DNA of 64,000 nucleotides from Shinella granuli (GTDB lineage: Bacteria; Pseudomonadota; Alphaproteobacteria; Rhizobiales; Rhizobiaceae), in the NCBI RefSeq assembly GCF_004341885.1, contig NZ_SLVX01000001.1:496001-560000 (forward strand). The letters are read 5' to 3'. The notes beneath the pieces were generated by a model that saw only the letters and a list, made by a program, of their open reading frames with translations, was not told the origin of the DNA and ran no database searches. Positions 1 to 64,000 of the stretch are shown here, piece by piece. Made by a program: the position numbers and the translations under genes. Each line of letters begins with the position of its first letter. Position 1 is the first letter of the stretch.

Positions 1-1
1 C

Positions 2-178
2 CAGTCGGATTCGCGGGCGATCGCCTGGCTGCGCGACCGGCTGGTGGCGACCGTCGCGAAAGTCCCGCCGGCACCGCAGATCCTTGCGGCCATCGTCTCC
101 GGCACGCTTGCCGACCCGTTCACGCGGGCGGGGCTTCAGGAGTGCTGCTGGCCGGAGCGCGCGCTGCAGGAGGCGTGA
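2..178 (+). CDS. C-terminal fragment of an unidentified protein (possibly LysR-type)
   Basis: An open frame enters from the left edge and stops at TGA 176-178, giving 58 visible residues. The stretch SRAIAWLRDRL resembles the closing helix of LysR-type regulators, but the tail after it is longer than usual, so the family is only a guess. Its 3' end overlaps the convergent MarR-GNAT gene by 59 bases. It could be a chance open frame; the upstream sequence would settle it. Confidence 0.35.
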   Translation, partial: QSDSRAIAWLRDRLVATVAKVPPAPQILAAIVSGTLADPFTRAGLQECCWPERALQEA

Positions 179-1133
179 GCGGTTCCTGCCAGCCGGCCAG
201 GTCGAGTACCCAGGTCTGCCCCACGAGGTCCTGGCCGAAGCTGTGGTGCGCCTCCTCCTTCTCCAGCGTGAAGCCGGCGGCCTGGTAGATGCGGCGGGCC
301 GCCGTCAGGATGTCGTTCGTCCAGAGTTCCAGCCGCCTGTAGCCGGCACCTTGCGCAAAGCGGATGCAATCCGTCACCAGCCGGGTGCCGAGGCCATGGC
401 CGCGCGCGGCCTCGGCGACATGCAGCAGGCGCAGCCTGGCCGTCGTCTCGCTGGCCTTCACCAGGAAGATGCTGCCGACAAGCGCGCCGTCCTGCTCGGC
501 GATCCAGCAGTGCTCGCGGGTCGGATCGAAGTCGCGCAGGAATTTTGCGCAGATCTCGGCGACGAGCGCCTCGTATTCCTCGTTCCAGCCGTAGCTTTCC
601 GCATAGCTTTGGGCCTGGCTGGCGATCACCCTGCCCATGTCGCCGGCCCGGTGGGGGCGGATCCGGATCGGGCCTGAAAGGCTTTCGCCGGCAAGGAGGG
701 CCGTGACGTCGCGGAGCGCCGCGGTCAGCCTGTGCCGCGCCGCTTCGTCGAGCGGCTCGATCAGGGTCGCGATGCTCGCCCGCGACCGCGTGGCGAGGTC
801 GGCGGCGACGGCCCGGCCGCTCTCCGTGAGGCTCAGCAGCCGTCCCCGGCCATCGGCAGGGTCCTTGCGGATGTCGACCAGACCCGTGCCGGAAAAGCCC
901 TTCAGCATGCGGCTGACATAGGCGGGATCGAGCGACAGTTCCGTCGTCAGCTGCGAGGCGGCGGTCGCGCCGCCATTGGCGAGTTCGTAGATGACGCGCG
1001 CCTCGGTCAGCGTATAGGGCGTGTCGAGATAGGCGCGGTCGAGCACGCCGATGCGGTTGGTGTAGAAGCGGTTGAAAGCGCGGACCGCCTCGATCGTGTC
1101 CGAACCGGTTTCCTCAGGGGCAATGGCCGTCAT
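120..1133 (-). CDS. MarR-family regulator fused to GNAT acetyltransferase
   Basis: The protein has 337 residues. Residues about 15-150 form a MarR winged helix (TLTEARVIYEL, LDPAYVSRMLKGF, DGRGRLLSLTESG). Residues about 157-315 form a GNAT N-acetyltransferase domain, with an acetyl-CoA loop at RGHGLGTRLV and the late motif ARRIYQAAGFTLEKEE. The tail is rich in Pro and Ala. The start is supported by AAGGAG seven bases upstream. This two-domain layout is a recognised bacterial family, but the acetyl acceptor is generally unknown and is not revealed here. A near-perfect palindrome just upstream (1165-1185) suggests autoregulation. Confidence 0.9.
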   Translation of the reverse strand: MTAIAPEETGSDTIEAVRAFNRFYTNRIGVLDRAYLDTPYTLTEARVIYELANGGATAASQLTTELSLDPAYVSRMLKGFSGTGLVDIRKDPADGRGRLLSLTESGRAVAADLATRSRASIATLIEPLDEAARHRLTAALRDVTALLAGESLSGPIRIRPHRAGDMGRVIASQAQSYAESYGWNEEYEALVAEICAKFLRDFDPTREHCWIAEQDGALVGSIFLVKASETTARLRLLHVAEAARGHGLGTRLVTDCIRFAQGAGYRRLELWTNDILTAARRIYQAAGFTLEKEEAHHSFGQDLVGQTWVLDLAGWQEPLTPPAARAPASSTPEAPPA

Positions 1134-1164
1134 GATGATCTCCTTCGATCACCATGGTCGCTAT

Positions 1165-1185
1165 TTATTTGACTGAGTCAAGTAA
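1165..1185. promoter_or_regulatory. Palindromic operator for the MarR-GNAT gene
   Basis: Half-sites TTATTTGACT and AGTCAAGTAA flank a central G and match at 9 of 10 positions; the inner TTGACT/AGTCAA is perfect. It lies 32-52 bases before the MarR-GNAT start, where a promoter would be expected. MarR dimers bind such palindromes, so self-repression is likely but inferred. Confidence 0.6.
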
Positions 1186-1231
1186 TTTGCGTCGCTGCCG
1201 TTGCGTGGCAAGCATATCAAGGGACAGACGC

Positions 1232-1258
1232 AAAAAAGGCCGGATCGCTCCGGCCTTT
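1232..1258 (-). terminator. Intrinsic terminator of the cold-shock gene
   Basis: On the minus strand a perfect 10-bp stem (AAAGGCCGGA with TCCGGCCTTT, four-base loop) is followed by a run of T. It lies 26 bases after the csp stop codon. Confidence 0.85.
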
Positions 1259-1283
1259 CCGATTTCAATGCTGTCGCGGCCGA

Positions 1284-1493
1284 TCAGGCTGCGACGAGCT
1301 GGTCAGCCGACATCTTGCCGGACTTGCGGTCGCGAACCAGCTCGAAGCTGACCTTCTGACCTTCGTTGAGCGCTGCAAGGCCAGCGCGCTGAACGGCGGA
1401 GATGTGGACGAAAACGTCCGGCTCACCGCTGTCCTGCTGAATGAAGCCGTAACCCTTGGTCGTGTTGAACCACTTTACGGTACCAGTTGCCAT
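1284..1493 (-). CDS. Cold-shock protein, CspA family
   Basis: This 69-residue single-domain protein has the full cold-shock fold, a small OB-fold that binds single-stranded RNA or DNA. RNP1 reads KGYGFI and RNP2 reads VFVHI; the N-terminus [10 protein letters not shown] is typical of rhizobial Csps. The length equals the family norm. AGGAAAGG precedes the start by about eight bases, and a strong terminator follows. Several paralogues are usual in Rhizobiaceae, so a specific csp letter is not assigned. A perfect 8-bp hairpin (1582-1601) lies in the upstream region and could be part of a leader. Confidence 0.95.
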
Positions 1494-1792
1494 GACGAAA
1501 CCTTTCCTAAGCCGTCAAATCAATCTTCGGTCGCCGGGACGGCAACCATGGGAGGTCGAATTTGAAGGGTAGGTTCGTAACTGCAGGCGTAAGCGCCTGC
1601 AAATGCAGAAGTCAACGTTCAAATCTCGATGTGGGGAGAAATAAGTGGTTCGGTGGTCCGGGTCAAGATGCGTGCGGCCGGGATCGCCCAAGGTTTTCAT
1701 TCGACTGGCGGCAGCGCTGCAAGACCCGCAGTTGCCGGACGCTGTGACTGACGACGACCCGGCCTTGCGAGGCGTCGACCTTCACCTTCGTG

Positions 1793-1830
1793 CAGGCGCT
1801 GCCAAGATGTGCAGCGCCTGCCTCTTTTTT
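1793..1830 (+). terminator. Orphan plus-strand intrinsic terminator in the 1494-1856 gap
   Basis: A perfect 10-bp stem (CAGGCGCTGC / GCAGCGCCTG, eight-base loop) is followed by CCTC and six T on the plus strand. No plus-strand gene precedes it, and both flanking genes are on the minus strand. The 363-base gap holds only this and the hairpin at 1582-1601. A small RNA ending here is possible. Confidence 0.6.
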
Positions 1831-1856
1831 CCGCCCCGGGGCGGGGTTTCTGGGAA

Positions 1857-2237
1857 TCAGGCCGGGCGGCGCTTGTCGACCCGGTGATGGTCGAGGAAGG
1901 CGGCGATGGCGGTCTCGCCGCACAGGCGACGCTGCTCGACGAGGGCGCCGGCAAGCTGGGCGGCATCGCCGAAGGTGCTGATCTCCGTGCCGGCCGCTGC
2001 CGGATTGCGGGCGAGCGTGTCGGAAACGATGTCCGACAAGGTACGCGGCAGGATATCGGTGCACGCCCGCATGCTTTCGAAAACGATGCCGATCGGAACG
2101 ATCTGGTCCTCGTAGATCACCATCGGTTCGGCGGGTTCGTCTTCCCAGGCGTCGAGCGCTTCAAAAGCGGCGCCGAACAGCTGCTGCAGAGTGATGGGCG
2201 CATGTCCTTCGTGAAGGTCTGGCAGGAAATTCATCAT
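1857..2237 (-). CDS. Hypothetical protein
   Basis: A 126-residue protein of unrecognised family. It starts MMNFLPDLHEG, is mildly acidic, and contains an alternating hydrophobic stretch (PMVIYEDQIVPIGIVFESM). No signal peptide, membrane segment or cofactor motif is visible. The start at 2237 is preferred over a longer frame because AAGGAGACAGAAG stands just before it. It is a single-gene unit between csp and a TetR gene; the neighbours give no functional hint. Confidence 0.65.
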   Translation of the reverse strand: MMNFLPDLHEGHAPITLQQLFGAAFEALDAWEDEPAEPMVIYEDQIVPIGIVFESMRACTDILPRTLSDIVSDTLARNPAAAGTEISTFGDAAQLAGALVEQRRLCGETAIAAFLDHHRVDKRRPA

Positions 2238-2566
2238 CTTCTGTCTCCTTGGCGTAAGGGCGATTGGCTTCATACTCCTGACTAAGAGCCCCGATGCCGG
2301 CGTGCCGACGCGTGATGCGAACGGCCTGCTGCACCGCAGGTCTCACAAATCTTAACAAGCGGAAACGGATTGGGAAGCGAAAAATTTTGTGCCGGGCGGG
2401 CCTCTTGCCGGTTTGGCGTAGAGATATGTTTCAAATCAGCGACATAGCGGAAAGAAAATTTCGACTTCATTGTGCATTGCAGCGATTATTGCATGCCGGA
2501 TGTCGCGGTTCGAAACGGGATTTAGCACGGCAAATCACTTATCTTTCCTTCATTGGCAGAAGGCTG
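2238..2566. other. Intergenic stretch without a recognised feature
   Basis: This AT-richer segment between the hypothetical gene (minus) and the TetR promoter (plus) has no credible reading frame, hairpin or repeat. It should contain the promoter of the minus-strand hypothetical gene, but no convincing -35/-10 pair was found. Confidence 0.5.
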
Positions 2567-2620
2567 TTGACCGGCCGTGCGGAGATCGCTAGAAGGAGCC
2601 GAACCGTACGGTACGGTACG
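2567..2620 (+). promoter_or_regulatory. Promoter and operator of the TetR gene upstream of ilvC
   Basis: TTGACC (2567-2572) and TAGAAG (2590-2595) are separated by 17 bases, a plausible sigma-70 pair. At and after the expected start of transcription lie three tandem GTACG units (2606-2620), which include the perfect palindrome ACCGTACGGT (2603-2612). A TetR dimer bound there would block initiation, so autoregulation is likely. Confidence 0.45.
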
Positions 2621-2631
2621 CAATCGGATGG

Positions 2632-3288
2632 ATGGATATCTTGCAGGGGTTCGAACAGGCAAAGGCGGGGGCTGCGGCCGCGGGACTGACGGAACGTCAG
2701 GGCGCGGTGCTGGAGCGTGCGCTGGGCCTGCTCGTGGAGGGCGGCGAGCGGGCGTTGACGACGGCCGGTGTCGCCCGCGCGGCGAACTGTTCGAAGGAAA
2801 GCCTCTATAAGTGGTTCGGCGACCGCGACGGGCTGATCTCGGCGATGATCACCTACCAGGCCGGCAAGGTGCGCACGGTCGAGGTGAGCGCCGGCGCGCT
2901 GACGGCCGAGACGCTGCGCAAGCACCTCATCGCCTTCGCCTGCGACCTGATCGACGTGCTTTCCGGCGATGTGTCGCTGGCGCTGAACCGTCTTGCCATC
3001 GGCCAGGCGAGCCGCGAGGGCGCCGGTCTCGGCCGCCTCCTGCAGGAGCGCGGCCGCCGGCAGATCAGCAAGCGTGCCGCCGCTCTCCTGGAGGCGGGCC
3101 GCAAGGCGAAGCTGCTTGCCTTTGACAGTGCGGACGAGGCATACGGCACGCTCTACGGCCTGATCGTCTCCGACATGCATCTGCGCATGCTGCTCGGCGA
3201 GAATGCCGCAGCGCTCAAGAAGGAATTCTCGCCCCGCGCGGAGAAGGCGGTCGACGCCTTCCTGACGCTTCATGGCGCGAAAGGATAA
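2632..3288 (+). CDS. TetR-family transcriptional regulator
   Basis: A 218-residue regulator. The N-terminal helix-turn-helix spans about residues 22-68, with the signature TTAGVARAANCSKESLYKWFGDR in two parts: AGVARAANCSKESLYKWF is the recognition region. The C-terminal ligand domain is helical and of unknown specificity. Its start has no good Shine-Dalgarno sequence; the GTACG repeats lie directly upstream. It ends 57 bases before ilvC in the same direction, so the two could share a transcript, although ilvC has its own ribosome site. Whether it controls ilvC is unknown. Confidence 0.88.
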   Translation: MDILQGFEQAKAGAAAAGLTERQGAVLERALGLLVEGGERALTTAGVARAANCSKESLYKWFGDRDGLISAMITYQAGKVRTVEVSAGALTAETLRKHLIAFACDLIDVLSGDVSLALNRLAIGQASREGAGLGRLLQERGRRQISKRAAALLEAGRKAKLLAFDSADEAYGTLYGLIVSDMHLRMLLGENAAALKKEFSPRAEKAVDAFLTLHGAKG

Positions 3289-4365
<1,077 letters not shown>

Positions 4366-4418
4366 CGGCTTGCCGACAAGGCCGTCAACAGATTGCTTCT
4401 GCCTTTGCAGAGGCAGGG

Positions 4419-4447
4419 GCCGGGCGGATTTCCGCCCGGCTTTCTAT
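4419..4447 (+). terminator. Intrinsic terminator of ilvC
   Basis: GCCGGGCGGA pairs with TCCGCCCGGC and is followed by TTTCTATTT. It is the only hairpin between ilvC and the next gene. Confidence 0.85.
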
Positions 4448-4578
4448 TTCAGGCTACCTGAAATAATGCAGTGCATCCTTCCTCTCTCTTGCAGTGCAGC
4501 AAGTAATGAACTTGCGCCGGAGGGCGAACAGGAACAAAATACGCGCGTGTTTCGTTCCGGTATCGGGAGGAAAATGCG

Positions 4579-4680
4579 ATGTCCACCATTATCCAATACT
4601 TCGCCTGGTTCGATCTGTTGATCCTCGGCAGTATAGCGACGCTGGTGCTGCTCAGCCTTTACAGCGATCGCGCCACCTGA
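4579..4680 (+). CDS. Small single-pass membrane protein (33 residues)
   Basis: ATG at 4579 follows GGGAGG by seven to eight bases and opens a 33-codon frame ending in TGA at 4678. The product, beginning MSTIIQYFAWFDLLI, has one hydrophobic segment (about residues 4-27) and a short polar tail YSDRAT. The strong ribosome site and clean membrane helix argue for a real gene. It is not recognised as a known family. It sits between the ilvC terminator and an aminotransferase gene and is probably monocistronic. Confidence 0.55.
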   Translation: MSTIIQYFAWFDLLILGSIATLVLLSLYSDRAT

Positions 4681-4856
4681 GCGCCATGGGCGCCTGAAAC
4701 GGCTGCCGGGGCATGGGCGCTCCGGCGAGATTAGATCCGCGCGAAACCTTGGGTCGCCGGTGTCTTTTATTGGTGCGAATATTTAGGTCAGCATTATTGA
4801 CATAAAAACCGCGCCGTGATGAGGTGCGTTCAAACAACAAGCCCGAGGAAACCCCT

Positions 4857-6080
4857 ATGTTCAAATGGGAACAAGCCTTCGCGACGCGTGCGTCGCGCAT
4901 GAAGGCGTCCGAAATCCGTGAATTGCTGAAACTCCTGGAACGGCCCGACATCATCTCGTTCGCAGGCGGCATTCCGGATCCGGCGCTGTTTCCCAAGGAA
5001 GCCTTCTCCGCCGCCTATGCCGACGTGCTGTCCGGCGACAGCGCCGCGGCGGGCCTGCAATATTCCGTCAGCGAGGGCTACAAGCCGCTGCGCGACTGGC
5101 TCGCCGGCGAGATGGGCAAGATCGGCATCGCCTGCACGGCGGAAAACGTCTTCATCGTCTCCGGCTCGCAGCAGGGCCTCGATTATCTCGGAAAGCTCTT
5201 CCTCTCGCCCAAGGACACCGCGCTCGTCACCTGGCCGACCTATCTCGGCGCGCTGCAGGCCTTCAACGCCTATGAGCCGACCTACGACCGGCTGAACCTT
5301 TCCGGCAACCGCACGCCGGATGCCTATCGCGCGACGGCGGCGGAGGCCGGCGGCCGCGTCAAGTTCGCCTATCTCTCCGCCGATTTCGCCAACCCGACCG
5401 GCGAGACGGTCGACCGGGCGGGCCGCGAAAGGTTGCTCGACCTCGCCGAAGAGCTGGAAATTCCCGTCATCGAGGATGCCGCCTACCAGTCGCTGCGCTA
5501 TGACGGCGAGGCCATTCCGCCGATCCTGGCGCTGGAAATCGCCCGCAAGGGCAGCATCGACGCGGCGCGCACGATCTATTGCGGCAGCTTCTCCAAGACG
5601 CTCGCGCCGGGCCTGCGCGTCGGCTACATCGTCGCGGCCGCGCCCGTCATCCGCAAGCTCGTGCTGATGAAGCAGGCGGCGGACCTGCATTCCTCGACCA
5701 TCAACCAGATGGCCATCGCCCATGTCGCCGAGCGCGGTTTCGATGCGCAGGTGGCGAAGATCAAGGCGGCCTATAGCGCGCGCCGCAACGCCATGCTCGC
5801 CGCCCTGCAGAAATACATGCCCGAGGGCGTTACCTGGACGAAGCCGGAAGGCGGCATGTTCGTCTGGGTCACGCTGCCGGCCGGCATGGACGGGGCAAAG
5901 CTGCTCGCCCGCTCCATCGAGACGGAAAAGGTCGCCTTCGTGCCTGGCCAGGCCTTCCATGCGGATGGCAGCGGCGCGAACACGCTGCGCCTCAGCTTCT
6001 CCTGCGCCGACGATGCGACGATCGAGGAAGGCATTTCCCGCCTCGGCCGGCTGCTCGCCAGCGAGCGCCTTGCGGCCTGA
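4857..6080 (+). CDS. PLP-dependent aminotransferase, class I/II (LysN/2-aminoadipate type)
   Basis: A 407-residue fold-type I aminotransferase. Key features are FAGGIPDPALFP near the N-terminus, the cofactor pocket SGSQQGLDYL, the Asp/Tyr segment VIEDAAYQSLRYDG, the Schiff-base lysine in CGSFSKTLAPGLRVGYI, and RLSFS near the end. This pattern matches the 2-aminoadipate/MocR-like aminotransferase group without a DNA-binding domain. The substrate cannot be read from sequence. The start at 4857 is chosen because GAGG lies eight bases upstream; an upstream in-frame ATG at 4824 lacks one. Confidence 0.9.
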   Translation: MFKWEQAFATRASRMKASEIRELLKLLERPDIISFAGGIPDPALFPKEAFSAAYADVLSGDSAAAGLQYSVSEGYKPLRDWLAGEMGKIGIACTAENVFIVSGSQQGLDYLGKLFLSPKDTALVTWPTYLGALQAFNAYEPTYDRLNLSGNRTPDAYRATAAEAGGRVKFAYLSADFANPTGETVDRAGRERLLDLAEELEIPVIEDAAYQSLRYDGEAIPPILALEIARKGSIDAARTIYCGSFSKTLAPGLRVGYIVAAAPVIRKLVLMKQAADLHSSTINQMAIAHVAERGFDAQVAKIKAAYSARRNAMLAALQKYMPEGVTWTKPEGGMFVWVTLPAGMDGAKLLARSIETEKVAFVPGQAFHADGSGANTLRLSFSCADDATIEEGISRLGRLLASERLAA

Positions 6081-6108
6081 ATGGGGGGGGCGATGCGGGT
6101 GGGGTTTG

Positions 6109-6246
6109 CCCCTCACCCCAGCCCTCTCCCCGCAAGCGGGGAGAGGGGACGTGCCCTACGAACGGGCATTGGTTGGAGAAGCGGGTGCGCCATATTCCTT
6201 CGCCCCGCTTGCGGGGAGAAGGTGGCCGGCAGGCCGGATGAGGGGC
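6109..6246. repeat. RIME-like rhizobial intergenic palindromic element
   Basis: A roughly 138-base mosaic of inverted repeats. The outer arms read CCCCTCACCC and GGATGAGGGG; inner arms CTCTCCCCGCAAGCGGGGAG and CCCCGCTTGCGGGGAGAAGG each fold on themselves; GGCCGGCAGGCCGG is a third palindrome. This is the standard appearance of Rhizobium-specific intergenic mosaic elements. It lies between convergent genes, where it may act as a bidirectional terminator. Confidence 0.85.
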
Positions 6247-6254
6247 GTTAGGTC

Positions 6255-7898
6255 CTATTCCCCAAGGCAGGCCAGCGCCGATGCGAACACCAGGTCCGGT
6301 AAGACGCCGAACGTATAGGGCGCATGCACGCGCTCCCATTTCTGGTGATAGTCGCGACCCCAGGGGCCGATATTCACCGTCGGGAAGGAGAGCAGGCCGT
6401 CCGGCGCGTCATCGGTGAAGGCCGCCGAGGGGGTGTTGGCGGTCAGCAGGCCCGTCTCGCCGGCCTCCGGCCGATGGCCGAAGAAGCTCATGTCGGAAAT
6501 GCCGGCGAAGATCTGCTTGAACTTGATCGAGGTGCCGTGCCGCGCTGCGGCCTTTTCCATCACGGGCTGAAGACGCGCCTGCATCCGGCGGCCGGCCTCG
6601 GACTGGTCGAGATGCACCAGCGGATAATGCAGGCTGCCGAAGCCGATGATCACCGCCGGCCCTTCGATGCCGGCCTCGGTCGCCGCGGCGGAAACGATCT
6701 CGCGGCTGACCTTCAGGGGATCGGTGCTGCCGGCAAGCGAGTCGTCGAGGGCCTTGAGCCGGGCAAGCGCCGCATGGCCGCCGCGCGCGGTGACCCGCTC
6801 CAGCAGTTCGGCATAGTCGAGCACGAGCCCTTCCGTCTTCCCGGCGTCGCGCCCGCGGTAGCGGGTGGCGTGGTCGTCCTGCGCTCGAAGCGCGGTCTCC
6901 AGCGCATCGGAAACGATGGCCTGGAAGTCGCCGAGAATATCGCGGGCGCTGCGCCGGTGCGTCAGCCAGTTGAAGGAGAGCCAGACGCGATCCGGTGTCG
7001 TCACGTCGTAGCCGTCGCGGATGTCGCGCGCCTCCAGGCAGACGGGCGGCGGGGAGCGTTCGCCGAAGGCCTCGTCGCTCAGCTCCGGCACCGTATCCAT
7101 GGCGCGCACGATCTCGGCGCTGATGCGATGGGCGCTCGTGCCGTTGAACGGATAGCCGGCATGGGTCGGCCGGCCGATGACGAAGGCGAAGGGCGCGAAC
7201 TTGCCGATGGAGCCGAGATAGACCGCGCGGCCTTCCGCGCCATCTCGCTCGCAGCTCGAGGCATCGAGGTTGATGCCGCCGACGATGTCGAGGTCGAAGC
7301 GCCGGGCGATCTCCGGCAGGGCATTGCGCAGGCTGCGCATGCCGCGCGACCGGTTCTCCTCGTCGGGCGTCGCCACGAAGAGGATGTTGCCCTCCCTGGC
7401 CTCCAGTCCGGCAAAACGCTCCAGCGCCGCGATGCCGGCGGCAAGGCCGCTCTTCATGTCGAGCAGGCCGCGCCCGGCGATGAAGTCGCCGCTTTCGAAA
7501 TCCGTCAGCGCCCTGGCTTCCGCGGCGTTCAGCGGCCGGCTTCTCAGCTCCTTCACAAGCGCCTCGGTCAGCGGTTCCGGATCGCAGGCGAGCGGCGCGA
7601 GCGTGCCGTAATTGGCGATCGAGACGGTGTCGAAATGGCCCGCCAGCACCACCGTGCGCCGCCCGCTGCCGCGCACCAGCGCTGCGACGCTCCGCGTCAG
7701 CGGTTCGCCATGGCTGTCCACGGTGAAGAGCTGGTCGGGATGGCGGGTGAAATAGGGCGTTTCGGCAAGATGCGCCCGCAGTTGCTGTGAAAAATGCGCC
7801 TCGTCCGGCGAACCCGTCACGCTCGGCCAGCGGGTCATCAGGAGCGAGAGGTCGCGGGCTCGCGCGGTTGCGATGGCATGTGCGGTGTCGTTCGTCAT
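6255..7898 (-). CDS. M20-family metallopeptidase, RocB-like
   Basis: A 547-residue zinc hydrolase of the M20 family, closest in length and layout to RocB-type proteins linked to arginine use. The metal and catalytic residues are visible: GHFDTV, GRGLLDMKSG, the Glu pair in ATPDEENRSRG, and a late His in HQKWERVHAPY. No signal peptide is present, so it is cytoplasmic. The start at 7898 (MTNDTAHA) is chosen because the longer frame runs back through the divergent Lrp gene. The Lrp gene and nested inverted repeats upstream suggest Lrp control. The true substrate is unknown. Confidence 0.88.
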   Translation of the reverse strand: MTNDTAHAIATARARDLSLLMTRWPSVTGSPDEAHFSQQLRAHLAETPYFTRHPDQLFTVDSHGEPLTRSVAALVRGSGRRTVVLAGHFDTVSIANYGTLAPLACDPEPLTEALVKELRSRPLNAAEARALTDFESGDFIAGRGLLDMKSGLAAGIAALERFAGLEAREGNILFVATPDEENRSRGMRSLRNALPEIARRFDLDIVGGINLDASSCERDGAEGRAVYLGSIGKFAPFAFVIGRPTHAGYPFNGTSAHRISAEIVRAMDTVPELSDEAFGERSPPPVCLEARDIRDGYDVTTPDRVWLSFNWLTHRRSARDILGDFQAIVSDALETALRAQDDHATRYRGRDAGKTEGLVLDYAELLERVTARGGHAALARLKALDDSLAGSTDPLKVSREIVSAAATEAGIEGPAVIIGFGSLHYPLVHLDQSEAGRRMQARLQPVMEKAAARHGTSIKFKQIFAGISDMSFFGHRPEAGETGLLTANTPSAAFTDDAPDGLLSFPTVNIGPWGRDYHQKWERVHAPYTFGVLPDLVFASALACLGE

Positions 7899-7959
7899 GG
7901 GGCCTGCCGAAAGCGGTTGCATTGAGGGAAGCACAAGGCTAGCCAAGGACGACGGCAGA

Positions 7960-8006
7960 CGAAACGGCAATTTTTTGGAAAAATTGCAGGTCCTATTGCC
8001 GTTTCG
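7960..8006. promoter_or_regulatory. Nested inverted repeats between the M20 and Lrp genes
   Basis: An outer perfect repeat CGAAACGGCAA (7960-7970) / TTGCCGTTTCG (7996-8006) partly overlaps an inner perfect repeat GCAATTTTT (7967-7975) / AAAAATTGC (7979-7987). Lrp/AsnC proteins bind AT-rich dyads, so this is the probable binding site of the adjacent regulator for both genes. Confidence 0.65.
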
Positions 8007-8033
8007 CCAGCGAAGGCTGACAATTCGGCAGGT

Positions 8034-8453
8034 ATGATGGATATGATCGACCGCAAGCTCCTGGCCCTCCTGCGCAAGGATGGCCGCGCCTCGCTCTCGG
8101 CTCTCGCGGAGGACTTGAAGGTCTCGCGCGGCACGGTGCAGAACCGGATCGAGCGCCTGACGCGCGACGGGGTCATCGCCGGCTTTTCCGTGCGCGTGAC
8201 TGAGGCGGATGATCCGCATGCCGTGCGCGCCATCATGATGATCGAGATCACCGGCCAGAAGACGCTTGCCGCCATCCAGGCGTTGCGCGGCCTGCCGGAA
8301 GTGCGCGCCCTGCACACGACGAACGGCGCCTGGGACCTCGTGGCGGAGATCCATGCGGACAATCTCGTGGAATTCGAGCGGGTGCTGCGCGGCATCCGCG
8401 CCATGGACGGCGTCTCGAAATCGGAAACCAGCCTGCTGCTGACGACCTTGTGA
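8034..8453 (+). CDS. Lrp/AsnC-family transcriptional regulator
   Basis: A 139-residue one-component regulator. The N-terminal helix-turn-helix (residues about 5-50, IDRKLLALLRKDGR, LKVSRGTVQNRIERL) is followed by the RAM ligand domain (VRALHTTNGAWDLVAEI). It is slightly shorter than typical Lrp (about 150). The start may be any of three close ATGs (8034, 8037, 8043). It is divergent from the M20 peptidase and ends three bases before the convergent next gene. Its effector is probably the substrate or product of that peptidase, an inference from position. Confidence 0.93.
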   Translation: MMDMIDRKLLALLRKDGRASLSALAEDLKVSRGTVQNRIERLTRDGVIAGFSVRVTEADDPHAVRAIMMIEITGQKTLAAIQALRGLPEVRALHTTNGAWDLVAEIHADNLVEFERVLRGIRAMDGVSKSETSLLLTTL

Positions 8454-8456
8454 GGC

Positions 8457-10073
8457 CTACGGCATCACGATGTCGATTTCCTCGCCGGTCGAGGAATAGG
8501 TGATGCGCCCGCCCTTCCAGCCGTCGGCGGCCTCCAGACGGATTTCGAGCGTCACCTTGCCGTCCGGCGAGGGCACCATGAATCTGCCGTCCGGCGACAT
8601 GAGCTGGCCGATGGAGAAGGTGTAGCGCGCCACCGCCATTTCCGTGCCGACCTGCAGGCGGGTGAAGGTCCGCGCCGTCAGTTCGCCGAGCTTTTCGGCG
8701 GAGAAGAAGGCGAGGTCCTCCATGCGGAAGAGCCGCTCCGGCCGGAATTCCGCATCCCAGGGCATCATCATGCTCGATGCGGTGATGCCGCGGTCGTTGG
8801 CGTTGTAATCGCGCATGGTGCCGGGCGTGTCGGGCACTTCGGCAAGCAGGCTCATCGAATCCTTGCTGACGGTGATTTCGGCGAAGCGGGCGTTCTTGCC
8901 GAACTGCTCGCCGATCGAGCCGAACGTCTGCCAGGTCATGGCGGGGTCGAGCCAGTTGCGCTTCGGCTTGCGGGCGTCGGGCAGGTTGGCGACGCGCACC
9001 GTGCCGTCCGTCGTCAGCTCCACGGTGCCGCTGGCGGTAAACAGCGTCATTTCACCCGGCTGGCCGAGATCGGTGAGATTCACCACCCAGCGCAGTTCCG
9101 GCTTGCCGGGCCCGTCGGTCGAGAGTTTCAGCATCATGTAGCTCATCGTCGACTTGTCGTTCTGCCAGGCCGCCTTCGCCTTGTCGCGGATCATCGTGAG
9201 CTTCGAGAGGTCGACATCGCCGATCGAAAAGCCGGGCAGGGCCGATGTGCCCGGGAACATCGGCGAGGTGATGGGCGAGCGCGTGACGCCGGAAATATCC
9301 CAGGAATAGCCGACCGTGGTTTCCGGCAGGCTGGGATGGTCGGCTTTCACCTGAACGGATTTCGGGTAGATCGTCAGATCGCGGACGACGGGCTTGTTGC
9401 CGATGACGGAGGCGAGGCTTTCCAGCGCGGCCTCCTTCGGCCAGTCCTCGTCCCTGAAGAAATCCATCTGGCGGGCGCGGTTGGTGTTGGAGAGGTCGCC
9501 GCCGATGATCGTGCCGGCGGCATCGGCATAGACCGTGGCGCTTTCGCGCGGCGAGGCGACGTAGATCGCCCAGCGGATATCGCCGTAGGAGGGCGTCGGC
9601 AAAAGATTCACGCGCTTCGATATCTCGATCGACTGCACCGCGCCGCCGCCCTCCAGCCTGGCATAGCCGATGGCGCGGGTGGCGACCTGGTCGGCCTTCG
9701 CAAGGGGGATCGCGTCGAGCGGGAAGAGGCCGCTCGCCAGATCGGCGACCATGGCCGGCGCGGACCGTGCCGAGGGGCCGCTGACGATCTCCGCTTCGAA
9801 GAACAGGAGGCGGGGCGCCTGCCGCACCCGCCATTCGTCCACGTCGCCGGTGCCAGCCCCCTGGACGACGAGGTTCACTTCCTTCTCGGTGATTCGGATC
9901 GTGTGCACCTGCGGCGTCCTGCCGAGCGCTTCGGCGACGCGCCCCACCGCACGGGCGGCCTCGCCGGGGCTGGTGATGTAGCTTTCCGCGGCACGGGCGG
10001 GTGGGCAGGCAAGAAGCAGCAGGGCGAGCCACGCGGCCACGAACGCCCGCACGATGCTGGAAACAAAAGCCAT
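8457..10073 (-). CDS. Exported protein of unknown function, possible lipoprotein
   Basis: A 538-residue protein with an N-terminal export signal: a charged start, the hydrophobic AAWLALLLLACPPARA, then AES. LLAC fits a lipobox, so a lipidated Cys is possible; cleavage after ARA is the alternative. The mature part is beta-rich with no recognised catalytic motif; it repeats segments such as TVRVANLPD and SSMMMPWDAEF. The start at 10073 is supported by GGAGGATCGCTC; the longer frame upstream lacks this. The family is not recognised and the neighbours do not suggest a role. Confidence 0.8.
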   Translation of the reverse strand: MAFVSSIVRAFVAAWLALLLLACPPARAAESYITSPGEAARAVGRVAEALGRTPQVHTIRITEKEVNLVVQGAGTGDVDEWRVRQAPRLLFFEAEIVSGPSARSAPAMVADLASGLFPLDAIPLAKADQVATRAIGYARLEGGGAVQSIEISKRVNLLPTPSYGDIRWAIYVASPRESATVYADAAGTIIGGDLSNTNRARQMDFFRDEDWPKEAALESLASVIGNKPVVRDLTIYPKSVQVKADHPSLPETTVGYSWDISGVTRSPITSPMFPGTSALPGFSIGDVDLSKLTMIRDKAKAAWQNDKSTMSYMMLKLSTDGPGKPELRWVVNLTDLGQPGEMTLFTASGTVELTTDGTVRVANLPDARKPKRNWLDPAMTWQTFGSIGEQFGKNARFAEITVSKDSMSLLAEVPDTPGTMRDYNANDRGITASSMMMPWDAEFRPERLFRMEDLAFFSAEKLGELTARTFTRLQVGTEMAVARYTFSIGQLMSPDGRFMVPSPDGKVTLEIRLEAADGWKGGRITYSSTGEEIDIVMP

Positions 10074-10240
10074 GAGCGATCCTCCGCCCGCCACCGGATG
10101 CGCATCATCCGTACTGGATAACGGCATGGCAAGCCGGTTTATTCCGGCAATGGCAGGTGGTGGGACGAAAAGCGGCTTTCCATTGCCGGTCAGCCGGTTA
10201 CACTCGCCCGGCATTGCCGGAAGGACCCTTGAAAGCCCCC

Positions 10241-11347
10241 ATGTCGCTACGCCTCGCCACCTTCAATATCGAAAACCTCATGACCCGTTTCGATTTCACG
10301 GGCTTTCGCAACCAGCTTCGCCAGGACCGTGTGCTGCGCCTCTTCGATATCCGCAACGAGGCGGAATACCAGCGGCTGGAGGAAGCGCGCACCATCGCGC
10401 ATACGGACGATACCCGCCAGCATACGGCGCTTGCCATCGCCGATGCGGATGCCGACATCCTCTGCCTGCAGGAAACCGACAACATGGCGGCCCTGCAGGC
10501 GTTCGAATACGGCTATCTCTTCCGCATGGTCGGCAACGGCTACCGGCAGAAATACCTGATCGAGGGCAATGACAGCCGCGGCATCGACGTTTCCGTGCTG
10601 ATGCGCGAGGAAACACGCGACGGCCAGCGCATCGAATGCGTCGACATCCGCAGCCATGCCGCGGTCACCTATCGCGATTTCGACCTCCATACGCCGGATC
10701 TCGGGCAGGGGCTCAATCCGGACGACAGGATCTTCAAGCGCGATTGCCTGGAGATGGACCTGCGCATCGGCGGCCGGCCGCTGACGCTCTATGTGGTGCA
10801 TTTCAAGTCGATGGGACCGGGCAGGGAGGGCATGGACGGGCGCCAGTCGACCATGCCGGTGCGTATGGCCGAGGCGAAGGCGGTGCGCCGGATCATCGAG
10901 GATCGCTTCGGCGCCGGCCATACGGCGGGCAAGGCCTTCGCCATCTGCGGCGACATGAACGACTATCAGGAGAAGCTGGCGATCGAGGGCGACAAGCGCA
11001 GCGGCTTTCGCTTCATCCCCCGCAAGGAGGCGGTGAGCGCGCTCGATGCCTTCAGCGCGGACGGCTTCGCCGTGAATCCGATGCTGCGCCGGCCGGTGGA
11101 CGATCGCTGGACGCTCTATCACAGCCGGGGGCCGGAGGAGCGCCATCTCTGCCAGCTCGACTATATCTGGCTCTCGCCCTCGCTTGCCGAGCGCAACGCG
11201 CAGCGCGTTCCCGACATCATCCGCGCCGGCCAGCCCTTCCGCACGCCCTTCCCGCCGGGACAGGAGGTGGAGCGGTATCCCCGCGTCGGCTGGGACCGGC
11301 CGAAGGCCTCCGACCATTGCCCCGTCGTGATGACGCTCGATCTGTGA
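10241..11347 (+). CDS. Endonuclease/exonuclease/phosphatase-fold protein
   Basis: A 368-residue member of the EEP superfamily (DNase I, exonuclease III and sphingomyelinase relatives), metal-dependent phosphodiesterases. The motifs run in order: TFNIENL, LCLQETDN, VVHFKS, GDMNDY, QLDYIWLS and SDHCPVV, with catalytic Asp and His in the last three. No signal peptide is seen. The ATG at 10241 is chosen because homology begins right after it; its ribosome site is weak. The substrate is unknown, and it stands alone between an exported protein and a PhzF gene. Confidence 0.88.
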   Translation: MSLRLATFNIENLMTRFDFTGFRNQLRQDRVLRLFDIRNEAEYQRLEEARTIAHTDDTRQHTALAIADADADILCLQETDNMAALQAFEYGYLFRMVGNGYRQKYLIEGNDSRGIDVSVLMREETRDGQRIECVDIRSHAAVTYRDFDLHTPDLGQGLNPDDRIFKRDCLEMDLRIGGRPLTLYVVHFKSMGPGREGMDGRQSTMPVRMAEAKAVRRIIEDRFGAGHTAGKAFAICGDMNDYQEKLAIEGDKRSGFRFIPRKEAVSALDAFSADGFAVNPMLRRPVDDRWTLYHSRGPEERHLCQLDYIWLSPSLAERNAQRVPDIIRAGQPFRTPFPPGQEVERYPRVGWDRPKASDHCPVVMTLDL

Positions 11348-11476
11348 AGCCCCGGCTTTGCGGCCGTCGGCGAAGTGCCCGGGCGGCGGGCGGCGTCATT
11401 TTCCCTTGCCCGCGGGATGGGCCTCGGGCAATTCTAGCAAAATGCTCTCGGGCAAAAACTGAACAGGGAGAATGCC

Positions 11477-12394
11477 TTGTCCCGTCGCTACGCCATCTAT
11501 GACGTCTTCACCGACACGCGGCTTGCCGGCAATCCGCTGGCCGTCGTCTTCGACGCCGACGATCTCGACGACGGCACGATGCAGCGGATTGCCGGCGAGT
11601 TCAATCTTTCCGAGACCGTCTTCGTCAGGACGGCGGAAAACCCGGCGCACAGCGCGCGCCTGCGCATCTTCACGCCCGGCCGGGAACTGCCCTTTGCCGG
11701 CCATCCGACGGTGGGCGCGGCGATCGCCATTGCCGAGGCGGGCGAGGGGGACGCGGCCGTGCCGCGCGATCTCGTCAGCGTGCTGGAGGAAAATGTCGGA
11801 CCGGTGCGCTGCGCGGTCAAACTCGGCGCGCGCAAGGCCGCCTTTGCCGAATTCGACGTGCCGCGCAAGGCGGCGCGCCTGGAGGCCGCGTTCGACCGGC
11901 AGGCGCTTGCCGATGCCTTCAGCCTGAAGCCCGGCCAGATCGGCTTCGAGAATCACGTTCCCTCGCTGTGGAGCGCTGGTGTCGCCTTCGTGATGATCCC
12001 GGTGCACGACCTTGCGGCGGCCGCCGCGGTGGAATTCGACCCGGCGCTCTGGGAGCGCTGCGCGCCCTTCGCCGAGGGGCGGCTTGCCTCGGCCTACCTC
12101 TATTGCCGCGGCGGGGTCAATCACGTCGCCCGCTTCCATACCCGCATGTTCGCGCCCGACATGGGCATCGCCGAGGATCCGGCGACGGGGGCCGCGGTCG
12201 CCGCCATGTCCGGCGCCATCCACTTCTTCGACAAGCTGGTGGACGGCCACCATCCGCTGCTGATCGAGCAGGGCGTCGAAATGGGCCGCCCCTCGTTCAT
12301 CCACCTGCATCTCGATATCGCGGGTGGGGCGATCGCCGGCGCGCGCATCGGCGGCGAGGCCATCCGCATTGCATCCGGGGTGCTGGATTTGTGA
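11477..12394 (+). CDS. PhzF-family isomerase
   Basis: A 305-residue PhzF/YddE-type protein with the diaminopimelate-epimerase fold. Diagnostic segments are FTDTRLAGNPLAVV, FNLSETVFV containing the catalytic Glu, RIFTPGRELPFAGHPTVGAA, and MGIAEDPATGAA. The start codon is TTG at 11477, with GGGAG six bases upstream. No phenazine genes are nearby, so the name reflects fold only; most such proteins have no known substrate. It is followed by the tRNA-Lys promoter. Confidence 0.92.
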   Translation: MSRRYAIYDVFTDTRLAGNPLAVVFDADDLDDGTMQRIAGEFNLSETVFVRTAENPAHSARLRIFTPGRELPFAGHPTVGAAIAIAEAGEGDAAVPRDLVSVLEENVGPVRCAVKLGARKAAFAEFDVPRKAARLEAAFDRQALADAFSLKPGQIGFENHVPSLWSAGVAFVMIPVHDLAAAAAVEFDPALWERCAPFAEGRLASAYLYCRGGVNHVARFHTRMFAPDMGIAEDPATGAAVAAMSGAIHFFDKLVDGHHPLLIEQGVEMGRPSFIHLHLDIAGGAIAGARIGGEAIRIASGVLDL

Positions 12395-12452
12395 CGGATT
12401 TTTGCGCTGCGGAAGAAATTTATCCGCAAACGCATTTTTTTCCGGATCGCTA

Positions 12453-12481
12453 TGGACAAGCTCCACGAAGGCCTTTATACG
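12453..12481 (+). promoter_or_regulatory. Promoter of tRNA-Lys
   Basis: TGGACA (12453-12458) and TATACG (12476-12481) are 17 bases apart, ending 28 bases before the tRNA. Spacing and position fit a sigma-70 promoter. Confidence 0.5.
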
Positions 12482-12509
12482 CCCCGTCAGACCGCTGGAG
12501 CGGTCAAGT

Positions 12510-12585
<76 letters not shown>

Positions 12586-12628
12586 AATACAATTACTTAG
12601 CGGAATTCTACCAACCCGCATTTTACAG

Positions 12629-12662
12629 CAAATCGGAAATTTTACAATTTCATTTCCGATTT
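12629..12662. repeat. Perfect 12-bp inverted repeat after tRNA-Lys
   Basis: CAAATCGGAAAT and ATTTCCGATTTG enclose TTACAATTTC. No T-run follows on either strand, so it is not a classical terminator. It overlaps the stop codon of the integrase-like remnant and could be part of that element's end. Confidence 0.6.
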
Positions 12663-13018
12663 GTTCCCCGGCCGATGGCATCGATGACCTCTTGGCCGGC
12701 AAGATGGTGCTTGCGGATGATCGACTCATCCGTAGAGTGCCCGGAAACCTCCGACATCAGCTTGATTTTCTCTTCGCGCGCCCGGTCAAGGTGCGCCTAT
12801 GCGAAGGTGTTCGCCGTCCCGCCGGCGATCGTGGAATGCCGAGTCTTTTCATTTTCTTGCGCCATGACGCTCGAAGGCCGCTGGAGCCCCATCCGTGGCC
12901 GAATGAACTGACGATAACGCGGTGCTGACCAAAAGCGTGCCGGCTGCTTATCCGTCCAGATGATCATGTCCCGGTGTGGCATCCCGGACAGGGACCGCAC
13001 GATCGATCGCCGTTTCAC
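12649..13018 (-). pseudogene. Degraded integrase-like remnant
   Basis: One minus-strand frame runs from about 13018 to the stop at 12649-12651 but is broken by TAG at 12797-12799. The distal part has MSEVSGHSTDESIIRKHHL, which resembles the end of tyrosine recombinases, where a Gly-His-Ser motif is followed by the catalytic Tyr; here the expected Tyr position reads His. The proximal part (PHRDMIIWTDKQPARFW) is not recognised. No Shine-Dalgarno sequence is seen. Position beside a tRNA 3' end supports a decayed integrative element. The family assignment is tentative. Confidence 0.4.
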
Positions 13019-13033
13019 AGACGCTCGTGAAGA

Positions 13034-13094
13034 TTGACATGTGAAGGCCTTTGAATTACGACTGACGAAATTCTAAAATCGTCAGTCGTAATTC
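13034..13094 (+). promoter_or_regulatory. Promoter and 16-bp inverted-repeat operator of the TetR-RND operon
   Basis: TTGACA (13034-13039) and TACGAC (13057-13062) are 17 bases apart. A perfect 16-bp inverted repeat, arms at 13053-13068 (GAATTACGACTGACGA) and 13079-13094, with a 10-base spacer, covers the -10 element. A TetR-type repressor bound here would block transcription of its own gene and the efflux genes. Confidence 0.75.
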
Positions 13095-13101
13095 ATAATC
13101 G

Positions 13102-13719
13102 ATGGGCAAGGCCATGAGCGAGACAGGGGAAGCAGTGTTGGAACCCGACCGGCAGGACACCGTGGAGCGTATTCTCGAGGCGGGGGAGCGGCTGTTCCGG
13201 CACTACGGCTATTCGAAGACGACGGTGGCCGACATCGCCCGCGACCTCGGCATGTCGCCGGCCAATATCTACCGGTTCTTCGCCTCCAAGGTCGAAATCC
13301 ACCAGGCGATCTGCGGCCGGATGCTGGCGGCGGTGCTTGAGGCTCTTTCCGGCATCGCGCGGCTGCCGCTCCCGGCGGAGGAGCGCCTGCGCCGCTGCAT
13401 CGCCGAGCAGCATCGCGTGACGGTCGAAACCATGCTCGACCAGGAAAAGGTGCACGAGATGGTGATCGTCGCCATCGAGCGCGACTGGCATGTCATCGAG
13501 CGCCATATCGATCAGGTCCATGCCGTCTATGCGGAGATCATCCGCCAAGGCATCGTGGCGGGCGAGTTCGCCGACCGCGATGTGGATGTCGCGGCGAAAT
13601 GCTTCGGCGCGGGCACCGCGATGCTGTGCCACCCGCAGATGGTGGCCCAGTGCGCGCGCAAGGCCAACCGCGCGACGCCCGAGGAGCTGATCGAATTCGC
13701 CCTCAGGGCACTGAGATGA
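13102..13719 (+). CDS. TetR/AcrR-family repressor of the RND operon
   Basis: A 205-residue regulator. The helix-turn-helix spans about residues 20-65 (RILEAGERLFRHYGYSKTT, VADIARDLGMSPANIYRFF). The C-terminal helical domain probably binds the pump's ligand. It starts eight bases after the operator; an alternative ATG at 13114 is possible, and neither has a strong ribosome site. It is 30 bases from the efflux adaptor gene in the same direction. By analogy with AcrR-type systems it should repress the operon until a toxic compound binds. Confidence 0.92.
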   Translation: MGKAMSETGEAVLEPDRQDTVERILEAGERLFRHYGYSKTTVADIARDLGMSPANIYRFFASKVEIHQAICGRMLAAVLEALSGIARLPLPAEERLRRCIAEQHRVTVETMLDQEKVHEMVIVAIERDWHVIERHIDQVHAVYAEIIRQGIVAGEFADRDVDVAAKCFGAGTAMLCHPQMVAQCARKANRATPEELIEFALRALR

Positions 13720-13749
13720 CGCAACCAACCGGCAATGGGAGTTGATGCC

Positions 13750-14844
13750 ATGATGGCGTTGCAGTTTTCTTTCAGGGGTACGCTGGCAAGGCTGGCGCTC
13801 GTCGCCGCGCTCGGTGCGACCCTTGCCGCCTGCACCGAAGCGCAGAGCGAAACCGTCCCCGCCGCCGAACGCCCCGTCAAGCTCGTCGAGATCGGCCGGG
13901 CGGAGACGGCGCGGGTGGTGGAGTATTCCGGTGCCGTGAAGGCCCGCAGACAGGCCGATCTCGGTTTTCGCGTGGCCGGCAAGCTCGTCGAGCGGGCGGT
14001 CGATATCGGCGACCGCGTGAAGGCCGGCGACCTGCTCGCCCGGATCGACGCCACCGACTACACGCTCGCGGTGACGGCCGCCGAAGCGAGCCTCGCGGCG
14101 GCCGGAAAACAGGTCGAGACGGCCGCCCTGACGCGCGGGCGCGCCGAGCGGCTTTCGGCGAAAAACGTTGCCTCGCAGTCGGCCCTGGACGAAGCGGTGC
14201 TCGCCCATCACCAGGCGATCGCGACGCGCGATGCGGCGGCGGCCTCGCTGCAACAGGCGAAGAACCAGGTCGGCTATACGGAGTTGCGGGCGGATCGCAG
14301 CGGCATCGTCACCGCGATCGGCGCGGATAGCGGCCAGGTCGTCGCCATCGGCACGCCCGTCGTCTCGGTGGCGGTCGACGGCGAGAAGGAGATCGAGGTC
14401 GCCGTGCCTGAAACGGAGATCCGCTCCTTCACACCCGGCATGGCGGTCGAGGTCGGCTTGTGGACCGACGACACGTTGAAGCTGGACGGCAAGGTGCGCG
14501 AGATCGCCGGCAGCGCCGATCCGCGCTCGCGGACATTCGGCGTGCGCGTCAGCCTGCCGGACGATCCGCGCATCCTGCTCGGCATGACGGCGACGATCAG
14601 GGCAAGCGTGGGCGCGGACGCGCCGCTGGTTTCCGTTCCGCTGGAGGCGCTGGCCGAGAAGAATGGCGGCAAGATCGTCTGGGTGGCGGACCCTGCGAGC
14701 GCGACCGTGCATGCCCGCGCCGTCGAGGTGGCCGATTTCGGGCCGGACGGCGTGCGGATATCGAAGGGCCTTGCGGAAAACGACCTCGTCGTCGCCGCCG
14801 GCACGCAGTTCATGCAGGAAAACATGAAGGTGAAGCTGCCCTAG
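13750..14844 (+). CDS. RND efflux periplasmic adaptor (membrane fusion protein)
   Basis: A 364-residue HlyD/AcrA-type lipoprotein that links an inner-membrane RND pump to an outer-membrane channel. The signal ends in a lipobox LAAC, lipidated at Cys about residue 28. Then come the barrel-sandwich half (RVAGKLVERAVDIGDRVKAGDLLARID), a helical hairpin rich in Ala and Gln, the second lipoyl half (LRADRSGIVTAIGADSGQVV), and beta-barrel domains. The start at 13750 follows GGGAG by eight bases. It precedes the pump gene by 42 bases. No outer-membrane TolC-like gene is present in the operon. Confidence 0.94.
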   Translation: MMALQFSFRGTLARLALVAALGATLAACTEAQSETVPAAERPVKLVEIGRAETARVVEYSGAVKARRQADLGFRVAGKLVERAVDIGDRVKAGDLLARIDATDYTLAVTAAEASLAAAGKQVETAALTRGRAERLSAKNVASQSALDEAVLAHHQAIATRDAAAASLQQAKNQVGYTELRADRSGIVTAIGADSGQVVAIGTPVVSVAVDGEKEIEVAVPETEIRSFTPGMAVEVGLWTDDTLKLDGKVREIAGSADPRSRTFGVRVSLPDDPRILLGMTATIRASVGADAPLVSVPLEALAEKNGGKIVWVADPASATVHARAVEVADFGPDGVRISKGLAENDLVVAAGTQFMQENMKVKLP

Positions 14845-14886
14845 ACGGCGCTCCGGAAACCTTCCCCGAACCCGATGGAGGCGGCC

Positions 14887-17800
14887 ATGACGGCGTCTGC
14901 AAGCGAGAAGACACGTTTCAACCTGTCGCGCTGGGCGATCGGCCATCCGAGCATCGCGCGTTTCCTCTTCGCGCTGATCATCGTCGCCGGCGGCTTCGGC
15001 CTCCTGCGCATGGGCCAGAGCGAGGATCCGGACTTTACCTTCCGCGTCATGGTCGTGCAGGCCGTCTGGCCGGGCGCCTCCATCGAGGACATGCAGGACC
15101 AGGTGGTCAACAAGATCGAGCGCAAGCTGCAGGAAACGCCGCATCTCGATTTCGTGCGCTCCTACACGCGCGCCGGCAGCGCCGTCATCCTGCTGCAGGT
15201 CAAGGGTGACACCGACGCCGACGAGGTCGCGGACGCCTTCTACCAGGTGCGCAAGAAGGTCGGCGATATCGAAGGCGACCTGCCGCCGGGCCTGCTCGGC
15301 CCCTATTTCAACGACGAATTCGGCGACACCTTCATCACGCTGCATTCGGTGAGCGGCGCGGGCTATTCCTATCAGGAGCTGAAGCGGTTCGCCATCGAGG
15401 CGCGCGACATGCTGCTGACGACACCCGGCGTCGAGAAGGCTGTCGTCATCGGCGACCAGCCGCAGGCGATCCATATCGACATCTCGTCCAAGGTGCTGGC
15501 CGAGCGCGGCCTGACGCTGATGGACGTGCAGAACGCCATCAGGGGGCAGAACAGCGTCGATCCGGCCGGTTCCGTCGACACCGGCACGCGCTCCGTGCGC
15601 ATCTCCGTCGCGGGCGACGTCACGCGGGTCGAGGACATCCGGGAGCTGCGCCTTCGTGCCGGGGAAAGCGTCACGCGGCTCGGCGACATCGCCACGGTGA
15701 CGGCCGGCCTCGAAGACCCCTACGAGCGCAAGTTCCGGTTCAACGGAAAGGACAGCGTGCAGATCGGCGTCGTCATGGCCAAGGGATTCAAGGTGACGGA
15801 TGTCGGCGCGGAGGTGGAGGCGACCTACCGCCGCTTCGAGCAGGCGCTGCCCTACGGCGTCGAGATCGAGCAGATCGCCAACCAGCCCGAGGTGGTCACG
15901 GACGCGATCGGCGAGTTCATGAAGGCGCTCGGCGAAGCGTTGTTGATCGTTCTCGTCGTCTCCTTCCTGTCGATCGGCTGGCGCTCGGGGCTGGTCATCG
16001 CCATCACCATTCCGCTGGTGCTGGCCGCCACCTTCGCCGTCATGTACCAGCTCGGCATCGACCTGCAGCGCATCTCGCTCGGCGCGCTGATCATCGCGCT
16101 CGGCCTCCTGGTGGACGACGCGATGATCGTCGTGGAACTGATGGAGCGCAAGCTGGAAGAGGGGCTCGGCAAGCTCGATGCGGCGAGCTTCGCCTACCGG
16201 TCCACCGCCTTCCCGATGCTGACCGGCACGCTGATCACCACGGCGGGCTTCATCCCGGTCGGTTTTGCCGAATCGACCGCCGGCGAATATGTCCGCTCGC
16301 TGTTCTTCGTGGTCGGCATCGCGCTGGTCGTGTCCTGGTTCGTGGCGGTCTATTTCACGCCCTGGCTCGGCCACATGATCCTGAAGGAGCGCCGCCATGC
16401 CGGCGGGCATCACGACGTCTTCGATACGCCCTTCTACCGACGCCTCGGTGCGACCGTCGGCTGGGCGGTGCGCCACCGCGTCGCCGTGCTCGCCCTGACG
16501 CTCGCCGTCTTCGCCGCCAGCCTCTGGAGCTTCCAGTTCATCCCGCAGAATTTCTTCCCGCAGTCCGAGCGGCCGGAAATCCTCGTCGATCTCTGGCTGC
16601 CCGAGGGCACGAGCATCAAGGAGGTCGAAGCCCAGGCCAAGGCGTTGGAGGCGCGGATGATGGACGACGGGGACAAGCGTTTCATCGCCACCTATATCGG
16701 CGAGGGCGCGCCGCGCTTCTTCCTGCCGCTCGACCAGCAATTGCGCAATCCGAATTTCGCCCAGCTTCTCGTCATGGCGAAGGACGAGCCGGCCCGCGAG
16801 CGGCTGATCACGAAACTCCGCACCATCCTCGCCGCCGACTTCCCCTCGGTGCGCGCCAAGGTGGACCGCCTGTTCCTCGGCCCGCCCACCGGCTGGCCGG
16901 TGCAGCTTCGCGTCATGGGGCCGGATCGCGCCGAGGTGCGCCGGATCGCCGACGCGGTGAAGGCGCGCTTCGACGCCGAACCGTTGCTCGGCGCCGTGCA
17001 TGACGACTGGCTGGAGCCGGTGCCGGCCATGCGCCTGGTGATCGACCAGGACCGCGCCCGCGCGCTCGGCGTCACCTCGCAGCGCGTGCGCCAGATGCTG
17101 CAGGCGGCGATGACCGGCGTGCCGCTGGATACGTTCCGCGACGGCGAGGAGACCATCTCGATCATCGCCCGCGAGCCGGCGGAGAGCCGCTCGCTGTTGT
17201 CGGCCGTCAATTCGGTCTATGTGCCGACCGACACGGGCGCCTTCGTGCCGGTGTCGCAGGTCGCCCGCGTCGTGCCGGTGCTCGAACCCGGTATCGAATG
17301 GCGGCGCGACCGGTTGCCGACGATCACCGTGCGGGCGACGCTGCCCGACGGCGTGCAGGCCAACGACGTCGCCATGCGGCTCCATGCCGGCATGCAGGAC
17401 CTGCGCGACCGGCTGCCGGAAGGCTATCGGATCGAGATCCAGGGCGGGGCCGAGGATGCGGCGGAAAGCCAGGCCTCGATCGCGGCGAAGGCACCGGTCA
17501 TGCTGCTCGTCATCGTCGTGCTCCTGATGGTGCAGCTCCAGCATTTCGGCAAGGCGATGCTGGTGCTCGCCACCGGGCCGCTCGGCATCATCGGCGCGGC
17601 GGCGGCCCTGCTGGTCAGCGGCGCGCCCTTCGGCTTCGTCGCCATCCTCGGCGTCATCGCGCTGCTCGGCATCATCATCCGCAACTCCATCATCCTCGTC
17701 GACCAGATCGACCAGGACATCGCCGCGGGCGTGGCGCGCGCCGAGGCGATCGTCGGCGCCGCGGTCAGGCGCTTCCGGCCGATCATGCTGACCGCGCTGA

Positions 17801-18033
17801 CGGCTGTGCTAGCGCTGATCCCGATCTCGCGCGGCGTCTTCTGGGGGCCGCTCGCTTATGCGATGATGGGCGGCATCCTGGTCGCAACCGTGCTGACCAT
17901 CCTCGTCCTGCCCGCCGGCTATGCGCTGTTCTTCGGCCGGGAGCGGCAGAAGGTGGGCGAAAACCCGGAGCCGGCGGAGAGCGAGGAGGGCGCAGCCGGA
18001 GCCTACGCCCCGCTTGCGATGGCCGCCGAATAG
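14887..18033 (+). CDS. RND efflux pump inner-membrane protein (AcrB family)
   Basis: A 1048-residue proton-driven exporter with the usual 12 membrane helices and two large periplasmic loops. The proton-relay pair is visible in GLLVDDAMIVVELMERKLEEG around residue 405; FGFVAILGVIALLGIIIRNS marks the second half. The protein begins NLSRWAIGHPSIARF. GGAGG stands five bases before ATG 14887, preferred over the ATG at 14875. Substrates are unknown; the TetR neighbour suggests a drug, solvent or plant-compound pump. Confidence 0.95.
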   Translation: MTASASEKTRFNLSRWAIGHPSIARFLFALIIVAGGFGLLRMGQSEDPDFTFRVMVVQAVWPGASIEDMQDQVVNKIERKLQETPHLDFVRSYTRAGSAVILLQVKGDTDADEVADAFYQVRKKVGDIEGDLPPGLLGPYFNDEFGDTFITLHSVSGAGYSYQELKRFAIEARDMLLTTPGVEKAVVIGDQPQAIHIDISSKVLAERGLTLMDVQNAIRGQNSVDPAGSVDTGTRSVRISVAGDVTRVEDIRELRLRAGESVTRLGDIATVTAGLEDPYERKFRFNGKDSVQIGVVMAKGFKVTDVGAEVEATYRRFEQALPYGVEIEQIANQPEVVTDAIGEFMKALGEALLIVLVVSFLSIGWRSGLVIAITIPLVLAATFAVMYQLGIDLQRISLGALIIALGLLVDDAMIVVELMERKLEEGLGKLDAASFAYRSTAFPMLTGTLITTAGFIPVGFAESTAGEYVRSLFFVVGIALVVSWFVAVYFTPWLGHMILKERRHAGGHHDVFDTPFYRRLGATVGWAVRHRVAVLALTLAVFAASLWSFQFIPQNFFPQSERPEILVDLWLPEGTSIKEVEAQAKALEARMMDDGDKRFIATYIGEGAPRFFLPLDQQLRNPNFAQLLVMAKDEPARERLITKLRTILAADFPSVRAKVDRLFLGPPTGWPVQLRVMGPDRAEVRRIADAVKARFDAEPLLGAVHDDWLEPVPAMRLVIDQDRARALGVTSQRVRQMLQAAMTGVPLDTFRDGEETISIIAREPAESRSLLSAVNSVYVPTDTGAFVPVSQVARVVPVLEPGIEWRRDRLPTITVRATLPDGVQANDVAMRLHAGMQDLRDRLPEGYRIEIQGGAEDAAESQASIAAKAPVMLLVIVVLLMVQLQHFGKAMLVLATGPLGIIGAAAALLVSGAPFGFVAILGVIALLGIIIRNSIILVDQIDQDIAAGVARAEAIVGAAVRRFRPIMLTALTAVLALIPISRGVFWGPLAYAMMGGILVATVLTILVLPAGYALFFGRERQKVGENPEPAESEEGAAGAYAPLAMAAE

Positions 18034-18229
18034 ACATCCGGCCAGAACGGTCGCTTCAGCCGATCAGGGCGATGCCTGCCACTGACCCAGGAAATGTTTC
18101 GAACGCGGCCTGAACGCCGGCGGCGCATGGGGCCGGGGCGGATGATCATGGGCAGCAGTCCCCGGGCGGCGGCGCGGCGGTCGTCATTCGGCCATGAGGG
18201 ACGGATTCGGTTTGTAGAGGCATTGTCAT

Positions 18230-18253
18230 CGCTATATCGTTGCGAATACAGCG
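18230..18253. promoter_or_regulatory. ModE-type Mo-box upstream of the GGCT-moeA pair
   Basis: CGCTATAT and ATACAGCG flank exactly eight bases and match as an inverted repeat at 7 of 8 positions. The E. coli modA operator has the same layout (CGTTATAT-N8-ACATAACG). It lies 89 bases before the GGCT-like gene. The rest of the 308-base gap 18034-18341 shows no other feature. Confidence 0.55.
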
Positions 18254-18341
18254 CGCCACCGAAAAGGCGACCGCGGCCGTCTTGTCAACGGGAAAGACGT
18301 TCCGCGCTTTCGCAATGACCCGTCGTGCAAAGGCCCCTGGA

Positions 18342-18689
18342 ATGACCGAACCCGCCGATATCCTCTTGTTTTCCTACGGCACGCTGCAGTTGAAAAGCGT
18401 CCAGCTCTCCTCCTTCGGCCGCCTGCTCGACGGGGAGGACGACGCGATGACCGGTTATCGCAAGGACATGGTCGAGATCACCGATCCCGACGTGCTGCGC
18501 CGGAGCGGCGAGCGCTTTCATCCGCTCGTCGTGCCCTCGGGCACAGCCGCAGACGAAGTGCCGGGCAAGGTCTTTCGCATCACCGCGCGAGAGCTGGCGG
18601 CGGCGGATGCCTATGAGGTCTCGGACTACAAGCGCGTCGAGGTGACCCTGAAATCGGGCCGGCGGGCCTTCGCCTACGTGAAGGCGTAG
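18342..18689 (+). CDS. Gamma-glutamylcyclotransferase/AIG2-like protein
   Basis: A 115-residue protein of the GGCT/AIG2 fold. The N-terminal LLFSYGTLQL is the family's substrate-binding loop; the conserved acid lies near AADAYEVSDYKRV. The reaction in GGCTs is release of 5-oxoproline from gamma-glutamyl compounds, but AIG2-like members are mostly uncharacterised. The ATG at 18342 is chosen because the fold begins there; its ribosome site is poor. It is nine bases upstream of moeA and shares the Mo-box, so a link to molybdenum metabolism is possible but unproven. Confidence 0.78.
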   Translation: MTEPADILLFSYGTLQLKSVQLSSFGRLLDGEDDAMTGYRKDMVEITDPDVLRRSGERFHPLVVPSGTAADEVPGKVFRITARELAAADAYEVSDYKRVEVTLKSGRRAFAYVKA

Positions 18690-18698
18690 GAGCAGCGC

Positions 18699-19934
18699 AT
18701 GACCGAGGATGCACCGAAATCGCTGCAGGACGCACGGGCCTTCATCGCCGGCTATATCGAAACGCCGTTACCGGCCGTTCGGATGGCATTGTCCGCTGCC
18801 TTCGGCCATGTCCTCGCGGAGGATATCGTCGCATCCGTCTTCCTGCCGCGCTTCGACAATGCCGCGATGGACGGTTTTGCCATCCGCTCCGGCGATATCG
18901 GTCCCGACGGGGCGGCCGTTCTGAGGATCGCGCAGACGATCACGGCGGGCGAGGCCACCGTGCCCGAGCTTCGCGCGGGCGAGGCGGCGCGCATCACGAC
19001 CGGTGCGCCGGTCCCGCCGGGGGCCGACCGCATCGTCGTGCAGGAAGCCGCTGCGGTCGATGGCGACACGGTGCGCCTTCTCGTGCAGGCCGGCGCCAGG
19101 CCGCATATCCGCCATGTCGGCGAGGACGTTTCGCGGGGTGACACCTTGCTCAGGGCCGGCATGCGCATCGGTCCGGCCCAGATGGCGCTCCTCACCGCCC
19201 TTGGCCTGCGCTCCGTCCTGGTGGCGCCCCGGCCGAAGGTGGCCGTGCTTTCCACCGGCGACGAGCTCGTGGAAAATCCCGGTGCGCTGGCGGCGGGCCA
19301 GATCTTCGATACCAACCGCCCCATGCTGTCACACATGCTGCTTGCGGCCGGCGCCGAGGTGACGGATCTCGGCATTGCGCGGGACGACCCGGAGGCGATC
19401 CTTGCGCGGCTCGTCGAGGCGGCGGCCGATCATGACCTCCTGCTGTCGTCCGGCGGCGCGTCGGTCGGTTTTGCCGATCACCTGACAAAAATCGTCGCCC
19501 GCCGCGGCTTTCTCGAATTCTGGAAGCTGGACATGCGGCCGGGAAAGCCGATCGGCTTCGGCGATATCGACGACTGTCCGATCCTCCTCCTGCCTGGAAA
19601 CCCGCTTGCCGCCGCCGTCGGCTTCGCGCTGGTGGGCCGGGCGATCCTCGCGCGGCTCGAAGGGCGGCCGGCGAATGACGGCGGCTTCCTGCGCCTGCCG
19701 GTCGATCGTCCGCTCGCAAGGCCCGTCGGGCGGATCGATGTGCGCCTGGGGCGCTTCCGCTTCGATCCGCAGGGCGGGGCGACGACGGTGGAGCCGCTGC
19801 CTCATGCCGGATCGGCGGGCCTGCGTTTTCTCGCGCTTGCGGATGTCATGATCCTTCTCCAGCCCGGGGAGGCGGAGATCGGCGCGGGCGAACTCGTCGA
19901 CATCCTGCCGGTCTGGCAGGGTTTTGCCGGCTGA
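18699..19934 (+). CDS. moeA: Molybdopterin molybdenumtransferase
   Basis: MoeA inserts molybdate into adenylated molybdopterin to form the molybdenum cofactor. The 411-residue protein has the signature PRFDNAAMDGFAIR (about residues 50-63), AARITTGAPVPPGAD, the MogA-like domain with STGDELV and SSGGASVGFAD, and GKPIGFGDI followed by LLPGNPLAAAV; domain IV closes the sequence. AGGAG precedes the start. It is co-directional with the GGCT-like gene and ends 84 bases before the first binding-protein gene. Length is normal. Confidence 0.96.
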   Translation: MTEDAPKSLQDARAFIAGYIETPLPAVRMALSAAFGHVLAEDIVASVFLPRFDNAAMDGFAIRSGDIGPDGAAVLRIAQTITAGEATVPELRAGEAARITTGAPVPPGADRIVVQEAAAVDGDTVRLLVQAGARPHIRHVGEDVSRGDTLLRAGMRIGPAQMALLTALGLRSVLVAPRPKVAVLSTGDELVENPGALAAGQIFDTNRPMLSHMLLAAGAEVTDLGIARDDPEAILARLVEAAADHDLLLSSGGASVGFADHLTKIVARRGFLEFWKLDMRPGKPIGFGDIDDCPILLLPGNPLAAAVGFALVGRAILARLEGRPANDGGFLRLPVDRPLARPVGRIDVRLGRFRFDPQGGATTVEPLPHAGSAGLRFLALADVMILLQPGEAEIGAGELVDILPVWQGFAG

Positions 19935-19982
19935 TCGGGCGCGTGCGAGGATCCGCGCTGTTGCCATGTGGACGCAAAGCAC

Positions 19983-20006
19983 GGATATATTCCCCGGAAC
20001 ATATCG
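19983..20006. promoter_or_regulatory. Degenerate Mo-box upstream of the first binding-protein gene
   Basis: GGATATAT and ACATATCG flank eight bases, the same spacing as the other two boxes in this region. It ends 12 bases before the ATG at 20019, next to the Shine-Dalgarno GGGAGA. Bound protein here would block transcription. The match is weaker than at 22444. Confidence 0.45.
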
Positions 20007-20018
20007 TGGGAGAGATTC

Positions 20019-21050
20019 ATGCCGGCCCTGCGCTGCCTTGCCGTTCTTCTTGCCCTGCTCCTCTCGGTCCTGCCCGCTGCGGCGCGCTCGATCACCGATG
20101 CGGCCGGGCGCGTCGTGGATATTCCGGACAAGGTGGAGCGGGTGCTTGCCGCCGGCCCGCCGGCTTCGGTGCTCGTCTACGTGCTGGCGCCGGAAAAACT
20201 TGCCGGCTGGGTGCGCGAACCGAAGGCGGAGGAGAAGGCCTTCCTGCTGCCCGCCACGCGCGACCTCCCGACCTTCGGCCAGTTGACCGGCAAGGGCGGC
20301 ACGGCCAATATCGAGGCGGTGCTGGCGGCCAAGCCCGACATCATCATCGATGTGGGTACGGTGAACCCGACCTATGCCTCGCTCGCTGACAAGGTGCAGG
20401 CGCAGACCGGCATTCCCTATGTGCTCGTCGACGGTGCCTTTGCCCGAACCGGGGCGATGCTGCGCGAGGCCGGTGTCCTGCTCGGCGCCGAGGTGCGGGC
20501 GGAAACGCTGGCGGCCTATGCGGACGAGACGCTTGCCGCCCTGGAAAAAGGCCTTGCGGGCCTTCCGGGAGACAGGCGCCCATCGGTCTATTACGGCCGC
20601 GGCGCGGAAGGGCTGGAAACGGGTCTTGCCGGCTCGATCAACATGGAGATCCTCGAGGCGGTCGGCGCGCGCAATGTCGCGGCCGCCGCGGGCGCGGGCG
20701 GGCTCACCCAGGTCTCGCTGGAGCAGGTGCTCTCCTGGAAGCCGGATGTCATCCTCGCCGCCTCGCCGCAATTCGCGAAAGCCGTGAAGGACGATCCGCT
20801 CTGGGCGGGGCTGGAGGCGGTGAAGGCCGGCCGCATCCACGCGACGCCGACGCTGCCCTTCGGCTGGATCGATTCCCCGCCCGGCATCAACCGCCTGATC
20901 GGTGTCGCCTGGCTGGAGCACACGCTCTATCCGGACGTGTTTCCCGCCGCGCTCGACGAGGAGGTGCGGACCTTCTTCAAGCTGTTCTACCAGGTGGAGC
21001 TCAGCGACGAACAGCTCGGGACGCTGCTCGGGGAAGGCGCGGCGAAGTAG
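20019..21050 (+). CDS. FecB/BtuF-type periplasmic binding protein (probable molybdate-linked importer 1)
   Basis: A 343-residue exported binding protein of the helical-backbone (cluster A) class used for siderophores, cobalamin and, in MolA, molybdate. The signal peptide ends VLPAAARS; then come ITDAAGRVVDIPDKVERVL, ANIEAVLAAKPDIIIDV and a C-terminal lobe with VSLEQVLSWKPDVILA. GGGAGA precedes ATG 20019. It abuts a FecCD permease gene. The ligand is inferred to be an oxyanion such as molybdate or tungstate from the Mo-box and neighbours; iron or cobalamin are alternatives. Confidence 0.85.
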   Translation: MPALRCLAVLLALLLSVLPAAARSITDAAGRVVDIPDKVERVLAAGPPASVLVYVLAPEKLAGWVREPKAEEKAFLLPATRDLPTFGQLTGKGGTANIEAVLAAKPDIIIDVGTVNPTYASLADKVQAQTGIPYVLVDGAFARTGAMLREAGVLLGAEVRAETLAAYADETLAALEKGLAGLPGDRRPSVYYGRGAEGLETGLAGSINMEILEAVGARNVAAAAGAGGLTQVSLEQVLSWKPDVILAASPQFAKAVKDDPLWAGLEAVKAGRIHATPTLPFGWIDSPPGINRLIGVAWLEHTLYPDVFPAALDEEVRTFFKLFYQVELSDEQLGTLLGEGAAK

Positions 21051-22064
21051 ATGCGGGTGCGCGCCCTGCCGGGCCGGCTGGCGGCAGGGCTCGGCCTTGG
21101 CGGCCTTCTCGCGCTGGTCCTCCTGTCGATGATGGTGGGCAAATATGGCGACGGGCCGCGGCCGCTGCTTTCGGCCCTGCGGCAGCTCGTGACGGGCGAG
21201 ACGACGGACCCGCTGCTTGCCACCGTGCTGTGGAACGTGCGCCTGCCGCGCGTCATGGCGGCGGTGGTCGTCGGCGCGGGGCTGGCGGCGGCGGGGGCGA
21301 CCTATCAGGGGCTGTTCCGCAATCCGCTTGTCTCGCCGGACCTGCTAGGCGTCTCGGTCGGCGCCAGCCTCGGGGCGGTGCTCGGCATTTTTCTGTCGCT
21401 GCCGGTGCTCGCCATCCAGCTTGCCGCCTTTGCCGGCGGGCTCATGGCCGTGCTTGTCGTCGCCGGCATCGGCGCGCTGGTGCGCGAGCGGGACCCGGTG
21501 CTGACGCTGGTGCTGGCCGGCATCGCCATCCAGGCGCTGATCGGCGCCGGCATCTCGCTCATCAAGGTGCTGGCCGATCCCTACGATCAACTGCCGGCCA
21601 TCACCTACTGGCTGCTCGGCAGCATGACGGCGATCACCCGCTTCGACGTCGTCTCCGTCCTGCCCGCCGTCGTCGTCGGCCTGGTGCCGCTGGTGCTGCT
21701 GCGCTGGCGCATGAACATCCTGACGCTCGGCGAGGAGGAGGCGCGCGCGCTCGGCATCGATACGCGCAAGACCCGCATCGTGCTCATCGCCGGCGCGACG
21801 CTGGTGACGGCAGCGACGGTCTCCGTGACGGGCATCATCGGCTGGATCGGCCTCGTCATCCCGCACATCGCCCGCATGCTCGTCGGGCCGGATTTCCGCC
21901 GCCTGTTGCCGGCCGCCATGCTGCTCGGGGCGGCGTATCTCCTCGTCGTCGACATGCTGGCGCGCTCCATCGCCGCCATCGAGGTGCCGCTCGGCATTCT
22001 CACGGCCACGGTCGGCGCGCCCTTCTTCCTGTGGCTGCTGATCGCCGGAAAGCGGGGCTGGTGA
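21051..22064 (+). CDS. FecCD-family ABC permease (importer 1)
   Basis: A 337-residue integral membrane protein with about ten helices. Family marks are VRLPRVMAAVVVGAGLAAAG, TYQGLFRNPLVSPDLLGVS, the coupling region GEEEARALGID and GLVIPHIARMLVGPDFRRLLP. It starts the base after the binding protein's stop codon. No ATPase gene follows; the nearest is at 24605 and could serve both importers. The next gene is the minus-strand mop. Confidence 0.9.
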   Translation: MRVRALPGRLAAGLGLGGLLALVLLSMMVGKYGDGPRPLLSALRQLVTGETTDPLLATVLWNVRLPRVMAAVVVGAGLAAAGATYQGLFRNPLVSPDLLGVSVGASLGAVLGIFLSLPVLAIQLAAFAGGLMAVLVVAGIGALVRERDPVLTLVLAGIAIQALIGAGISLIKVLADPYDQLPAITYWLLGSMTAITRFDVVSVLPAVVVGLVPLVLLRWRMNILTLGEEEARALGIDTRKTRIVLIAGATLVTAATVSVTGIIGWIGLVIPHIARMLVGPDFRRLLPAAMLLGAAYLLVVDMLARSIAAIEVPLGILTATVGAPFFLWLLIAGKRGW

Positions 22065-22116
22065 GGAGACCGCTCGCCGCGCTTTGCGTCGCGGCAAGCG
22101 ATCTTCCAGGCAGGTT

Positions 22117-22326
22117 TCAGTCGACCGCGACCATCACGTCGGACGCCTTGACGACCGCATAGGCCTCGCCGCCGACGGCAAGGCCCAGCTCGTCGACGGA
22201 TTCGTTGGTGATCGACGCGGTGACGATGGCACCGCCGGCGACTTCGATGCGGACATGGGCGGTGGTCGCGCCCTTGGTCACTTCGACGATCTTGCCCTTG
22301 AGGCGGTTGCGTGCGCTGATTTTCAT
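22117..22326 (-). CDS. Molybdenum-binding Mop protein (TOBE domain)
   Basis: A 69-residue single-domain molbindin, the length typical of Mop. It has SARNRLKGKIVEVTKGA and TASITNESVDELGL, the pattern that binds molybdate or tungstate at subunit interfaces of the hexamer. The role is cytoplasmic molybdate storage or buffering. AGGAG stands seven bases before the ATG. It is divergent from the second binding-protein gene, and the Mo-box at 22444 lies between them. This gene is the best single sign that the surrounding importers carry molybdate. Confidence 0.93.
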   Translation of the reverse strand: MKISARNRLKGKIVEVTKGATTAHVRIEVAGGAIVTASITNESVDELGLAVGGEAYAVVKASDVMVAVD

Positions 22327-22443
22327 CGGGTTCTCCTGTGCTGGTGTGTTGACGGCGCGCCATAATATGCCGGGCCACCCGGTGACTACCATGCAAACCG
22401 GGAAAACACCTCCAGATTTGCCGGCATTTTCCCGCAAGCCGCT

Positions 22444-22473
22444 CAACGTAATATTTCTGAAAATATAACGTTG
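22444..22473. promoter_or_regulatory. ModE-type Mo-box between mop and importer 2
   Basis: CAACGTAATAT and ATATAACGTTG flank eight bases and match at 10 of 11 inverted positions. The layout equals that of the E. coli ModE operator. It stands 118 bases before mop and 53 bases before the second binding-protein gene, so it could repress both when molybdate is plentiful. Confidence 0.75.
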
Positions 22474-22525
22474 TCGCTTGCCGGGGCTACCTGCTATCCC
22501 TGCGCCTTAACGGGAGGATTTCTTC

Positions 22526-23584
22526 ATGCTCGCTCGCCTTGCCGCAACCCCGAAGATCGCGCTCGCGATCGCCGGCCTTCTCTTCGCCACGCCCGCCTGG
22601 GCCGATCGGGTCGTCACCGACCAGATCGGCCGCGAGGTGCACGTTCCCGATCAGGTGAACCGCGTCGTCATCCTGCAGCACCAGACCCTCAACATCGCGG
22701 TGCAGCTCGATGCAATGGACAAGGTCGTCGGCGTGCTCGACGAGTGGAAGAAGCAGCTCGGCGCGCACTATGTGCGGCTGGCGCCGAACCTTCCGGACCT
22801 TGCCATGCCGGGCGGCCTGACCAAGGTGAACATCGAGGAGCTCTTGACGCTGAAGCCGGACGTGGTGTTCGTCACGAACTATGCGCCGGCCGACATGGTC
22901 AAGCAGATCGAGGATGCCGGGCTTGCCGTCGTCGCCATCTCGCTGCTCGACGTGCCGCCGGAAGAGGCCGTCAAGATGAACCCGAGCGTCGCGGACGAGC
23001 CGGCGGCGATCGATGCCGGTTTTGCCGCGGGCGTGCGGCTGATCGCCGACATCCTCGATAAAAAGGAGAAGGGCGAGGCGATGATCGCGGTCACCAAGAA
23101 GACCCGTGCGCTCGTCGCCGAGCGTCTTGCCGACATTCCCGAGGATCAGCGCGTGCCGGTCTACATGGCCAATCCGGATCTTTCGACCTATGGCCGCGGC
23201 AAATATACCGGGCTGATGATGGAGCGCGCCGGCGCCCGCAACGTCGCCAACGAGATTGCCGGCTTCAAGCAGGTGACGATGGAGGATGTGCTCAAATGGA
23301 ACCCGTCGGTCATCTTCGTGCAGGAGCGTTATCCGGCCGTGGTCGACGAGATCAAGACGACGGCATCCTGGCAGACGATCGACGCCGTCAGGAACGGCCG
23401 CATCCACCTGATGCCGCAATATGCCAAGGCCTGGGGCTATCCGATGCCGGAAGCCATGGCGCTCGGCGAACTCTGGATGGCGAAGACGCTCTATCCGGAG
23501 CGTTTCGCCGACATCGACATGCAGAAGGAGGCGGACGCCTATTACAAGGAGTTCTACCGCACCGACTACCGCGCCGCGCAATGA
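22526..23584 (+). CDS. FecB/MolA-type periplasmic binding protein (importer 2)
   Basis: A 352-residue exported binding protein. The signal peptide ends TPAWA before DRVVTDQIGREVHVP. Then VNIEELLTLKPDVVFVT and VTMEDVLKWNPSVIFVQ mark the two lobes of a class III binding protein. It is the length of H. influenzae MolA. GGGAGG precedes the ATG. The stop overlaps the permease start. The strong Mo-box upstream and the divergent mop gene favour molybdate or tungstate as ligand. Confidence 0.87.
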   Translation: MLARLAATPKIALAIAGLLFATPAWADRVVTDQIGREVHVPDQVNRVVILQHQTLNIAVQLDAMDKVVGVLDEWKKQLGAHYVRLAPNLPDLAMPGGLTKVNIEELLTLKPDVVFVTNYAPADMVKQIEDAGLAVVAISLLDVPPEEAVKMNPSVADEPAAIDAGFAAGVRLIADILDKKEKGEAMIAVTKKTRALVAERLADIPEDQRVPVYMANPDLSTYGRGKYTGLMMERAGARNVANEIAGFKQVTMEDVLKWNPSVIFVQERYPAVVDEIKTTASWQTIDAVRNGRIHLMPQYAKAWGYPMPEAMALGELWMAKTLYPERFADIDMQKEADAYYKEFYRTDYRAAQ

Positions 23585-24615
23585 GCAGTGAGGGTGCCGC
23601 GCGGCGGCCGGCCCGGGCAACGATCGTCCTTCTCGTGATCGCGCTGGCGGTCACCGCCGTTGCCGCGCTCGGCATCGGCCGCTACGACATTCCCTTTCTA
23701 CGCGTGATCGCCATCCTGCTTGCGCCCGTCAGTCCGCCGGATATCGCCGTCACGCCGATGGAGGCGAATGTCGTGTTCACGGTGCGTTTGCCCCGCATTC
23801 TCATGGCGGTGCTGGCGGGGGCGGGGCTTGCCCTGTCCGGCGCGGCGCTGCAGGGCGTGTTCCGCAATCCGCTGGTCGGGCCGCAGGTGGTCGGCGTCTC
23901 CTCGGGCGCCGCCTTCGGCGGCACGCTCGCCATCCTCCTCGGTCTCCCGCGCTATGGGCTTCTCGCCTCGGCCTTCGCCTTCGGACTGTCGGCCATCGTC
24001 CTCGTCTACGCCCTCAACGGCATCGTCGCGCGCCGCAACATTCTTGCGCTCGTCCTCGCCGGTGTCGTCGTCACCGGCTTTTTCGGCGCGCTGGTGAGCC
24101 TTGTGCAATATCTCGCCGATACCGAGGACAAGCTTCCGGCCATGGTGTTCTGGCTGCTCGGCAGTTTCGCCACGGCGAACCGGGACAAGTTTCTGCTGGT
24201 CGCCGCGCCGGTCGTGCTTGGCGGCCTGCTGCTGATCGGCCTGCGCTGGCGCATCAACCTCCTGTCGATGGGCGACGAGGACGCCCGCACCCTCGGCGTC
24301 CCCGTCGAGCCGCTGCGCTGGCTGGTGCTGGTGCTTGTCTCGTGCATCGTCGCCGCGCAGGTCGCCGTCAGCGGCGTCATCGGCTGGGTCGGTCTCGTCG
24401 TGCCGCATATGGCGCGCCTGCTGGTCGGGCCGGATCATCGCGTGATGATGCCGGCCTCGCTGATCACGGGCGCCCTCTACCTGCTGGTGATCGACACGGT
24501 GGCCCGCACCGCCACCAGCACGGAGATCCCGCTCGGCATCCTGACCGCGCTGATCGGTACGCCGGTCTTCGCGCTGGTGCTGCGGCAGACGCAGCGGGGC
24601 AACCATGGCCTCTGA
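23581..24615 (+). CDS. FecCD/MolB-type ABC permease (importer 2)
   Basis: A 344-residue membrane protein of the BtuC/FecCD family with about ten helices. Marks include VRLPRILMAVLAGAGLALSG, LQGVFRNPLVGPQVVGVS, GDEDARTLGVP and GLVVPHMARLLVGPDHR. ATG at 23581 overlaps the preceding stop (ATGA), a sign of translational coupling. Its end overlaps the ATPase gene by 11 bases. It is clearly paralogous to the permease at 21051. Confidence 0.92.
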   Translation: MSSEGAARRPARATIVLLVIALAVTAVAALGIGRYDIPFLRVIAILLAPVSPPDIAVTPMEANVVFTVRLPRILMAVLAGAGLALSGAALQGVFRNPLVGPQVVGVSSGAAFGGTLAILLGLPRYGLLASAFAFGLSAIVLVYALNGIVARRNILALVLAGVVVTGFFGALVSLVQYLADTEDKLPAMVFWLLGSFATANRDKFLLVAAPVVLGGLLLIGLRWRINLLSMGDEDARTLGVPVEPLRWLVLVLVSCIVAAQVAVSGVIGWVGLVVPHMARLLVGPDHRVMMPASLITGALYLLVIDTVARTATSTEIPLGILTALIGTPVFALVLRQTQRGNHGL

Positions 24616-25396
24616 CCTCGTCATGCTCCGCCTCGACAAGGCCGGTCATTCCTACGACGGCGAGCGCTGGCAGTTCCGCGCGCTCGACCTCGGCCTCAGC
24701 GCGGGCGAGATCACCGCCATCCTCGGTCCGAACGGCCGCGGCAAATCCACGCTCTTGCGCGTGCTTGCCGGGCTGCTGAAGCCGACCTCCGGTGTCGTCG
24801 ATTGCAATCCGCGCACCGGTTTCGTGCCGCAGGAGTTTTCCGGCGCCTTTCCCTATTCGGTGCTGGACATCGTGCTGATGGGGCGTGCCCGGCACATCGC
24901 GCTCTTCGGCACGCCCGGCCCCGCCGATGTCGAGAAGGCGATGGCGGCGCTGGATGCCACGGGCATGGCGGATTATGCGGCACGCAGCATCGGGTCGCTC
25001 TCCGGCGGGGAGCGCCAGCTCGTTTTGATCGCCCGTGCGCTGGCCGGCGAGAACGACGTCCTGCTGCTCGACGAACCGGCTTCCGCGCTCGACCTGAAGA
25101 ACCAGGACATCGTGCTTTCCCTGCTCGGCAGGCTGGCCGACGGCCAGAAGCTGGCGATCGCCTTCACCACGCACCAGCCGAACCATGCCACGGCGATCGC
25201 GGACAGGGTCCTGCTGATGCTTCCGGACACGCAGACCCTCTTCGGCCCGACGGAGGTCGTCATGACGGAATCGAGCCTGGAATCGCTCTATGGCGTTCCC
25301 GTCAGCGCGGTACGGCTCGGCAGCGGCGACCGGGAGGAGACCGCTTTCGTGCCGCTCTTCCGGCAACGGGCGCGCAGGAGCGGGCGCCATGGCTGA
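24605..25396 (+). CDS. ABC importer ATPase, FecE/MolC type
   Basis: A 263-residue nucleotide-binding subunit. Walker A is GPNGRGKST (residues about 40-48; Arg at the variable site), the Q-loop is VPQEFSG, the signature is LSGGERQLVLIARAL, Walker B is VLLLDEPASALD, and the switch His is in TTHQPNHA. It overlaps the permease gene upstream and the ModA-like gene downstream, so all four are co-translated. As the only ATPase in the region it may drive both importers. Confidence 0.93.
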   Translation: MASDLVMLRLDKAGHSYDGERWQFRALDLGLSAGEITAILGPNGRGKSTLLRVLAGLLKPTSGVVDCNPRTGFVPQEFSGAFPYSVLDIVLMGRARHIALFGTPGPADVEKAMAALDATGMADYAARSIGSLSGGERQLVLIARALAGENDVLLLDEPASALDLKNQDIVLSLLGRLADGQKLAIAFTTHQPNHATAIADRVLLMLPDTQTLFGPTEVVMTESSLESLYGVPVSAVRLGSGDREETAFVPLFRQRARRSGRHG

Positions 25397-26123
25397 GCCC
25401 GTCCGAATCCTCGCTGCCGGCAGCCTGCGGCATGCCCTGCCGGACATCGCCGCCGCCTTCGAGGAAACCACCGGCATTCCGGTCTCCCTGTCGCTGGGAC
25501 CCGCCGGGCTGCTGCGCGAACGGATCGAGGCGGGGGACCCGTTCGATCTCTTCGCGTCCGCCAACATGGCTCATCCGCGGCATCTCGTTTCGATCGGACT
25601 GGCGAAGGAGGCGATCTGTTTCGCGCGCAATCGCCTTGTCATCCTCGCGCGCGCCGGCCTCGGGCTGACCATGGAAAATCTCGTAACCGTGCTTTCGGCT
25701 CCCTCGACCCGGATCGGCACGTCGACGCCGGGCGACGACCCGTCGGGCGACTATGCGTTCGAAATGTTCGACCGACTGGAGATCTGCCATCCGGGCCTTG
25801 GCGACGCGCTCAAGACCCGCGCCCTGCAACTGGTCGGCGGTCGTCACACGCCGGCGGGACGGAGCGCGGCCGCTCTGATCGCCGGCGGCGCGGTCGATCT
25901 TTTCCTCGGCTATGCCTCGAATGCCCGTCTCCATGAAAAAGATCCGGATCTTGGCATCGTGGACATCCCGCCCGAATATTCGCCGAATATCGAATATGGC
26001 CTCGTGCTTCGCAACGGGGCGGCGGACGAAGCCGTTGCCCTGCGCGATTTCCTGATGTCGGACCATGCGGAGCAGCTTCTGGTGCGGCACGGCTTCGAAA
26101 GCCGCGTCGGCGCGGGGCCTTGA
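25389..26123 (+). CDS. ModA-like binding protein lacking a signal peptide
   Basis: A 244-residue protein with the ModA/extracellular-binding fold: RILAAGSLRHALPDIAAAFEETTG, DLFASANMAHPRHL, and DPSGDYAFEMFDRL. In ModA the early Ser-Leu and later Ser/Tyr residues bind molybdate, and ASANMAHP is the usual second contact. It begins MAEPVRILAAGS with no export signal and no room for one, since the start overlaps the ATPase stop. It therefore should stay in the cytoplasm, which is unusual. It could sense or store molybdate; this is inference. Confidence 0.8.
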   Translation: MAEPVRILAAGSLRHALPDIAAAFEETTGIPVSLSLGPAGLLRERIEAGDPFDLFASANMAHPRHLVSIGLAKEAICFARNRLVILARAGLGLTMENLVTVLSAPSTRIGTSTPGDDPSGDYAFEMFDRLEICHPGLGDALKTRALQLVGGRHTPAGRSAAALIAGGAVDLFLGYASNARLHEKDPDLGIVDIPPEYSPNIEYGLVLRNGAADEAVALRDFLMSDHAEQLLVRHGFESRVGAGP

Positions 26124-26180
26124 CGGTTCCGGCATCATCGACGGCCTGGCAGGAGACGGCGCCGGCCTGGCCGGGCAAAT

Positions 26181-27377
26181 TCAATCCGATGTGCCGAACC
26201 TTCGCAACAGACCCGCCGTCGCCGAGAACAGGGCGATCAGCGTGCCGTAGGCCAGCGTCGTCGCCGTCAGCCCGAAGATGCCGACCGCGATGCCGGCGAG
26301 CAGGGTGGGCAGGCCGAATGCGAGGTAGCTCAGCGTGAACAGCGAGGCGAAGAGTTCGCCGCGCTCGTCCGGACGCACGGTCGGAACGATCGAGCGCAGC
26401 ACGCCGTAGAAGCAGGTTCCAAAGCCCGTTCCGGCAATCACCAGGGCCGCGAGATAGGCGGGCAGCGATTGCCAGCCGATCGCCGCGAGCGTCAGTGCCG
26501 TGCCGATCGAAAGCGCCGCGGTTCCGTAGAGCGTCACCCGCCGCGAGGAATGCCCGCGCGCGACATAGCAGGCGACGGCGCCGGCGGCGCAGAGCAGCAC
26601 GATCACGCTGGCCTGGGTCACATGATCCTTCGCGCCGAAGACGTGCCGGATGATCGGCGCGCCGAGCGAGAGGTAGAGCCCGCCCGTCGCCCAGCCGGCG
26701 ATGACGGCCGGCGCGCTGCGCCAGAAGGAGCTGGCGGCGGTGGCCGGTATGCCGACTCGCGGCCGGAGCGAGGCCCAGACGCCCTCATGCCGCGGCGCGG
26801 TCTCCGGGATGAGCCAGATCGCAGCGGCAAACAGCGCATAGGCGGCGACCAGCGTGCCGAACACATCCGCTTCCGCCATGTCCGTCACGTCCATCAGGAT
26901 GCCTGCCGCGAGGGCGCCCACGGCAAGCCCGCCCAGCGGAACGACCGCGTTCCAGACCGAGGCGCTGCCCGGCCTGTCCTTCGGCTCGAGATCGACCACC
27001 GCGGCCGACAGGGCGGAGAGCAGCAGGCCTGCCGCGACGCCCTGCAGCGCCCGCGCCACGATCAATCCGGCCACGTCGCCCGCCTGCCAGAACAACAGCA
27101 GGCTCAGCGCCAACAGGGCAAAGCCGGTCGAGATCACCGGTCGCCGGCCGACATGGTCCGACAGCGAGCCCGTGACGAGCAGAGAGGCCAGCAGCGTGAC
27201 GGTGTAAACCGCGAAGATGCCGGTCAGCGTTGCCGCCGAAAAGCCGATCTCCTGCTGCAGCGAGGGATAGAAGGGCGAGGGCGCGCTGGCGCCGGCCATC
27301 ATCACCGCCATGCCGGCAAGCGTGATGCGGAAGCCCGCTAGGTTGCGCATCGCCAGGGAGAGCGTCGTATCGGTCAC
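26181..27377 (-). CDS. MFS transporter
   Basis: A 398-residue major-facilitator protein with about 12 helices. The loop 2-3 motif GSLSDHVGRRPVIS and the later VARALQGVAAGLL are typical of drug or sugar exporters. The GTG at 27377 is chosen because AGGTG stands just upstream; an internal ATG at 27350 is possible. It is divergent from an ArsR gene, with TTCGAA-based repeats between, so ArsR probably represses it. Substrate unknown. Confidence 0.88.
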   Translation of the reverse strand: MTDTTLSLAMRNLAGFRITLAGMAVMMAGASAPSPFYPSLQQEIGFSAATLTGIFAVYTVTLLASLLVTGSLSDHVGRRPVISTGFALLALSLLLFWQAGDVAGLIVARALQGVAAGLLLSALSAAVVDLEPKDRPGSASVWNAVVPLGGLAVGALAAGILMDVTDMAEADVFGTLVAAYALFAAAIWLIPETAPRHEGVWASLRPRVGIPATAASSFWRSAPAVIAGWATGGLYLSLGAPIIRHVFGAKDHVTQASVIVLLCAAGAVACYVARGHSSRRVTLYGTAALSIGTALTLAAIGWQSLPAYLAALVIAGTGFGTCFYGVLRSIVPTVRPDERGELFASLFTLSYLAFGLPTLLAGIAVGIFGLTATTLAYGTLIALFSATAGLLRRFGTSD

Positions 27378-27391
27378 AGGGCACCTGATTG

Positions 27392-27453
27392 TTCGAATAA
27401 TTTCGAACCAATCCCTACTATCATTTTCGTGACGGTTCAACTAAATTCGAACC
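27392..27453. promoter_or_regulatory. ArsR operators between the MFS and ArsR genes
   Basis: TTCGAA-taat-TTCGAA (27392-27407) is a perfect dyad just upstream of the MFS start. A related dyad, GGTTCAA..TTCGAACC (27434-27453), touches the ArsR start codon. Two like sites in one 76-base divergent region suggest one regulator controlling both genes. Confidence 0.6.
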
Positions 27454-27780
27454 ATGGCAACCGAGATCCCAGAACTTTCGCATCCCGACCGCAGCGACCT
27501 GCGGCTGACCGACGTGCTCTTTGCGCTGAGCGATCCCGAACGCCTGGCCATCGTGCGCCAGCTCGCCGGCGGTCCGCTCGAAATGGCCCAATGCCATCTT
27601 TCCGACCCCTCGATGCCGAAATCGACCAAGTCGCATCTGATGAAGGTGCTGCGCGAGGCCGGCATCATCCGGAACGAACCCCTGGGACGCGGCCGCCGCC
27701 TCAGCCTCCGGCGGGACGATCTGGAGGCGCGGTTTCCGGGATTGATCGGTTCGGTGCTCTCCGCCTCCGCCGAGACGTAG
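27454..27780 (+). CDS. ArsR-family winged-helix regulator
   Basis: A 108-residue regulator: RLTDVLFALSDPERLAIVRQL opens the winged helix, KSTKSHLMKVLREAGII is the recognition helix, and GRGRRLSLRRDDLEARFPG the wing. The CxC metal motif of ArsR/SmtB is absent (a single Cys lies in AQCHLSD), so a metal ligand is unlikely. Its start codon adjoins an operator-like dyad, so it probably represses itself and the MFS gene. Confidence 0.9.
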   Translation: MATEIPELSHPDRSDLRLTDVLFALSDPERLAIVRQLAGGPLEMAQCHLSDPSMPKSTKSHLMKVLREAGIIRNEPLGRGRRLSLRRDDLEARFPGLIGSVLSASAET

Positions 27781-27824
27781 CCGGTCCATCGACGGCCGCG
27801 GACGGGGTCTCGAAGGGCCGCATG

Positions 27825-27853
27825 TTGACATTCCGTCTTTGTCGATCTTATCG
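27825..27853 (+). promoter_or_regulatory. Promoter of amiC-amiR
   Basis: TTGACA (27825-27830) and TTATCG (27848-27853) are 17 bases apart. Transcription would begin just before the first leader hairpin at 27862. Confidence 0.5.
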
Positions 27854-27861
27854 TGACGACA

Positions 27862-27963
27862 CGTCAGTCCGCTGACGAGGCGGCAATGTTGCCGCAGGAC
27901 TTCTGAGCGCAATGTCGCCTCCCGTGCCTCGCATCGTTCCGAGGCTGGGAGGTTTTTTGTTTT
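27862..27963 (+). promoter_or_regulatory. ANTAR-type antitermination leader before amiC
   Basis: In order: a hairpin CGTCAG/CTGACG (27862-27877); P1, stem GCGGC/GCCGC with hexaloop AATGTT (27880-27895); P2, stem GAG-GC/GC-CTC with one bulge and hexaloop AATGTC (27905-27921); then the terminator. Both hexaloops have A at 1 and G at 4, the known ANTAR recognition rule. The P2 3' arm overlaps the terminator 5' arm (27918-27921), so the two exclude each other. AmiR, encoded downstream, is the expected partner. Confidence 0.75.
27918..27963 (+). terminator. Attenuator terminator before amiC
   Basis: CCTCCC (27918-27923) pairs with GGGAGG (27947-27952), and GCCTCG pairs with CGAGGC inside; six T then GTTT follow. 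No gene ends here, so it acts as a leader attenuator about 140 bases before amiC. Confidence 0.85.
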
Positions 27964-28101
27964 CTGGCGGGAGAAAGAAAACGGGCGCATCCGGGGTACG
28001 CGGACGGGCGGCACTTCGGCGAGCTGGGGCGAAGAGGCGATCAGACCTCACCAGCGGTGACCGATAAAAAGAGGGGTCAAGTAAAGGGATGAACCGAGAC
28101 A

Positions 28102-29253
28102 ATGGGAGCTCTAAACCGAAACCAACGGACTTCTGCGCCATGGCGTGTCGGGGTTCTGTTCTCCAAGACCGGCTTCATGTCGGTCATAGAGGAAACACAA
28201 CTGCGCGGCACGCTGATCGCCATCGATGAAATCAACGACCGGGGCGGTGTCAACGGACGCCCGATCGAGCCGATCGTCTACGATCCCGGCTCGGAGATCC
28301 GGTCCTACGGACAATATGCCAAGCGCCTGATGGTCGAGGACGGCGTGAGTACGATCTTCGGCTGCTACACCTCGTCGAGCCGCAAGGCGGTTCTGCCGGT
28401 CGTGGAACGGCTGGACGGCCTTCTGTGGTATCCGACGCTCTACGAGGGCTTCGAGTTCTCGCCGAATGTGATCTATACGGGCGCCACGCCGAACCAGAAC
28501 TCCGTGCAGCTTTGCAAGGCGCTGATGAGCCAGTTCGGCAACCGCTTCTTCTTCGTCGGGTCGGATTATGTCTATCCGCGTGAATCCAACCGGGTGATGC
28601 GGGAACTGGTGCGCAACAACGGCGGAACGGTCGTGGGCGAGCGATATCTGCGTCTCGAGGCGGACCGCAGTGAATTCGTGCCGCTCGTTCGCGAGATCAA
28701 GGAGGCGCAGCCGGACGTGATCTTCTCCACCGTCGTCGGCGAATCCACCACCTTCCTCTATCAGGCCTATCACGATCTCGGACTCAACCCGAAGACGGTG
28801 CCCATCGCCAGCCTCACCACGACCGAGGCGGAGATCCGCGCCATGGGATATGATGTCGGGGAGGGGCATTATACGGCCGCGTCCTATTTCCAGGGCGTGG
28901 AGACGGCGCGCAACAACAGCTTCGTCAGCCACTACCAGAAACGCTACGGCGGCGACGAGCCGACCAATATGTGCCTCGAAGCCTCGTATTTTCAGGTCAA
29001 CCTCTTCGCGCGCACGCTCGAAGAGACCAATTCCCTCGACACCAGGCAATTGCGCACCTTCGTCATGGGCGCGGAGTTCGAGGCGCCGCAGGGCAGCGTG
29101 TCGATCAATCCCGTCTGGGGCCATGCGGATGTCTGGACGCGCATCGGGCGGGCCAACCGCCAGGGCCAGTTCGATATCGTCTTCGAGTCGCAGGCGAGCG
29201 TGAAAGCCGATCCCTATCTCATCGGCTACGGCCGTTGTCTGGAGAATTGTTGA
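28102..29253 (+). CDS. amiC: AmiC-type amide sensor
   Basis: A 383-residue cytoplasmic periplasmic-binding-fold protein, close to the 385 of P. aeruginosa AmiC. It has no signal peptide. Typical segments are RVGVLFSKTGFMSVIEETQL, FGCYTSSSRKAVLPVVER, LLWYPTLYEG and TPNQNSVQ. AmiC binds short amides and holds AmiR inactive until an inducing amide arrives. The gene follows an ANTAR leader and is immediately upstream of amiR. A urea-binding UrtA relative is the alternative, but lack of export and the adjacent ANTAR gene favour AmiC. Confidence 0.9.
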   Translation: MGALNRNQRTSAPWRVGVLFSKTGFMSVIEETQLRGTLIAIDEINDRGGVNGRPIEPIVYDPGSEIRSYGQYAKRLMVEDGVSTIFGCYTSSSRKAVLPVVERLDGLLWYPTLYEGFEFSPNVIYTGATPNQNSVQLCKALMSQFGNRFFFVGSDYVYPRESNRVMRELVRNNGGTVVGERYLRLEADRSEFVPLVREIKEAQPDVIFSTVVGESTTFLYQAYHDLGLNPKTVPIASLTTTEAEIRAMGYDVGEGHYTAASYFQGVETARNNSFVSHYQKRYGGDEPTNMCLEASYFQVNLFARTLEETNSLDTRQLRTFVMGAEFEAPQGSVSINPVWGHADVWTRIGRANRQGQFDIVFESQASVKADPYLIGYGRCLENC

Positions 29254-29958
29254 ATGCAGCGTACAGGAACGCGCTATCCCGCGCGGGAGGAGCAGGTGCC
29301 GGACATGTCGAGGGCGGACTATGGACACGACCGCTGGATCGGTGGGCAAAGACCGGAAAATCGCGTTGCCGTGGAGGAGCGCCCGCGGCAGGCCGGCCTG
29401 CCGGCCGAGTTCACGGTCGCCGTCATCGTCGAGCGGGACGACAACGGCGAGTTCCTGATCCGGGAATTGCAGCGCCAGCGCGTCGCCGTGCGGCACATCT
29501 GGCCGAAGCCGGCGCAGATCCCCCTGCAATATGATGCGATCTTCTGCCTCCTGTCGGACGATCTTCCCCAGCGCATCCCCTGGGTGCCGGGCGAGCCGTC
29601 CTCGGCGCTCATCCTCGTGGATGACGGCAAGGCGCCGCTCAACCTCAAGCTCGTCCACAACTGCGCGGCGCATGGCATGCTGCATTATCCGGCCACCGCC
29701 CGGATGATCCAGTCGGTGCTGATGATGGCGCGCGAGCATTTCCAATATGAGCGGCGCCTTCGCGGGCGGATCGACAAGCTCGACGAGAACCTGCGCACCA
29801 TGCGCCTCGTCGAGCGGGCGAAGGCGCTGCTCATCCGCTTGAAAAACCTGAGCGAAGAGGAGGCCTACAACTTCCTGCGCAAGCAGGCGATGGAGAAGCG
29901 CGTGACGATCGGCGCCGTCGCTGCGGCGGTGATTGACTCGCACGAACTTCTCAGTTAG
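29254..29958 (+). CDS. amiR: AmiR-type ANTAR antiterminator
   Basis: A 234-residue RNA-binding regulator. The middle is a pseudo-receiver domain (EFTVAVIVERDDNGEFL ... DAIFCLLSDD), then a coiled coil (FQYERRLRGRIDKLDENLRTM), then the ANTAR domain (VERAKALLIRLKNLSEEEAY, FLRKQAMEKRVTI). ATG 29254 follows the amiC stop directly; ATG 29305, also with a fair ribosome site, would give 217 residues, nearer the 196 of Pseudomonas AmiR. It should bind the paired hexaloop hairpins at 27880-27921 and the leaders after this gene. Confidence 0.9.
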   Translation: MQRTGTRYPAREEQVPDMSRADYGHDRWIGGQRPENRVAVEERPRQAGLPAEFTVAVIVERDDNGEFLIRELQRQRVAVRHIWPKPAQIPLQYDAIFCLLSDDLPQRIPWVPGEPSSALILVDDGKAPLNLKLVHNCAAHGMLHYPATARMIQSVLMMAREHFQYERRLRGRIDKLDENLRTMRLVERAKALLIRLKNLSEEEAYNFLRKQAMEKRVTIGAVAAAVIDSHELLS

Positions 29959-29974
29959 CGTTTCAAAATTGTCC

Positions 29975-30053
29975 GCGGCAAAGACGCTGCGCACATAAAG
30001 GGTGACGAAACCCCGCGGGTCCGCCGAAAGCGGAACGTGGGGTTTTTTGTTTT
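29975..30053 (+). promoter_or_regulatory. Second leader: ANTAR-like hairpin and terminator
   Basis: P1 has stem GCGGC/GCTGC and hexaloop AAAGAC (29975-29990), with A at 1 and G at 4. A second hairpin GGGT-GACGAA-ACCC (30000-30013) has G at 4 but not A at 1; its 3' arm is the 5' arm of a terminator (ACCCC 30010-30014 with GGGGT 30039-30043, inner TCCGC/GCGGA, then T6GT5). It begins 16 bases after amiR. Confidence 0.6.
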
Positions 30054-30133
30054 TCTGCATGGCCTGACGCACAGCCGGTGAACGCACGCAACAGCGTTGC
30101 ATCCGGTCCGTGCCCAGACGAAGCGCATTCCCC

Positions 30134-30224
30134 GCGGCGAGGACGCCGCAAACAAATCCAGAGGCGAAGAGGCCCCGAAACGATCTGCCGGAACCGGCGG
30201 AGCGCTTCGGGGCCTTTGTTTTTT
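30134..30224 (+). promoter_or_regulatory. Third leader: paired hairpins and terminator before the amide operon
   Basis: GCGGC/GCCGC encloses GAGGAC (30134-30149); GGC/GCC encloses GAAGAG (30163-30174). Both six-base loops have G at 4 but G rather than A at 1. The second hairpin overlaps the terminator AGGCCCCGAA (30170-30179) / TTCGGGGCCT (30206-30215), which is followed by a T-rich run ending 14 bases before the next start codon. It repeats the architecture of the other two leaders. Confidence 0.55.
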
Positions 30225-30238
30225 GATGGAGACAGAGG

Positions 30239-31486
30239 GTGAACAAGAACAGGCGCGAATTTCTGAAAGTTGGAGCTGCAGCAGGCGCGGTGTCGCTGGT
30301 CGGCTTTCCCCATATCTGGTCGAAGAATTCCTCGCTGGCCTTCGCACAGGACGGCGAGATCAAGGTGGGCGTGCTCTTCTCGCTGACCGGCACGACGGCG
30401 ATCATCGAGGAGTCGCTGAACAAGGCGACGCTGATGGCGATCGAGGAGATCAACGCCAATGGCGGCATCAACGGGCTGAAGATCACGCCGGTCGTGGAGG
30501 ACCCGGCATCGGACCCGGCGACCTTCGCCGAGAAGGCCCGCAAGCTGGTGCTCTCCGACCGCTGCGTCTCCGTCTTCGGCTCCTATACCTCGGCGAGCCG
30601 CAAGGCGGTGCTGCCGGTCTTCGAGAAGCAGGAGAACCTCTTCTGGTATCCGACGCTCTACGAGGGCCGCGAATGCTCCAAGAACGTCATCTATACCGGC
30701 GCCGTGCCGAACCAGCAGCAGGACGATTTCATCCCCTGGCTCGTCGAGAAGTTCGGCAAGCGCTGGTACCTGATCGGCTCGAACTACATCTATCCGAAGG
30801 AAGAGAACAACTACTGCAAGAAGCTGCTCGAAGGGCTCGGCGCGGAGGTCATCGCCGAGGAATACGTGCCGCTCGGCCATTCGGAATTCTCCTCCGTCAT
30901 CAACAAGTTCCGCTCGGAAAAGCCGAACGTCATCTTCTCGACGGTGGTCGGCGATTCCGTCGTGGCGCTGCACCGGCAGTACCGTGCGGCCGGCCTCGAC
31001 CCGGCGACCATGCCGATGGCGAGCCTCACCACCTCGGAGAACGAGGTCGCGGCGATGGGCGGTGACGCCGCCGCCGGCCACTTCACCTCCGCGCCCTATT
31101 TCATGGTTTTCGATTCCCCGGAGAACCAGCGTTTCGTCGAGGCCTATCGCTCCCGCTGGGGCGGCGACAAGGTCACGCATTTCGTGTCGGAATCCTCCTA
31201 CTTCCAGATCCACCTCTTCAAGCAGGCGGTCGCCAAGCTTGCGGCGAGCGACATCAGCCCGCTCGCCATCCGCGAGGCGGTGAAGAGCGAGGAATACAAG
31301 GCGCCGCAGGGCCTCGTGAAGGTGGAGCCGGAGAACCTGCATTGCTGGCTGCGCCCGAAGATCGGGCAATGCAAGGCGGACGGGCAGTTCGAGATCCTGA
31401 CACAGTCCGCCGACTGGCTGGAGCCCAACCCGTACAGCGCCTATCCCAACCAGAAGTGCACCGCCGAAGGCCTCAAGGAGGTCTGA
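30239..31486 (+). CDS. Tat-exported amide/urea-type ABC binding protein
   Basis: A 415-residue binding protein of the UrtA/AmiC family, exported by the twin-arginine route: NRREFLKVGAAAGAVSLVG near the N-terminus is a Tat signal. The mature part shows IKVGVLFSLTGTTAIIEE, FGSYTSASRKAVLPVFEK and LFWYPTLYEGRE, like AmiC. The GTG start at 30239 has GGAGA upstream. It is a periplasmic paralogue of the cytoplasmic AmiC encoded nearby, which suggests both bind the same class of ligand, short amides or urea. It heads a ten-gene operon. Confidence 0.9.
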   Translation: MNKNRREFLKVGAAAGAVSLVGFPHIWSKNSSLAFAQDGEIKVGVLFSLTGTTAIIEESLNKATLMAIEEINANGGINGLKITPVVEDPASDPATFAEKARKLVLSDRCVSVFGSYTSASRKAVLPVFEKQENLFWYPTLYEGRECSKNVIYTGAVPNQQQDDFIPWLVEKFGKRWYLIGSNYIYPKEENNYCKKLLEGLGAEVIAEEYVPLGHSEFSSVINKFRSEKPNVIFSTVVGDSVVALHRQYRAAGLDPATMPMASLTTSENEVAAMGGDAAAGHFTSAPYFMVFDSPENQRFVEAYRSRWGGDKVTHFVSESSYFQIHLFKQAVAKLAASDISPLAIREAVKSEEYKAPQGLVKVEPENLHCWLRPKIGQCKADGQFEILTQSADWLEPNPYSAYPNQKCTAEGLKEV

Positions 31487-31550
31487 TCCCCCAAGCAGCC
31501 GGCGGCCGTCTGTCGGTCGGCCGCCGGCCCAACCTGCGGAGAAGGTGCAT

Positions 31551-32420
31551 ATGGACTTCGTCGTTTCGCAAATCCTGACGGGCCTCAGCCTGTCGTCGAT
31601 CCTGCTTCTCGTGGCCCTCGGGCTTGCGATCATCTACGGGGTGACCGGCGTCATCAACCTTGCCCACGGCGAGTTCGTGATGCTCGGCGCCTATTGCGCC
31701 TGGCTGCTGCAGGTCCAGTTCGGCTGGAGCCTGCTGGCGAGCCTTGCCGTGATCTTCCTCCTGATCGCCGCGCTCGGCTGGCTGATCGAGGTCGCCGTCA
31801 TCCGCCATCTCTACGACCGGCCGCTGGACACGATCCTTGCCACCTGGGGTCTTGGCGTGATGACCCAGCAGATCGTGCGTCTGACGGCCGGCGGCGAGTT
31901 GCGCTACGTCCAGATGCCGCCGTCGCTGTCCGGCAGCGTCGACATCCTCGGCGCGACCGATTCGGCCTACCGGCTCTTCGTGCTCGCCGTGGCGCTCGGC
32001 CTCTTCCTCGCGACCTGGTGCATTTACCGCTACACGTCCTTCGGTCTGAAGCTCCGGGCCATCACCCAGAACCGCGCCATCGCGTCGAGCTTCGGCATCA
32101 ATTCCGCCAGAGCCTACCGGCTGACCTTTGCCTATGGGGCGGGCATCGCCGGGCTCGCCGGCGCGCTGATCTCGCCCTTGAAGAGCGTCTCGCCCGAGAT
32201 GGGCACGACCTATGTCGTCGATGCCTTCATGGTGGTCGTGCTCGGCGGCGTGCAGAGCCTCGTCGGCACGCTCGCGAGTTCCGCCGTGCTCGGCGAGACC
32301 TCCGGGCTCCTTGCCTATTACAGCAACGACACGATCGCCAAGGCGCTCGTCCTCGTCGCCATCGTCATCATCATCCGGTTCCGGCCGCAGGGCTTGTTCG
32401 CCCCGCGTGTGCGCGCCTGA
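31551..32420 (+). CDS. ABC permease, UrtB/LivH type
   Basis: A 289-residue membrane protein of the branched-chain-amino-acid/urea importer class. Marks are YGVTGVINLAHGEFVMLGAY, RYTSFGLKLRAITQNRAIAS and FMVVVLGGVQSLVGTLASS. ATG 31551 follows GGAGAAGG. It is the first permease of the amide operon, 64 bases after the binding-protein gene. Confidence 0.92.
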   Translation: MDFVVSQILTGLSLSSILLLVALGLAIIYGVTGVINLAHGEFVMLGAYCAWLLQVQFGWSLLASLAVIFLLIAALGWLIEVAVIRHLYDRPLDTILATWGLGVMTQQIVRLTAGGELRYVQMPPSLSGSVDILGATDSAYRLFVLAVALGLFLATWCIYRYTSFGLKLRAITQNRAIASSFGINSARAYRLTFAYGAGIAGLAGALISPLKSVSPEMGTTYVVDAFMVVVLGGVQSLVGTLASSAVLGETSGLLAYYSNDTIAKALVLVAIVIIIRFRPQGLFAPRVRA

Positions 32421-32447
32421 CCGCCTGCGTCAACGAGAGGTTCCGTC

Positions 32448-33575
32448 TTGTCTGGAAAAGTCTCCCGCCAAATCCTCCTCTACGGCGTCGTCTGTCTGGC
32501 GATCCTCATCGTGCCCGTGCTGGTCGACGACGCCTTCCTGCTCAACAAATATGCCCGCTACCTGATCTTCGGCATGCTGGCGATCGCGCTCAGCCTGTCC
32601 TGGGGCTATGCCGGCATCCTCAATCTCGGCCAGGCGACGACCTTCGGCCTCGGCTCCTACTGCATGGCCATGTTCCTGAAGCTGAAGACGGTGCCGATCC
32701 ACACCGGCAGCGACGGCCTTCCCGACTTCATGGTCTGGAACAACGTCACCGAACTGCCGTGGATCTGGGTGCCGTTCCATTCCATGCCCGTTGCGCTCCT
32801 TGCCGGCATCCTGGTCCCGGCGCTCTTCGCGGCGCTGCTCGGCTGGTTCATGTTCGGCGGGCGCATTGCCGGCGTCTATGCAGCGATCATCACGCTTGCC
32901 GCCATGGTGGTGGTCAATCTCATCATCATCGACCAGCAGAGCTATACCGGCGGCTTCAACGGCATCACCGACCTCGCGCGGTTCGAGATTTTCGGCCTGA
33001 CCTTCGATGCCTATTCGGCCTCGACCTACTATCTCGTCGCGATCTGCCTCACGGTCACGCTGTTCCTCGCGCTCGCCGTCTCGCGCAGCAAGACCGGCCT
33101 CATCCTCCAGGCGGTGCGTGACCAGGAGGAGCGGGTGCGCTTCTTCGGCTATGACGTGGCGCTCTACAAGACCTTCGTCTTCGCGCTTTCGGCCGCCATC
33201 GCCGGCCTTGCGGGCATGCTCTACACGATCATCATGGAATTCGCCTCGCCGACCTTCCTCGGCGTGCCGCTCAGCCTTTCCATCGTGATCTGGGTCGCCG
33301 TCGGCGGCCGGCAGAGCCTTCTCGGCGCCATGCTGGGCGCGGTGCTCGTCACCGGCGTGCAGGGGGCACTGTCGGAAACCGAGGCCTTCCTCGAAACCTG
33401 GACCCTCGTCATGGGCGGCCTCTTCGTCCTCATCGTGCTGTTCATGCCGAAGGGGCTGGCGGGCGCCTTCGAAGCCCTCGTGCGCCGCTTCCCTAAGGCA
33501 GCGCGCGAGGGCGGCGCCCGCCATGCCGCCGAACAATCCCCCAAATCCCAACCCCATCTCGGAGGTGCGCTATGA
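32448..33575 (+). CDS. ABC permease, UrtC/LivM type
   Basis: A 375-residue membrane protein, the LivM-like partner. SLSWGYAGILNLGQATTFGLG, AVRDQEERVRFFGYDVALYK and VAVGGRQSLLGAMLGA are typical. It starts with TTG at 32448, with GAGAGG upstream, and its end overlaps the next gene by four bases (ATGA). Confidence 0.91.
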   Translation: MSGKVSRQILLYGVVCLAILIVPVLVDDAFLLNKYARYLIFGMLAIALSLSWGYAGILNLGQATTFGLGSYCMAMFLKLKTVPIHTGSDGLPDFMVWNNVTELPWIWVPFHSMPVALLAGILVPALFAALLGWFMFGGRIAGVYAAIITLAAMVVVNLIIIDQQSYTGGFNGITDLARFEIFGLTFDAYSASTYYLVAICLTVTLFLALAVSRSKTGLILQAVRDQEERVRFFGYDVALYKTFVFALSAAIAGLAGMLYTIIMEFASPTFLGVPLSLSIVIWVAVGGRQSLLGAMLGAVLVTGVQGALSETEAFLETWTLVMGGLFVLIVLFMPKGLAGAFEALVRRFPKAAREGGARHAAEQSPKSQPHLGGAL

Positions 33576-34336
33576 CGGCCGCCCGCGAACAGCTCCTTGC
33601 GCTTAAACAGGTGACCGTGGCCTTTTCCGGTTTCATCGCGGTCGACCGGCTCGACTTCGAGGTTGCATCGGGCGAACTGCGCTGCCTGATCGGGCCGAAC
33701 GGCGCGGGCAAGTCCACGACGCTCGACCTCATCTGCGGCAAGTCCCGCATCACGGCCGGCGAGATCGCCTTCCGGGGCGCGCCGATCCATGCCTTCCGGG
33801 AGTTCCGGATCGCGCGCACCGGCATCGGCCGCAAGTTCCAGGTGCCGAGCGTCTTTCGCGAACTGACCGTCCGGGAAAACCTGGAGATCGGCTGCTCGCG
33901 CGATCCGGGCGTCTGGCGCAACCTGTTCCGCTTCACCGGCGGGGTGGATACCGAGCGGCTGGAACGCCTCGCCGTCCTCGTCGGGCTGGAGGATCATCTC
34001 GAAACCCAGGCGGCGCAACTCTCGCACGGCCAGACGCAGTGGCTGGAGATCGCCCTCATCCTCGCCCAGGACCCGGCGCTCATCCTGATGGACGAGCCGA
34101 CGGCCGGCATGACGGCGCATGAGACCAACATGACCGCCGAGCTCTTCAACCGGCTGCGCGGCAAGCACACGCTGATTGTCGTCGAGCACGACATGGGCTT
34201 CGTGCGCGACATCGCCGAGACGATCTCGGTCATGCATCAGGGCAAGCTGCTGGCGCAGGGCACCGCCGACGAGGTTTCGCAGGATGCGAAGGTCCGCGAG
34301 GCCTATCTCGGTTCGGGAGGCATCGGCCATGCTTGA
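33572..34336 (+). CDS. ABC ATPase, UrtD/LivG type
   Basis: A 254-residue ATPase. Walker A GPNGAGKST is at about residues 43-51, the signature is LSHGQTQWLEIALIL (LSHGQ is the urea-transporter-type variant of LSGGQ), and Walker B LILMDEPTAGM. Start and stop codons overlap both neighbours, so it is co-translated with them. Confidence 0.93.
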   Translation: MTAAREQLLALKQVTVAFSGFIAVDRLDFEVASGELRCLIGPNGAGKSTTLDLICGKSRITAGEIAFRGAPIHAFREFRIARTGIGRKFQVPSVFRELTVRENLEIGCSRDPGVWRNLFRFTGGVDTERLERLAVLVGLEDHLETQAAQLSHGQTQWLEIALILAQDPALILMDEPTAGMTAHETNMTAELFNRLRGKHTLIVVEHDMGFVRDIAETISVMHQGKLLAQGTADEVSQDAKVREAYLGSGGIGHA

Positions 34337-35024
34337 GCTTTCCGATGTCGACGGCTTCTACGGCCGCAGCCGCGCGCTCCAGTCCGTCTCGCTCTCGGTG
34401 CGGGAGGGAGAATTCCTGACGGTGCTCGGGCGCAACGGCGTCGGCAAGACGACGCTGCTGCGCACCATCCTCGGCCTCATGTCGCGCTGCGCCGGCTCGA
34501 TCCGGCTCGACGGGGCGGAGATCAATCATCTCCCCACGCACATGAGGGCCCGCGCCGGGCTCGGCTACGTGCCGCAGGGGCGGGGCATCCTGCCGAGCTT
34601 CACCGTGCGCGAGAACCTTCTCATCGGCACCTTCGCGGCGGAAAAGCCCGCCCGCACGATCCCCGACCACATCTTCGATCTCTTCCCGATCCTCAAGGAG
34701 TTCCTCGGCCGGCGCGGAGGCAATCTCTCGGGCGGCCAGCAGCAGCAGCTCGCCATCGCGCGGGCGCTCCTGTCGGAGCCGAAGATCCTGCTGCTCGACG
34801 AGCCGACGGAGGGCATCCAGCCCAACATCGTCGAGCAGATCGAGGACGTGCTGATCGATCTCAACCGCAAGCACGGCCTCGCCGTGATCCTCGTCGAACA
34901 GAACATCAAATTCGCGCGGCGGGCCTCGCACCGCTTCGCGATCCTCAATCGCGGAAGCGTGGCCCTGTCCGACGACATCGGCGCGCTCAGCGATGAGCTC
35001 ATCCAGAGCCACCTCGTCGTCTAA
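34329..35024 (+). CDS. ABC ATPase, UrtE/LivF type
   Basis: A 231-residue ATPase with Walker [10 protein letters not shown], signature [15 protein letters not shown] and Walker [20 protein letters not shown]. The ATG at 34329 overlaps the previous stop by eight bases; a longer frame running from 34176 is discarded. Together with the three preceding genes it completes an importer for amides or urea. Confidence 0.93.
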
Positions 35025-35035
35025 GGAGACTTGAA

Positions 35036-36070
35036 ATGTACCATGGTGACATCAGCAGCAGCAAAGATACCGTCGGCGTTGCTGTCGTGAACTACAAGAT
35101 GCCGCGGCTGCACACCAAGGCCGAAGTGCTGGACAATGCCCGCAAGATCGCCGCCATGATCGAGGGCATGAAGATCGGCCTGCCGGGCATGGATCTGGTC
35201 GTCTTCCCGGAATATTCGACCCACGGGATCATGTACGATTCCAAGGAGATGTACGAGACCGCCTCGCAGATTCCGGGCGAGGAGACGGCGATCTTCGCCG
35301 AGGCCTGCCGCAAGGCCGATGTCTGGGGCGTCTTCTCGCTGACGGGCGAGCGCCACGAGGAGCACCCGAACAAGGCGCCCTACAACACGCTCATCCTCAT
35401 GAACAACAAGGGCGAGATCGTCCAGAAATACCGCAAGATCATGCCCTGGGTGCCGATCGAGGGCTGGTATCCCGGCGACTGCACCTATGTCTCCGAGGGG
35501 CCGAAGGGCCTGAAGATCAGCCTCATCATCTGCGACGACGGCAACTATCCGGAAATCTGGCGCGACTGCGCGATGCGGGGCGCCGAGCTCATCATCCGCT
35601 GCCAGGGCTACATGTATCCGGCCAAGGAGCAGCAGGTGCAGATCTCCAAGTCGATGGCCTGGGCGAACAATGTCTATGTCGCGGTCGCCAATGCCGCCGG
35701 CTTCGACGGCGTCTATTCCTATTTCGGCCATTCCGCGATCATCGGCTTCGACGGGCGCACGCTCGGCGAATGCGGCACGGAGGAGAACGGCATCCAATAT
35801 GCCCAGCTCTCCGTCTCGGCCATCCGCGACGCCCGCCGCAACGGCCAGTCGCAGAACCATCTCTTCAAGCTCCTGCACCGCGGCTACACCGGCACGATCA
35901 ATTCCGGCGACGGCGACCGCGGCGTGGCGGCCTGCCCGTACAACTTCTACGCCAGGTGGGTGAACGATCCGGACGGGACGCGCGAGATGGTCGAGGCCAT
36001 GACCCGCGGCACGGTCGGCACCGACGAATGCCCGATCGACGGCATCCCGCACGCCACCGCCCATCGCTGA
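35036..36070 (+). CDS. amiE: Aliphatic amidase
   Basis: AmiE hydrolyses short aliphatic amides to the acid and ammonia. The 344-residue protein matches the Pseudomonas enzyme (346) closely, from [19 protein letters not shown] onward. The nitrilase-fold triad is at the classical positions: Glu59 (FPEYS), Lys134 (KYRK) and Cys166 (IICDDGN). GGAGACTTGAA precedes the ATG. It lies 11 bases after the last transporter gene, so uptake and hydrolysis are co-expressed. Formamidase is an alternative, but length and N-terminus favour AmiE. Confidence 0.96.
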
Positions 36071-36141
36071 TGCCAACCGGGCCATCCGGTCCTGGGAACC
36101 GGATGGCCTTCCTCAACAAGAAAGACATGAGGGGAACGAAC

Positions 36142-37473
36142 ATGTCTACACACTCCAAAGGGCCTGGCGATCCGTCGCCGCTCGATGCCGACCATGTGCT
36201 CGGCGAGGAATACGAACATGCGCCGGTGCCGCTTTCGGCCCGGCACAGCCTGTTTTCCATGGTGACGGTCTGGGCCGGCTTCCCGGCGATCATCACCGGC
36301 TCCATGACCGGCTCGATCCTCGTGCTCGGCATGGGCTTTTCCCGCGCGCTCGCGGCGATGGTCATCGGCAACCTGATCATGTTCGCCTATGTCGGGGCGC
36401 TCGGGCTTTCGGCGACGCGGAGCGGGCGGAATTTCGCGCTGATCGCCTCCGGGGTCTTCGGCACGAAGGGCTATGCGCTCGCCTCGGGCCTGCTCTCGAC
36501 GCTGCTGCTCGGCTGGTTCGCCGTGCAGACCGGCATTACCGGCGCGCTCATCGCCAGCACCTACGAGATGAACTATGTGGCGATGACCATCGTGGCGGGC
36601 CTGCTCTACATCGCCATCACCTTCATCGGCGTGCGCGGCCTGCACCTGATCGGCCTCGTCTCGGTGCCGCTGTTCTTCGTGCTCGGCCTCTTCGTCGTCG
36701 TGCATTCCGCCTCGACCACCACCTTCGACGCGATCTGGAACTATGCCGGCAACAACGGCGTCGCCACCATGTCGATGGGCGTCGGGCTGACGGTCGTCAT
36801 CGCCCTCTTCATCGATGCCGGCACGGTCACCGCCGACTTCAACCGCTGGGCCCGGACCGGCACCCATTCCCTCATCGCGACCTTCTCGGCCTTTCCGGTC
36901 TCCAACCTTGTCGCCATGCTGGTCGGCGGCATCCTGACGGCGGCCCTTGCCGTGCCGGACGCCAACCCGTTCGGGGCGGACAACATGTTCGGCTACATGA
37001 ACACGCTGCAGATCGGCTGGCTCAGCGCGCTCGCCTTCCTGTTCCTCTACATCAACCTCGGCTCGGTCTGCTCGCATTGCCTCTACAATGCGGCGACGGG
37101 CTGGTCGCGCATCCTCGGCTCGAAGATGCGGTTGCTCGCCGTCGTGCTCGGCATCCTCGGCATCGTCATCGCCGCGGGCAATGTCTGGGCCTTCTTCATC
37201 CAGTGGTTGTCGCTGCTCGGCATCGTGGTCCCGCCCATCGGCATGATCCTCCTCGTCGAAGCCTACATCTTCAAAAGCGGCGGCATGGCGGACAGGGAAT
37301 GGCGCTCGACGCCCTTCATTTCCTGGGCGATCGGCGCGGCGGTCGGCTTCCTCGTCGAGTTCTATGCGCCGCAGCTTTCCACCGCGATCAGCGCGGGCAT
37401 CGTCGCCGGCATCGCCCATTTCGCGCTCTCCTCGCTGAAGGACCGGCGGCGCGCCGTGGATGCATCCGTCTGA
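36142..37473 (+). CDS. NCS1-family permease (cytosine permease-like)
   Basis: A 443-residue transporter with about 12 helices. PLSARHSLFSMVTVWAGFP, GFSRALAAMVIGN and DAGTVTADFNRWARTG are NCS1 marks, as in CodB. AGGGGAACGAAC precedes ATG 36142. NCS1 proteins carry nucleobases, allantoin or hydantoins; in this operon an amide-like compound is plausible. It would be a second, ion-driven uptake route beside the ABC importer. Confidence 0.88.
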   Translation: MSTHSKGPGDPSPLDADHVLGEEYEHAPVPLSARHSLFSMVTVWAGFPAIITGSMTGSILVLGMGFSRALAAMVIGNLIMFAYVGALGLSATRSGRNFALIASGVFGTKGYALASGLLSTLLLGWFAVQTGITGALIASTYEMNYVAMTIVAGLLYIAITFIGVRGLHLIGLVSVPLFFVLGLFVVVHSASTTTFDAIWNYAGNNGVATMSMGVGLTVVIALFIDAGTVTADFNRWARTGTHSLIATFSAFPVSNLVAMLVGGILTAALAVPDANPFGADNMFGYMNTLQIGWLSALAFLFLYINLGSVCSHCLYNAATGWSRILGSKMRLLAVVLGILGIVIAAGNVWAFFIQWLSLLGIVVPPIGMILLVEAYIFKSGGMADREWRSTPFISWAIGAAVGFLVEFYAPQLSTAISAGIVAGIAHFALSSLKDRRRAVDASV

Positions 37474-37519
37474 AAGCGGCGGCGTGCTGAACGCGCAATT
37501 TCAATGAAGGAAAACAGAC

Positions 37520-38539
37520 ATGACGCTTGATTACGAAATCTTCGAACTCGGCGATTTCGCCCTGCAGAACGGCGCGATCCTGCGCGATGCCAAACTCGCC
37601 TACAAGACCTTCGGCAGCCTCAATGCCGCGAAGGACAACGCCATCCTCTACCCGACCTGGTATTCCGGCCAGCACTACGACAACGAATGGCTGGTCGGCC
37701 GGGGCATGGCGCTCGATCCCGACAGGTATTTCATCATCATCCCCAACATGTTCGGCAACGGCCTGTCCTCCTCGCCGAGCAACACGCCGGAGCCCTACAA
37801 TGCCGCGCGCTTCTCGAAGGTGACGGCCTATGACAATGTGCGCGCCCAGCACCGGCTGGTGACGGAGCATCTGGGGATTTCGCATCTGCGCCTGGTGACA
37901 GGCTGGTCCATGGGCGGGCTCCAGACCTTCCATTGGGGGGCGATGTATCCCGACATGATGGACCTTTTGGCGCCCTTCTGCGGCTCGGCGAAATGCTCGC
38001 GCCACAACTTCGTCTTCCTCGAAGGCGTGAAGGCGGCCCTGACGGCGGACGGTGCCTTCCAGGACGGCTGGTATACGGAAAAGCCGCACAAGGGCCTGCG
38101 CGCCGCCGCCCGCGTCTATGCCGGCTGGGGCTTCTCGCAATCCTTCTACCGCGAGGAGCTCGACCTGAAGACGCTGGGCTACGCCTCGCTGGAGGACTTT
38201 CTCGTCTCCTTCTGGGAGGGCTTCTTCCTGCCTAAGGATCCGAACAACCTGCTCGCCATGCTGTGGACCTGGCAGAACGGCGACATCTCGGCAAACGAAC
38301 TCTACAACGGCGACTACAAGGCCGCGCTCGGCGCGATCAAGGCGAAGACCTATGTCATGCCGGGCAGAACCGACCTCTACTTTCCGCCGGAGGACAGCGA
38401 GAACGAGGTCGCGAACATGCCGAACGCGACCTATGTGCCGATCCCCTCGATCTGGGGGCATTTTGCCGGCGGGCCGGGCACCAACCCCGTCGACGTCAAG
38501 TTCCTGGACGACAAGCTGAAGGAACTGCTGGCGTCCTGA
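37520..38539 (+). CDS. Alpha/beta hydrolase, MetX-like
   Basis: A 339-residue alpha/beta-hydrolase resembling homoserine acetyltransferases. The nucleophile elbow GWSMGG (Ser about residue 134), the Asp region in MPGRTDLYFPPEDSE and the His in SIWGHFAGGPG form the triad. GFSNPS-type MetX substrate motifs are not apparent, so methionine synthesis is doubtful. In the middle of an amide operon it may act on an acyl or ester intermediate, or be an acyltransferase. AGGAAAAC precedes the start. Confidence 0.82.
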   Translation: MTLDYEIFELGDFALQNGAILRDAKLAYKTFGSLNAAKDNAILYPTWYSGQHYDNEWLVGRGMALDPDRYFIIIPNMFGNGLSSSPSNTPEPYNAARFSKVTAYDNVRAQHRLVTEHLGISHLRLVTGWSMGGLQTFHWGAMYPDMMDLLAPFCGSAKCSRHNFVFLEGVKAALTADGAFQDGWYTEKPHKGLRAAARVYAGWGFSQSFYREELDLKTLGYASLEDFLVSFWEGFFLPKDPNNLLAMLWTWQNGDISANELYNGDYKAALGAIKAKTYVMPGRTDLYFPPEDSENEVANMPNATYVPIPSIWGHFAGGPGTNPVDVKFLDDKLKELLAS

Positions 38540-38597
38540 ATTTTCCCGCGCCGCGATGGCCGGGAGCATCGCGGCGCCAACTCCATGAGGTCTGATC

Positions 38598-39398
<801 letters not shown>

Positions 39399-39424
39399 GG
39401 CGCGCCATGCAGGAGGCCGCAACC

Positions 39425-41614
39425 ATGAATGCGTCCGATGGATTTCCGCCGGAATGGCGGGAGCGCTGGCATGTCGCGCATGGTCGCATCGACCAGGCCG
39501 GCTACGGCGACCTCGTCGCCGATGCCTATCGCCGCGCCGGTCCGGCCCTTGCCGCCGAGGTTGGCCCGGCCTTTGCCATACGGCTCGCCGCCACGATCTC
39601 GAACGTCGCGATCCGCTCGGGCCGGCTCGCCGCAAGCCTCGTGCCGCAGGCGGCGCGGACCGCCTCGCGGCATTTCGACGAGGCGGCGCTGAATTCCTGG
39701 GCGGCGGCGGTGGAGGATGTCGCGCGCCGGGCGCCGGAGGCCGTGCTTGCCCTTCTGGAAAACACCGGCCGGCTCGCCCAGGCGCTGGCTCTGCCGGACT
39801 TCATCGCCTTCGTGCGCATGGGCCTCCATCTCGGGGACAAGGATGCCGGCCGCCGGCGCGCCTTCTTCGCGCTGGAAAGCGGCGAGGCGATCCGCCTGGT
39901 CGAGGGACGCGGTGCCGATGGCGGCCTTGCCGGTCTGCGCCACGGCCTTGGCCTTTATCTCAATGCGCTCTGGGGCCTTGCGCCACCGATCGCCGAGGCG
40001 CCCCCGGATGCGCCGGACCAGATGCGGCGCAGGCCCGGTTTCGGCGGCGGCGGCGTGCGCCTGCCGGCCGCCTTCGCCGGCTTCGAGGATGGCGAGGCCA
40101 AGCTGCTCTATCGCGCCGCCGTCGCCCATATCGGCGCCCACCACCGTTTCACGCGGGAGAAATTCCCCGCAACCGGGTTGAAACCCCTGCAGATCGCCCT
40201 CGTTTCCCTCATCGAGGACGCGCGCGTCGAAAGGCTCGCTGCCCGGACGATGCCCGGTCTTGCCGCCCTCTGGCGGCGCTTCCACGTCGCCCGGCCGGAA
40301 GGCCCGCCCATCGCGATCGCCCTGATGGCCCGGCTCTCGCGGGCGCTGGCGGACCCCGACTACGCCGACCCGCATGGCTGGGTGGAAAAGGGGCGGGCGC
40401 TGTTTGCCGAGGCCGTTCGCGAGAATATCGGCGACCAGCAGCTCAGCCGGCGCGTCGGCGGGCTGCTCGGCAACGATATCGGCCAGATGCGCCTGCAGTT
40501 CGACGCCAGGGCCTATGTGGTCCAGCCGGCCTATCGCGACGACAATATGGGCATCTGGGATTTCGGCCCGGACGACAGCCAGGCGCCGGTCGAGATCGAG
40601 GCCATGCTCGAAGGGGCGCGGATCGAGCAGCAGGCCGGCGACGACGGCCGCCGCGAGGAGGGCGAGGACGGCGATACGGCGAGCGGGCGGCTGGCCGAGG
40701 CGCAGGACGAGGACGGCCTGCTCGTCGCCCGCTATCCGGAATACGATCACGTCACCGGCCGCTACCGGCCCGAATGGTGCCGGGTGCGCGAGATGCCGGG
40801 CGGGATCGGCGCGCCCCGCGTGGCGTCGGCCCTCGGCGAGGCGCGCTCCGACATCGTCGAGCGGCTTTCGACGCTGATCAAGGCGTCGCGGATCAGCCGC
40901 CAGCAGCGGGTCCGCGGCCAGACCGAGGGGGAGTTCCTCGACATGGACGCGAGCATCGCCGCCATGATCGCGCGGCGGGCGGGCGAGGTGCCGGATACGC
41001 GGGTCTACGGCCGCTACGAGCGGCGTTCGCGCGACATGTCGGTGCTCGTGCTGATCGATGCCTCGCGCTCCACGACGGAGAGGGTGCGGGGATCGCAAGG
41101 CTCCGTGCTGGAGATGGAGCGGCTGTCGACGGCGCTGCTCGCCCGCGCGATGACGGATGTCGGCGATCCCTTCGCCATCGCCGCCTTCTGCTCCAACGGG
41201 CGGGAGGACGTGCGCTATGTGCGCGTCAAGGATTTCGACCGTCCCTTCGACCGCTTTGCCATGGCCCGCCTCGCGGGGCTTGCCGGCGACTATTCGACGA
41301 GGCTCGGCGCAGTCATCCGCCACGCCGGCCGCGATCTTCGCCGGCAGCGGAGCTATCGCAGGCTGCTGCTCGTCGTCACGGACGGCGAACCCTCGGACAT
41401 CGACGTTGACGACCGGCGCTATCTGGTGGAGGACGCCCGGATGGCGGTGCACGAACTTGGCCGCGAGGGCATCGACACCTTCTGCGTGGCGCTGGACTGC
41501 GATGCGGATTCCTACGCCCAGCGCATTTTCGGCCCGCGCGGCGCGACCGTCATCGATACGATCGACCGGCTCGATCGTCTGCTGCCGGCGGTTTATCTGA
41601 GGCTGCGTTCCTAG
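39425..41614 (+). CDS. VWA-domain protein, CbbO/NorD-like
   Basis: A 729-residue protein. The N-terminal two-thirds is helical with acidic stretches (about residues 395-430); the C-terminal von Willebrand A domain carries the MIDAS motif DASRST at about residue 545 and VVTDGEPSDID later. This layout matches NorD and CbbO, partners of MoxR-type ATPases. ATG 39425 has GGAGG eight bases upstream. Its stop codon TAG is part of a dispersed repeat. It closes the amide operon. Confidence 0.9.
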   Translation: MNASDGFPPEWRERWHVAHGRIDQAGYGDLVADAYRRAGPALAAEVGPAFAIRLAATISNVAIRSGRLAASLVPQAARTASRHFDEAALNSWAAAVEDVARRAPEAVLALLENTGRLAQALALPDFIAFVRMGLHLGDKDAGRRRAFFALESGEAIRLVEGRGADGGLAGLRHGLGLYLNALWGLAPPIAEAPPDAPDQMRRRPGFGGGGVRLPAAFAGFEDGEAKLLYRAAVAHIGAHHRFTREKFPATGLKPLQIALVSLIEDARVERLAARTMPGLAALWRRFHVARPEGPPIAIALMARLSRALADPDYADPHGWVEKGRALFAEAVRENIGDQQLSRRVGGLLGNDIGQMRLQFDARAYVVQPAYRDDNMGIWDFGPDDSQAPVEIEAMLEGARIEQQAGDDGRREEGEDGDTASGRLAEAQDEDGLLVARYPEYDHVTGRYRPEWCRVREMPGGIGAPRVASALGEARSDIVERLSTLIKASRISRQQRVRGQTEGEFLDMDASIAAMIARRAGEVPDTRVYGRYERRSRDMSVLVLIDASRSTTERVRGSQGSVLEMERLSTALLARAMTDVGDPFAIAAFCSNGREDVRYVRVKDFDRPFDRFAMARLAGLAGDYSTRLGAVIRHAGRDLRRQRSYRRLLLVVTDGEPSDIDVDDRRYLVEDARMAVHELGREGIDTFCVALDCDADSYAQRIFGPRGATVIDTIDRLDRLLPAVYLRLRS

Positions 41615-41690
41615 AGCAATTCCAGCAAAAGTGCGAAGTGGTTTGCGTCCGGAATTGCGTTAAAACAAAGAGTTGGAGCGTTTTCGCGCT
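41611..41690. repeat. Dispersed GAGCAATTCC repeat, copy 1
   Basis: CTAGAGCAATTCC begins at the stop codon of the VWA gene; a perfect 8-bp inverted repeat GCAATTCC (41616-41623) / GGAATTGC (41651-41658) follows, then GAGCG. The same core occurs at 56736 and, inverted, at 62439. Such elements are common in Rhizobiaceae intergenic DNA. Confidence 0.75.
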
Positions 41691-41711
41691 TCGAAGAAAA
41701 GCGGAAACTCT

Positions 41712-42872
41712 CTAAAAAGCCGTTTCGAGTTCGGCCACCAGGCGAGCCAGCGCCGCATCGCAACGATCGAGCTGGGCGCGGCTGACGAACTCGTCCGGCT
41801 TGTGGCCCTGCTCCATCGAGCCGGGGCCGCAGATCGCGGTGGAAAGGCCAAGGCCCTGCTCGAAAAGCCCGCCCTCGGTGCCGAAGGCGACCTTGTGCGT
41901 GCCGTCGTCATCGAGAATCCTCTTCAGGAGGCGCACGGCGGGCGCGTCCGCGCGGGTGTCGAGGCCGGGATAGTCCGAGACGGGCTCGATCTCGATGCAG
42001 GCCATGGGAAACCGGTCGCGATAGGGGCTGGCGATGGCCTCGGCATCGGCTGCGATGCCGTCGAGGATGGTGCGCGGGTCATCCTCGGCGATGGTGCGGA
42101 TCTCGAAATCGATCTCGCAGCGGTTCGGCACGATGTTGAGCGCGGTGCCGCCCCGCATCATGCCCGCATGGATGGTGGAATAGGGGATGTCGTAGCCGGG
42201 GTCGCGGACGCCGCTTGCCGCAAGGGCCTCCTGCCGCGCCTGGAGCGCGCTTATGAAGGCGGCGCCGAGATGCAGCGCGTTGAGGGCGTTCGGGGCGAGG
42301 GCGGAATGGCCCTCCTGTCCGTGGCAGCAGGCCCGCAGCGCCTGCTTGCCCTTGTGGCCGGTGGCGATGCGCATCTGCGTCGGTTCGCCGACGATGCAGA
42401 GCGCCGGCCGCTCGGCCCGTCCCGCCAGCGCCGCGATCATGCCGCGCACGCCGATGCAGCCGATCTCCTCGTCGTAGGAAAGGGCGAGATGCAGGGGGCG
42501 TTTCAGCGGCCGGCCGGCGGCAAGGAGCGCGGCCCGCAGGCTTGCCGCGACGAAGCCCTTCATGTCCGCCGTGCCGCGGCCGTAAAGACGCCCGTTCCGC
42601 TCCGTCAGCGTGAAGGGATCGCTGCTCCAGGCCTGCCCCTCGACCGGCACCACATCCGTATGACCCGACAGGACCACGCCGCCCGGTCCTTCCGGGCCGA
42701 TGCTCGCCCAGAGGTTGGCGCGGCTGCCGTCCGGATGGGCGAAGCGCTCGATGCGCGCGCCCGCCGGGCGCAGCAACCCTTCCACATGATCGAGCAGCGC
42801 AAGATTGGAGCGGCGGGAGATCGTCGGTTTTGCGACGAGGCGGGCGAGGATGTCAGGGGTTGCGGGGATCAT
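41712..42872 (-). CDS. ArgE/M20-type deacetylase
   Basis: A 386-residue zinc hydrolase like acetylornithine deacetylase. Metal ligands are in SGHTDVVPV, RGTADMKGF and SYDEEIGCIG; CIVGEPTQM and GHSALAPNALNALH mark the dimer domain. It is likely cytoplasmic. Rhizobia make arginine through ArgJ and carry several ArgE paralogues in catabolic clusters, so a role in N-acyl compound breakdown is more likely here. It is the last gene of the amine operon, three bases after the DUF1028 stop. Confidence 0.88.
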   Translation of the reverse strand: MIPATPDILARLVAKPTISRRSNLALLDHVEGLLRPAGARIERFAHPDGSRANLWASIGPEGPGGVVLSGHTDVVPVEGQAWSSDPFTLTERNGRLYGRGTADMKGFVAASLRAALLAAGRPLKRPLHLALSYDEEIGCIGVRGMIAALAGRAERPALCIVGEPTQMRIATGHKGKQALRACCHGQEGHSALAPNALNALHLGAAFISALQARQEALAASGVRDPGYDIPYSTIHAGMMRGGTALNIVPNRCEIDFEIRTIAEDDPRTILDGIAADAEAIASPYRDRFPMACIEIEPVSDYPGLDTRADAPAVRLLKRILDDDGTHKVAFGTEGGLFEQGLGLSTAICGPGSMEQGHKPDEFVSRAQLDRCDAALARLVAELETAF

Positions 42873-42875
42873 GGT

Positions 42876-43553
42876 TCACAGGTCGCCCGGCACGCCGTAG
42901 CTGGGGGCCCCCGAAGGGTCGAGTGCGCGCGTGACATAGGCGTCCATCTCGCCGCGCCAGCGCTCCCACAGCGCGGCGCAGTCTTCGATCGGGTCACCGT
43001 CGGTCCAGTCGACGCGCAGGTCCGCGACGTTCCAGGAGACCTTGTCGACCATGACGAGGCCCATGGAATGGACCGGTCCTTCCTCCCCGCCGGCGGCGAC
43101 GGCCGCGCGCATCGCGGCGATCAGCCGGTCGCCGAGATGCTGCCCGGCCGTGGCCTCGAAGGCCTCGACCATCTTTCGCGGGATCTCCGTCGTCGTCAGC
43201 ATGTTGCCGGCGGCGACCACGTCCTTCCCGCGCGCGGTCGCATGCGTGCCGAGGGTCCTTGCGCCCGAATAGGCGGCCGTGCGGCCGGCCGCGTCGACGA
43301 GGGCGAGCTGGCGGTATTCGATGTGCGGGGCTTCCGCGACGAGACGCTCGAGGGCCGCCTCCGCCGAGAGCCCGCCCGCCATCAGGTCGAGCCCCTTCGG
43401 GCCGAGGCGGGGATCGGTGACGTTCTGCGTCGAGACGGCGCCGACGCCGGCGCGCACATGGGCGCAGCGCGCCGCAACGCTCGGCGAGGAGGAGGAGACG
43501 GCGATGCCGAACATGCCGGTGTCGGCGCAGCGGCCGGAGACGGAAAAGGTCAT
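42876..43553 (-). CDS. DUF1028-family protein
   Basis: A 225-residue protein of family DUF1028: MTFSVSGRCADTGMFGIAVSSSS at the start, then VGAVSTQNVTDPRLGPKGL and MLTTTEIPRKMVEAF. The family is assigned to the Ntn-hydrolase fold, in which Thr2 would be the nucleophile after Met removal. GGAGGACGGC precedes ATG 43553. DUF1028 genes often sit beside RidA and M20 genes, as here, but the reaction is not known. Confidence 0.85.
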   Translation of the reverse strand: MTFSVSGRCADTGMFGIAVSSSSPSVAARCAHVRAGVGAVSTQNVTDPRLGPKGLDLMAGGLSAEAALERLVAEAPHIEYRQLALVDAAGRTAAYSGARTLGTHATARGKDVVAAGNMLTTTEIPRKMVEAFEATAGQHLGDRLIAAMRAAVAAGGEEGPVHSMGLVMVDKVSWNVADLRVDWTDGDPIEDCAALWERWRGEMDAYVTRALDPSGAPSYGVPGDL

Positions 43554-43564
43554 GCCGTCCTCCG

Positions 43565-43987
43565 TCAGGCTTCGTCGGGAATGACGGCGGTCGCCTCGAT
43601 CTCGACCAGCCATTCCGGCCGGGCGAGCGCCGAGACCACCAGGCCCGTGGAGACGGGGAACACGCCCTGGAGATATTTTCCCATCTCCGTATAGACGGCC
43701 TCGCGGTAGCGGATGTCGACGAGGTAGACGACGACGCGGCAGATATGGCTGAGGTCGGAGCCTGCCTCTTCCAGCAGCATCTTGATGTTTTCCATGGCCT
43801 TGCGGGCCTGCGCGCCGGCATCGCCGATATGCAGGCTCTCGCGCGTGTCGAGATCCTGCGCGATCTGCCCGCGCACGAACACCGTCGCCCCGCGCGCCAC
43901 CACCGCCTGGCAGAGGTCGTTGTTCAGCTTTTGCTCGGGATAGGTGTCCTTCGTGTTGAAGGGGCGGATGCGGGTGTGCACGGGCAT
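43565..43987 (-). CDS. RidA/YjgF-family protein
   Basis: A 140-residue RidA-fold protein (YPEQKLNNDLCQAVVARG, AQARKAMENIKMLLEEAGS, VYLVDIRYREAVYTEM, LARPEWLVEIEATAVIP). Classical RidA deaminates reactive enamines/imines. The usual catalytic Arg lies in VVYLVDIRYRE or nearby; alignment would confirm it. Next to an amine dehydrogenase that makes imines, it may clear such products. It is 11 bases before the DUF1028 gene. Confidence 0.9.
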   Translation of the reverse strand: MPVHTRIRPFNTKDTYPEQKLNNDLCQAVVARGATVFVRGQIAQDLDTRESLHIGDAGAQARKAMENIKMLLEEAGSDLSHICRVVVYLVDIRYREAVYTEMGKYLQGVFPVSTGLVVSALARPEWLVEIEATAVIPDEA

Positions 43988-44045
43988 GGATGTCTCCTTG
44001 ATGATGGCGGCAAGCGCCGCGGTCGCCCGCGGCGCGGCGGCGGGG

Positions 44046-45062
44046 CTATTGCAGAAGCTGCGTCCAGACGCGGGTCACGAGATCCTGCGCGGTGGCCGAG
44101 CAGGTGCGCGAGAAGGTGATCGGCACCTCGGGATAGAGTTCCGGCGCCTCGTCTCTGGTGTAGACGACCTTTTCCTGGATGACCTTCATCGGCGAGGAAT
44201 GGGCGTAGAAGTTCATCTGGTCGGTGGCATTCTCCTGCGTGGAGAGGAATTCGATGAACTTCACGGCATTGTCGCGGTTCGGCGCGCCCTTGGGGATGAC
44301 GAGGCTGTCCATCCAGCCGACGAGGCCTTCCTTGGTCATGGCGAGGCTGACGGGCGAGCCGGCCTTGCGTGCCTTCAGCGAATCGCCGTCCCACCAGAAA
44401 TGGGCCGAGACCTCGCCGGAAGCGAGGCGGCTTGCGATATTGTCGGAGGAATAGGCGGCGACGGACGGTTTCTGGGCCATCAGCAGGTCCAGCACCTTCT
44501 TCATCTCGGCCTGGTCCTCCGAGCAGAAGGGCACGCCGAGATAGAGCTGGGCGGCGCCGATCACCTCGTCGGGATAGGAGAGCATGGCGATCTTGCCCTT
44601 GAGTTCGCCGTCCGGCTCGAAGAAATATCTGAAGCTGTCGGTCGGCCCCTTGTACTCGGCTGTATTCACCACGAAGCCGGCGGTGCCGTAGGCGAGCGGG
44701 ATCGAATAGGCCTGCTCCTCATCCCACCACTGGTTGCGCCATTTCTCCTCGATGTTCTCGAAGGCCTTCAGCTTGCTGGCCTCGAAATTCTCGATGAGGC
44801 CCTCGTCGATCATCACGCGCAGGAAGTGCTGCGAGGGCGTGGCGATGTCGTAGCCGGAAGAGCCGGCCTGCAGCTTGGTCAGGAGGTCTTCGTTGGAGGT
44901 GAAGCTGTCGACGTTCACCTTCACGTCGTTCTCCCTGGAGAACTTTTCGATGAGGGCCGGCGAGATGGATTCGGCCCAGGCGTAGATGTTCAGCTCTCCT
45001 GCCGCCTGTGCGCCGGTGGCGAAGCAGAGGGCAAGGGCCGTGGCTGCGAGATATGTCTTCAT
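44046..45062 (-). CDS. PotD-type periplasmic binding protein
   Basis: A 338-residue spermidine/putrescine-type binding protein. The signal ends ATGAQA before AGELNIYAWAESISP; YDIATPSQHFLRVMIDEGL, WWDEEQAYSIPLAYGTAGF and LLDLLMAQKP follow the PotD pattern. GAGAGG precedes ATG 45062. It lies downstream of the permease genes. The ligand may be a polyamine or another organic cation; the enzyme genes in the operon suggest a methylated amine. Confidence 0.9.
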   Translation of the reverse strand: MKTYLAATALALCFATGAQAAGELNIYAWAESISPALIEKFSRENDVKVNVDSFTSNEDLLTKLQAGSSGYDIATPSQHFLRVMIDEGLIENFEASKLKAFENIEEKWRNQWWDEEQAYSIPLAYGTAGFVVNTAEYKGPTDSFRYFFEPDGELKGKIAMLSYPDEVIGAAQLYLGVPFCSEDQAEMKKVLDLLMAQKPSVAAYSSDNIASRLASGEVSAHFWWDGDSLKARKAGSPVSLAMTKEGLVGWMDSLVIPKGAPNRDNAVKFIEFLSTQENATDQMNFYAHSSPMKVIQEKVVYTRDEAPELYPEVPITFSRTCSATAQDLVTRVWTQLLQ

Positions 45063-45096
45063 TGTCTGTTCCTCTCTTTGGTTATGGTTTGGCCTG

Positions 45097-45906
45097 TCAT
45101 GGTTCGGCGTCTTCACGGGCGCCGCGCGCCGCGACCAGCAGCGCGACGGTGGCAAGGACGAGCGAGGCAAGGATCAACAGCGTCGCGATGGCGTTCAATT
45201 CCGGCGAAGTGCCGGCGCGGATCAGCGAGAAGATGTAGACGGGCAGCGTCGTCGAGCCGCCGGTGGCAAGCAGGTTCGAGGTGATGAAGTCGTCCATCGA
45301 GATGAGGAAGGCGAGCATCGCGCCGGAGAAGACGCCCGGAAAGATCAAAGGCAGCGTCACCCGGCGGAAGGTCGTCCAGCGATCGGCATAGAGGTCGGCG
45401 CTCGCCTCTTCCAGATCGAGCGACATGCCCTGCAGGCGGGCGCGGATCGGCAGGAAGGCGAAGGGCGTGCAGAAGGCGGCGTGGGCGACGACGAGCCGCA
45501 GCATGCCGTTCTGGATGTCGAGCAGCGAGAAGAGGATGAGCGTGGCGACGGCAAGCACGATTTCCGGCAGGAGCAGCGGCAGGTTGACGATGGTCTCGGA
45601 AAGCTTGCGGAAGCGCAGGTTCTTGCCGCGGATGATGGCGAGCGCGGCGGAAAGCGCGATGAGGGTGGAGACGGCGGTCGCGATGGCGGCCACCGTCAGC
45701 GAGGTCTTCAGCGCGTTCACCAGCGCGGCATTGTCGAGCGCCGAGCCGTACCATTTGAGCGAAAAGCCCGTCCAGACGCCGGCCACGCGGTTGGCGTTGA
45801 AGGAATAGACGACGATGACCGCGAGCGGGGCATAGAGATAGAGGAAGAAGACGGCGGTGAGGGGCCTGAGGCCCGGATAGCGCTTGACGTCGTGGCTGAT
45901 GCTCAT
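45097..45906 (-). CDS. ABC permease, PotC type
   Basis: A 269-residue permease with six helices. It shows LYAPLAVIVVYSFNANRV at helix 1, then the coupling motif EEASADLYADRWTTFRRVTLPLI and MDDFITSNLLATGG. The start overlaps the preceding permease gene by four bases. Confidence 0.92.
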   Translation of the reverse strand: MSISHDVKRYPGLRPLTAVFFLYLYAPLAVIVVYSFNANRVAGVWTGFSLKWYGSALDNAALVNALKTSLTVAAIATAVSTLIALSAALAIIRGKNLRFRKLSETIVNLPLLLPEIVLAVATLILFSLLDIQNGMLRLVVAHAAFCTPFAFLPIRARLQGMSLDLEEASADLYADRWTTFRRVTLPLIFPGVFSGAMLAFLISMDDFITSNLLATGGSTTLPVYIFSLIRAGTSPELNAIATLLILASLVLATVALLVAARGAREDAEP

Positions 45907-46832
45907 GGCGCCACCTCCCTACGGGCAGCGCGCAGCGACGTGACGATCAGGAAGATCATGACGAGAGCCATCAGCGTCATCGCGATCGCCGCGCCGAAAG
46001 GCCAGTTGCGGCCGCCGCCGAACTGCAGCTGGATCAGCGAGCCCATCATCATCTGCTTGCCGCCGCCCATCAGCGTCGGTTCCAGCACCGCGCCGAGTGA
46101 GGGCACGAAGACGAGGATGGCACCGGCCGTAAGGCCGGGGGCGGTCAACGGCAGGATCACCCGGCGCAGCGTCACCCAGCGGTCGCCGTAGAGGTCGTGC
46201 GAGGCCTCGATCAGCGTGCCGTCCAGCTTCTCGATGGAGGCGAAGACCGGCAGGACCATCAGCGGCATGGCGGTATAGACCATCGCCGTCAGCGTCGCGC
46301 CGTCGTTGAACATGAAGCTCATGCCGGCGGGAAATCCAAGGGTCTCTAAGAGGCGCGGCAGGGTGCCGTCCTTGCCGAGGATGATCATCCAGGCATAGAC
46401 GCGCAGGATCATCGAGACCCAGAACGGCAGCGTCACGAGGTAGACGAGCGCCGCCTTGCGGCCGGGCGGCTGGCGCGAGATGAAATAGGCGACCGGCACG
46501 GCGAAGAGGAGGCAGATCACCGTCGTCGCGCCGGCGAGCAGGAAGGTGCGCCCGATGATCAGGAGGTATTGCGGGGTGAATTCCAGCTCGCCCGTCCAGC
46601 CCTCGTTGAAGAGGATCTGGCGGTAGCCGGCAAGGTTGAGGTCCCAGGCAAAGCCGCCATGGGCGCCGCGCGTGGCGAGCGAGACGGCGGCGATGATGAA
46701 GATCGGCAGGATCAGCGCAAAGCCCATCAGCAGCCGCGACGGCAACAGCCCCCAGAAGGAGAGGTCGTGCCAGAAACGGGCGCGGGGCGCGTGCTCCGTT
46801 TCGGCGGGGGCGTGGAGGGCGCTGTCCGTCAT
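45903..46832 (-). CDS. ABC permease, PotB type
   Basis: A 309-residue permease with six helices and a polar N-terminal extension (residues 1-28). Its coupling motif is EASHDLYGDRWVTLRRVILPLT, and PSLGAVLEPTLMGGGKQ is typical of PotB. Start and stop overlap both neighbours by four bases. Confidence 0.92.
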   Translation of the reverse strand: MTDSALHAPAETEHAPRARFWHDLSFWGLLPSRLLMGFALILPIFIIAAVSLATRGAHGGFAWDLNLAGYRQILFNEGWTGELEFTPQYLLIIGRTFLLAGATTVICLLFAVPVAYFISRQPPGRKAALVYLVTLPFWVSMILRVYAWMIILGKDGTLPRLLETLGFPAGMSFMFNDGATLTAMVYTAMPLMVLPVFASIEKLDGTLIEASHDLYGDRWVTLRRVILPLTAPGLTAGAILVFVPSLGAVLEPTLMGGGKQMMMGSLIQLQFGGGRNWPFGAAIAMTLMALVMIFLIVTSLRAARREVAP

Positions 46833-47920
46833 GCCGCCAGCACCCGCGCCGAACCCGCCACGAAGCCGACCGGAACCGTCGCGCCGAGCGGGATCGTGTC
46901 GCCCTCGCGCGAGGCGTTGCGGCGCGAGGCGCGCAGCTCCGTTCCCGAAACGTCGAGCGTGTAATGGGTGTAGCCGCCCATATAGTTCTTGTTGACGATG
47001 CGGCCTTCGAAGATGAGCCCCTGGGCCTGGTTGCCGAGATTGATCTTTTCCGGGCGCACGGAGAGCGTTGCGCGGCCCCGGGCGGTGGGGCCGGTGGCCG
47101 GCACGGTGATCGACAGGCCGAAGGGCGTGCGGATGGTCGCCTCTCCGCCAGCGGTCTCCAGCACCTCGACTTCCAGGAAATTCGTCTCGCCGACGAAATC
47201 GGCGACGAAGCGGTTTACCGGCTCCTCGTAGATTTCCGTCGGCGTGCCGATCTGCTGCACCTCGCCGCCGCCGAGAACCGCGATGCGGTCGGACATGTCG
47301 AGCGCTTCTTCCTGATCGTGCGTGACGAAGACGAAGGTGATGCCGGTGTCGCGCTGGAGCGTGCGCAACTCGTCGCGCATCGCCTGGCGCAGCTTCAGGT
47401 CGAGCGCCGAAAGCGGCTCGTCGAGCAGCAGCACCTCCGGCTCGGGCGCAAGCGCGCGGGCGAGCGCGATGCGCTGGCGCTGGCCGCCGGAAAGCTGGGC
47501 GGGCCTGCGCCTGGCCATCGGGCCCATATGCACGCGCTCCAGCATCTCGCCGACGCGGTTTTTGATGCGCGCCTGCTCCCAGCCGAGGTTTTCGAGGCCG
47601 TAGGCGACGTTCTGCTCCAGCGTCATGTGCGGGAAGAGCGCGTAGCTCTGGAACACGGTGTTGACCCGCCTCCTGTGCGGCGGGATGGCGACGACCTCCT
47701 TGCCGTTGAGGAGGATCGAGCCCGAATCCGGGCTTTCGAAACCGGCCAGCATGCGCAGGAGCGTGGTCTTGCCGCAGCCGGACGGGCCGAGCATCGTGAA
47801 GAACTCGTTGCTGCCGATGTCGAAGCTGACCGATTTCAGCGCCTGGTAGGCCCCGAAGCTCTTGGAGACCGATTTCACTTCGATGGCCTTTTGGGCTCCA
47901 GTGGAATGGGGCTGGGTCAT
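46829..47920 (-). CDS. ABC ATPase, PotA type
   Basis: A 363-residue ATPase. It has Walker A GPSGCGKTT, Q-loop VFQSYALFPHM, signature LSGGQRQRIALARAL and Walker B VLLLDEPLSALD; the C-terminal TOBE domain starts after about residue 245 (VSGTELRASRRN lies within it). The ATG at 47920 follows GAGGAACACGGC; a longer upstream frame into the dehydrogenase gene is discarded. It lies ten bases after the TMADH-family stop. Confidence 0.94.
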   Translation of the reverse strand: MTQPHSTGAQKAIEVKSVSKSFGAYQALKSVSFDIGSNEFFTMLGPSGCGKTTLLRMLAGFESPDSGSILLNGKEVVAIPPHRRRVNTVFQSYALFPHMTLEQNVAYGLENLGWEQARIKNRVGEMLERVHMGPMARRRPAQLSGGQRQRIALARALAPEPEVLLLDEPLSALDLKLRQAMRDELRTLQRDTGITFVFVTHDQEEALDMSDRIAVLGGGEVQQIGTPTEIYEEPVNRFVADFVGETNFLEVEVLETAGGEATIRTPFGLSITVPATGPTARGRATLSVRPEKINLGNQAQGLIFEGRIVNKNYMGGYTHYTLDVSGTELRASRRNASREGDTIPLGATVPVGFVAGSARVLAA

Positions 47921-47930
47921 GCCGTGTTCC

Positions 47931-50012
47931 TCACGCCGGTTCGAGCTGGGTGACTTCGCGGCGGAAGGGCAGGGCATCGCCGATGTCGGGCGTGTCCAGT
48001 TCCCGCGCATAGCGGTGGCCGGCATAGGTCGCCCAGGCGATCGGCGCGGGGGCGCTCGCATCGCCGATGATCTCGACCGTCCTGATGCCGGCGTCCCGCC
48101 AGTCCGCCTGGCGGGCGAGGAGGTCGTTGTAGAGCGCGTCCTCGGAAAGGCGCGAGGCGACCATGACGACGGCGTCGCAGCCGATGGCCTTGCGGCGGCC
48201 GGTATAGGTGCAGTTCGTTTCGACCTCGCCGGCGCGGATGGCGGTGACGCCGCGGTTGAGGCGGATATCGACGCCGAGATCGTCGAGGCGCACATGGATC
48301 GCGCCCTGTTCCAGCGTGTTGCGCGTCCAGTCGGAGACATAGGCCGAGGGCGTGACGAGGATGACCGTCGCGCCGGCCTTCGCCATCACCTCGGCCATGA
48401 CGCCGCCCATGTAGTAGTGGTCGTCGTCATAGACGACGACGGTCTTGCCCGCGAGGTTTTCGGGATGGATCTTCGCCATGATGTCGTCGGGCGTCCAGAG
48501 CGTCATCCCCGGGTCGATCGGCATGGGCACGACATGCTGGCGGGCGACGCCGTCGCGGCGCCAGTGCGAGCCGGTGGCGATGGCGACATGCTCGAAGCCG
48601 AAGCCCAGCACGTCCTCGGCGGTCAGGCGGCTGTCGAAATAGGTCTCGACATTGGTGCGCTGGGAAATCTGGTACTGGCGGTAATCGACGACGCGGCCCC
48701 AGGCGGAAAGGCCGGGCAGCAGCCGTTCGCGGGCAACACGGCCGCCGAGCGTGGTGGTGGCCTCGGCCAGCGTCACGTCATAGCCGCGCAGCGCGAGCGC
48801 CCTTGTCGCCTCCAGCCCAGCCGGGCCGGCGCCGACGACGAGCACGGTCTGGCTCTCGCCCTTCGCGTTCATGCGCTCGGGATGCCAGCCCTTGCGCCAT
48901 TCCTCCATGAAGGTCGGGTTCTGCGTGCAGCGGCTGATCGACATGGTCATGTCGCCGGTGATGCACATGTTGCAGCCGATGCATTCGCGGATGTCCTCGA
49001 TGCGACCCTCCTCGATCTTCTTCGGCAGGAAGGGATCGGCGATGGAGGGACGGGCGCAGCCGATGAAGTCGAGCACGCCCTGGCGGATCATGCGCGCCAT
49101 CACGTCCGGCGAGGTGAAGCGGCCGACGCCGACGACGGGTTTCGTCGAGAGTTCCCGGATGCCCTTCACCAGGATTTCCTGCGCCCCCTCCTCCTTGAAG
49201 CGGGAGGGGCCGGAACAGTCCTCCCAGGCGCCATGCGCGAGGTCCCAGAGATCCGGCAGGTCGGCGTTCATCTCGACGAATTCGCGCACCTCGGCATTGG
49301 AGAAGCCGAGCTCGCCGATGGTCTCGTCGAGGCTGACGCGCATGGTGATCGCGGTCGTGTCGCCGACGGCCTCGCGGATATCGGCCACCACCTCGCGGGC
49401 GAAGCGCGAGCGGTTTTCCAGGCTCCCGCCATAGTCGTCGGTGCGCTGGTTGGTGGCGCGCGACAGGAAGTGCTGGAAGATGCCGAAGCCGTGCGCGCCG
49501 TAAAGACAGATGAGGTCGAAGCCGGCGATCTTCGAGCGCTTGGCCGCGTTGACGAACCAGCGGCGCAGATTCCTGATATCGGTGCGGTCGAGCGCGCGGG
49601 CCTGCACCGGGTCGTTGGTGAAGGTGCGGATCGGCAGCGCGGAGGGGGCGAGCGGCACTTCCTTCGTATAGAAGTTCGGGCCGTTGATGCCGGAATAGGC
49701 GAGCTGGATGCCGGCGAGGGCGCCATGCACCTTCATCGCGTCGGACATGCGGCGCAGGCCCGGAATGTCCTTGTCTTCCCACAGGCGCAGCTCGATGAAG
49801 GGCGTGATCTCCGAGGTGTGGTGCATCTCGGTCTGCTCGGTGAAGATGACGCCCCAGCCGCCCTCGGACTTGATGCCGCGCATGGCCGCGGCCGCGGACG
49901 GATCGCGATAGCCGCCGCCGTTGCAGTGCGGCACCTGATAGAACCGGTTTTTCGCGACATGCGGGCCGATCGCGAGGGGCTCGAACAGGATGTCGTATTT
50001 GGCGTCACACAT
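47931..50012 (-). CDS. Trimethylamine-dehydrogenase-family amine demethylase/dehydrogenase
   Basis: A 693-residue FMN/4Fe-4S/ADP flavoprotein that aligns along its length with trimethylamine dehydrogenase (TMADH). Cys30, the covalent FMN site, is kept in YQVPHCNGG; LYGAH keeps the catalytic Tyr and His; the cluster motif is CIGCNMC plus a later Cys; VLVVGAGPAGLEA is the C-terminal nucleotide fold. Substrate-cage residue Tyr60 is Gln, as reported in dimethylamine dehydrogenase, and Trp105 is Ala, a larger pocket. A bulkier N-methylated compound, such as an N-methyl amino acid, is therefore likely. It heads an eight-gene operon. Confidence 0.9.
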   Translation of the reverse strand: MCDAKYDILFEPLAIGPHVAKNRFYQVPHCNGGGYRDPSAAAAMRGIKSEGGWGVIFTEQTEMHHTSEITPFIELRLWEDKDIPGLRRMSDAMKVHGALAGIQLAYSGINGPNFYTKEVPLAPSALPIRTFTNDPVQARALDRTDIRNLRRWFVNAAKRSKIAGFDLICLYGAHGFGIFQHFLSRATNQRTDDYGGSLENRSRFAREVVADIREAVGDTTAITMRVSLDETIGELGFSNAEVREFVEMNADLPDLWDLAHGAWEDCSGPSRFKEEGAQEILVKGIRELSTKPVVGVGRFTSPDVMARMIRQGVLDFIGCARPSIADPFLPKKIEEGRIEDIRECIGCNMCITGDMTMSISRCTQNPTFMEEWRKGWHPERMNAKGESQTVLVVGAGPAGLEATRALALRGYDVTLAEATTTLGGRVARERLLPGLSAWGRVVDYRQYQISQRTNVETYFDSRLTAEDVLGFGFEHVAIATGSHWRRDGVARQHVVPMPIDPGMTLWTPDDIMAKIHPENLAGKTVVVYDDDHYYMGGVMAEVMAKAGATVILVTPSAYVSDWTRNTLEQGAIHVRLDDLGVDIRLNRGVTAIRAGEVETNCTYTGRRKAIGCDAVVMVASRLSEDALYNDLLARQADWRDAGIRTVEIIGDASAPAPIAWATYAGHRYARELDTPDIGDALPFRREVTQLEPA

Positions 50013-50199
50013 GGCAATCCTCGGGGTTTGTGCGGCTATAGGATTGGCGGAAGGGCTTCGGGTAAATGATGCGTTCCGGAAGCATGGATTAGGTTCAGGC
50101 TAATCGAGACCGGCCGTGTGGCGGCCCGGTTTTCCCGATCGGGGCGAGATTATTCAGCGGCTTGAAAAATATCTTTTGATTTCAGTCAATTATGAAAAG

Positions 50200-50236
50200 G
50201 ATGGGCGCCGGATCCCGCGGTGGAGAACCGGCGCCC
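50200..50236 (-). terminator. Terminator after the aldehyde dehydrogenase gene
   Basis: GGGCGCCGG (50203-50211) pairs with CCGGCGCCC (50228-50236); on the minus strand CATCCTTTTC follows. It lies 47 bases after the stop codon. The rest of the gap to 50013 presumably holds the promoter of the TMADH-family operon, not identified. Confidence 0.65.
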
Positions 50237-50282
50237 TTGATGGCTGAGATCCGGGCGCGGCGAAGGCCCGGTGGATCGGTGC

Positions 50283-51764
50283 CTAGTATTTCACCCACAC
50301 GGTCTTGAGCGCGCAGTATTTGTCGAAGCTGTGAAGGGAAAGGTCGCGGCCGAAGCCGGACTGCTTCATGCCGCCGAAGGGCGTCATGGCCGAGAGCGCG
50401 TCGACCGTGTTGACCGAAACCGTCCCGGCATGGAGGCGATCGGAAACGCAGAGCGCGCGCGAAAGGTCCTTCGTCCAGACGGAGGCGGCCAGGCCGTATT
50501 CGCTGTCGTTGGCCATGCGCAGCGCCTCCTCGTCGCTGTCGAAGGGCGTGATGGCGAGCACGGGGCCGAAGATCTCCTCCCGCGCGATGCGGGCATCCGG
50601 CGCGACCTCGTTGAAGATCGTCGGCCGGATATAGCAATCCGAGCCGTCGCGCGTCTCGCGCTGGCCGCCATGGGCGAGGCGGGCCTCCTTGCGGCCGATC
50701 TCGATATAGGAGGCGACGCGGTCGGCATGGGCCTTTTCGACGAGCGGGCCCATGCGGGTCGCCGGGTCGAGCGGGTCGCCGAGCGGCCAGGCGGCGGTGG
50801 CGGCGATCACCTTCTGCGTGAATTCCTCCTGCACGGAGCGGTGCACCAGCAGGCGCGAATTGGCCGAGCACACCTCGCCGGAATTGAACAGGATGCCGAA
50901 GGCCGCCATCTCGGCCGCCTTGTCGAGATCGGCGTCGGCGAAGACGAGGTTCGGCGACTTGCCGCCGGTCTCCAGCCAGACCTGCTTCATGTTGCTTTGC
51001 CCGGCATAGGTCATGAAGAGCTTGCCGACCTTGGTCGAGCCGGTGAAGACCAGCGCATCGACATCCGCATGCAGGCCGAGCGCCCGGCCGGCATCCTCGC
51101 CATAGCCGGGCACGACGTTGAGCACGCCGTCCGGCAGGCCGGCCTCGGAGGCGAGTTCGGCCAGCATCAGGGCGGAGAGCGGCGATTGTTCGGCCGGTTT
51201 CAGCACCACGCAATTGCCCGTGGCGAGCGCCGGCGCGAGCTTCCACGTCGCCATGTCGAGCGGGAAGTTCCACGGCACCACGGCGCCGATGACGCCGAGC
51301 GGCACGCGGCGGATCAGGGCGAGATCGCCGCGGCCGGTGGGGGCGATCTCGTCATAGAGCTTGTCGATGGCCTCGGCGTGCCATTGGAAGAAATGGGCCG
51401 AACCGGGGGCGTCGATGGTCGAGCTGTCGCCGATCGGCTTGCCGACGTCGAGCGTCTCGAGAAGGGCCAGTTCCGGAATGTTGTCGCGGATGAGGGCGGC
51501 CAGGCGCAGCAGCACCTCCTTGCGCTCGGCCGGCGACCTGCCCGACCAGCGGCCGTCGTCGAAGGCGCGGCGGGCGGATGCCACGGCGATGTCGATATCC
51601 TCGGCGGTGCCGCGGGAAACGGCGGTCAGGACTTCGGCATTGGCCGGGTTCACGGTCTCGAACCGGCCGCCCTTCGCCGCGTCGCGAAAGCCGCCGTCGA
51701 TATAGAGGCCGTTGCGGAATTTCAGGCGTGCCGCGCGTTCGCGCCAATCGGTGGTCGTCGTCAT
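50283..51764 (-). CDS. NAD(P)+-dependent aldehyde dehydrogenase (PuuC-like)
   Basis: A 493-residue aldehyde dehydrogenase resembling gamma-glutamyl-aminobutyraldehyde or betaine-aldehyde enzymes. VVPWNFPLDMATWKLAPAL, FTGSTKVGK, the catalytic Glu in LETGGKSPNL and the nucleophile Cys in SGEVCSANSR are all present. AAAGG precedes ATG 51764. Its start overlaps the LysR stop by four bases, so both are on one transcript. It probably oxidises an amino-aldehyde from the amine pathway. Confidence 0.92.
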   Translation of the reverse strand: MTTTTDWRERAARLKFRNGLYIDGGFRDAAKGGRFETVNPANAEVLTAVSRGTAEDIDIAVASARRAFDDGRWSGRSPAERKEVLLRLAALIRDNIPELALLETLDVGKPIGDSSTIDAPGSAHFFQWHAEAIDKLYDEIAPTGRGDLALIRRVPLGVIGAVVPWNFPLDMATWKLAPALATGNCVVLKPAEQSPLSALMLAELASEAGLPDGVLNVVPGYGEDAGRALGLHADVDALVFTGSTKVGKLFMTYAGQSNMKQVWLETGGKSPNLVFADADLDKAAEMAAFGILFNSGEVCSANSRLLVHRSVQEEFTQKVIAATAAWPLGDPLDPATRMGPLVEKAHADRVASYIEIGRKEARLAHGGQRETRDGSDCYIRPTIFNEVAPDARIAREEIFGPVLAITPFDSDEEALRMANDSEYGLAASVWTKDLSRALCVSDRLHAGTVSVNTVDALSAMTPFGGMKQSGFGRDLSLHSFDKYCALKTVWVKY

Positions 51765-52720
51765 GAACTGCCTTTCTCTTGCTGAGGGTCGTCGGCGCAA
51801 ACCGGCAGGTCCATGCCCATGCCGCGGATCGTCTCGCCGCAGAAATCGATGAAGCGCCGGACGGTGAGCGCCGGGGTCGCGCCGGCCATCGAGAGGATGC
51901 CCATGCGCATGGGGCGCAGGTTCCCGGTCAGCGGCACGAAGGTGAGCCGGCCGCCATCCAGCGCATAGGTGGAAACCGGCCTGATATTGGCGATGGAATA
52001 GCCGAAGCGGTTGGCGACCATGGCGCGCATGACGGACATGTCGCGCGTGCGCTCGGCGATATGGGGCGTCACGCCGGCCTCGCGGAAGAGCGAGAGGAAA
52101 TAGGCCGAGCTGTGCGGCAGGTCGAGCAGGATCATCGGATGGGGGGCGAGCTCCTCCACCGTCACGCCGCGACGGCCGGCCAGCGGATGGTCCTCGTGCA
52201 GCACCGCGTAGGGCGGCAGCACGGCAAGCTCGTGGAAGGTCACGTCGGCGGGAATGTCGAGGTCGTAGCTGAGCGCGATGTCGAAGCGCGCCATGCGCAG
52301 GCCTTCGAGGATGCGCGCCTGGTCGCGCTCGTACTGGAAGAAATCGACGTCGGGATAGACATCGGAAAAGGCGCGGCGCAGCGAGGGGATGACGGCCTGC
52401 GCGAAGGTGACGAGACAGGCGACATGCAGCGGCCCGCGCACCTGGCCGGTCAGCTCGTTGGAAAGGGCGTTGAGCTTGGCGGCTTCCGAGAGGATCTGCC
52501 GTGCCTGCGCGACGAAGCTGTGGCCGGCCTGCGTCAGCGACAGGCCATGGGCGTGGCGGCGCACGAAGAGATTGATGCCGAATTCCTTCTCGAGCTGCGA
52601 GATCGCGGCCGAGACGGACGGGGCCGATACGTTCACCCGTTCGGCCGCCTCCGTGACCGAGCCGAATTCCCCGACCGCGACGAGATATTCCAGTTGCCGG
52701 AGCGTGAAGCGCAACACCAT
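51761..52720 (-). CDS. LysR-family transcriptional regulator
   Basis: A 319-residue LysR protein: TLRQLEYLVAVGEFGSVTEA, VNVSAPSVSAAISQLEKEFG as recognition helix, then the two-lobed effector domain. AGGGGAACAGAC stands before ATG 52720; a longer frame to 52834 is discarded. Unusually for LysR genes it is not divergent from its likely target but overlaps the aldehyde dehydrogenase start, so it is probably transcribed with it. Confidence 0.93.
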   Translation of the reverse strand: MVLRFTLRQLEYLVAVGEFGSVTEAAERVNVSAPSVSAAISQLEKEFGINLFVRRHAHGLSLTQAGHSFVAQARQILSEAAKLNALSNELTGQVRGPLHVACLVTFAQAVIPSLRRAFSDVYPDVDFFQYERDQARILEGLRMARFDIALSYDLDIPADVTFHELAVLPPYAVLHEDHPLAGRRGVTVEELAPHPMILLDLPHSSAYFLSLFREAGVTPHIAERTRDMSVMRAMVANRFGYSIANIRPVSTYALDGGRLTFVPLTGNLRPMRMGILSMAGATPALTVRRFIDFCGETIRGMGMDLPVCADDPQQEKGSS

Positions 52721-52878
52721 GTCTGTTCCCCTGTTGAGGCGCCAATTAAGGAACAGATTCGCACGCGCGGAAAGGGTGCGCGCCTCGGGGCTGTGGACGG
52801 CAGGGTCGTCCTCGGGGGCGGGATGTCGGTTCATGGCATGCTCGCTTCCTCCTTGCGGGCGGCCGGTGCCGGTGCCTT

Positions 52879-54135
52879 TCAGGAGGCCGCGGCGGCGGCG
52901 GCGGTTCTCTCTGCGCTGCGATGCTCGGCGATGTAGCCGGCAAGGTAGTCCGCATCGTGCCAGCAGCCCCAGATGAAGGAGGAGGCACGGCGCGAGAGCC
53001 AGGGCAGGCCGACGAAGAAGAGACCGGGCACTTTGGAGACGCCGCGGTCGTGGATGGGGCGGCCCTTCTCGTCGAGCGCGTCGAGCTTCAGCCAGCCGTA
53101 GTCGACCGCATAGCCCGTCGCCCAGATGATGGTGCTTATGCCGGCTTCCTTGAGGTCCAGCGTAAGGATCGGATCGGTCAGGCAGGCCGGATCCGGCTCC
53201 TTGCGGCGCGCCTCGGGCTCCTCCGGCAGGTCGAGATGGTTTTCGGCCACATAGGCGTCGGCGCGATCGAGCAGGGAGAGGTGATTGGCATCGCCCCGCG
53301 CAATGTTCTCCTCAAGATCGGCGGCGACATGCAGCACGCCGCCCGCAAACCGCTCCGCCCGGCCGAGCAGCGTCATGCCGCGATTGCCGAGGCGGCGGAA
53401 ATCGACGGTGTTGCCGCCATAGGCGCCGCTGACGGCGATGGTGACGTGTTCGGTGTTCGGCGCGGGCACCTTGAGGTCCCAGATGCCGAGCACGCCGAGC
53501 CACCAGCAGAAGTCCTTGCCGCGATAGCGCCGCGGCGGCCGGTCGTGCGGGCCGATGGAAAGGTAGACGCGCCGGCCGGACCGCAGCAGTTCTTCGGCGA
53601 TCTGCGTGCCGGAGGAGCCGGCGCCGATCACCAGCACCGCGCCCTCGGGCAGCCGGCCGGGATTGCGGTAGGCGTTGGAATGGATCTGCGTGAGGCCCGC
53701 TTGCGCCGGCACGAGGGCGGGCATGACCGGGCGCTGGAAGGCGCCGGTGGCGGAGACCACGTTCCGCGCCTCGATCACGCCGTCGGAGGTTTCGACGCGG
53801 AAGGTGTCGCCCTCCTTGCGCACGGACCGCACTTCGACGCCGCAGCGGATCGGCGCCTTGATCTGTTCCGCATAGGTCACGAAGTAGTCCGCCACCTGCT
53901 CCTTCGGGGCGAAGGCGTCGTCGTGGAGGCCGGCGAAGGTCAGGCCGGGGAAACGATCGTGCCAGGCCGGGCCGTTGGCGACGAGGCTGTCCCAGCGGGC
54001 GGTGCGCCAGCTTTCGGCGATGCGGGCCTTTTCGAGCACGAGATGGGCAATGCCGCGCCTGCCGAGATGTTCGCTCATCGCCACGCCCGCCTGACCGGCA
54101 CCGATGACGAGCGTATCCACTTTTTCCACTGCCAT
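52879..54135 (-). CDS. Flavin-containing monooxygenase-like protein
   Basis: A 418-residue FAD/NADP-binding enzyme. FAD site GAGQAG at about residues 12-17; NADP site GAGSSG at about 172-177; ATGAFQRP and ATGYAVDYGW mark the FMO fold. The strict FMO fingerprint is not clearly seen, so it may be a CzcO/YUCCA-like oxidoreductase. AAGGAAAGCGGC precedes ATG. The C-terminus ends in a run of Ala. In this cluster it could oxygenate an amine, an inference from context. Confidence 0.85.
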   Translation of the reverse strand: MAVEKVDTLVIGAGQAGVAMSEHLGRRGIAHLVLEKARIAESWRTARWDSLVANGPAWHDRFPGLTFAGLHDDAFAPKEQVADYFVTYAEQIKAPIRCGVEVRSVRKEGDTFRVETSDGVIEARNVVSATGAFQRPVMPALVPAQAGLTQIHSNAYRNPGRLPEGAVLVIGAGSSGTQIAEELLRSGRRVYLSIGPHDRPPRRYRGKDFCWWLGVLGIWDLKVPAPNTEHVTIAVSGAYGGNTVDFRRLGNRGMTLLGRAERFAGGVLHVAADLEENIARGDANHLSLLDRADAYVAENHLDLPEEPEARRKEPDPACLTDPILTLDLKEAGISTIIWATGYAVDYGWLKLDALDEKGRPIHDRGVSKVPGLFFVGLPWLSRRASSFIWGCWHDADYLAGYIAEHRSAERTAAAAAAS

Positions 54136-54358
54136 GCCGCTTTCCTTCCCGTTTCCGGAGCACCGGCCCGGCGACCGGCCCTTACCGCTGTGTCGGGGTC
54201 GATGTGTAGTGGAAGGCGGAAAGCGCCGACATGAGCGTTTGATTCAGCGCTGATTAGGCGGCCGCTAAGCTGCGCGCGTTTTGCCGGGGCCTCCGTGGGC
54301 GCCGGTGGATTGACGGGGTCTTGCCGGATGCGCCCCGGCGCGCCGCCGGGGCAGGTCG

Positions 54359-55834
54359 TCAGATGCCGCCCATGCAGAGGTACTTCATCTCCAGATAGTC
54401 CTCCAGGCCGTGGCGGGAGCCCTCGCGGCCCATGCCGGATTGCTTGACGCCGCCGAAGGGGGCGGCCTCCGAGGACATGCGGCCGGTATTGATGCCGACC
54501 ATGCCGTATTCCAGGGCCTCGGCCACCCGCCAGACGCGGCTGAGATTGGAGGCGTAGAAATAGGCGGCGAGGCCGTAGATCGTGTCGTTCGCCTCGCGCA
54601 CCACCGCATCGGCATCCGTAAAGCGGATGATCGGGGCGAGCGGGCCGAAGGTTTCCTCCTGCGCGATGCGCATGTCGCGGGAAATGCCGGTGAGCACGGT
54701 GGGCGCGAAGAAGGTGCCGGCGCCCTCGATGCGTGTTCCGCCGCAATGGACGCTGCCGCCGCGCTCGACCGCATCGGCGACATGCGCCTCGATCTTGGCG
54801 AGCGCCCGCGTGTCGATCAGCGGGCCGATCGCGACATCGGGATCGAAACCGTCGCCGACGGAGAGCGTGCGCACCCGCTCGGTGAATTTCCGTGCGAATT
54901 CGTCGTGCACGCCGGCCTGGACGTAGAGCCGGTTCGCGGAAACGCAGGTCTGGCCGGCATTGCGGAATTTGGCCTGGATGGCGCCGTCCACGGCAGCCTC
55001 GACATCGGCATCGTCGAAGACGATGAAGGGTGCGTTGCCGCCGAGCTCCAGGCTGAGCTTCTTCACCTGGTCGGCGCATTGCCGCATCAGGAGCCGCCCC
55101 ACTTCCGTCGAGCCGGTGAAGCTGATCTTGCGCACCTTGGCATTGGCGCAGAGCTCCCGCCCGATGGCATCCCCCTCGGAGGCATAGACCAGGTTGACGA
55201 CGCCGGCCGGAAAGCCGGCCTTTTCGGCAAGCGCGAACATCGCGCCCGCCACCAGCGGCGTCTGTTCGGCCGGCTTGAGCACGACCGTGCAGCCGGCCGC
55301 AAGCGCCGGCGAGATTTTTCGCGCCACCATCGAGGCAGGGAAGTTCCAGGGCGTGATGGCGCCGACAACGCCGATCGGCTGCTTGATGACGATCATGCGC
55401 CGGTCGCGGGAGGGCGCCGGGATCGTCTCGCCATAGACCCGGTTCGCTTCCTCCGCATACCATTGCAGATAGGCTGCCGCATGCGAGACCTCGGATTTCG
55501 CTTCGGCGAGCGGCTTGCCCATCTCGGCGGTCAGGATGGTGGCGAGGTCGTCCGTATGCTGCACGATGAGCTGGTGCCAGCGCCACAGCGTATCGGAGCG
55601 CTCGCGCGCCGTGCGCGCGGCCCATTCGGTCTGGGCCTCGCCGGCCCGGTCGATCGCCGCGCGCGCCTCGGCGGTGCCCATGTCGGGAATGTCGGCCAGC
55701 AGCGCGCCGGTGGCGGGATTGAAGACCGCGAACGTGGGATTGTCGGCGGCAAGGCCAAGCCAGGCGGGCTCGGCGATCGCTTCGAACAGCGCCGGGTTCT
55801 GCAGGCGGCGAATGAGATTGTGAGACAGGGCCAA
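54359..55834 (-). CDS. gabD: Succinate-semialdehyde dehydrogenase, NADP+ type
   Basis: A 491-residue aldehyde dehydrogenase of the GabD group. ITPWNFPASMVARKISPALAA in the first half, SFTGSTEVGRLLM, LELGGNAPFIVFDDAD with the general-base Glu, and NAGQTCVSANRLYVQ with catalytic Cys are diagnostic. It converts succinate semialdehyde to succinate, the last step of GABA and putrescine breakdown. The start is TTG at 55834 with GGGAGG upstream; no suitable ATG exists near it. Confidence 0.9.
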   Translation of the reverse strand: MALSHNLIRRLQNPALFEAIAEPAWLGLAADNPTFAVFNPATGALLADIPDMGTAEARAAIDRAGEAQTEWAARTARERSDTLWRWHQLIVQHTDDLATILTAEMGKPLAEAKSEVSHAAAYLQWYAEEANRVYGETIPAPSRDRRMIVIKQPIGVVGAITPWNFPASMVARKISPALAAGCTVVLKPAEQTPLVAGAMFALAEKAGFPAGVVNLVYASEGDAIGRELCANAKVRKISFTGSTEVGRLLMRQCADQVKKLSLELGGNAPFIVFDDADVEAAVDGAIQAKFRNAGQTCVSANRLYVQAGVHDEFARKFTERVRTLSVGDGFDPDVAIGPLIDTRALAKIEAHVADAVERGGSVHCGGTRIEGAGTFFAPTVLTGISRDMRIAQEETFGPLAPIIRFTDADAVVREANDTIYGLAAYFYASNLSRVWRVAEALEYGMVGINTGRMSSEAAPFGGVKQSGMGREGSRHGLEDYLEMKYLCMGGI

Positions 55835-56127
55835 GCGGTGTCCTCCCGATGAGACGTCTTGACGATGCAATAGGGGAGCAGCCGGCCGCCTGCAATCGGG
55901 ATGATGCATCCGGGGAGAGCTCCGGAACCGGCCGTCCTGCCGCAATGAAAAAGGGGCAGGGGATTGTCGGCGTGACGCTTTGACCTCTTCCCGGCTTTCG
56001 GCGATGAATGGACGGGCGGGAAGGGGCGGGACCGCTACGGCATCCAATCCGTTCGCGCATGAAAGAGACAATCGCCGGCCGTCTTCGCGGTACTCGCCAG
56101 CCGGTGCATACCAATGGGTGACGGAGC

Positions 56128-56739
56128 ATGGAAATTCTGACGGCCGCCGGCCTGACGGCGCTTTTGCAGGTCATCGCAATCGACCTTGTCCTTGCCGGCG
56201 ACAATGCGGTGGTCATCGGTCTTGCGGCGGCGGGCCTTCCGGCCGAGCAGCGCAAGAAGGCGATCCTGGTCGGCATCCTTGCGGCGACCGTGCTGCGCAT
56301 CGCCTTCGCCACGGTTGCGGTGCATCTGCTCGCGATCATCGGCCTCCTGCTCGCCGGCGGCCTGCTGCTGCTCTGGGTGTGCTGGAAGATGTGGCGCGAG
56401 CTGCATGCCGGTCATGGCGGCGAGGAGGAGGTGAGCCTTCAGGACACGCCGAAAAAGACCTTCCTGCAGGCCGCCACGCAGATCGTCGTCGCCGATGTTT
56501 CCATGTCGCTCGACAATGTGCTGGCCGTCGCCGGTGCGGCGCGGGAGCATCCGAGCGTGCTGATCATCGGCCTTGCGCTCTCCATCGCGCTGATGGGCAT
56601 CGCGGCCAACTTCATCGCCAACCTGCTCAACAAGCACCGCTGGATCGCCTATATCGGTCTTGCGATCATCCTCTATGTCGCGCTCGACATGATCTATCGC
56701 GGCGCGATGGAGGTGATGCCCTATCTGGCGGTCGGCTAG
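56128..56739 (+). CDS. TerC-family membrane protein
   Basis: A 203-residue membrane protein with about seven helices. The twin family motifs IDLVLAGDNAVVIGLA (near residue 18) and VVADVSMSLDNVLAVAG carry the conserved Asp-Asn pairs in the membrane. Relatives YjbE, YkoY and Alx export manganese. The upstream 293 bases do not match the yybP-ykoY manganese riboswitch that often precedes such genes. Its stop TAG lies in a dispersed repeat. Confidence 0.92.
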   Translation: MEILTAAGLTALLQVIAIDLVLAGDNAVVIGLAAAGLPAEQRKKAILVGILAATVLRIAFATVAVHLLAIIGLLLAGGLLLLWVCWKMWRELHAGHGGEEEVSLQDTPKKTFLQAATQIVVADVSMSLDNVLAVAGAAREHPSVLIIGLALSIALMGIAANFIANLLNKHRWIAYIGLAIILYVALDMIYRGAMEVMPYLAVG

Positions 56740-56795
56740 AGCAATTCCGGCAGAAGGGCGAAGCGGTTTTTCGCGTTCCCGTGAGGGATTTGCGT
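56736..56795. repeat. Dispersed GAGCAATTCC repeat, copy 2
   Basis: CTAGAGCAATTCCGGC followed by AGAAGGGCGAAGCGG matches copy 1 over its first half and then diverges. As in copy 1, the TAG inside the element is the stop codon of the preceding gene (terC). Confidence 0.65.
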
Positions 56796-56870
56796 GGGTG
56801 AAGGAATGGACAAGGCCATGGCCGTGAGCACGGCGAAGGACGACAGGCAGATCGCAACGGGGAGACAGCA

Positions 56871-57104
56871 ATGCCGCATGTGATTCTCAAGATGGTCGAG
56901 GGGCGCACTGAAGAGCAGAAGAAGGCGCTCGCCGAGGCGCTCACCCGGGCCGTGACGACGACGCTCGGATGCGGCGAAGACCTCGTATCGGTCGCGATCG
57001 AGGACTTCAAGGATGCGGAATGGATGGCCAGGGTCTATGTGCCTGATATTCAGCAGCGGCCCGATACGATCTACCGGATGCCGGGCTACGGCCCCGAAGA
57101 TTAG
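56871..57104 (+). CDS. 4-oxalocrotonate tautomerase-family protein
   Basis: A 77-residue tautomerase. Pro2, which becomes the N-terminal catalytic base after Met removal, is present in MPHVILKMVEGRTEEQK. VTTTLGCGEDLVSVAIEDF is the family's central part. Length is slightly above the 62 of classical 4-OT and close to PptA. GGGGAGACAGC precedes the ATG. It is monocistronic; the substrate is unknown. Confidence 0.9.
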   Translation: MPHVILKMVEGRTEEQKKALAEALTRAVTTTLGCGEDLVSVAIEDFKDAEWMARVYVPDIQQRPDTIYRMPGYGPED

Positions 57105-57218
57105 ACTTCGAACCAGGCACCTGCCTTTCGGCGCCGCGGCAAGGTCGTCGACCGGTCCGCGAGTTCTGCGCGGCCGCGCCGGCAGTGGCGATGCTTCTGC
57201 TCGTGCCTCCGGCGCCTT

Positions 57219-58109
57219 TCACATGAAGATCAGCCCCATGCCGATGACGACAAGGACGGCGCCGGCCCAGGCGCCGCCGGCGGGCCGTTCGCCGGTCTTC
57301 AGCCAGAGCATGGGCAGGATCATCACCGGCGAGGTGGCGGACAGCGTCGAGACGATGCCGACCTTTCCGCCGGACAGGGCAAACAGCAGCAGCGTCATGC
57401 CGATGGCGAGCGCGAGGATGCCGGTCAGGGCGGTCATCGCCGCGACCTTGAGCGTCAGCGGTCCCTTCGGTTTTATGGAGGGGATCGGCAACTGGATGAG
57501 GATGCTGAGGCAGAAGGCGGCGACGCCGACGCGCAGGAGCGAGGCAAGGAAGGGATCGATGCCGGTCGCCATGACCGGCCGGGCGAGGATCGAGCCGATG
57601 GCCTGGCCCGTCGCCGCGCCGATGCCGAGCAGCACGCCGATCGACAGCGGCCCCTTGATCGTTTCCCATTGATGCATCTGCGCCCGGCGCTTGCCGAAGA
57701 CGATGGCGAGCAACACGCCCGATGCCGTCAGCAGGATGCCCGTCACCGCGAAGGCCGACAGCGTTTCGCCGAGCACCAGCCAGCCGAGCAGGGCGGTGAT
57801 GGGTGCGTTCAGGGCGAAGAGGATGCCGGAGCGGCGCGGGCCGAGACGGTTGAGCGTTTCGAAGAGCAGCGTGTCGCCGACGAAGATGCCGATCAGCCCG
57901 GACAAAAGCAGCGGGCCGGCGCTCCCCATGTCCAGCTCGCGCCAGACGCCCATGAGCAGGACGTAACATGCCAGGAGCCCGGTGACGAAGACCTGGCGGG
58001 CCCGGTTGAAGGCCGGTGCGCCGAGATGGCCTGCGGGACCGGCCGAGATCAGTCCGGTCAAGGCCCAGCAGGTCGCGGCGCCCAGCGCGGCAAGTTCGTG
58101 GATTGGCAT
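57219..58109 (-). CDS. EamA/DMT-family transporter
   Basis: A 296-residue membrane protein with ten helices as two EamA repeats (ATCWALTGLIS opening repeat one, LNAPITALLGWLVLGETLS closing it; SATSPVMILPMLWLKTGE closing repeat two). Such proteins export amino acids or metabolites. It is divergent from the AfuA-type gene. Substrate unknown. Confidence 0.9.
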   Translation of the reverse strand: MPIHELAALGAATCWALTGLISAGPAGHLGAPAFNRARQVFVTGLLACYVLLMGVWRELDMGSAGPLLLSGLIGIFVGDTLLFETLNRLGPRRSGILFALNAPITALLGWLVLGETLSAFAVTGILLTASGVLLAIVFGKRRAQMHQWETIKGPLSIGVLLGIGAATGQAIGSILARPVMATGIDPFLASLLRVGVAAFCLSILIQLPIPSIKPKGPLTLKVAAMTALTGILALAIGMTLLLFALSGGKVGIVSTLSATSPVMILPMLWLKTGERPAGGAWAGAVLVVIGMGLIFM

Positions 58110-58415
58110 GGCTTTCCGATCGGTGAAGGACGGTCCGGGAGATGATTGCGTGTCACGCCGTTAAAGCGGGATCGCGCGGCTTTCGTCCAGAGCTGCCTGT
58201 GTCCGTCAACAGGGACTTTCGGTCGGGGGGATGGCGACCTCGTCGAAGACACGGCCCTGTGCCGGCGAAACAAAATTTGCCGGAGACGGGGAGATCGGGG
58301 GGGCGAATGGCGGATTTGCCGGCTTTGGCAATCATTAGCCGGCTCAATCTCGTCGCTGGTCTTGGCCTTCCCAGCCGCCTTCGCGTCCTGTTCGCGGAAC
58401 CTCGATGCGGGAAAA

Positions 58416-58433
58416 GTGTCACATAGGTGTCAA
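58416..58433 (+). promoter_or_regulatory. Pho-box-like site upstream of the AfuABC-type operon
   Basis: TGTCA occurs at 58417 and again at 58428, 11 bases apart in direct repeat, the spacing of PhoB sites. It lies 45 bases before the binding-protein start. Only one repeat pair is seen. The rest of the 368-base gap 58110-58477 shows nothing else recognisable. Confidence 0.5.
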
Positions 58434-58477
58434 GCGATGGGGGTAGGGAGCGATGACGTTCCCGGAAGGATGCTCTC

Positions 58478-59455
58478 ATGAAAACCCTTGTTTCCGCCTT
58501 CGCCCTTCTCGCCGCCGGCCTTGCCGCCCTGCCGGTCTCTGCCGCAAATCTCGTGCTCTACACCAGCCAGCCGAACGAGGACGCACAGGCGACCGTCGAC
58601 GGCTTCATGGCCGCCAACCCCGATATCAAGGTCGACTGGGTGCGCGACGGCACGCCGAAGATCATGGCCAAGCTCCAGGCCGAGATCGCGGCCGGCAATC
58701 CGGTTGCCGACGTACTGCTGATCGCCGATACCGTCACGCTCGAGCGCCTGAAGCAGGACGGCAAGCTGCTCGCCTATGCCTCGCCGGAAGCCGGCAACTA
58801 CGATGCCAGCCTCTACGACAAGGACGGCTACTATTATTCGACCAAGCTGATCACCACCGGCATCGTCTATAATACCGCGGCCGCGATGAAGCCGGCAAGC
58901 TGGCAGGACCTCGCAAAGCCGGAGGCCAAGGGCCTTGCCACCATGCCGAGCCCGCTGACCTCGGGCGCCGCCCTCATCCACGCCCAGACGCTGGCCTCTG
59001 TCGACGGCCTCGGCTGGGACTACTACAAGGCGCTTGCCGAAAACGGCGCGACGGCGGCGGGCGGCAACGGCGCAGTGCTGAAGGCCGTCGCCTCGGGCGA
59101 GAAGGCCTATGGCATGGTCGTCGACTACATGCCGATCCGGGAAAAGGCGAAGGGCGCGCCGGTCGCGTTCGTCTTCCCGGCCGAAGGCGTTTCCGCCGTC
59201 ACCGAGCCCGTCGGCATCCTCGCCTCCTCGAAGAATGCCGAGGCGGCGAAGAAGTTCGTCGATTACGTTCTTTCGGTCGAGGGCCAGGAAGGCTTCGTCA
59301 AGCTCGGCTACATTCCGGCCCGCAACGGCATCGCCATGCCGGACGGTTTCCCGGCGCGCGAGACGATCCGCGTGCTGCCGCTCGATGCGGCGACGGCGCT
59401 GAACAACACCGATGCGGACCTGAAGACGTTCTCCGGTTATTTCGGCTCGAACTGA
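58478..59455 (+). CDS. AfuA/FbpA-type periplasmic binding protein
   Basis: A 325-residue binding protein of the ferric-iron/aminoethylphosphonate/sugar-phosphate group. The signal ends LPVSA before ANLVLYTSQPNEDAQ; DGYYYSTKLITTGIVYNT contains a Tyr pair where FbpA binds iron; VSAVTEPVGILASSKNAEAAKKFVD closes it in two blocks. GGAAGG precedes the ATG. Ligand could be Fe3+ or a phosphorylated compound; the Pho-box-like site favours the latter or a phosphate-starvation role. Confidence 0.87.
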   Translation: MKTLVSAFALLAAGLAALPVSAANLVLYTSQPNEDAQATVDGFMAANPDIKVDWVRDGTPKIMAKLQAEIAAGNPVADVLLIADTVTLERLKQDGKLLAYASPEAGNYDASLYDKDGYYYSTKLITTGIVYNTAAAMKPASWQDLAKPEAKGLATMPSPLTSGAALIHAQTLASVDGLGWDYYKALAENGATAAGGNGAVLKAVASGEKAYGMVVDYMPIREKAKGAPVAFVFPAEGVSAVTEPVGILASSKNAEAAKKFVDYVLSVEGQEGFVKLGYIPARNGIAMPDGFPARETIRVLPLDAATALNNTDADLKTFSGYFGSN

Positions 59456-59472
59456 GGCACGCCGCCAGCTTC

Positions 59473-61167
59473 ATGCATGGATATGTTCGTCCGGGAAACA
59501 GCCAGCCCATCTGGCTGTTTCCGTTCATCGCAAGCGTGGTCGTCGTCCTCAGTGTGCTGCCCCTCATGCGGCTGGCGGTGACCGGCATCGCCGCGTTTGC
59601 CGATGGCGGCGCCATCGAGGTGCTTTTCGATCGCACGCTCTGGTCGGCAACCTATTTCACGCTGGTCACCGCCATCATCGGCACCCTCGTCTCGCTGGCG
59701 ATCGGCTCACTCTTCGCCTTCCTGCTGACCTTGACCGACATGCCGGCCCGGGGGGCGCTGAGCTTTCTCTTCGTGCTGCCCATGATGATCCCGCCGCAGG
59801 TGACGGCGCTCGCCTGGGTGCAGATGTCCGGCCCATCGAGCCCGCTCCTGAAGGCGCTGCACATCGCGCCGCCCCTCGGCTCGCCGCAGCCGCTCTATTC
59901 GGTGGGCGGGATCGCGCTGCTCTACGGCGTGCAGCATGCGCCGCTCGTCTATCTCGCCCTCAGGGCGGGGCTGATGAACGTGCCCCGCGACGGGATGGAG
60001 GCGGCGCGGCTTTCCGGCGCTTCGGCCCTGCGCACGTTCCGGGATATCGTCCTGCCGCTGGCGCTGCCCGGCATGATCGCGGGTGCCGCCATCGCCTTCG
60101 TCTCCTGCATCGGCAATTTCGGCATCCCGGCGATCCTCGGCATCCCCGCCTCGATCTACACCCTTTCGACCCTCGTCTTCACCAAGTTCGCGGCCTTCAC
60201 GGATCGCACCTTCGGCGAGGTCGCGGTGCTTTCCGGCGTCATCGCGCTGATCTCGGTGGCGGGGCTTGCCGTGCAGGAGCGCGCGCTCGGCGGCCGGGAT
60301 TACCGCATTCTCGGCCAGTCCGGCGCGGCGGCATGCCTTCCCGTCGGCCGGTGGCGGTTCGTCTTCCTGCCCGTGCTGGCGATCCTGCTCTTCTTCATGC
60401 TGGTCGCGCCCTTCCTCGCGCTGCTCGCCGGTTCGCTGGTGCCGGCCTATGGTGTGCCGCTGACAGTCGAGACCCTGTCCTTCCACGCCTTCGAGGAGGT
60501 GTTGCTGCGGCAGGCGATCACCCGGACCGCCTTCGCCAATTCCCTGTTTCTCGCCGCCGTCACTGCCATCGGCCTGCTCGTCCTGTCGGTGCTTGCGGGC
60601 TATCTGCTGACGCGCCGGCGGGACGCGGCATCGCGCATGGTGGCGAGCCTGATCGAGATCCCCTATGCGCTTCCCGGCATCGTCGTCGCCGTGGCGTTCA
60701 TCCTCGTCTTCGCGGCCCCGCTGCCGGTCTTCAACGTGACGCTCTACGGCACGATCTGGATCATCCTCGTCGCCTATTTCGCGAGCTTCTTCGCGGTCAG
60801 CCTCAAGCCCGTCGTCAGCGCCTATCGCCAGCTCGACCCGGCGCTGGAGGAGGCGGCGCGCCTTGCCGGCGCCGGCTTCCTCACGCGCCTCAGGGATATC
60901 ATGATACCGCTCGTCGCGCCCGCCGCGGGCGCTTCCGTCATCCTCGTGTTCCTCATCGCCTGCAACGAACTGACGGTTTCGGCGCTGCTCTGGTCCGCGG
61001 GCACGCAGACGCTCGGCGTCGTGATCTACAATCTCGACGACAGCGGCGGCTCCGATCTTGCCTCCGCGCTTTCCGTGCTCGTCGTCCTCATGGTCGTCGC
61101 CATGATGCTGCTGCTCGAAGCGATGGCGAAGCACCTGCCGAAGGGGGCGGTGCCGTGGCGAAGCTGA
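59473..61167 (+). CDS. Fused two-domain ABC permease, AfuB/FbpB type
   Basis: A 564-residue permease with about 12 helices made of two fused halves. Each has a coupling motif: GMEAARLSGASALRTFRDIVLPL in the first and LEEAARLAGAGFLTRLRDIMIPL in the second, split here by sense (EAARLSGASAL and EAARLAGAGFL). It begins 17 bases after the binding-protein gene and overlaps the ATPase gene by 13 bases. Confidence 0.92.
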   Translation: MHGYVRPGNSQPIWLFPFIASVVVVLSVLPLMRLAVTGIAAFADGGAIEVLFDRTLWSATYFTLVTAIIGTLVSLAIGSLFAFLLTLTDMPARGALSFLFVLPMMIPPQVTALAWVQMSGPSSPLLKALHIAPPLGSPQPLYSVGGIALLYGVQHAPLVYLALRAGLMNVPRDGMEAARLSGASALRTFRDIVLPLALPGMIAGAAIAFVSCIGNFGIPAILGIPASIYTLSTLVFTKFAAFTDRTFGEVAVLSGVIALISVAGLAVQERALGGRDYRILGQSGAAACLPVGRWRFVFLPVLAILLFFMLVAPFLALLAGSLVPAYGVPLTVETLSFHAFEEVLLRQAITRTAFANSLFLAAVTAIGLLVLSVLAGYLLTRRRDAASRMVASLIEIPYALPGIVVAVAFILVFAAPLPVFNVTLYGTIWIILVAYFASFFAVSLKPVVSAYRQLDPALEEAARLAGAGFLTRLRDIMIPLVAPAAGASVILVFLIACNELTVSALLWSAGTQTLGVVIYNLDDSGGSDLASALSVLVVLMVVAMMLLLEAMAKHLPKGAVPWRS

Positions 61168-62186
61168 TCCTCAACCATGTCAGCAAGGACTTCGGCACCG
61201 GCCGGCCGGCGGTGAACGGCGTTTCGCTCGACGTGCGCGAGGGCGGTTTCCTCGCGCTGCTCGGCCCGTCCGGCTGCGGCAAGACGACCGTGCTGCGGAT
61301 GATCGCCGGCTTCGAGGCGCCGAGCGACGGCGCGATCTTCCTCGGCGAACGGCTCCTGGCCGATCCCGCCCAGTCGCTGCCGCCCGAGCGGCGCAACATG
61401 GCGATGGTGTTCCAGTCCTATGCGCTGTGGCCGCATATGAGCGTCGCCGACAATGTCGGCTATCCGCTGAAGGTGCGTGGCGTTTCGAAGGATGTCCGCC
61501 GCCGCCGGATATGCGAGGCACTCGATACGGTGCGCCTTGCCGATCTCGCCGACCGTCGCCCCGCGGAGCTTTCCGGCGGCCAGCGCCAGCGTGTCGCGCT
61601 CGCGCGCTGCCTCGTCACCCAGCCGGATGTCGTGCTGCTCGACGAGCCGCTCGCCAATCTCGACCGGCATCTGCGCCAGGAGATGGAGGAGACCTTCCGC
61701 GAGTTCCATCAGCGCTCCGGCGCGACGATGGTCTATGTCACGCATGACCAGAGCGAGGCCATGGCGCTTGCCACCGACATCGCGGTCATGTCCCGGGGCG
61801 AACTGCTGCAGGTCGCGTCGCCGCAGGAGATCTATGCGCGTCCGGAAGGACGGCTTGTCGGCAGCCTGATCGGCCGCGGCGCCATCCTCTCGCTTGCCGT
61901 GCCCGCGGCGGCGCCACGCAAGCTCGAATGGGACGCGATCTGCGCGCTGCTGGGCGCATCCGCGCCTGACGGCGGCGTTCTGGCCGACGTCCTGGTCCGG
62001 CCGGAGGATGTCAGGCTGGGCGGCGAGGGGGCTGCCGCGCGTGTCCGCTCATCGCTCTATGAGGGGGAGCGCTACAGCGTGACGCTGGACCTGGCGGACG
62101 GCCAGACCCTCCGGGCCTTCAGCCGCGAAAGGCCGATGCCGGGTGACACCGTATCCGTGACGATCACGTCCGCCTGGCGGCTCTAG
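61155..62186 (+). CDS. ABC ATPase, AfuC/FbpC type
   Basis: A 343-residue ATPase. It has Walker A GPSGCGKTT, Q-loop VFQSYALWPHM, signature LSGGQRQRVALARCL, Walker B VVLLDEPLANLD and a C-terminal TOBE-like domain (VLVRPEDVRLGG). The start is GTG at 61155, inside the permease gene. It completes the importer. Confidence 0.92.
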   Translation: MAKLILNHVSKDFGTGRPAVNGVSLDVREGGFLALLGPSGCGKTTVLRMIAGFEAPSDGAIFLGERLLADPAQSLPPERRNMAMVFQSYALWPHMSVADNVGYPLKVRGVSKDVRRRRICEALDTVRLADLADRRPAELSGGQRQRVALARCLVTQPDVVLLDEPLANLDRHLRQEMEETFREFHQRSGATMVYVTHDQSEAMALATDIAVMSRGELLQVASPQEIYARPEGRLVGSLIGRGAILSLAVPAAAPRKLEWDAICALLGASAPDGGVLADVLVRPEDVRLGGEGAAARVRSSLYEGERYSVTLDLADGQTLRAFSRERPMPGDTVSVTITSAWRL

Positions 62187-62257
62187 CGAAGAATCTCCGG
62201 GAACCAGCGTCCGGCAGAATCGTTCGTCTCTCATCTTTCAATGGAGAACAGGTTGCC

Positions 62258-62437
62258 ATGGACGAGAAGTCACAGGTTTCGAAGTCGAAGGAAGACAGGC
62301 GCCGGGACGAGAAGAAGCCCGGCGTGATCGTTGCCGGCCCGGAGGCCCATGCGCGCGAGCGCGCCGGAAAGGCGCCGGAGGGGCGCAAGCCGAAATCCGG
62401 GGACGTGCAGCCGAAGAGCCCGGCAAATCCGTCGTAG
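62258..62437 (+). CDS. Small, charged, probably disordered protein (59 residues)
   Basis: ATG 62258 has GGAGA and AGG upstream and opens a 59-codon frame. The product starts MDEKSQVSKSKEDRRRDEKK and is rich in Lys, Arg, Glu, Pro and Gly, with almost no large hydrophobic residues beyond GVIVAG. It should be disordered and strongly basic. No family is recognised; it resembles in composition small stress-linked proteins but that is only an impression. Confidence 0.5.
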   Translation: MDEKSQVSKSKEDRRRDEKKPGVIVAGPEAHARERAGKAPEGRKPKSGDVQPKSPANPS

Positions 62438-62438
62438 G

Positions 62439-62476
62439 GCGTTTCCGCTTTTCCGCCCTTTTGCCGGAATTGCTCC
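62439..62476. repeat. Dispersed GAGCAATTCC repeat, copy 3 (inverted)
   Basis: Read on the minus strand: GGAGCAATTCCGGC, then AAAAGGGCGG, AAAAGCGGAAACG. It matches the start of copies 1 and 2. It lies right after the stop of the small charged protein, in the opposite orientation. Confidence 0.6.
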
Positions 62477-62553
62477 GGCCTTGCGGCCTTGCATTCCTGC
62501 TGAAGCCTTCCCCCGCTCATGCGGGGGAAGGCGTGCGTCTGATGGCCTGCCGG

Positions 62554-63999
<1,446 letters not shown>

Positions 64000-64000
64000 C

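Follow-up and report, generated by a model that had tools for sequence, protein, structure and literature searches.

Genes and sites at the locus

Within the window, by which we mean the whole 64 kb stretch of DNA analysed, the gene order is GGACT-moeA-SBP1-permease1, then mop on the reverse strand, then molA-molB-molC and a ModA-like gene, and every named open reading frame is intact. The genes and the sites between them are as follows:

18230..18253, no strand: Mo-box-like site with 3 mismatches, 88 bp ahead of GGACT
18342..18689, plus strand: GGACT (gamma-glutamyl cyclotransferase-like; Pfam PF06094, 33.4 bits), first gene of the moeA unit
18699..19934, plus strand: moeA, molybdenum insertase (Pfam MoeA_N, MoCF_biosynth and MoeA_C over cut-off)
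19983..20006, no strand: Mo-box-like site with 4 mismatches, 12 bp ahead of the start codon of SBP1
20019..21050, plus strand: SBP1, FecB-type binding protein of the "FecB1" lineage (Pfam Peripla_BP_2)
21051..22064, plus strand: permease1, FecCD type ("FecCD1"; Pfam FecCD, 286.9 bits), without an ATPase gene behind it
22117..22326, minus strand: mop, molybdate-binding protein (TIGR00638, 87 bits, cut-off 55)
22447..22470, no strand: Mo-box, 1 mismatch, between the divergent mop and molA
22526..23584, plus strand: molA, binding protein of HI1472 (MolA) type (phmmer against 3psa, 430.6 bits)
23581..24615, plus strand: molB, FecCD-type permease (Pfam FecCD, 284.5 bits)
24605..25396, plus strand: molC, sole ATPase gene of the locus (Pfam ABC_tran, 90 bits; TOBE domain not listed)
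25389..26123, plus strand: ModA-like gene in the position of H. influenzae HI1469 (NF002918, 298.1 bits, cut-off 288; TIGR01256, 78.5 bits, cut-off 62.5)

The Pfam and NCBIfam matches of these intact frames confirm what an earlier note on this DNA had described: two binding-protein/permease pairs of FecB/FecCD type flank mop with a single ATPase, moeA precedes them and a ModA-like gene follows. The best NCBIfam match of moeA, PRK10680, reaches 341.6 bits, under its cut-off of 440, and among the related loci GGACT was found in L038 only. A ModB-type gene is absent inside the locus; on contig C1 the TIGR02141 matches of the window fall at 541-557 kb, beyond the 514-522 kb in question. As to riboswitch control, an Rfam search of positions 12000-32000 gave nothing but one tRNA.

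Mo-boxes and the separate modABC genes

The window was scanned with the Mo-box pattern CGTTATAT-N8-ATATAACG, which agrees with the type of ModE consensus given in the relevant part of PMC545781. With up to 3 mismatches there were 2 matches (18230 and 22447) against 0 in 100 shuffles. Allowing up to 4 gave three, adding 19983, which taken alone is weak because 4 of 20 shuffles also gave one match each. The 18230 site has a counterpart at the same place before GGACT in L038 (3713), that at 19983 is repeated 13 bp before SBP1 in L038 (5458) and L039 (5432), and different boxes precede SBP1 in L063 (4762) and L065 (4845). Directly 3' of the 22447 box, reading by eye picks out a possible -35/-10 pair, TTGTCG (22471-22476) and CTATCC (22494-22499). 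Among 72 MolA loci a Mo-box match occurs in 61, against 2 of 72 shuffled, and 55 have one within 350 bp upstream of molA; in the SBP1-lineage set boxes are present in only 6 of 36 loci, against 0 of 36 shuffled. The boxes of the mol operon are conserved also in gammaproteobacteria, and this would tie the operon to ModE, where the portion of PMC4031551 that deals with molybdate repression of molB leaves the responsible factor open.

A search for ModABC elsewhere in the genome, proposed in the earlier note, found the complete set on another contig, C20, with modA at 283.5 bits (NCBIfam cut-off 253), modB at 369.7 (262) and modC at 469.9 (285). This modA is preceded by its own Mo-box, and beside modC lies a short modE-like gene with an HTH only (119-aa ORF; TIGR00637, 91.2 bits against a cut-off of 98.5). 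Hence the locus adds to ModABC. The earlier title, which had it built on other importers "instead of ModABC", could appeal to the lack of ModB in the locus itself, a lack that is real there but not genome-wide; with all three genes over their cut-offs on C20 and a Mo-box before modA, replacement is refuted and we reject it.

The remainder of that title has fared better: MolA orthology, conserved Mo-boxes and gene content support a molybdenum locus whose importers are of FecB/FecCD type, and we regard it as almost certainly a molybdenum/tungsten locus. It would stand under ModE/Mo-box control and add molybdate/tungstate uptake. When molybdate is scarce, ModE would be released from the Mo-boxes, and expression of moeA, mop and the two importers would add to that of modABC; this direction of regulation is one that we infer.

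Two importer lineages and one ATPase

The second pair with its ATPase is, on orthology, MolABC of the Haemophilus influenzae HI1472-70 type. MolA is an ortholog of HI1472 (phmmer against 3psa, 4.5e-128 over residues 27-349; next PDB match 1.6e-31), a FecCD-type permease and an ABC ATPase lie directly behind molA, and the permease keeps this order in 62 of 71 MolA loci; in L066 MolB overlaps molA and the permease is present. The MolB clade of the permease tree has a support of 0.998. By analogy with H. influenzae, MolABC would be a type II importer, very probably for molybdate or tungstate.

The earlier assignment of both pairs to the MolAB class holds for this second pair, but not for the first. 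SBP1 and permease1 fall outside the MolA/MolB clade and form a separate lineage: the nearest PDB entries to SBP1 are 4pag (2.3e-45) and 4ovk (6e-21), with MolA (3psa, 5.2e-19) third, and permease1 sits in a clade of its own (n=37, support 0.968), apart from MolB, the node joining the two having a support of only 0.674. We therefore rejected two copies of one importer. In Mesorhizobium L100 and L105, MolA is paired with a permease closer to permease1 than to MolB, so modules can mix. For SBP1, an AlphaFold model built on six sequences reached a pLDDT of 44 and was discarded.

Among 297 genomes from the order, 37 carry this lineage. Within 6.5 kb, the 34 SBP1-lineage loci fetched carry mop (19), ModA-like (9), TupA-like (8), HTH-PBP (6), modE-like (4) and modA (3) genes; 24 have at least one of these Mo/W markers, and in the 10 where none was seen at least three lie on short contigs. 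The counts for TupA-like, ModE-like, HTH-PBP and TrmO genes are tblastn matches to representatives checked by Pfam (PBP_like_2, HTH_1, HTH_17 with PBP_like, and TrmO_N, respectively), the label TupA being the analyst's reading. MolA is in none of the 34 loci. As a control in the genome under study, 0 of 2 strong free Mop matches lie within 10 kb of a FecCD gene outside the locus.

SBP1 probably carries a molybdenum or tungsten oxyanion, and SBP1/permease1 would then be a second importer lineage, independent of MolABC and serving the same type of cargo. FecB/FecCD proteins carry mostly chelates or corrinoids, and the pair might instead import chelated molybdenum (a molybdophore) or some other oxyanion, e.g. 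vanadate, and be merely co-regulated with molybdenum genes. That the nearest solved relative of SBP1 is 4pag and not MolA speaks for such a cargo, as does the coexistence of ModB in 33 of 35 lineage genomes and of TupA-like genes in 8 of 34 loci, by which plain molybdate/tungstate is already covered. A TonB-dependent receptor, however, was not found in the window and turned up only once among the 34 lineage loci, at a distance of 3.8 kb in L184 (a single query of limited sensitivity), the neighbours of the lineage are mop, modA, ModA-like and TupA-like genes, and H. influenzae itself has parallel high- and low-affinity molybdate systems, according to the relevant part of PMC4031551. We consider a different cargo unlikely.

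An ATPase adjoins the permease1-type permease in 31 of 31 lineage loci where the permease is visible, a count that holds with L198, whose ATPase was dropped by a 38% filter yet is present. The pair lacks an ATPase in the genome under study and in L038, L039, L063 and L065 (three other Shinella and one Phyllobacterium), each time beside MolABC, and L059 has both SBP1-permease1-ATPase and MolABC. A relocated copy was sought in the five ATPase-less assemblies, which are drafts, and no ortholog of the lineage ATPase was found anywhere in them: the best match is 44% in the genome under study and 39-45% in the other four, against 100% in a control genome having it (G662). SBP1 and permease1 in these genomes are under purifying selection (dN/dS 0.12-0.17; MolA/MolB similar, 0.10-0.15).

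Two different binding-protein/channel pairs with only one ATPase suggest that one motor probably drives both. SBP1/permease1 would have lost its own ATPase and would now use MolC, and we think it fairly likely that permease1 is driven in this way. The pair could instead run on another FecCD-type ATPase of the cell, three of which (C8:241762, C5:2974, C16:60970) match the lost ATPase with slightly higher scores (160.1, 158.8 and 154.9 bits) than MolC does (150.2), or be a decaying remnant; the loss is seen only with MolC alongside (5/5), and purifying selection argues against decay, so that we judge this alternative rather improbable. The coupling loop of permease1 shows no convergence to MolB: the identity is 0.45 where the ATPase was lost and 0.51 in relatives that have one. 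Two permeases and one ATPase in a single locus would also suit a heterodimeric permease of permease1 and MolB on MolC, like FecC-FecD, served by two alternative binding proteins, but in many genomes either permease stands by itself with a binding protein and an ATPase of its own (permease1 31/31; MolB behind MolA 62/71) and so presumably can work as a homodimer, which leaves the heterodimer very unlikely. The whole reading, a molybdenum-controlled locus with two oxyanion importers and MolC common to both, has our moderate confidence.

The ModA-like gene product has both the fold and the family score of ModA (AF2 model, pLDDT 93; best Foldseek matches are ModA-type proteins), and no signal peptide was found in it. 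A segment of 12 residues with mean hydropathy of at least 2.0 is present in 0 of 67 such proteins in mol loci against 8 of 9 in SBP1-lineage loci (in this survey the N-termini of L059 and L074 were unreadable in frame, and the genes of L073, L077 and L078, at 34-36% identity, lie on the opposite strand); from the lack of a signal-peptide-like segment the protein is probably cytosolic. We can only speculate that it is a cytosolic, molybdate-binding partner of MolABC that replaces the absent TOBE sensor of MolC, reading or buffering the molybdate of the cytosol and gating or unloading the two-importer MolC hub, a role we hold to be doubtful. In some Enterobacterales MolA and the ModA-like protein occur without MolBC (9/71 MolA loci; 5/11 further genomes). 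A gate on MolC suits this less well than a partnership of MolA with the ModA-like protein or a chaperone role for MoeA.

Significance and comparison with known systems

If this reading is true, ATPase sharing, shown for iron-compound importers of Staphylococcus aureus, extends to FecCD-type molybdate/tungstate importers, and a second importer lineage, common in the order (37/297 genomes), currently probably bears an iron-siderophore transport annotation. A further question is why nearly every mol operon has a ModA without a signal peptide. In titles and abstracts of openly licensed PMC papers we found no description of the second lineage, the missing ATPase or the signal-less ModA.

The closest known system is MolBC-A of H. 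influenzae (HI1470-HI1472, with HI1469 annotated modA). It shares the MolA ortholog, a second molybdate system next to ModABC and the order molA-molB-molC-ModA-like, which is that of HI1472-HI1469 in the part of PMC3928620 concerned; transcription of its molB is lowered by molybdate, as the corresponding part of PMC4031551 reports. The present locus differs in its divergent mop, moeA, Mo-boxes and second pair of unrelated lineage, and no genes like HI1473-75 were recognised in it. For the shared motor the parallel is FhuC of S. aureus, described in the pertinent part of PMC10147376 as one ATPase for several FecCD-type pairs without ATPase (Fhu, Sir, Hts, IsdEF), while a relative in S. lugdunensis keeps a dedicated ATPase, IsdL. 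ATPase-less FecCD-type pairs whose relatives elsewhere keep their own ATPase are common to both cases; the staphylococcal one concerns iron compounds in a Gram-positive organism, and sharing was shown there by genetics and two-hybrid assays, whereas here we infer it.

With the ModABC/ModE/Mop systems of Proteobacteria the locus has in common the Mo-box, mop and moeA of that regulon, and a modABC elsewhere in the genome, but its importers are FecCD-type (type II) and not ModB-type. Rhodobacter capsulatus morABC is likewise a second molybdenum-repressed importer beside ModABC, although MorABC is described in the part of PMC6925177 that treats it as ModABC-like and not FecCD-type.

Relation of the locus to ModABC and the Mo-boxes

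Open-reading-frame, domain and family searches recovered intact, and in the order the earlier note had claimed, all the genes it named, with MolC, as it had also held, the sole ATPase of the locus; the Pfam domain of MolC is ABC_tran, with no TOBE domain listed. MolA, whose closest matches in the genome collection are from Shinella strains (94%, 93% and 92% identity), has H. influenzae MolA (structure 3psa, 4.5e-128) as its best match, the runner-up being at 1.6e-31. SBP1, the binding protein of the first FecB/FecCD-type pair, is ruled out as a second MolA because 4pag (2.3e-45) and 4ovk (6e-21) outscore MolA (5.2e-19).

The earlier note took the locus to stand in place of ModABC and proposed a genome-wide search. 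The assembly (97 contigs, 6.59 Mb) carries modA, modB and modC on contig C20, each above its NCBIfam cut-off, with a Mo-box with two mismatches 5' of modA and, adjoining modC, an HTH-only ModE-like gene (119 aa) that scores 91.2 bits where the cut-off is 98.5. The window locus is therefore an addition to ModABC, which it supplements.

Allowing up to 3 mismatches, the Mo-box pattern CGTTATAT-N8-ATATAACG gave 2 matches in the window and 0 in 100 shuffles; the third site needs 4 mismatches, a limit at which one match each also came from 4 of 20 shuffles. One related locus, L038, has counterparts to all three boxes (3713, 5458, 7921), L039 retains two (5432, 7922), and L063 and L065 have boxes 5' of SBP1 and of molA. 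Across MolA loci, 61/72 contain a match versus 2/72 shuffled loci, and in 55/72 a box lies at most 350 bp 5' of molA. At up to 3 mismatches the pattern occurs at 8 places in the Shinella genome versus 4 for the pattern read backwards, the best being C9:146644 (perfect), C1:518447 between mop and molA and C9:18103 (one mismatch each), then the modA box. By eye, the box at 22447 abuts a possible -35 element of molA, which is consistent with repression as the direction of control; molybdate lowers molB of H. influenzae through a factor that PMC4031551 does not identify.

Other genes also lie near such boxes. A DUF2325 gene has a one-mismatch box directly 5' in 11 MolA loci, and it appears to belong to the ModE regulon as a member not recognised before. 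Examples, with the homolog of the Shinella genome, are:

L044:14190-15419, DUF2325 gene, PF10087 confirmed
L065:3578-4831, minus strand, DUF2325 gene
L070:3221-4447, minus strand, DUF2325 gene
L036:5730-6941 (own genome, contig C9), DUF2325 gene, PF10087 confirmed

The last lies about 0.6 kb from the perfect box C9:146644, behind a Nudix gene; the box itself sits between a Nudix gene and a LysR-type regulator. Farther along L036 is a 2-hydroxyacid-dehydrogenase-family protein that, judged by eye, resembles NAD-dependent formate dehydrogenase; a gene there was likewise named XdhC-like by eye. Among the genes 3' of the one-mismatch box at C9:18103-18126 (about 4604 in L219) is one for a NapA-like molybdopterin oxidoreductase, on the minus strand at L219:1030-3561.

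The ModA-like protein

In 67/71 MolA loci, molA has a ModA-like gene no more than 4.5 kb away, immediately 3' of molC in 48 of the 67; HI1469, in the same position in H. influenzae, is annotated modA (PMC3928620). As our own measure of an export signal, which is not a trained predictor, we took 12-residue segments before the conserved AAGSL motif and a mean hydropathy threshold of 2.0. None of the 67 proteins has a segment reaching it (maximum 1.92; the N-termini in L059 and L074 were not readable); among ModA-like proteins beside SBP1-lineage importers, 8/9 reach 2.1-2.7, in segments that resemble signal peptides. The AlphaFold model (pLDDT 93) has as its best Foldseek matches ModA and ModA-like proteins (TM 0.68-0.78 among the first 20). 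A ModA fold without an export signal is therefore a regular part of the mol operon. It may be a sensor for the TOBE-less MolC, a buffer or a donor to MoeA.

A role tied only to MolC is disfavoured by loci with MolA and a ModA-like gene and neither MolB nor MolC, found in 9/71 MolA loci (Rahnella, Izhakiella and one Pectobacterium locus) and in 5/11 further genomes of the phylum sample. In three such genomes no MolB ortholog was found, the best FecCD protein having 41% identity (218 bits) against 51-56% and 318-337 bits for true orthologs.

Loci with MolA and a ModA-like gene, without MolB or MolC between or behind:
L086, L087, L090, L091, L093, L094, L097, L107, L108
L210, L211, L216, L217, L218

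The SBP1 lineage

The first pair was found in 37/297 genomes of the order (E 1e-40): beyond our genome, 34 form a coherent group at 47-59% identity and two match more weakly (33-36%). Within 6.5 kb in the group's 34 loci, five of which span only 3-8 kb, we counted mop (19), ModA-like (9), TupA-like (8), TrmO (9), HTH-PBP (6), modE-like (4) and modA (3) genes; at least one Mo/W marker is present in 24 and none in 10. Mo-boxes occur in only 6/36 fetched loci of the lineage versus 0/36 shuffled, and ModB exceeds its cut-off in 33/35 genomes of the group, our own counted. In our genome, no other FecCD gene lies near either strong free Mop match.

A tree built from 94 FecCD permeases gives MolB and permease1 a clade each (support 0.998 and 0.968), and the node uniting them, with a few others, has 0.674. 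Importer modules mix: in Mesorhizobium L100 and L105, MolA (55%, 53%) is followed by a permease closer to permease1 (49%, 55%), at a weak node (0.514).

The recurring TrmO_N (PF01980) gene, seen for example in L171, L186 and L191, is also found in L065 (7098-7622). L188 has an SBP1-lineage gene with no permease or ATPase behind it and TupA-like and HTH-PBP genes alongside. In L206, an SBP-FecCD-ATPase set distantly akin to SBP1 precedes a TonB receptor (13984-16311), about 16 bp 5' of whose start lies a palindrome, AGTTATAT-N8-ATATAACT (13945-13968); this is possibly a metal-chelate system.

A missing ATPase and known shared ATPases

The permease is visible in 31/34 SBP1-lineage loci, and in 31/31 an ATPase lies within 400 bp of it; MolA is nearby in 0/34. 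The pair without an ATPase was found beside MolABC, in the window, in L038, L039 and L063 (Shinella) and in L065 (Phyllobacterium), so that the dedicated ATPase was lost exactly where another FecCD-type ATPase adjoins. L059, from a further Shinella, carries MolABC together with SBP1-permease1-ATPase. With the latter ATPase as query, our genome returned at best 38-44% identity (160 bits) and the four other ATPase-less genomes 39-45% (at most 162 bits); the L059 genome, as a control, gave back its own gene (564 bits), and the ATPases adjoining the permease in the 31 loci are 43-61% identical to it. SBP1 and permease1 have remained constrained after the loss, with dN/dS of 0.115-0.162 and 0.118-0.170 (MolA 0.098-0.132, MolB 0.117-0.154). 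The position of the ATPase-less pairs beside MolABC would suit MolC as the motor of permease1, but MolC comes no higher than fourth when ATPases of our genome are scored against the lost one, and permease1's coupling loop shows no shift towards MolB (0.45 vs 0.51).

Searches of openly licensed PMC papers did not find the combination, the second lineage or the ATPase loss beside MolABC, all of which are new to us. MolABC, the ModE regulon and shared ATPases are already known kinds of system. According to PMC10147376, FhuC of S. aureus serves Fhu, Sir, Hts and IsdEF, and S. lugdunensis keeps IsdL; FhuC, one ATPase with several clients, is a parallel for the window, where a pair without its own ATPase stands beside MolC.
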